Source: an uncultured Muribaculaceae bacterium
GTDB taxonomy: Bacteria; Bacteroidota; Bacteroidia; Bacteroidales; Muribaculaceae
Direction of reading: 5' to 3'
NCBI GenBank assembly: GCA_947177435.1
Contig: CAMWUM010000013.1
Location: forward strand, 1 to 15,376
Length of the DNA: 15,376 nt
This document shows, in pieces, positions 1 to 15,376 of this stretch. Within the stretch, counting starts at the first letter, position 1. Each line of letters begins with the position of its first letter. The notes beneath the pieces are model-generated. The model was not told the DNA's origin. It saw only the letters and a list, made by a program, of their open reading frames with translations, and ran no database searches. A program made the translations under genes and the position numbers.

Positions 1-1407
1 TCGAACAGCGTATTCTTTACCACTGGCGACCGCCGCATCGCTCCCACTGAAGACGATAAGTACATCCTCGTGCCCATCAGCGAAAAGGAGAATGTATACA
101 AATCGGTCAGTGAGCTTGACAACGGTAAAAAGCCCGTCGAAGTCTACGTAGAGCGTATTTCCGCCAAGGTTACCGTAACCCTTGGTAAGGATTGGGCCAC
201 CAGCTATAAGGTTTCTACCGAAGGCGAAGGAAGCAGCACCATCACTATTTTCAATAGCGCCGATGCTACGACCAAAACCATCAAAGTAAAGCCCGTAATC
301 CTCGGCGCAGACCTTAACGTACTGACCAACAAGGCTTCGCTCATCAAAAACATAACCTACTCTCCTTTTGAGAGTGGCTATGAGTACGGAAAAGCCCCTG
401 AGGGCCGCCCCAGCTACGAAAAATTCCTTTGGAACGATCCCCTCAACATGCGCTCTTACTGGGCTGAAACTCCTGTGCTGGTCGGAATGACATACCGCAG
501 CTTCAACAACGTCAAGGGCAAAAATATGGAGAAAGGCGAATTCAAGCCCTTCACCGCCTACATCAACCCCAACACTCAGGACTACACCCCTGGTAATGAG
601 GACAACTCGCTCAACACCAAGCTGATGGTAATCGCCCAGCTGAGAGGCGTAGAAGTTGATGCGAATGGCAATGAAATTGGTACTGACACGATCCTTGACC
701 TCGTAAGGTTTGGTGGTGAATATATGCTTAAAGATCAGGCCCTTGCCCACGCAGCAAATGTCATCAACGTGGCTGTGCGCAACATTGACTGGGAGAGCAA
801 GGAAAACTTGAGTGCCGCAGAAAAAATCATCCTCTCTACATACGTTAACAACTCATTTGTTCCCGGTCTCAGCGGAACGCTGCTCGAAATCAAGGCTAAC
901 AAGAAAAGTGATTACGATGTCTACACCGCTGTAATCAACTTTAAGGATGCTGAGAACTATGGCTACACACTCCAGAAAGATACCGTACTCAACGACTACG
1001 AAGACGAGGCTGTGCAGGCTATCATCAAGGATAAGAATCAGCTCGATGCTACCTTCGGTAAGGCTAAGTCCGTAATCGACGAAGTCATCAAAACGACTCT
1101 GGACGATCTCAACGAGAAAACAAACATCATCTATTGGGCTGAAGGCAAGACCTACTTCTACACCACCATCAAGCAGCAGGGCTTCATCGGCCTCACCGGC
1201 GCTGACGACAACTACCTCAATGGCGTAGTGCGCAACCACATCTACAACATTACCCTCGAGTCGTTCTACGGCCTCGGCACTCCCGTCATCGATCCGGGCA
1301 AACCCATCGATCCCGAGCGTCCCAAGGAAGAGAAGCCCAGCTACATCACGGCTAAGATCAACATCCTCCCCTGGCGCGTAGTAACCAACAGCGCAACGAT
1401 CCACTAA
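1..1407 (+). CDS. mfa1: Mfa1-family fimbria major subunit (5' truncated by window)
   Basis: This is the major structural subunit (fimbrillin) of a type V pilus; in this family the subunits are exported as lipoproteins, proteolytically matured and polymerised by donor-strand exchange outside the outer membrane. The frame is open from base 1, so the gene starts upstream; the GTG at 70 is an internal valine, not a start. 468 residues are visible. Near visible residue 49 is the fimbrillin motif VERISAKVTV, ending the N-terminal domain. The C-terminal domain carries GKTYFYTTI, then VVRNHIYNITL, YGLGTPVIDPGKPI and a final strand NILPWRVV, all typical of the Mfa1/FimA C-terminal domain. The signal peptide, lipobox and maturation site lie outside the window. 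It is followed by a probable attenuating terminator and then the anchor gene, the usual order for such loci. Family call is firm; mfa1 versus fimA naming is less certain. Confidence 0.93.
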   Translation, partial: SNSVFFTTGDRRIAPTEDDKYILVPISEKENVYKSVSELDNGKKPVEVYVERISAKVTVTLGKDWATSYKVSTEGEGSSTITIFNSADATTKTIKVKPVILGADLNVLTNKASLIKNITYSPFESGYEYGKAPEGRPSYEKFLWNDPLNMRSYWAETPVLVGMTYRSFNNVKGKNMEKGEFKPFTAYINPNTQDYTPGNEDNSLNTKLMVIAQLRGVEVDANGNEIGTDTILDLVRFGGEYMLKDQALAHAANVINVAVRNIDWESKENLSAAEKIILSTYVNNSFVPGLSGTLLEIKANKKSDYDVYTAVINFKDAENYGYTLQKDTVLNDYEDEAVQAIIKDKNQLDATFGKAKSVIDEVIKTTLDDLNEKTNIIYWAEGKTYFYTTIKQQGFIGLTGADDNYLNGVVRNHIYNITLESFYGLGTPVIDPGKPIDPERPKEEKPSYITAKINILPWRVVTNSATIH

Positions 1408-1432
1408 TCCTCTACCGATTAACCTCTCATAC

Positions 1433-1480
1433 ACGGGTCGGCCGACCCTTAAACGGCCGGCCGACCCGTTTCCCTTTTTT
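1433..1480 (+). terminator. Hairpin plus T-tract between major subunit and anchor genes
   Basis: Perfect 12-bp arms (1433-1444, acgggtcggccg; 1458-1469, cggccgacccgt) enclose a 13-nt loop and are followed by a T-rich tract (ttcccttttttccc). This fits an intrinsic terminator. Because the following genes belong to the same fimbrial locus, it probably acts as a partial terminator that keeps the shaft subunit more abundant than the anchor and accessory proteins; that role is inferred. Confidence 0.72.
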
Positions 1481-1545
1481 CCCACACCTCCCAAAATTCC
1501 CATCTCTCCCATACCTCCCACAACCCCTCTCACCCTCAACAACCT

Positions 1546-1560
1546 TCGGCCTTCGGCCGA
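1546..1560 (+). other. Small hairpin in the leader of the anchor gene
   Basis: Six-bp perfect arms (tcggcc / ggccga) around a 3-nt loop lie 63 nt before the anchor start codon. No T-run follows, so it is not a typical terminator. It could be a 3'-end-stabilising or leader structure. The rest of 1408-1623 is pyrimidine-rich (repeated ccc/tcc runs) and shows no recognisable TTTG/TAnnTTTG promoter. Confidence 0.35.
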
Positions 1561-1623
1561 CTCTCACCAAAACCGCAAACAATTTTTCCGACACTAACGG
1601 AACGAAATATAACAGACCGACTG

Positions 1624-2706
1624 ATGAAGCACTTCTTTTCTAACATACTCGCTCGCATAATCCCGGCGCTGGCCGCAATGGCGGCCCTGTCGGCCTGCGA
1701 CTCGCTGATCTACGACTACGAGGGCGAAGACTGCGACCCCGTGCATATCATACGCTTCGAGTACGATATGAACATGAAGTTCGCCGACGCCTTCCCGGCC
1801 GAAGTGCCGTCTGTAGACCTCTACGTCTTTGACAAGGCTGGCCATCTGGTCACCAGCGTCTCGCGCCACGTGAGCCGCGAGGAGGCCAAGGACTTCAGCA
1901 TCGAGCTCCGAGGCCTGGCCCCCGGCCACTACGACCTGCTGGCCTGGTGCGGTGTCAAGGACAGCGAGCACTTCCTGGTCAACCACGCCGGCGTCATCGA
2001 TCCCGCATACGAGCACCACACCTGCCGCATCAACAGCCTCGACGAGGGCGACGCCAACGGCCACATCCGCAAGGACGTGGGCCGACTCTTCCACGGCCGC
2101 CTCGATGACGTGGACATGACCGCCGACGAAGGCACCTACGTGCACACCGTCAGCCTCACCAAGGACACCAACGTGATCCGCGTGGTGCTCCAGCACCTCT
2201 CGGGCAAGCCGATGGACAAGGCCGACTACGACATCTTCATCACCGACCACAACGCTCTCTACGCCCACGACAACAGCCTGCTCCCCCACAAGGACATCAC
2301 CTACCACCCCTGGATCGTGAAGAGCGGCGAGGCGGCATTCGGCCCAGACTACGAGCCTATTCTCGACGACGAGCAGTCGCGAGCCCAAACCTCAGTCAGC
2401 GCCGTGGTGGCCGAGCTCACCGTGGGCCGCCTGATGGCCGACCGCAAGAAAGACGCGCTGCTCGTGGTCAACAACGCCAACGACGGCAGCAACATCGTTA
2501 CCCTCCCGCTCATCCAGTACCTGCTGATGGTCAAGGGCCACTACTACGGCGCCGACGGCCACACCCCCATGAGCGACCAGGAATACCTCGACCGCGAGGA
2601 CGACTACCCCATGACCTTCTTCCTCGACGAGCAAGACCACTGGCTCAAAACTGTAATCTACATCAACATCTGGCGCGTGGTCCTCAACGAATCCACCCTC
2701 CATTAA
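1624..2706 (+). CDS. mfa2: Mfa2/FimB-family fimbrial anchor lipoprotein
   Basis: A 360-residue protein, a normal length for the Mfa2/FimB anchor, which caps the base of the pilus, fixes it to the outer membrane and limits its length. It begins with a basic and hydrophobic signal peptide ending in the lipobox LSAC, with lipidated Cys25. Just after it comes the family signature IYDYEGEDC, then IIRFEYDMNMKFADAF and SVDLYVFDKAGHLV, the canonical first strands of this family. The C-terminus, INIWRVVLNESTLH, closely resembles the tail of the major subunit upstream. The ATG at 1624 is chosen because it gives the complete lipoprotein signal. It lies 217 nt after the shaft gene behind a probable attenuator, and 9 nt before the next gene, so it is likely co-transcribed with the downstream accessory genes. 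Confidence 0.93.
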   Translation: MKHFFSNILARIIPALAAMAALSACDSLIYDYEGEDCDPVHIIRFEYDMNMKFADAFPAEVPSVDLYVFDKAGHLVTSVSRHVSREEAKDFSIELRGLAPGHYDLLAWCGVKDSEHFLVNHAGVIDPAYEHHTCRINSLDEGDANGHIRKDVGRLFHGRLDDVDMTADEGTYVHTVSLTKDTNVIRVVLQHLSGKPMDKADYDIFITDHNALYAHDNSLLPHKDITYHPWIVKSGEAAFGPDYEPILDDEQSRAQTSVSAVVAELTVGRLMADRKKDALLVVNNANDGSNIVTLPLIQYLLMVKGHYYGADGHTPMSDQEYLDREDDYPMTFFLDEQDHWLKTVIYINIWRVVLNESTLH

Positions 2707-2715
2707 CCCCTGATA

Positions 2716-5700
2716 ATGACATTTTCCTTACTGAGACATATAACCCACCGACTGACAAGCCTTGCGGCTGTCGTTGCCATCATGGCGACGGCCCTGTGGT
2801 CGTGCAGCGACTTTGAGCCCTCGTCGGGCATCGGAGCCGACGGCGACGGCACGGTCGCATTCCGCGTGGTCACGCCCAAGTATGCAGGCAGCAACCGAGG
2901 GTCGAGGGCCACCTGGGGCGAAAAGTACGAGCAGGTGGGCGGCACCGAGTTTGAGACCGCGCTGCTCGACGGCCAGGTGCAGGTGATCATCACTGACAAC
3001 GACTGCAGCCAGCGGTACGCCATCACCGACCTCTACTGCAAGAAGGTGTATGACGAGACCCTCTTCCTGGTCTACGAATACGTCGGCCGCATCGAGGAGA
3101 AGGATCTCGACGCCATGCGCAAGGTCACCAACGGCAAATTCCACATCATCGCCAACGCCGGCGCAGACGCCGACCTTAAAGACGAGCTTGCATTCAAGCG
3201 CAGCGGCCAGGCCAGCGATTTTGAGTCCATCCCCATGTGGGGCGTCAAGACAGTAGACTTCTCAAATCTTACGCCCAACAACGCCCTCAACATCGGCGAC
3301 GTCACCCTGCTGCGCTCGATGGCCAAGGTGGTGATTGACCTTGACACCGATGCCACTGACAACTACATTACAAAAATCACCGACGTAACCATCTCCACCA
3401 CCAACGGCGAGGGATACGTCCTGCCCGCCGGCTGGAGAGAAATTGAAAACACCAATACGCTCGACCGCCACGCAGCCCGCGTGCCCGAGCAGACGCCTAC
3501 CGGAGCGAGGAACTTCAAGATGGACGATAAGAGCCACGTCGAGTTCTACCTGCCCGAAATCATCAACGGCGAGGGTAACGACGAGGTCACGCTCACCATC
3601 AATTACGAAACCGTCCTCGGCAATATGACCGGCAAGCTCTACTTCCGCCGCTACGCCGATGGCAACCCGGGAGACACCCCCCTCGACGTGCTGCGCAACT
3701 ACCTGTACCACTTCTATGTCAAGAAGCCCAACCACGAAGAGGTCACCGCCATTCTCGACGTTATCCCCTACAGCTCGGTCGTGCTCGACCCCGACTTCGG
3801 CCTGGAGCGCGACCCCATCAACGGCTGGATTTGCTTCCGCAATCCCCAGGGCTTCCTGATGTGCTACTACGACGAAATCAACAAGGTATTCTACGACTTT
3901 GACCGCCAGCGCATTACCTACAATGCGCGCGAGGACAAGCCCTCGTGGCTCGAGGTAATCGACGCCAAAGGCGACTTCAAATGGTACTTCGATGTCGAGA
4001 CCGGCAACATGTACGACAATAATGACAATGAGATGATCGGTCTTGACCGACACGAAGTCACCGGATGGCTTGTGCGCTACCTTACCGATGACGAAGGAAA
4101 TATCATAATCGATGAAGATGAAAAACCCATAGTCGACTACTACGTGGCTCCGCTGGCCAACAAGGTATACGACCGCAACCTCGCCGAGGTTGAGCTCGAG
4201 AGCCGCGAGGGCACCGGCAGTTACAAGCTGCTGCGCGACGGCGACGGCAACATCATCATCAAGTTCGACCCCCTTACCGGCGAAGTTTTGGACAACGACG
4301 GAAAAAAACCCACTTTTATCAGTTACGAAAATGGTGATAAAAACCGCATAATCATCAACCCCGGAGAATGGTACTGCCTCTACGACCGCACTGAGGGCAA
4401 ATTCTATAACTCCGCCGGTGCACCGATCAAGAACCCGTTTACCAATCCCAGCTGGCAGCAGTATCTGTACACCAACGGCTCGCTCATCTGCTATTACGAC
4501 CAGGAGACTGGCAAGTTCTACGACGTCGACCTCGATGAAATCACTTTCGAAATCCTCAAAACAAAGCCTTGGTTCAAGGTCGTGGACTCGCAGGACAATT
4601 TCTGCTGGTACCTCGACTACCAGACCGGAGCCATGTACGACGAGCAGGGCAGGGGCATGAACGTAGAGCGCGACCGCACCACCGGAAACGTCATCCGCCG
4701 TGGCTCGCAAGGCCACATTGCCTACTATGTCGACCCCGTGTCGCTGCTGGTGTATGACTCCGGCCAGAACCTCGTTCGTCTCGAGCACCGCAATGAACTG
4801 ACCAATGCTCTGAAAGTGCTCCACTTCAAGGGTGAAAACGGCAACACAACCACTGCTACGTATTTCTTCGACGCCGCCGCCGGCATCCTATACGGCAGCA
4901 AGCCGTCAAGCACTCACGAGACCGGTTTTACCGTCGACAGGGACAACGTAATCTACGACCGCCTGCACAAAGAGCAGGCGCAGTTTGACCGCGACGACAA
5001 GGGCCGCGTAATTATCCCCGACAACAACGGCAAACTCTTCCGCTATTACGACATAGACGAATCAAAGTTCTACACCCCGCGCGAGGTGCCGGTTTCCAAC
5101 TCGTTCTCGACCCAGGTGACCCCATATGACGACATCAAGAACGAAGCCGGCGTGTTCATCTGCTTCTACAACCAGTTCGAAGACAAGTTCTACGACGGTT
5201 ACATGCGCGAAATCACCCACGAGCAGCACCCCACCCAGCCCTGGTTCAAGGTCTGCGACCATAACGGTAACTTCAAGTGGTATGTCGACTTCCTGACCTT
5301 CAAGCTCTACAACGCTGACTGCTCAGAAATGACATCTCCCGCCCTTACACGCAGCTACAATGGCAGTAATATAAGAATCACCTCCGGCAAGCGTGACACA
5401 AAGACAGGACGCGTTGAGTTCATCCATTACCGCGGCCCGAGCGGCGTGGTAGGAACTTGGAGCTACTGGCTCGACCCCCTCTCGCTGGTAATGTACGACG
5501 GCTCGATGCGCGAAATCATCCTGCCCCGCAAGGAAAATAAAACCAATGCTTTGCAACGGTTCAAATACAATGGCACAGTACTGTATGATTTCGATGTCTT
5601 GACCTGCCAGTTCTACAAGGGCAACACAGCCGTGGAGTTAAAAAACACCTGCACAGATATTATCACTAACAAAAAAACCATTAATACCAATTCGACTACA

Positions 5701-6246
5701 TATAAAACGATCACAGGTTTTAACGATCTGTCGCCCGCAAATTATACTCTCCGCATTTCTGGTTATGTTGGTGATTCTGGGGACCTTGGCACTAACCAAT
5801 TCCGTTTACAGAGCAGTGCCACTTCTGGTATTGTAACCACTAAATCTGGTGGCACCCTCAAATCGGTTACTTTCGCACTTAAAAGCGGATGGGGAGCGAC
5901 CTCAACTGGCAAACTCGCTGTTTATGAAAAGAATAGTGCATTCACTGCTGTGTCTGATATGAACAGTCTTACTGCGACAAAAACAATTCAAAGGAATAAT
6001 CAAACACTTATAACCTATACGGCGACAGGCAACAATAAATTCGTCGGAGTCCGTTCGGCTGATGGCAACCACTATCCTGACTATATCAAAATAGAGTGGG
6101 AAGTCAATGATGCGCAATACTATGTATTGTCATTCTACGAATCGGATGGCACCACAACATCTATCAATTATAGGCCCTATAACCAAACTTGGCCCAATAC
6201 TAATAAGGATTTACTTAGTACGAATCCCTTCGTAAGACAGCAATGA
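2716..6246 (+). CDS. Large fimbrial accessory lipoprotein with 14 aromatic YD-type repeats
   Basis: A 1176-residue secreted lipoprotein with no specific family that I can name. The signal peptide ends at LWSC (Cys30), followed by acidic residues that suit surface export in Bacteroidetes. Residues ~45-350 resemble a fimbrillin N-terminal domain: SRAT at 63-66 (possible Arg-protease site), SIPMWGV, and LLRSMAKVVIDL. Residues ~379-975 are 14 repeat units in three super-repeats, with cores such as CYYDQETGKFYD and NFKWYVDFLTFKLYN. Residues ~976-1176 form a different module (QFRLQSS, SGIVTTKSGGTLKSVTF, KFVGVRSADGN, DYIKIEWE) resembling a beta-sandwich domain common in secreted Bacteroidetes proteins. 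Position in the operon suggests an accessory or tip adhesin, with the repeats as stalk or binding surface; this is inference. It starts 9 nt after the anchor stop and overlaps the next gene by 4 nt. Confidence 0.85.
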   Translation: MTFSLLRHITHRLTSLAAVVAIMATALWSCSDFEPSSGIGADGDGTVAFRVVTPKYAGSNRGSRATWGEKYEQVGGTEFETALLDGQVQVIITDNDCSQRYAITDLYCKKVYDETLFLVYEYVGRIEEKDLDAMRKVTNGKFHIIANAGADADLKDELAFKRSGQASDFESIPMWGVKTVDFSNLTPNNALNIGDVTLLRSMAKVVIDLDTDATDNYITKITDVTISTTNGEGYVLPAGWREIENTNTLDRHAARVPEQTPTGARNFKMDDKSHVEFYLPEIINGEGNDEVTLTINYETVLGNMTGKLYFRRYADGNPGDTPLDVLRNYLYHFYVKKPNHEEVTAILDVIPYSSVVLDPDFGLERDPINGWICFRNPQGFLMCYYDEINKVFYDFDRQRITYNAREDKPSWLEVIDAKGDFKWYFDVETGNMYDNNDNEMIGLDRHEVTGWLVRYLTDDEGNIIIDEDEKPIVDYYVAPLANKVYDRNLAEVELESREGTGSYKLLRDGDGNIIIKFDPLTGEVLDNDGKKPTFISYENGDKNRIIINPGEWYCLYDRTEGKFYNSAGAPIKNPFTNPSWQQYLYTNGSLICYYDQETGKFYDVDLDEITFEILKTKPWFKVVDSQDNFCWYLDYQTGAMYDEQGRGMNVERDRTTGNVIRRGSQGHIAYYVDPVSLLVYDSGQNLVRLEHRNELTNALKVLHFKGENGNTTTATYFFDAAAGILYGSKPSSTHETGFTVDRDNVIYDRLHKEQAQFDRDDKGRVIIPDNNGKLFRYYDIDESKFYTPREVPVSNSFSTQVTPYDDIKNEAGVFICFYNQFEDKFYDGYMREITHEQHPTQPWFKVCDHNGNFKWYVDFLTFKLYNADCSEMTSPALTRSYNGSNIRITSGKRDTKTGRVEFIHYRGPSGVVGTWSYWLDPLSLVMYDGSMREIILPRKENKTNALQRFKYNGTVLYDFDVLTCQFYKGNTAVELKNTCTDIITNKKTINTNSTTYKTITGFNDLSPANYTLRISGYVGDSGDLGTNQFRLQSSATSGIVTTKSGGTLKSVTFALKSGWGATSTGKLAVYEKNSAFTAVSDMNSLTATKTIQRNNQTLITYTATGNNKFVGVRSADGNHYPDYIKIEWEVNDAQYYVLSFYESDGTTTSINYRPYNQTWPNTNKDLLSTNPFVRQQ
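3850..5640 (+). repeat. Coding repeat array: 14 YD-type units in three super-repeats
   Basis: Encodes residues ~379-975 of the large accessory lipoprotein. Super-repeats begin near residues 379, 588 and 812 (periods ~209 and ~224) and hold 5, 5 and 4 units of about 35-55 residues. Each unit has a (W/Y)-Y/F-x-D core, a short turn often containing TG, and a closing (F/M/V)-Y-D/N. Equivalent positions match across super-repeats: first units end in (R/E)IT(Y/F/H), and the linkers before second units read PSWLEVIDAKGD, PWFKVVDSQDN and PWFKVCDHNGN. Super-repeats two and three are more alike than the first (they also share a TNAL linker). The third lacks its fifth unit, where the C-terminal module begins. 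Confidence 0.85.
5641..6246 (+). other. AT-richer C-terminal module of the accessory lipoprotein
   Basis: Base composition changes within the gene: the 60 bases at 5641-5700 are about 30% GC and those at 5701-5760 about 40%, against about 62% at 3901-3960 in the repeat region. The change coincides with the end of the YD repeats and the start of a different protein module, suggesting a separately acquired or exchanged domain. The frame stays open to the stop at 6246. Confidence 0.6.
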
Positions 6247-9200
6247 AGTCAATAATAAAATACATAACATTTGTGGCGCTGGCCTGCATCTTTGCGGCAT
6301 GCCAGGACGACTTCGACTTCCGCACTCCCGGGGATATACCCGAGGGCACGGCAACCGTCGTGGCCGAAGTCGATTTCATGCCTATGGCCGAGGCTCTGAG
6401 CGAGAAGGCTGAGAGCCGCGCGCAAACGACTATGGCGCCTCCGGGCAAAGGCCTGGACGAGATAAAAGACGTATGCCTCCTTTTCTATAGCACTGACGGC
6501 AAACTCAAGTACATACGCTCGAATGAGTCTAACAAAACTGAGGAGCATTTTCTTGGAGACGTCAAGGTAACAAAAGAAGACCGCACCGACGCCGACGCCG
6601 AAAACGGCATCACCGCCGAATCACAGACAAAGCACGCATCAATCAAGTTCGACATTCCCCTTGGCGAATACTACATCTATGCCGTTGCCAACCTCGGCAC
6701 GCGTGACGGAAATGACAATCCCGTCACAACTACTTACCAGGTGCTCACTGGCGAAGAGATGTACAAGCAAATCCAGACACGCGACGGCCTGAAGAGCATC
6801 AAGTGCGAGTGGGACGGGTCTAACTATCGCAACAACCGCGAGATGATCGGGTACTTCACCGACCCCAACGCCACGTCGGAGTCAGCCGCTTCGCGCGCTC
6901 GCTCGTCAGAAAAGATGCAGTCCGAGCCCCTGATCCGCATTGTCACCGAAAATGTGACCATCCACTCGTGGCTCAAGCGCGTAGCCTCTAAGGTTACCGT
7001 CGAATTTGACGCCTCCAACCTCCGCGACCACGTAAGCATCTACATCCACAAGGCCACCATCCATCATATTCCTAAGGGAGCCATGCTCGGTAAGGAAAGC
7101 ACGGTGACGAAAGAGGAGGAGTACACCTCAAGCGTACACCGCCTGGTGTATGGCTTAGGCGACGACCCGAAAAAGGACCACAAGAACTGGCCCTGCCTCA
7201 CCCGCAATAATCCTACGATTACAAGTGTGGCGGATGGCGCCACTCTCCCCAGCCACGATGAGAATGCCTTCGCCTTATATTTCTACGAAAACCTCCAGGG
7301 CAACTACGCCAGCGATCCTCAAAAGGAAAAATACGACAAGCGCCAACATCCGTCTGTCTCTACATCGGTAAAAGATAAGGAAGACCTTAAGGACCTCATC
7401 GAATATGGCACTTACATCGAGGTTGAGGGCTACTATGTGGCCAACTCATCGGAAAACCAGTCAGAGGGCCCCATCAAGTACCGCTTCATGCTGGGCCAGG
7501 ACACCCAATTTGACTACAACGCAACCCGCAACTGCCACTACAAGCTGACAATGCACTTCCGAGGCAACGCCAACGACGTGGACTGGCACATTGAATACGA
7601 TGAGGATGTGCCCTCAATCTTCTCGCCTGACCTTTACTACATCTCGTACCTCTACAACCGCGAGATGTCGATGCCCCTGCGCGTCAACCAAGGCAAAGAC
7701 TATAAGCTCACAAACCTCTCGGCTGAAATCATCTGCAACCACTGGGCGCCGGACGACCCCTACAAGGTTATCCGCAAGCAGTATCCCACTGATACTGACT
7801 ATGAGTTTACCTGGAATACCACGTATTACGACACCCAGCGCATTGACAGCTGGCCACAGGAGTCTAACGAGTACATCAACCCTGACGTAGACCCGGTTGA
7901 TTACAACAAGGATATCTGGCACGGATTCCTTTCGCTCAGAAAGCCCACCACTCAGTCCATCCTCGATTTGGTCAACGCTACTAATTATCAAGGCCAGTTG
8001 GAAAAATACTGGAAAGACAACGAAATCGGCTCACGCTCATATACTGTGCCGACTTCTGCGGGCACTTATACCTACGACAGCGACCAATACACCGTGGAGC
8101 ATAGCGACTCGACATACATATTCAATCTGCCATTCTACACCCGCGAACGCCAGCTGTCGCAGTGGCTGGCCTATACCGCCAATAATCCTTACTCCTACCC
8201 GCGCAAGGCTGTGGTGCGCATTACGGCCACTTTCACAAAGAACAATGGTGAAATCGTCACCCGCAGCAAGCGCGTGACCATACAACAGGTGGAGCGCATC
8301 CAAAATCCTGTGGGCATTTACCGCGCCGCAGACAACGATAGGCCTTTTGATGTCTACCTGATGCGCAGCGACCCTGAGAACCTCGACCGATTCCAGGAGA
8401 TTATCTCCGACGGCCCATGGCGCGCCGAAATCGTGGGCGACGCCGCCAGCTGGGTACTCCTCAACAACGGCACCAAGACCATCTACGGAGGCTCGGGCAC
8501 CCCGATACGATTCCGCGTAAAGCCTTCAAGCACGATTGACTCTACCCGCGTGCGTAATGCCGCCATCCGCGTGTACTACAACAACTTTACATGTGTCCAC
8601 CTCATCTTGCTGCGTCAGGGCTATGCCCCGGTCACCATTCCCGGCGATACGCGCAACACCAAATGGGTGACTTACAACCTGTACAAGAAAGATGAATTTA
8701 TGAAATCACCCATTGGCACGGGTTCTTATTTCCGATACGGCAACCTTGACCAGCCTATTAAAGAGTCAAATAATAGGACCTACGGCCTCGGTGTGAATGT
8801 TAACGATACTCCCCTCGAAATCGCAGGAAGCACCACTAAAGTTGCCTGGAAAGACATAAAAGCTGAAAGCGCTCCTACTATAAACAAAGACTACTTCGGC
8901 AACATAAAGGTGGACGGCCATACATATAGGGTGGCCGCTTACGAAGACTACAAGTACCTGGCTGAGCATACAGAGAAGGTTTACGGCGTTGTTTATGCTG
9001 ACGGCGCTTATGAAACCGCCACAACCACCGATGCGGCGTATCGCCTTCTTGACGAAAACAACACCAGCGCTACCTCCACACAAGGCATGCGCGGCGTGGT
9101 ATGTTATAATTGGAACACCGCTACAGGCAAAGGCGGTTTCGAGCAGGTCTTCTTCCCAATTTCCGCCTCCGGATACGGGCGCCGCAAACAGTGGATTATG

Positions 9201-9473
9201 GAAGTCGGGAACAGAGGCGTACTTCGATACGGTGACGTAAAGGAGCCGATCGCCTTGCCACGCGTACAGGTGTTCGACCTCTGTCAGACCCCGGGCGCGA
9301 TGTACTGGATCCGTCAGGGTTATCAAAACGGACACTTTGAAGGCGGCAAATACTACAATTGCTTCGCTTACGACATCAACTACTACACCTACGCTTTCGA
9401 AACATACCATACAAATGGTTTAGGAAACGGTGGCTCCGACGCCCTTTTGCTAAAGTGGGTGCAAGTTGACTGA
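6243..9473 (+). CDS. DUF4906-like fimbrial accessory/tip lipoprotein
   Basis: A 1076-residue lipoprotein: signal peptide with lipobox FAAC (Cys20) followed by QDDFD, a good Bacteroidetes surface-export signal. An early strand (TATVVAEVDF) precedes SRAQ at 58-61, a possible Arg-specific maturation site, then a fimbrillin-like domain with IKDVCLLFYS and, near residue 240, WLKRVASKVTVEF. The middle (~470-790) contains BACON-like beta-sandwich segments ending in VTIQQVERIQNP and ILLRQGYAPV. The C-terminal ~200 residues (VDGHTYRVAAYEDYKYL, GMRGVVCYN, MYWIRQG, final GSDALLLKWV) resemble FISUMP/lectin-like tip domains of large Bacteroidales surface proteins. Its start codon overlaps the preceding stop (ATGA), implying translational coupling. 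Likely a distal pilus component; the binding target is unknown. The DUF4906 label is from recalled family architecture. Confidence 0.82.
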   Translation: MKSIIKYITFVALACIFAACQDDFDFRTPGDIPEGTATVVAEVDFMPMAEALSEKAESRAQTTMAPPGKGLDEIKDVCLLFYSTDGKLKYIRSNESNKTEEHFLGDVKVTKEDRTDADAENGITAESQTKHASIKFDIPLGEYYIYAVANLGTRDGNDNPVTTTYQVLTGEEMYKQIQTRDGLKSIKCEWDGSNYRNNREMIGYFTDPNATSESAASRARSSEKMQSEPLIRIVTENVTIHSWLKRVASKVTVEFDASNLRDHVSIYIHKATIHHIPKGAMLGKESTVTKEEEYTSSVHRLVYGLGDDPKKDHKNWPCLTRNNPTITSVADGATLPSHDENAFALYFYENLQGNYASDPQKEKYDKRQHPSVSTSVKDKEDLKDLIEYGTYIEVEGYYVANSSENQSEGPIKYRFMLGQDTQFDYNATRNCHYKLTMHFRGNANDVDWHIEYDEDVPSIFSPDLYYISYLYNREMSMPLRVNQGKDYKLTNLSAEIICNHWAPDDPYKVIRKQYPTDTDYEFTWNTTYYDTQRIDSWPQESNEYINPDVDPVDYNKDIWHGFLSLRKPTTQSILDLVNATNYQGQLEKYWKDNEIGSRSYTVPTSAGTYTYDSDQYTVEHSDSTYIFNLPFYTRERQLSQWLAYTANNPYSYPRKAVVRITATFTKNNGEIVTRSKRVTIQQVERIQNPVGIYRAADNDRPFDVYLMRSDPENLDRFQEIISDGPWRAEIVGDAASWVLLNNGTKTIYGGSGTPIRFRVKPSSTIDSTRVRNAAIRVYYNNFTCVHLILLRQGYAPVTIPGDTRNTKWVTYNLYKKDEFMKSPIGTGSYFRYGNLDQPIKESNNRTYGLGVNVNDTPLEIAGSTTKVAWKDIKAESAPTINKDYFGNIKVDGHTYRVAAYEDYKYLAEHTEKVYGVVYADGAYETATTTDAAYRLLDENNTSATSTQGMRGVVCYNWNTATGKGGFEQVFFPISASGYGRRKQWIMEVGNRGVLRYGDVKEPIALPRVQVFDLCQTPGAMYWIRQGYQNGHFEGGKYYNCFAYDINYYTYAFETYHTNGLGNGGSDALLLKWVQVD

Positions 9474-9489
9474 AATAGCAACGACTAAC

Positions 9490-9518
9490 GGCAGCCGAGG
9501 GAATTCCCCTCGGCTGCC
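9490..9518 (+). terminator. Strong hairpin closing the fimbrial operon
   Basis: Perfect 12-bp arms (9490-9501, ggcagccgaggg; 9507-9518, ccctcggctgcc) with a 5-nt loop lie 16 nt after the last fimbrial stop codon. The following sequence (tgcgttta) has only a weak T-run, so it may be an inefficient terminator or an mRNA 3'-end stabiliser. Confidence 0.6.
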
Positions 9519-9537
9519 TGCGTTTATGCGGGGGACT

Positions 9538-9764
9538 GAGCCGCGGAGCGGCGAGATTGTCCGAAACCCTGCATGAGCGAGCGCAGCGAGCGAGTGTAGG
9601 GCCAGCCATCCCCGCAAGTCCGAGTGCCGGAGGCACGATGTTGTGGTAAATTATTGGCTACCACGACATCGTGCCTCCGGCACTCAGTGGTTGGTTGGGA
9701 CTCTGTCCCCAGGCTCCGCTTCGCTCCGCCTGGGGTTCTGGACAACCACGCCGCTCCGCGGCTC
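9538..9764. repeat. Nested inverted-repeat element with cloverleaf-like fold
   Basis: Outer arms 9538-9562 and 9740-9764 are 25 nt each and complementary at 23 positions. Between them lie three further hairpins: 9567-9573 with 9595-9601 (7 bp including one G-T pair), 9622-9647 with 9660-9685 (26 bp, one G-T pair), and 9707-9714 with 9728-9735 (8 bp, perfect). The whole could form a four-armed structure in RNA or single-stranded DNA. No believable coding region fills it. It resembles non-autonomous palindromic (REP/MITE-like) intergenic elements; copies elsewhere in the genome cannot be seen from here. Confidence 0.7.
9622..9685. repeat. 26-bp near-perfect palindrome
   Basis: Arms at 9622-9647 and 9660-9685 pair at all 26 positions with one G-T wobble, around a 12-nt AT-rich loop (aaattattggct). 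Each arm also contains a smaller palindrome (gtgcc-gga-ggcac on the left). This is the central and strongest hairpin of the larger nested element. Confidence 0.85.
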
Positions 9765-9776
9765 CGCCAACAAACG

Positions 9777-9837
9777 CCTGTGCTCCTGCCACAAACCACC
9801 AGCCCTCCTGTTCCTCCTGTGCTCCTGTCTCAAACCA
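9777..9837 (+). repeat. Short direct repeat in the toxin upstream region
   Basis: Two copies of a 22-nt sequence (9777-9798 and 9816-9837) share cctgtgctcctg and caaacca, with two differences between those blocks. They lie between the palindromic element and the toxin promoter, in a C/T-rich stretch with no other recognisable signal. Possible operator or chance duplication. Confidence 0.4.
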
Positions 9838-9865
9838 TTTCTCTCCGCTCTTTTCCACACCAGCC

Positions 9866-9897
9866 ATTGTGCATTTCGCGGAAAATTTGTAACTTTG
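9866..9897 (+). promoter_or_regulatory. Bacteroidetes-type promoter of the zeta toxin cassette
   Basis: The -7 element TAACTTTG at 9890-9897 matches TAnnTTTG exactly. A -33 element ATTG (9866-9869, one mismatch to TTTG) lies 20 nt upstream. The toxin start codon is 24 nt downstream of the -7 box. Bases 9867-9898 are identical to 10806-10837 in front of argS. Confidence 0.8.
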
Positions 9898-9908
9898 CCA
9901 ACAGACTA

Positions 9909-9929
9909 ATGCGGCAAAGCCATGGATAA
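9909..9929 (+). other. Six-codon leader ORF overlapping the toxin start
   Basis: An ATG at 9909 opens a six-codon frame (MRQSHG) whose stop at 9927-9929 lies 3 bases beyond the toxin ATG (9922-9924). It sits in the short leader downstream of the promoter. It could limit or couple toxin translation, but there is no ribosome-binding evidence and it may be chance. The leader of argS has a similar tiny frame (10844-10858, MPIY). Confidence 0.3.
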
Positions 9930-10494
9930 ACCTACTCTGTACATAATTTCAGGATGCAACGGCGCGGGCAAGACCACAGCCTCTTACACCGTGCTCCCTG
10001 ACTTATTGCAGTGCCGGGAGTTTGTCAATGCCGACGAGATAGCCAAAGGCCTCTCACCTTTCAATCCCGAATCAATGGCCATCGAAGCGGGCAAACTTAT
10101 GTTACGCCGCATAGACATGCTCCTGTCACAATGCAAGACATTTGCTATCGAGACAACCTTGGCCACACGCAGCTACGCCAGGCTCGTGGAGCGCGCCCAC
10201 CAATCGGGGTATCAGGTGGTGCTTTTGTTTTTTTGGCTATCGTCGCCTGAGATGGCCATCGAGCGTGTGGCAAAACGCGTACGCGAAGGCGGCCATAATA
10301 TCCCTACCGAAACCATCATACGCCGATATTGGCTTGGCCTGCAGAATTTTTTCACCATATTCTCGCCAATAGTCGACAGCTGGATGTTTTTCGACAATGT
10401 AGATAAGACCACACTGGTAGCGAATAAAAGACGGGTTGTTGATGCAAAATTATTCAATCATATTAAATCGATATGTCTGAACAAGAAGAAATAG
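9922..10494 (+). CDS. Zeta toxin family P-loop kinase
   Basis: A 190-residue cytoplasmic protein of the zeta-toxin/PezT-like family. Characterised members phosphorylate UDP-N-acetylglucosamine and so block cell-wall synthesis; other family members may act on other substrates. The Walker A motif is GCNGAGKTT (11-19). Next come FVNADEIAKGLSPFNPES (34-51), the usual substrate-side N/D segment, and AIETTLATRSY (75-85). The lid motif is KRVREGGHNIP (118-128), followed by IIRRY (132-136), with the Arg, GGH and IP residues all present, so the fold looks intact. The ATG at 9922 is 24 nt behind a clear promoter and puts the P-loop at the expected position. The gene overlaps the next by 22 nt. There is no epsilon-type antitoxin gene upstream, so the toxin comes first here. 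Confidence 0.88.
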   Translation: MDKPTLYIISGCNGAGKTTASYTVLPDLLQCREFVNADEIAKGLSPFNPESMAIEAGKLMLRRIDMLLSQCKTFAIETTLATRSYARLVERAHQSGYQVVLLFFWLSSPEMAIERVAKRVREGGHNIPTETIIRRYWLGLQNFFTIFSPIVDSWMFFDNVDKTTLVANKRRVVDAKLFNHIKSICLNKKK

Positions 10495-10661
10495 AATTGC
10501 AGGAGAAAATCTGCCGGGGGCTGGAAATTTCTTACGAGAGGCTGCTCAGGCGCAAGGCCGCTTTAGGGCAGGAAATGGTATTTGCCGACGAGAACGGCAT
10601 GCCTCGCGTCATACCAGCTAAAGAGGCCCTCGTCGAATACCTCAAAACGCACGGAGAATAG
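10473..10661 (+). CDS. Small partner of the zeta toxin, candidate antitoxin
   Basis: A 62-residue, largely helical-looking protein, beginning MSEQEEIELQEKICRGLEIS, with a charged middle (YERLLRRKAALGQ) and a short strand-turn-helix end (MVFADENGMPRVIPAKEAL). It starts inside the last codons of the zeta toxin gene (22-nt overlap), indicating co-translation. Small proteins with this ER(L/M)xxRK...xDxxG.P layout are, as I recall, often found beside zeta-like kinases in Gram-negative bacteria. An antitoxin role is inferred from size and position. It does not resemble the epsilon antitoxin of the Gram-positive system. No cysteines, membrane segment or clear DNA-binding motif are seen. Confidence 0.68.
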   Translation: MSEQEEIELQEKICRGLEISYERLLRRKAALGQEMVFADENGMPRVIPAKEALVEYLKTHGE

Positions 10662-10674
10662 GGGAACGTGCGAG

Positions 10675-10745
10675 ACGGGCGCAAGCGCCCGTTGCAGGGA
10701 ACGAATTTGGTACGCAATGCCTCCGCTGGGGCGAGCCCCAGCGGA
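10675..10745. repeat. GC-rich palindrome pair between toxin cassette and argS
   Basis: Two perfect hairpins: 10675-10682 with 10685-10692 (acgggcgc / gcgcccgt), starting 14 nt after the small gene's stop, and 10722-10731 with 10736-10745 (tccgctgggg / ccccagcgga, 4-nt loop). Neither is followed by a T-run. The first may stabilise or end the toxin-cassette transcript. The remainder up to 10804 is GC-rich with no further clear signal. Confidence 0.65.
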
Positions 10746-10804
10746 TTGGTCTTCCGCAGGCGCCGCTTGCGACGCCCAGCTTGCCGCCTGTTCAGCAATC
10801 TGGA

Positions 10805-10836
10805 TTTGTGCATTTCGCGGAAAATTTGTAACTTTG
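10805..10836 (+). promoter_or_regulatory. Bacteroidetes-type promoter of argS
   Basis: TTTG at 10805-10808, a 20-nt spacer, then TAACTTTG at 10829-10836: both boxes match the Bacteroidetes consensus exactly. The argS ATG lies 25 nt after the -7 box. Thirty-two bases (10806-10837) are identical to the toxin promoter region. Confidence 0.87.
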
Positions 10837-10861
10837 CAGATTAATGCCAATCTACTGAATT

Positions 10862-12655
10862 ATGAATAACGAATTGATATCAATTATATCGCTGGCCGTG
10901 AGCCGCGCCGTCAAGGAACTGTACGGCGTGGACTGCGCCCCGGAGTCGATTGTGCCCCAGTCGACCCGCAAGGAGTTTGAGGGCAACCTCACCGTCGTGG
11001 TGTTCCCCTGGGTCAAGGCCGCTCATAAGGCCCCCGAGGCCGTGGCCAACGAGATAGGCGCGTGGCTCGTGGCCAACGAACCGTCCGTGAAGAGCACCAA
11101 CGCCGTCAAGGGCTTCCTGAACATCGTGATCGAACCGTCATTCTGGTGCGGCGTGCTCAAGCACATCGCCGCCACGCCCGACTACGGCATCACCGCCCCG
11201 ACTGCCGACAGCCCGCTGGTAATGGTCGAGTACTCGTCGCCCAACACCAACAAGCCGCTGCACCTGGGACACGTGCGCAACAACCTGCTGGGCTACTCGC
11301 TCAGCCGCATCCTGGAGGCTTGCGGCAACCGCGTGGTGAAAACCAACATCGTCAACGACCGCGGCATCCACATCTGCAAGTCGATGCTCGCATGGCAGAA
11401 GTGGGGCGACGGCATAACCCCCGAAAAGGCCGGCAAGAAGGGCGACCACCTGATCGGCGACTTCTACGTGCTCTTCGACAAGAAGTACAAGGAGGAAGTA
11501 AAGCAGCTGATGGATAAGGGCATGAGCGAGGACGAGGCCAAGAACGCCGCCCCGCTGATGCTCGAGGCCCGCGACATGCTGCGCCGCTGGGAGGCCAAGG
11601 ACCCCGAGGTGCGCGCCCTGTGGGAGATGATGAACTCGTGGGTCTACGCAGGATTTGACGAGACGTACAAGCGCCTGGGCGTAGACTTCGACAAGATATA
11701 CTACGAGTCGGAGACCTACCTCGAGGGCAAGGAAAAGGTGCTCGAGGGCCTGGAGAAGGGCATCATGTACCGCAAGGACGACGGCTCGGTGTGGGCCGAC
11801 CTCACCGCCGACGGCCTCGACCACAAGCTGCTGCTGCGCAGCGACGGAACGTCGGTGTATATGACCCAGGACATCGGCACGGCCAAGCTCCGCTACCGCG
11901 ACTTCCCCATCGACAAGATGATCTACGTGGTGGGCAACGAGCAGAACTACCACTTCCAGGTGCTGTCGCTGCTACTTGACAAGCTCGGGTTTGAGTGGGG
12001 CAAGGGCCTGGTGCACTTCAGCTACGGCATGGTCGAGCTCCCCGAGGGCAAGATGAAGAGCCGCGAGGGCACCGTGGTCGACGCCGACGACCTGATGGAG
12101 GAGATGGTGGGCACCGCACGCCAGGTGTCGGCCGAGCTCGGCAAGCTCGACGGCCTGAGCGCCGAGGAGGTCGACAACATCACCGAGATGGTGGGCCTGG
12201 GCGCGCTCAAATACTTCCTGCTCAAGGTCGACCCGCGCAAGAACATGACGTTCAACCCCAAGGAGTCGATTGATTTCAACGGCAACACGGGCCCCTTCAT
12301 CCAGTACACCTACGCCCGCATCCGCTCAGTGCTCCGCCGCGCCGCCGAGGCCGGCATGTCCATCGGCGACTACTCACACGTTGAGCCCAACGAAAAGGAA
12401 ATCGCGCTGATACAGAAGCTTGCCGACTTCCCCTCGACCGTAAAGGAGGCTGGCGCCAGCTTCTCACCGTCGCTCATCGCCAACTACGCATACGACCTGG
12501 TGAAGACCTTCAACCAGTTCTACCACGACTACACCATACTCGGCGAGGCCGACGAGCCCACGCGCAGCCTGCGCCTGGCCCTGTCGCAGGCTACGGCGTC
12601 GGTGATCGCCACCGCCACCGGCCTGCTCGGCATCTCCGTGCCCGAACGAATGTAA
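10862..12655 (+). CDS. argS: Arginyl-tRNA synthetase
   Basis: A complete 597-residue class I aminoacyl-tRNA synthetase, normal length for the family, which charges tRNA-Arg with arginine in the cytoplasm. The N-terminal ~110 residues form the tRNA D-loop-contacting domain. The catalytic core opens with VEYSSPNTNKPLHLGHVRNN, with the HIGH-equivalent HLGH at 134-137, followed by NIVNDRGIHICKSML. The KMSKS-equivalent loop is KMKSREGTVVD, starting at 397. The DALR-type anticodon-binding domain starts near residue 476 (GPFIQYTYARIRSVLRRA) and the protein ends GLLGISVPERM, typical of ArgS. The ATG at 10862 follows a consensus promoter with a 25-nt leader. It has its own promoter and terminator, so it is a single-gene unit, and nothing suggests it is altered. 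Confidence 0.97.
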   Translation: MNNELISIISLAVSRAVKELYGVDCAPESIVPQSTRKEFEGNLTVVVFPWVKAAHKAPEAVANEIGAWLVANEPSVKSTNAVKGFLNIVIEPSFWCGVLKHIAATPDYGITAPTADSPLVMVEYSSPNTNKPLHLGHVRNNLLGYSLSRILEACGNRVVKTNIVNDRGIHICKSMLAWQKWGDGITPEKAGKKGDHLIGDFYVLFDKKYKEEVKQLMDKGMSEDEAKNAAPLMLEARDMLRRWEAKDPEVRALWEMMNSWVYAGFDETYKRLGVDFDKIYYESETYLEGKEKVLEGLEKGIMYRKDDGSVWADLTADGLDHKLLLRSDGTSVYMTQDIGTAKLRYRDFPIDKMIYVVGNEQNYHFQVLSLLLDKLGFEWGKGLVHFSYGMVELPEGKMKSREGTVVDADDLMEEMVGTARQVSAELGKLDGLSAEEVDNITEMVGLGALKYFLLKVDPRKNMTFNPKESIDFNGNTGPFIQYTYARIRSVLRRAAEAGMSIGDYSHVEPNEKEIALIQKLADFPSTVKEAGASFSPSLIANYAYDLVKTFNQFYHDYTILGEADEPTRSLRLALSQATASVIATATGLLGISVPERM

Positions 12656-12663
12656 AAAAACGA

Positions 12664-12700
12664 ATGCCGCGTCGGCGATTTGCGGCGCGGTATTTGTTAT
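12664..12700 (+). terminator. argS terminator
   Basis: Arms 12664-12671 (atgccgcg) and 12686-12693 (cgcggtat) pair over 8 positions with one G-T wobble, starting 8 nt after the argS stop, and are followed by ttgttat. An A-run (12654-12660) precedes the stem. Reasonable intrinsic terminator with a modest T-tract. Confidence 0.6.
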
Positions 12701-12707
12701 TAATTAA

Positions 12708-12743
12708 TCGGGATCAATCTTGATTAATCGAGACTAATCCCGA
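12708..12743. promoter_or_regulatory. Inverted repeat upstream of the BI-1 family gene
   Basis: Arms tcgggat (12708-12714) and atcccga (12737-12743) flank a 22-nt AT-rich spacer that contains atcaa-tc-ttgat and further attaatcg/actaatc repeats. It lies 31 nt before the start codon and could be an operator. No exact TTTG/TAnnTTTG promoter is visible here, so function is unknown. Confidence 0.35.
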
Positions 12744-12774
12744 CTATTTCCCAACTTTTTTCATCATCAAACCT

Positions 12775-13593
12775 ATGGCAGATTACAATTACCGCAACCC
12801 CAACGAGAACCCCTACAAGCAGCAGGGGCCCTCGCAGAATCCCTATCGCCAGCAGCAGGGCTACGGCTATCCGCAGACGCCCCCGCCATACCATCAGCCC
12901 CAGGCCGCTTACGGCCAGACGATGCCCATGTCGGCCGACTCGACCGCCGCCAAGGCCATGAAACTCGTGTACCTGAAAATGGCCATCGCGCTGGTTGTCA
13001 CCGGCGTAGTGTCATACTTCTGCGGCACCAGCGTTGAGTACATCACCTACTTCGCCACCCACAGCTGGGTAATGTGGGCGCTGATTATCGCCCAGTTCGG
13101 CATTGTGATCGGCATTGGCGCCGGCCTCAACAAGCTCAGCACCACGGCTGGCACCATCCTGTTCTACGCCTACTCAGTGATCATGGGCCTGTGGGTAGCG
13201 CCGATATTCGCCGTCTACACCCACACGTCGATTGCCAAGACGTTCTTCATCACCGCCGGCACGTTCGGCGCCATGAGCGTCTACGGCTACACCACCAAGC
13301 AAGACCTCTCCAAGTTCGGCAAGATTCTGATGATGGCCCTCATAGGCATAATTATCGCCTCAATTGTCAACATCTTCACCAAGAGCAGCACCCTCGACTG
13401 GATTATCTCAATCGTAGGCGTCCTCGTCTTCGTAGGCCTCACCGCATGGGACACCCAGAAGATCAAGCAGCTGGCCATGGTAATCCCCGCCAGCGAGCAC
13501 GGACGCCTTGCCACCCTCGGCGCCCTCAACCTCTACCTCGATTTCATCAACCTCTTCCTCTTCCTGCTGCGCTTCTTCGGACGCAGAGACTAA
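12775..13593 (+). CDS. Bax inhibitor-1/YccA family membrane protein
   Basis: A 272-residue inner-membrane protein of the BI-1/TMBIM family. Members are implicated in ion (calcium or proton) leak and in modulating membrane proteases such as FtsH; the role in this organism is unknown. Residues 1-~58 form a soluble tail rich in Gln, Pro, Tyr and Asn (repeats of NPY, QQG, PPY). From M62 come six or seven hydrophobic segments: KMAIALVVTGVVSYF, WVMWALIIAQFGIVIGIG, TILFYAYSVIMGLWVAPIF, FFITAGTFGAMSVYGY, ILMMALIGIIIASIVNIF, WIISIVGVLVFVGLTAW and a final LYLDFINLFLFLLRFF. The family signature DTQKIK follows at 226-231. The start codon at 12775 includes the low-complexity tail. The next gene begins 4 nt after the stop, so the pair is likely one operon. 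Confidence 0.93.
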   Translation: MADYNYRNPNENPYKQQGPSQNPYRQQQGYGYPQTPPPYHQPQAAYGQTMPMSADSTAAKAMKLVYLKMAIALVVTGVVSYFCGTSVEYITYFATHSWVMWALIIAQFGIVIGIGAGLNKLSTTAGTILFYAYSVIMGLWVAPIFAVYTHTSIAKTFFITAGTFGAMSVYGYTTKQDLSKFGKILMMALIGIIIASIVNIFTKSSTLDWIISIVGVLVFVGLTAWDTQKIKQLAMVIPASEHGRLATLGALNLYLDFINLFLFLLRFFGRRD

Positions 13594-13597
13594 CAGC

Positions 13598-14605
13598 ATG
13601 AAGACACTTCTCGTAATAGGCGCCGGAGGATTCATCGGAGGCTTCATAGCCAAAGAGGGCCTCCGGCGCGGCTATGATGTGTGGGCCGGAGTGCGCCAGA
13701 GCACCTCGCGCCGCTACCTCGACGACGACCGCCTGCATTTCGCCGTCTTTGACTACGACGACCCGCAGGCCGTGGGCCGCGCCCTGCAGGAATACAAGCC
13801 CGAGAGCGGCAAGTGGGACTGCATCATCTGGAATCTCGGGGCCACCAAGGCCGTCAACTATCAGACGTTCAACCTCGTCAACTACCAGTACCTGCGCACA
13901 TTCGTCGAGCAGCTCAAGGCCGCCTCGATGCTGCCCGAGCGATTTCTGTTCATGAGTTCGCTCAGCGCCCTGGGCCCGGCGGATGAGAAAGGCTACACGC
14001 CCCTGAGCGGCGCCACAGTCCCCAACCCCAACACGCGTTACGGCCTATCGAAAATAAAGGCCGAGACCTACCTCTCCACCCAGTCCGAACTGCCGTGGAT
14101 AATCTTCCGCCCCACGGGCGTCTACGGCCCCCACGAGCAGGATTATCTGATGATGATAAAGTCAATCGACAGCCACTTCGACTTCGGCGTGGGCTACCGC
14201 AAGCAGATGCTGACGTTCATATACGTCGACGATCTGGTGGCCGCCATGTTCGACGCCCTGGCAGCCGGCGACGCCGTAATCCACAAGAAATACATCATCA
14301 GCGAGGACCGCGCCTACACCCAGCAGGAGTTTCGCCAGATCGTAGCCAAACGCCTGGGCAAGAAGGTGGTAATCCCCGTCGTTCTGCCTCTGTGGGCTGC
14401 CTACCTGGCCTCATGCGTGAGCGAATGGTGGGGCAAGGCACACGCCAAGCCGTCAACACTCAACCGCGACAAATACAAGATCATGCGCCAGCGCAACTGG
14501 GCCTGCGACATCTCCGACGCCCGCCGCGACTTTGGCTTCTCCCCCCAGTTCCCCCTGGCCCGCGGCATCGACGCCACCGTCGACGCCTATCTGGCACAGA
14601 AATAA
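13598..14605 (+). CDS. NAD-dependent epimerase/dehydratase family protein
   Basis: A 335-residue extended short-chain dehydrogenase/reductase. The N-terminal Rossmann fingerprint is GAGGFIG (8-14), giving NAD(P) binding. The catalytic segment shows FLFMSSLSALGPA with S120-S123 and the YxxxK pair Y148/K152 in RYGLSKIKAE. IIFRPTGVYGPHEQDY and later FIYVDDLVAAM are typical of NDP-sugar epimerases and dehydratases. The substrate cannot be told from sequence. The frame is open further upstream (ATG at 13508), but the ATG at 13598 is chosen because it puts the Rossmann motif at the N-terminus and sits 4 nt after the BI-1 stop; the extra 30 residues would be a low-complexity Ser-rich shadow of the BI-1 gene. 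It ends at a shared bidirectional terminator. Confidence 0.9.
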   Translation: MKTLLVIGAGGFIGGFIAKEGLRRGYDVWAGVRQSTSRRYLDDDRLHFAVFDYDDPQAVGRALQEYKPESGKWDCIIWNLGATKAVNYQTFNLVNYQYLRTFVEQLKAASMLPERFLFMSSLSALGPADEKGYTPLSGATVPNPNTRYGLSKIKAETYLSTQSELPWIIFRPTGVYGPHEQDYLMMIKSIDSHFDFGVGYRKQMLTFIYVDDLVAAMFDALAAGDAVIHKKYIISEDRAYTQQEFRQIVAKRLGKKVVIPVVLPLWAAYLASCVSEWWGKAHAKPSTLNRDKYKIMRQRNWACDISDARRDFGFSPQFPLARGIDATVDAYLAQK

Positions 14606-14648
14606 AAAAAATCCCGCCGGCTGTGAAGTGCACCGGCGGGATTTTTTT
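14605..14648. terminator. Bidirectional intrinsic terminator between convergent genes
   Basis: A run of A's then tcccgccgg (left arm 14605-14620), a 12-nt loop, then ccggcggga and seven T's (right arm 14633-14648): 16 paired positions. The symmetric A/T runs give a T-tract on both strands, so it can end both the epimerase and the peptidase transcripts. The left A-run overlaps the epimerase stop codon. Confidence 0.93.
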
Positions 14649-14664
14649 ATGGGGTAAGTTGGGA

Positions 14665-15376
14665 TTAGTCGGCCAGGCCGCGGTTGCGGAGCAGGGCGTC
14701 GACGCTGGGCTCGTGTCCGCGGAAGCGGACGAAGAGGGTCATCGGGTCTTCTGATGCACCGGCCTCGAGGATGTTGGTCTTGAACGACTTGGCGGTTTCG
14801 GGGTCGAAGATGCCTTTTTCTTTGAAGAGTTCGAATCCGTCGGTGTCAAGCACTTCGGCCCAGAGGTAGGTGTAATAGCCCGAGGCGTAACCGTCGCTGC
14901 CGAAGATGTGCTTGAAGTAGGGTGAGCGGTAGCGGTAGGTGAGCTGTGCGGGCATGCCGAGCTTCTCGGCCACTTGCTTCTCGAAGGCAGGGATGTCGAT
15001 GTCGCCCTCGGGGTTGAGCCTGCCGTATTCGAGGTCGAGCAGGGCGGCGCCTGCGAGTTCGGTAGTCATGAAGCCCTGGTTGTGGGTGGCGGCAGCCTCA
15101 AGCTTGGCTACGAGGTCGGCGGGGATGGTCTCTCCGGTCTTGTAATGCTTGGCGTATACAGCCAGGAGCTCGGGCTCGAATGCCCAGTGCTCAGTGATCT
15201 GCGAGGGAAGCTCTACGAAGTCGCGGTCAACGTTGGTGCCGGACTGGCCGCGGTAACGAGCCTGGGTGAGCATGCCGTGGAGGCCGTGGCCAAACTCGTG
15301 GAACATCGTCTCAACCTCGTCGATGGTCAGCAGCGAGGGTGCGTCAGTGGTGGGCTTGGAGAAGTTGCCGCTGTTG
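14665..15376 (-). CDS. M3-family peptidyl-dipeptidase, C-terminal part (truncated by window)
   Basis: About 236 residues of the C-terminal catalytic half of a zinc metallopeptidase of the M3 family (Dcp/oligopeptidase A type), which removes dipeptides or short peptides from the C-terminus of peptides. The frame stays open to the window edge, so the start lies beyond 15376; the ATG at 15306 is internal. The visible part begins NFSKPTTDAPSLLTIDEVET and runs into the zinc motif HEFGH (15286-15300), then DRDFVELPSQITEHWAFEP, which carries the third-ligand Glu region. GSDGYASGYYTYLWAEVL holds the His/Tyr-rich substrate-binding loop region, and the end, RFRGHEPSVDALLRNRGL, matches Dcp C-termini. 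Likely Dcp rather than PrlC, judged on these motifs. Convergent with the epimerase gene. Confidence 0.93.
   Translation of the reverse strand, partial: NSGNFSKPTTDAPSLLTIDEVETMFHEFGHGLHGMLTQARYRGQSGTNVDRDFVELPSQITEHWAFEPELLAVYAKHYKTGETIPADLVAKLEAAATHNQGFMTTELAGAALLDLEYGRLNPEGDIDIPAFEKQVAEKLGMPAQLTYRYRSPYFKHIFGSDGYASGYYTYLWAEVLDTDGFELFKEKGIFDPETAKSFKTNILEAGASEDPMTLFVRFRGHEPSVDALLRNRGLAD

Follow-up and report, generated by a model that had tools for sequence, protein, structure and literature searches.

A C-terminal array of aromatic repeats on a tip-type pilin from a type V pilus operon of an uncultured Muribaculaceae bacterium

The window analysed in this work is a stretch of 15,376 nucleotides (contig CAMWUM010000013.1, positions 1 to 15,376) from a draft genome of 2.0 Mb, 79% complete, of an uncultured Muribaculaceae bacterium. 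It opens on a type V pilus operon, all features of which lie on the + strand. The first gene (1..1407), whose 5' end is cut by the contig start, encodes an Mfa1-like major fimbrillin, the shaft protein, and is the sole match to Fimbrillin_C (3.8e-13) in the source genome. It is followed by an Mfa2-type anchor pilin (1624..2706; Pfam Mfa2, 5.4e-51) and, directly after the anchor gene, by the gene studied here, P0001 (2716..6246; 1176 amino acids), a tip-type pilin in the Mfa3 position, which bears a repeat array. The next ORF overlaps the P0001 stop by 4 bases and encodes P0002, a large lipoprotein of 1076 amino acids with a Pfam DUF4906 match (6243..9473). The same arrangement was found in all eight long loci of relatives, where the P0001-like gene directly follows the anchor gene and adjoins a relative of P0002, its conserved downstream partner. 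Downstream of the pilus operon, a 190-amino-acid protein (9922-10494) matches the Zeta_toxin/AAA_33 kinases (3.5e-11); the small ORF preceding it (9643-9909) gave no credible family.

P0001 starts with a signal peptide (2716..2805) and a lipobox (LWSC) whose cysteine, residue 30, is invariant in the 9 sequences of alignment A1 and the 15 of alignment A3; the predicted model has a helix at residues 3-30. The triplet S63-R64-A65 (2902..2910), invariant in 9 of 9 A1 sequences, is probably the arginine cleavage site of pilin maturation, and cleavage at Arg has been reported for Mfa1, Mfa3 and Mfa4 (excerpt of PMC5789003). Lipobox and arginine precede the pilin body as in Mfa3-type tip pilins. This probable two-domain type V pilin body, residues 31-362 (2806..3801), ends in the motif V-x-x-x-PY-x-x-V-x-L-x-P-D-F-G, and the C-terminal extension begins after this PY..V.L.P.FG signature both in P0001 and in its unit-bearing relatives. 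The body is homologous in sequence to other proteins at the third position of such operons, and a structure search aligned Mfa3 up to residue 341. We infer that P0001 itself adopts the Mfa3-type fold and is displayed at the surface, at the pilus tip. These observations support the original prediction of a pilus-operon lipoprotein with a fimbrillin-type N-terminal part and, as described below, a separate C-terminal module.

The same prediction had noticed an array of 14 aromatic units in the extension, and this array is real. A regular expression for the unit core matched nine times in the 816-residue extension (one match, at 584, being out of register), where 2000 shuffles averaged 0.21 matches and never exceeded 3; the N-terminal part of 360 residues had none. 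Alignment of the blocks of units with one another gave scores of 237, 140 and 206, with maxima of 62, 54 and 60 over 300 shuffles each. Chance can therefore not account for the array. A profile built from the units detected 14 of them, each of about 40 residues, between residues 370 and 972 (unit 9 scoring 1 bit); because it was made from these same units, the count shows their number and register and is not independent proof. According to the profile and the block alignment, block 1 holds units 1-5 (residues 370-579; 3823..4452; starts at 370, 410, 450, 501 and 544), block 2 units 6-10 (residues 580-804; 4453..5127; starts at 580, 619, 657, 697 and 764) and block 3 units 11-14 (residues 805-976; 5128..5643; starts at 805, 843, 885 and 944). 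The block starts first proposed, 379, 588 and 812, fall inside the first unit of each block, and better limits are 370, 580 and 805, or 3823, 4453 and 5128 in the window.

The unit signature was drawn from 139 aligned units, 107 from nine P-proteins and 32 from ten relatives, weighted to an effective number of 46. It begins with an aromatic residue at position 2 (77%, consensus W), D/N at 7 (81%) and G at 10 (79%), continues with aromatics at 15 and 16 (81% and 76%) and D/N at 17 (96%), and ends with an aromatic at 24 (87%), D/N at 25 (77%) and a hydrophobic residue at 31 (98%). F/Y/W make up 14.8% of the first 620 residues of the array, compared with 9.7% of residues 61-360. The strongest lags for the recurrence of aromatic and D/N residues are 40 and 10, with observed/expected ratios of 1.4-2.0 in a count made without shuffle control. 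An octamer periodicity was not significant, 195 of 2000 shuffles being as high at lag 8.

In an all-against-all profile comparison of 15 units, with limits set by hand, pairs five units apart scored 43 on average (n=15) and the remaining pairs 17 (n=90); no other period among 2 to 8 stood out. Since the most similar units are those occupying the same position in different blocks, the array seems to have arisen by two duplications of a five-unit block. At the DNA level the copies are short and diverged (families of 16-32 nt with 63-88% identity), which indicates that the duplications are old. A tandem-repeat finder with periods up to 500 found nothing in the P0001 gene, and an initial self-BLASTP of P0001 gave no off-diagonal match.

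The grouping into 5, 5 and 4 units originally suggested holds for the detected units, but the third block probably has a fifth one as well, so that the plan would be 3 x 5. This probable degenerate unit 15 (residues 1132-1176; 6109..6243), ending in NPFVRQQ, was placed by alignment to the C-termini of P0015-P0017, in which the last stretch directly follows unit 14 and closes, as do units 5 and 10, with a PF motif. Its best profile match within P0001, unit 5, is weak (scores 17-18), and model confidence in this region is low. Between units 14 and 15, P0001 and four of its five nearest relatives (P0010-P0013) carry an inserted beta-rich module of about 140 residues (about residues 990-1130; 5683..6105), which is absent from P0015-P0017 and gave a middling CBM86-like match in a structure search. 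The fifth near relative, P0014 (916 amino acids), stops before the module, with a short unrelated end after unit 13. The module resembles stretches of about 130 residues in L002, L012, L013, L040, L048 and L050 (the L numbers denote loci of the relatives), which belong to large proteins of the genus and family that are probably secreted, and lie close to the N-terminus or farther inside; for the two such proteins scanned, from L012 and L048, Pfam had nothing at this stretch.

When about 5.8 billion proteins were searched for homologues, the array turned up in eight proteins besides that of the window itself. One further sequence, the fragment P0018, came from a profile search that scored only the 8000 candidates with most words in common. 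A search with the tail of L014 returned, among 408 candidates, only the L014 protein and one 95% identical to it. In overlapping genome samples the block profile matched 17 of 397 genomes of the family, 5 of 393 of the order (two being family members already counted, three at E 4e-4 to 8e-4) and 1 of 395 of the phylum, the source genome itself. In all 15 loci retrieved from the family sample, our own included and the weak match G017 excepted, the array stands behind the same kind of pilin body.

Repeat number varies between distant relatives and is nearly constant among close ones. The size variation between strains that the internal duplication might have allowed is thus hardly seen: seven of the eight relatives with a long array keep the same plan (13 or 14 units detected), the exception being P0014. 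Two units were counted in L003, L004, L033, L054, L055 and L059 (those of L004 forming an 88-residue tail), three in L006, L057, L062 and L063, four in L005, L011, L022, L034, L053 and L065, five in L014 and its near copy P0020, about six in L007, and 14-15 in the P0001 group except P0014 as well as in P0015-P0017. Many of the counts from two to six were made by eye, as the profile sees only part of these units and hardly any in L005, L053 and L065. The five units of L014 and P0020 form a single block ending in the same NPF motif. Other third-position proteins have no tail and end a few residues past the pilin body (L008, L018 first copy, L030, L032 and L041), and still others have tails without recognisable units (L010, L014 first copy, L015, L016, L017, L018 second copy, L019-L021, L036 and L045), some of which give one or two profile matches of 1-3 bits.

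Several further features were observed at these loci. L014, L015 and L018 have two successive P0001-like/P0002-like pairs per operon, with differing tails on the P0001-like proteins. By eye, the tails of L016 (9983-11608) and L021 (8801-10465) carry a different repeat of the GYxxDxxGxxxDxxG type, and L036 has a tail of about 500 residues resembling stacked Ig-like domains. L014 (JAMPAP010000001.1) and L015 (JAMPBP010000001.1) are type V pilus genes in metagenome-assembled genome records titled Lachnoclostridium and Clostridiales. G247 (L052), a genome of the window's family, has a frame with the length and tail of L014, and the title of the L014 record therefore looks wrong.

The long array is common to two groups with very different pilin bodies. 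P0001 and P0015 are 20% identical in the pilin core (66-340) and 53, 54 and 49% identical in the three blocks, whereas P0015 and L014 share 44% in the core and 33% in the first block, so that P0015 sides with L014 by its core and with P0001 by its tail. The junction (341-369) is well conserved in every pair (e.g. 62% between P0001 and L014), and sliding identity rises at residues 300-350 for L014 too; the change point is therefore placed only between about 300 and 380. It is possible to likely, and for now provisional, that the tail moved between pilin bodies or that the body was replaced; the alternative is a fast evolution of the P0001 body. In a tree test of the core with 28 rows, uniting the two long-array groups was not rejected (p 0.41). 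It was rejected (p 0.0007) once L068, L069, L071 and L072 had taken the place of four of the earlier rows, in a test in which the added rows were trimmed unevenly and the program warned of an odd make-up in L069 and of the meeting of long branches, the P0001 group with L068. In this second test P0001 clusters (support 88) with L068 and L069, which are pilins from another genus and another family. Proteins 24-31% identical to the P0001 core were found in 6 of the 393 order-sample genomes, not counting the source genome.

Our favoured reading, which we consider fairly likely, is that P0001 belongs to the Mfa3-type tip or tip-adaptor pilins of type V pili and that its C-terminal extension serves as a tail for multivalent ligand binding. 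After export in lipoprotein form and a probable cut following Arg64, the pilin would be built in by strand exchange as in known type V pili (excerpts of PMC5789003 and PMC12632263), near the distal end of the pilus and next to the DUF4906 protein P0002. As the tail starts just after the last pilin strand, it would hang outside the polymer and be displayed beside P0002, the putative tip protein. Each unit, with the pattern W-x4-[DN]-x2-G-x4-Y-Y-D-x5-[FY]-Y-D-x-D-x3-I, would form a small aromatic-rich antiparallel beta meander, the units being arranged 5 + 5 + 5, and an aromatic surface repeated up to 15 times could provide avidity for a repetitive ligand. Candidate ligands are a proline-rich or mucin-like chain and a glycan, the latter being a possible, putative ligand of the array.

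As regards the fold, AlphaFold2 predicts a beta meander for each unit, with no confident overall tertiary shape, so the repeating hairpins anticipated from the sequence do appear in the predicted structures. Structure searches with the P0001 and L004 models matched mainly their pilin parts and barely probed the array. PDB sequence searches with P0001, the inserted module, the extension profile, the A4 profile and a typed consensus found no credible relative; one returned only tyrosine kinases (E 0.02 and above), and another, among others, the WW protein Prp40 (E 0.37) and RBM10 (E 2.7). Tentatively, each five-unit block might be a closed five-bladed beta-propeller, the tail then being three propellers in a row. 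Tachylectin-like and PQQ-like propellers are the types that come into question. The five-unit phase of similarity among units argues for such rings, as do the single five-unit block of L014 and P0020 with its NPF ending and the lags of 40 and 10, which approximate four strands per unit; the low-probability Foldseek matches of the whole model include, at probabilities of 0.06-0.08, 7zgp_A, 9n6v_LH and 5nzu_D, which we take to be chains of propeller proteins. However, the tails with two, three, four or about six units have the wrong number of blades for a closed five-bladed ring, in a two-unit relative the second unit receives a prediction of fair confidence on its own, and the fourth strand of each unit is only one or two residues long in the models.

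It is unlikely that the array is chiefly a rod-like spacer that binds nothing itself and holds the tip complex (P0002 or the inserted module) away from the shaft. Repeat number is a classical means of setting length, and it ranges from 2 to about 15 between relatives; in the P0001 group the inserted module, with its CBM86-like match, would be the binding part. Yet P0015-P0017 lack this module and have a long array all the same (14 units detected in each and a probable 15th), and both the constancy of array length among close relatives and the high aromatic content of the array speak against a mere rod.

We regard as more doubtful still a reading of the units as WW- or OCRE-like three-stranded aromatic beads, receptors for proline-rich peptides such as those of mucins, collagens or a proline-rich loop of the shaft protein. 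Exposed tyrosines enable OCRE to bind polyproline motifs (excerpt of PMC5127646), and the Mfa1-like protein of the window packs 6 prolines into 20 residues. The Pfam cut-offs of both WW (34.4 bits against 26.9) and OCRE (27.9 against 24.7) are exceeded by a typed two-unit consensus built from the relatives' units. For P0001-type units the consensus clears the OCRE cut-off alone (25.4; WW 12.5), and sub-threshold matches to OCRE and WW occur in 7 and 3 of 10 A4 members, respectively. Scores are inflated by a consensus, however, and 20 further families also matched the first one below threshold. None of the natural proteins scanned reaches either cut-off (best OCRE 19.4 bits in L014, best WW 16.1 in L003), P0001 matches neither model, and the octamer period expected of OCRE is not significant. 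As a ligand of the array, the shaft loop found no specific support, since in L015, L016, L017 and L021, loci whose third-position tails show no recognisable units, the Mfa1-like proteins likewise contain 4-5 prolines within 20 residues.

That the whole array forms an RHS/YD-type beta shell is very improbable, as the shared YD motif is a superficial likeness, no RHS or YD model of Pfam or NCBIfam matches P0001 at E up to 1, and the units of about 40 residues with their W and G signature contrast with RHS repeats, which are about half as long. The choline-binding likeness likewise did not hold: choline- and cell-wall-binding profiles gave no match in P0001, and a typed consensus reached 15.3 bits with Choline_bind_3 (cut-off 27).

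Returning to the multivalent tail of a tip pilin, we propose, as a speculation, that lineage-specific tip pilins use their C-terminus as a socket for exchangeable cassettes. Here, a new repeat may have grown from a few units to a five-unit block, reached 15 units by triplication and become joined to a different pilin body, either by moving whole or through replacement of the body, giving a multivalent receptor at the pilus end without a named family. If array exchange is true, the junction would be a natural boundary for domain swaps. This locus singles out one position, that of the Mfa3-type pilin following the anchor gene, at which species differ strongly in the outward part. The repeat is small enough to be expressed, as in the two-unit tail of L004. 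The ligands of type V pili of gut Bacteroidales are still little known (excerpt of PMC12632263).

What is new is the repeat alone; tip pilins with C-terminal ligand-binding domains are already known. Pfam and NCBIfam profile searches of P0001 gave no family at E up to 1, and none of them placed the region in one known non-repetitive domain. NCBIfam was searched with P0001 alone among the unit-bearing proteins, and Pfam with 26 natural ones (P0001, P0010-P0018 and the proteins of L003-L007, L011, L014, L022, L033, L034, L053, L054, L057, L059, L062 and L065), in which the repeat had no family at cut-off; the best sub-threshold match inside an array was InlJ_IG in P0017 (21.9 bits, cut-off 26). 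In the open-licence literature on type V pili, Mfa1/Mfa3 and fimbrillin, the titles and abstract beginnings of the matches listed contain no description of the repeat.

Compared with known systems, RHS/YD and choline-binding repeats have Y-D hairpins in common with the units, but none of their models matches P0001. The likeness to OCRE (PF17780) and WW (PF00397) lies in the aromatic antiparallel beta meander, the YYD-x-x-TG-x-x-Y hairpin and the W at the unit start; what differs is that natural units fall below both cut-offs, that the repeat is about 40 residues long and that an octamer period is not significant. Type V tip pilins with C-terminal ligand-binding or lectin domains, as described in the excerpt of PMC12632263, likewise combine a pilin body with a C-terminal domain; unlike in those pilins, this domain is in P0001 a repeat array without a Pfam or NCBIfam family. 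Mfa3, at the tip of the Mfa1 fimbria of Porphyromonas gingivalis (PDB 5nf4), has a C-terminal part of 105 residues, which was removed before crystallisation, and at the same position P0001 carries about 814-816 residues.
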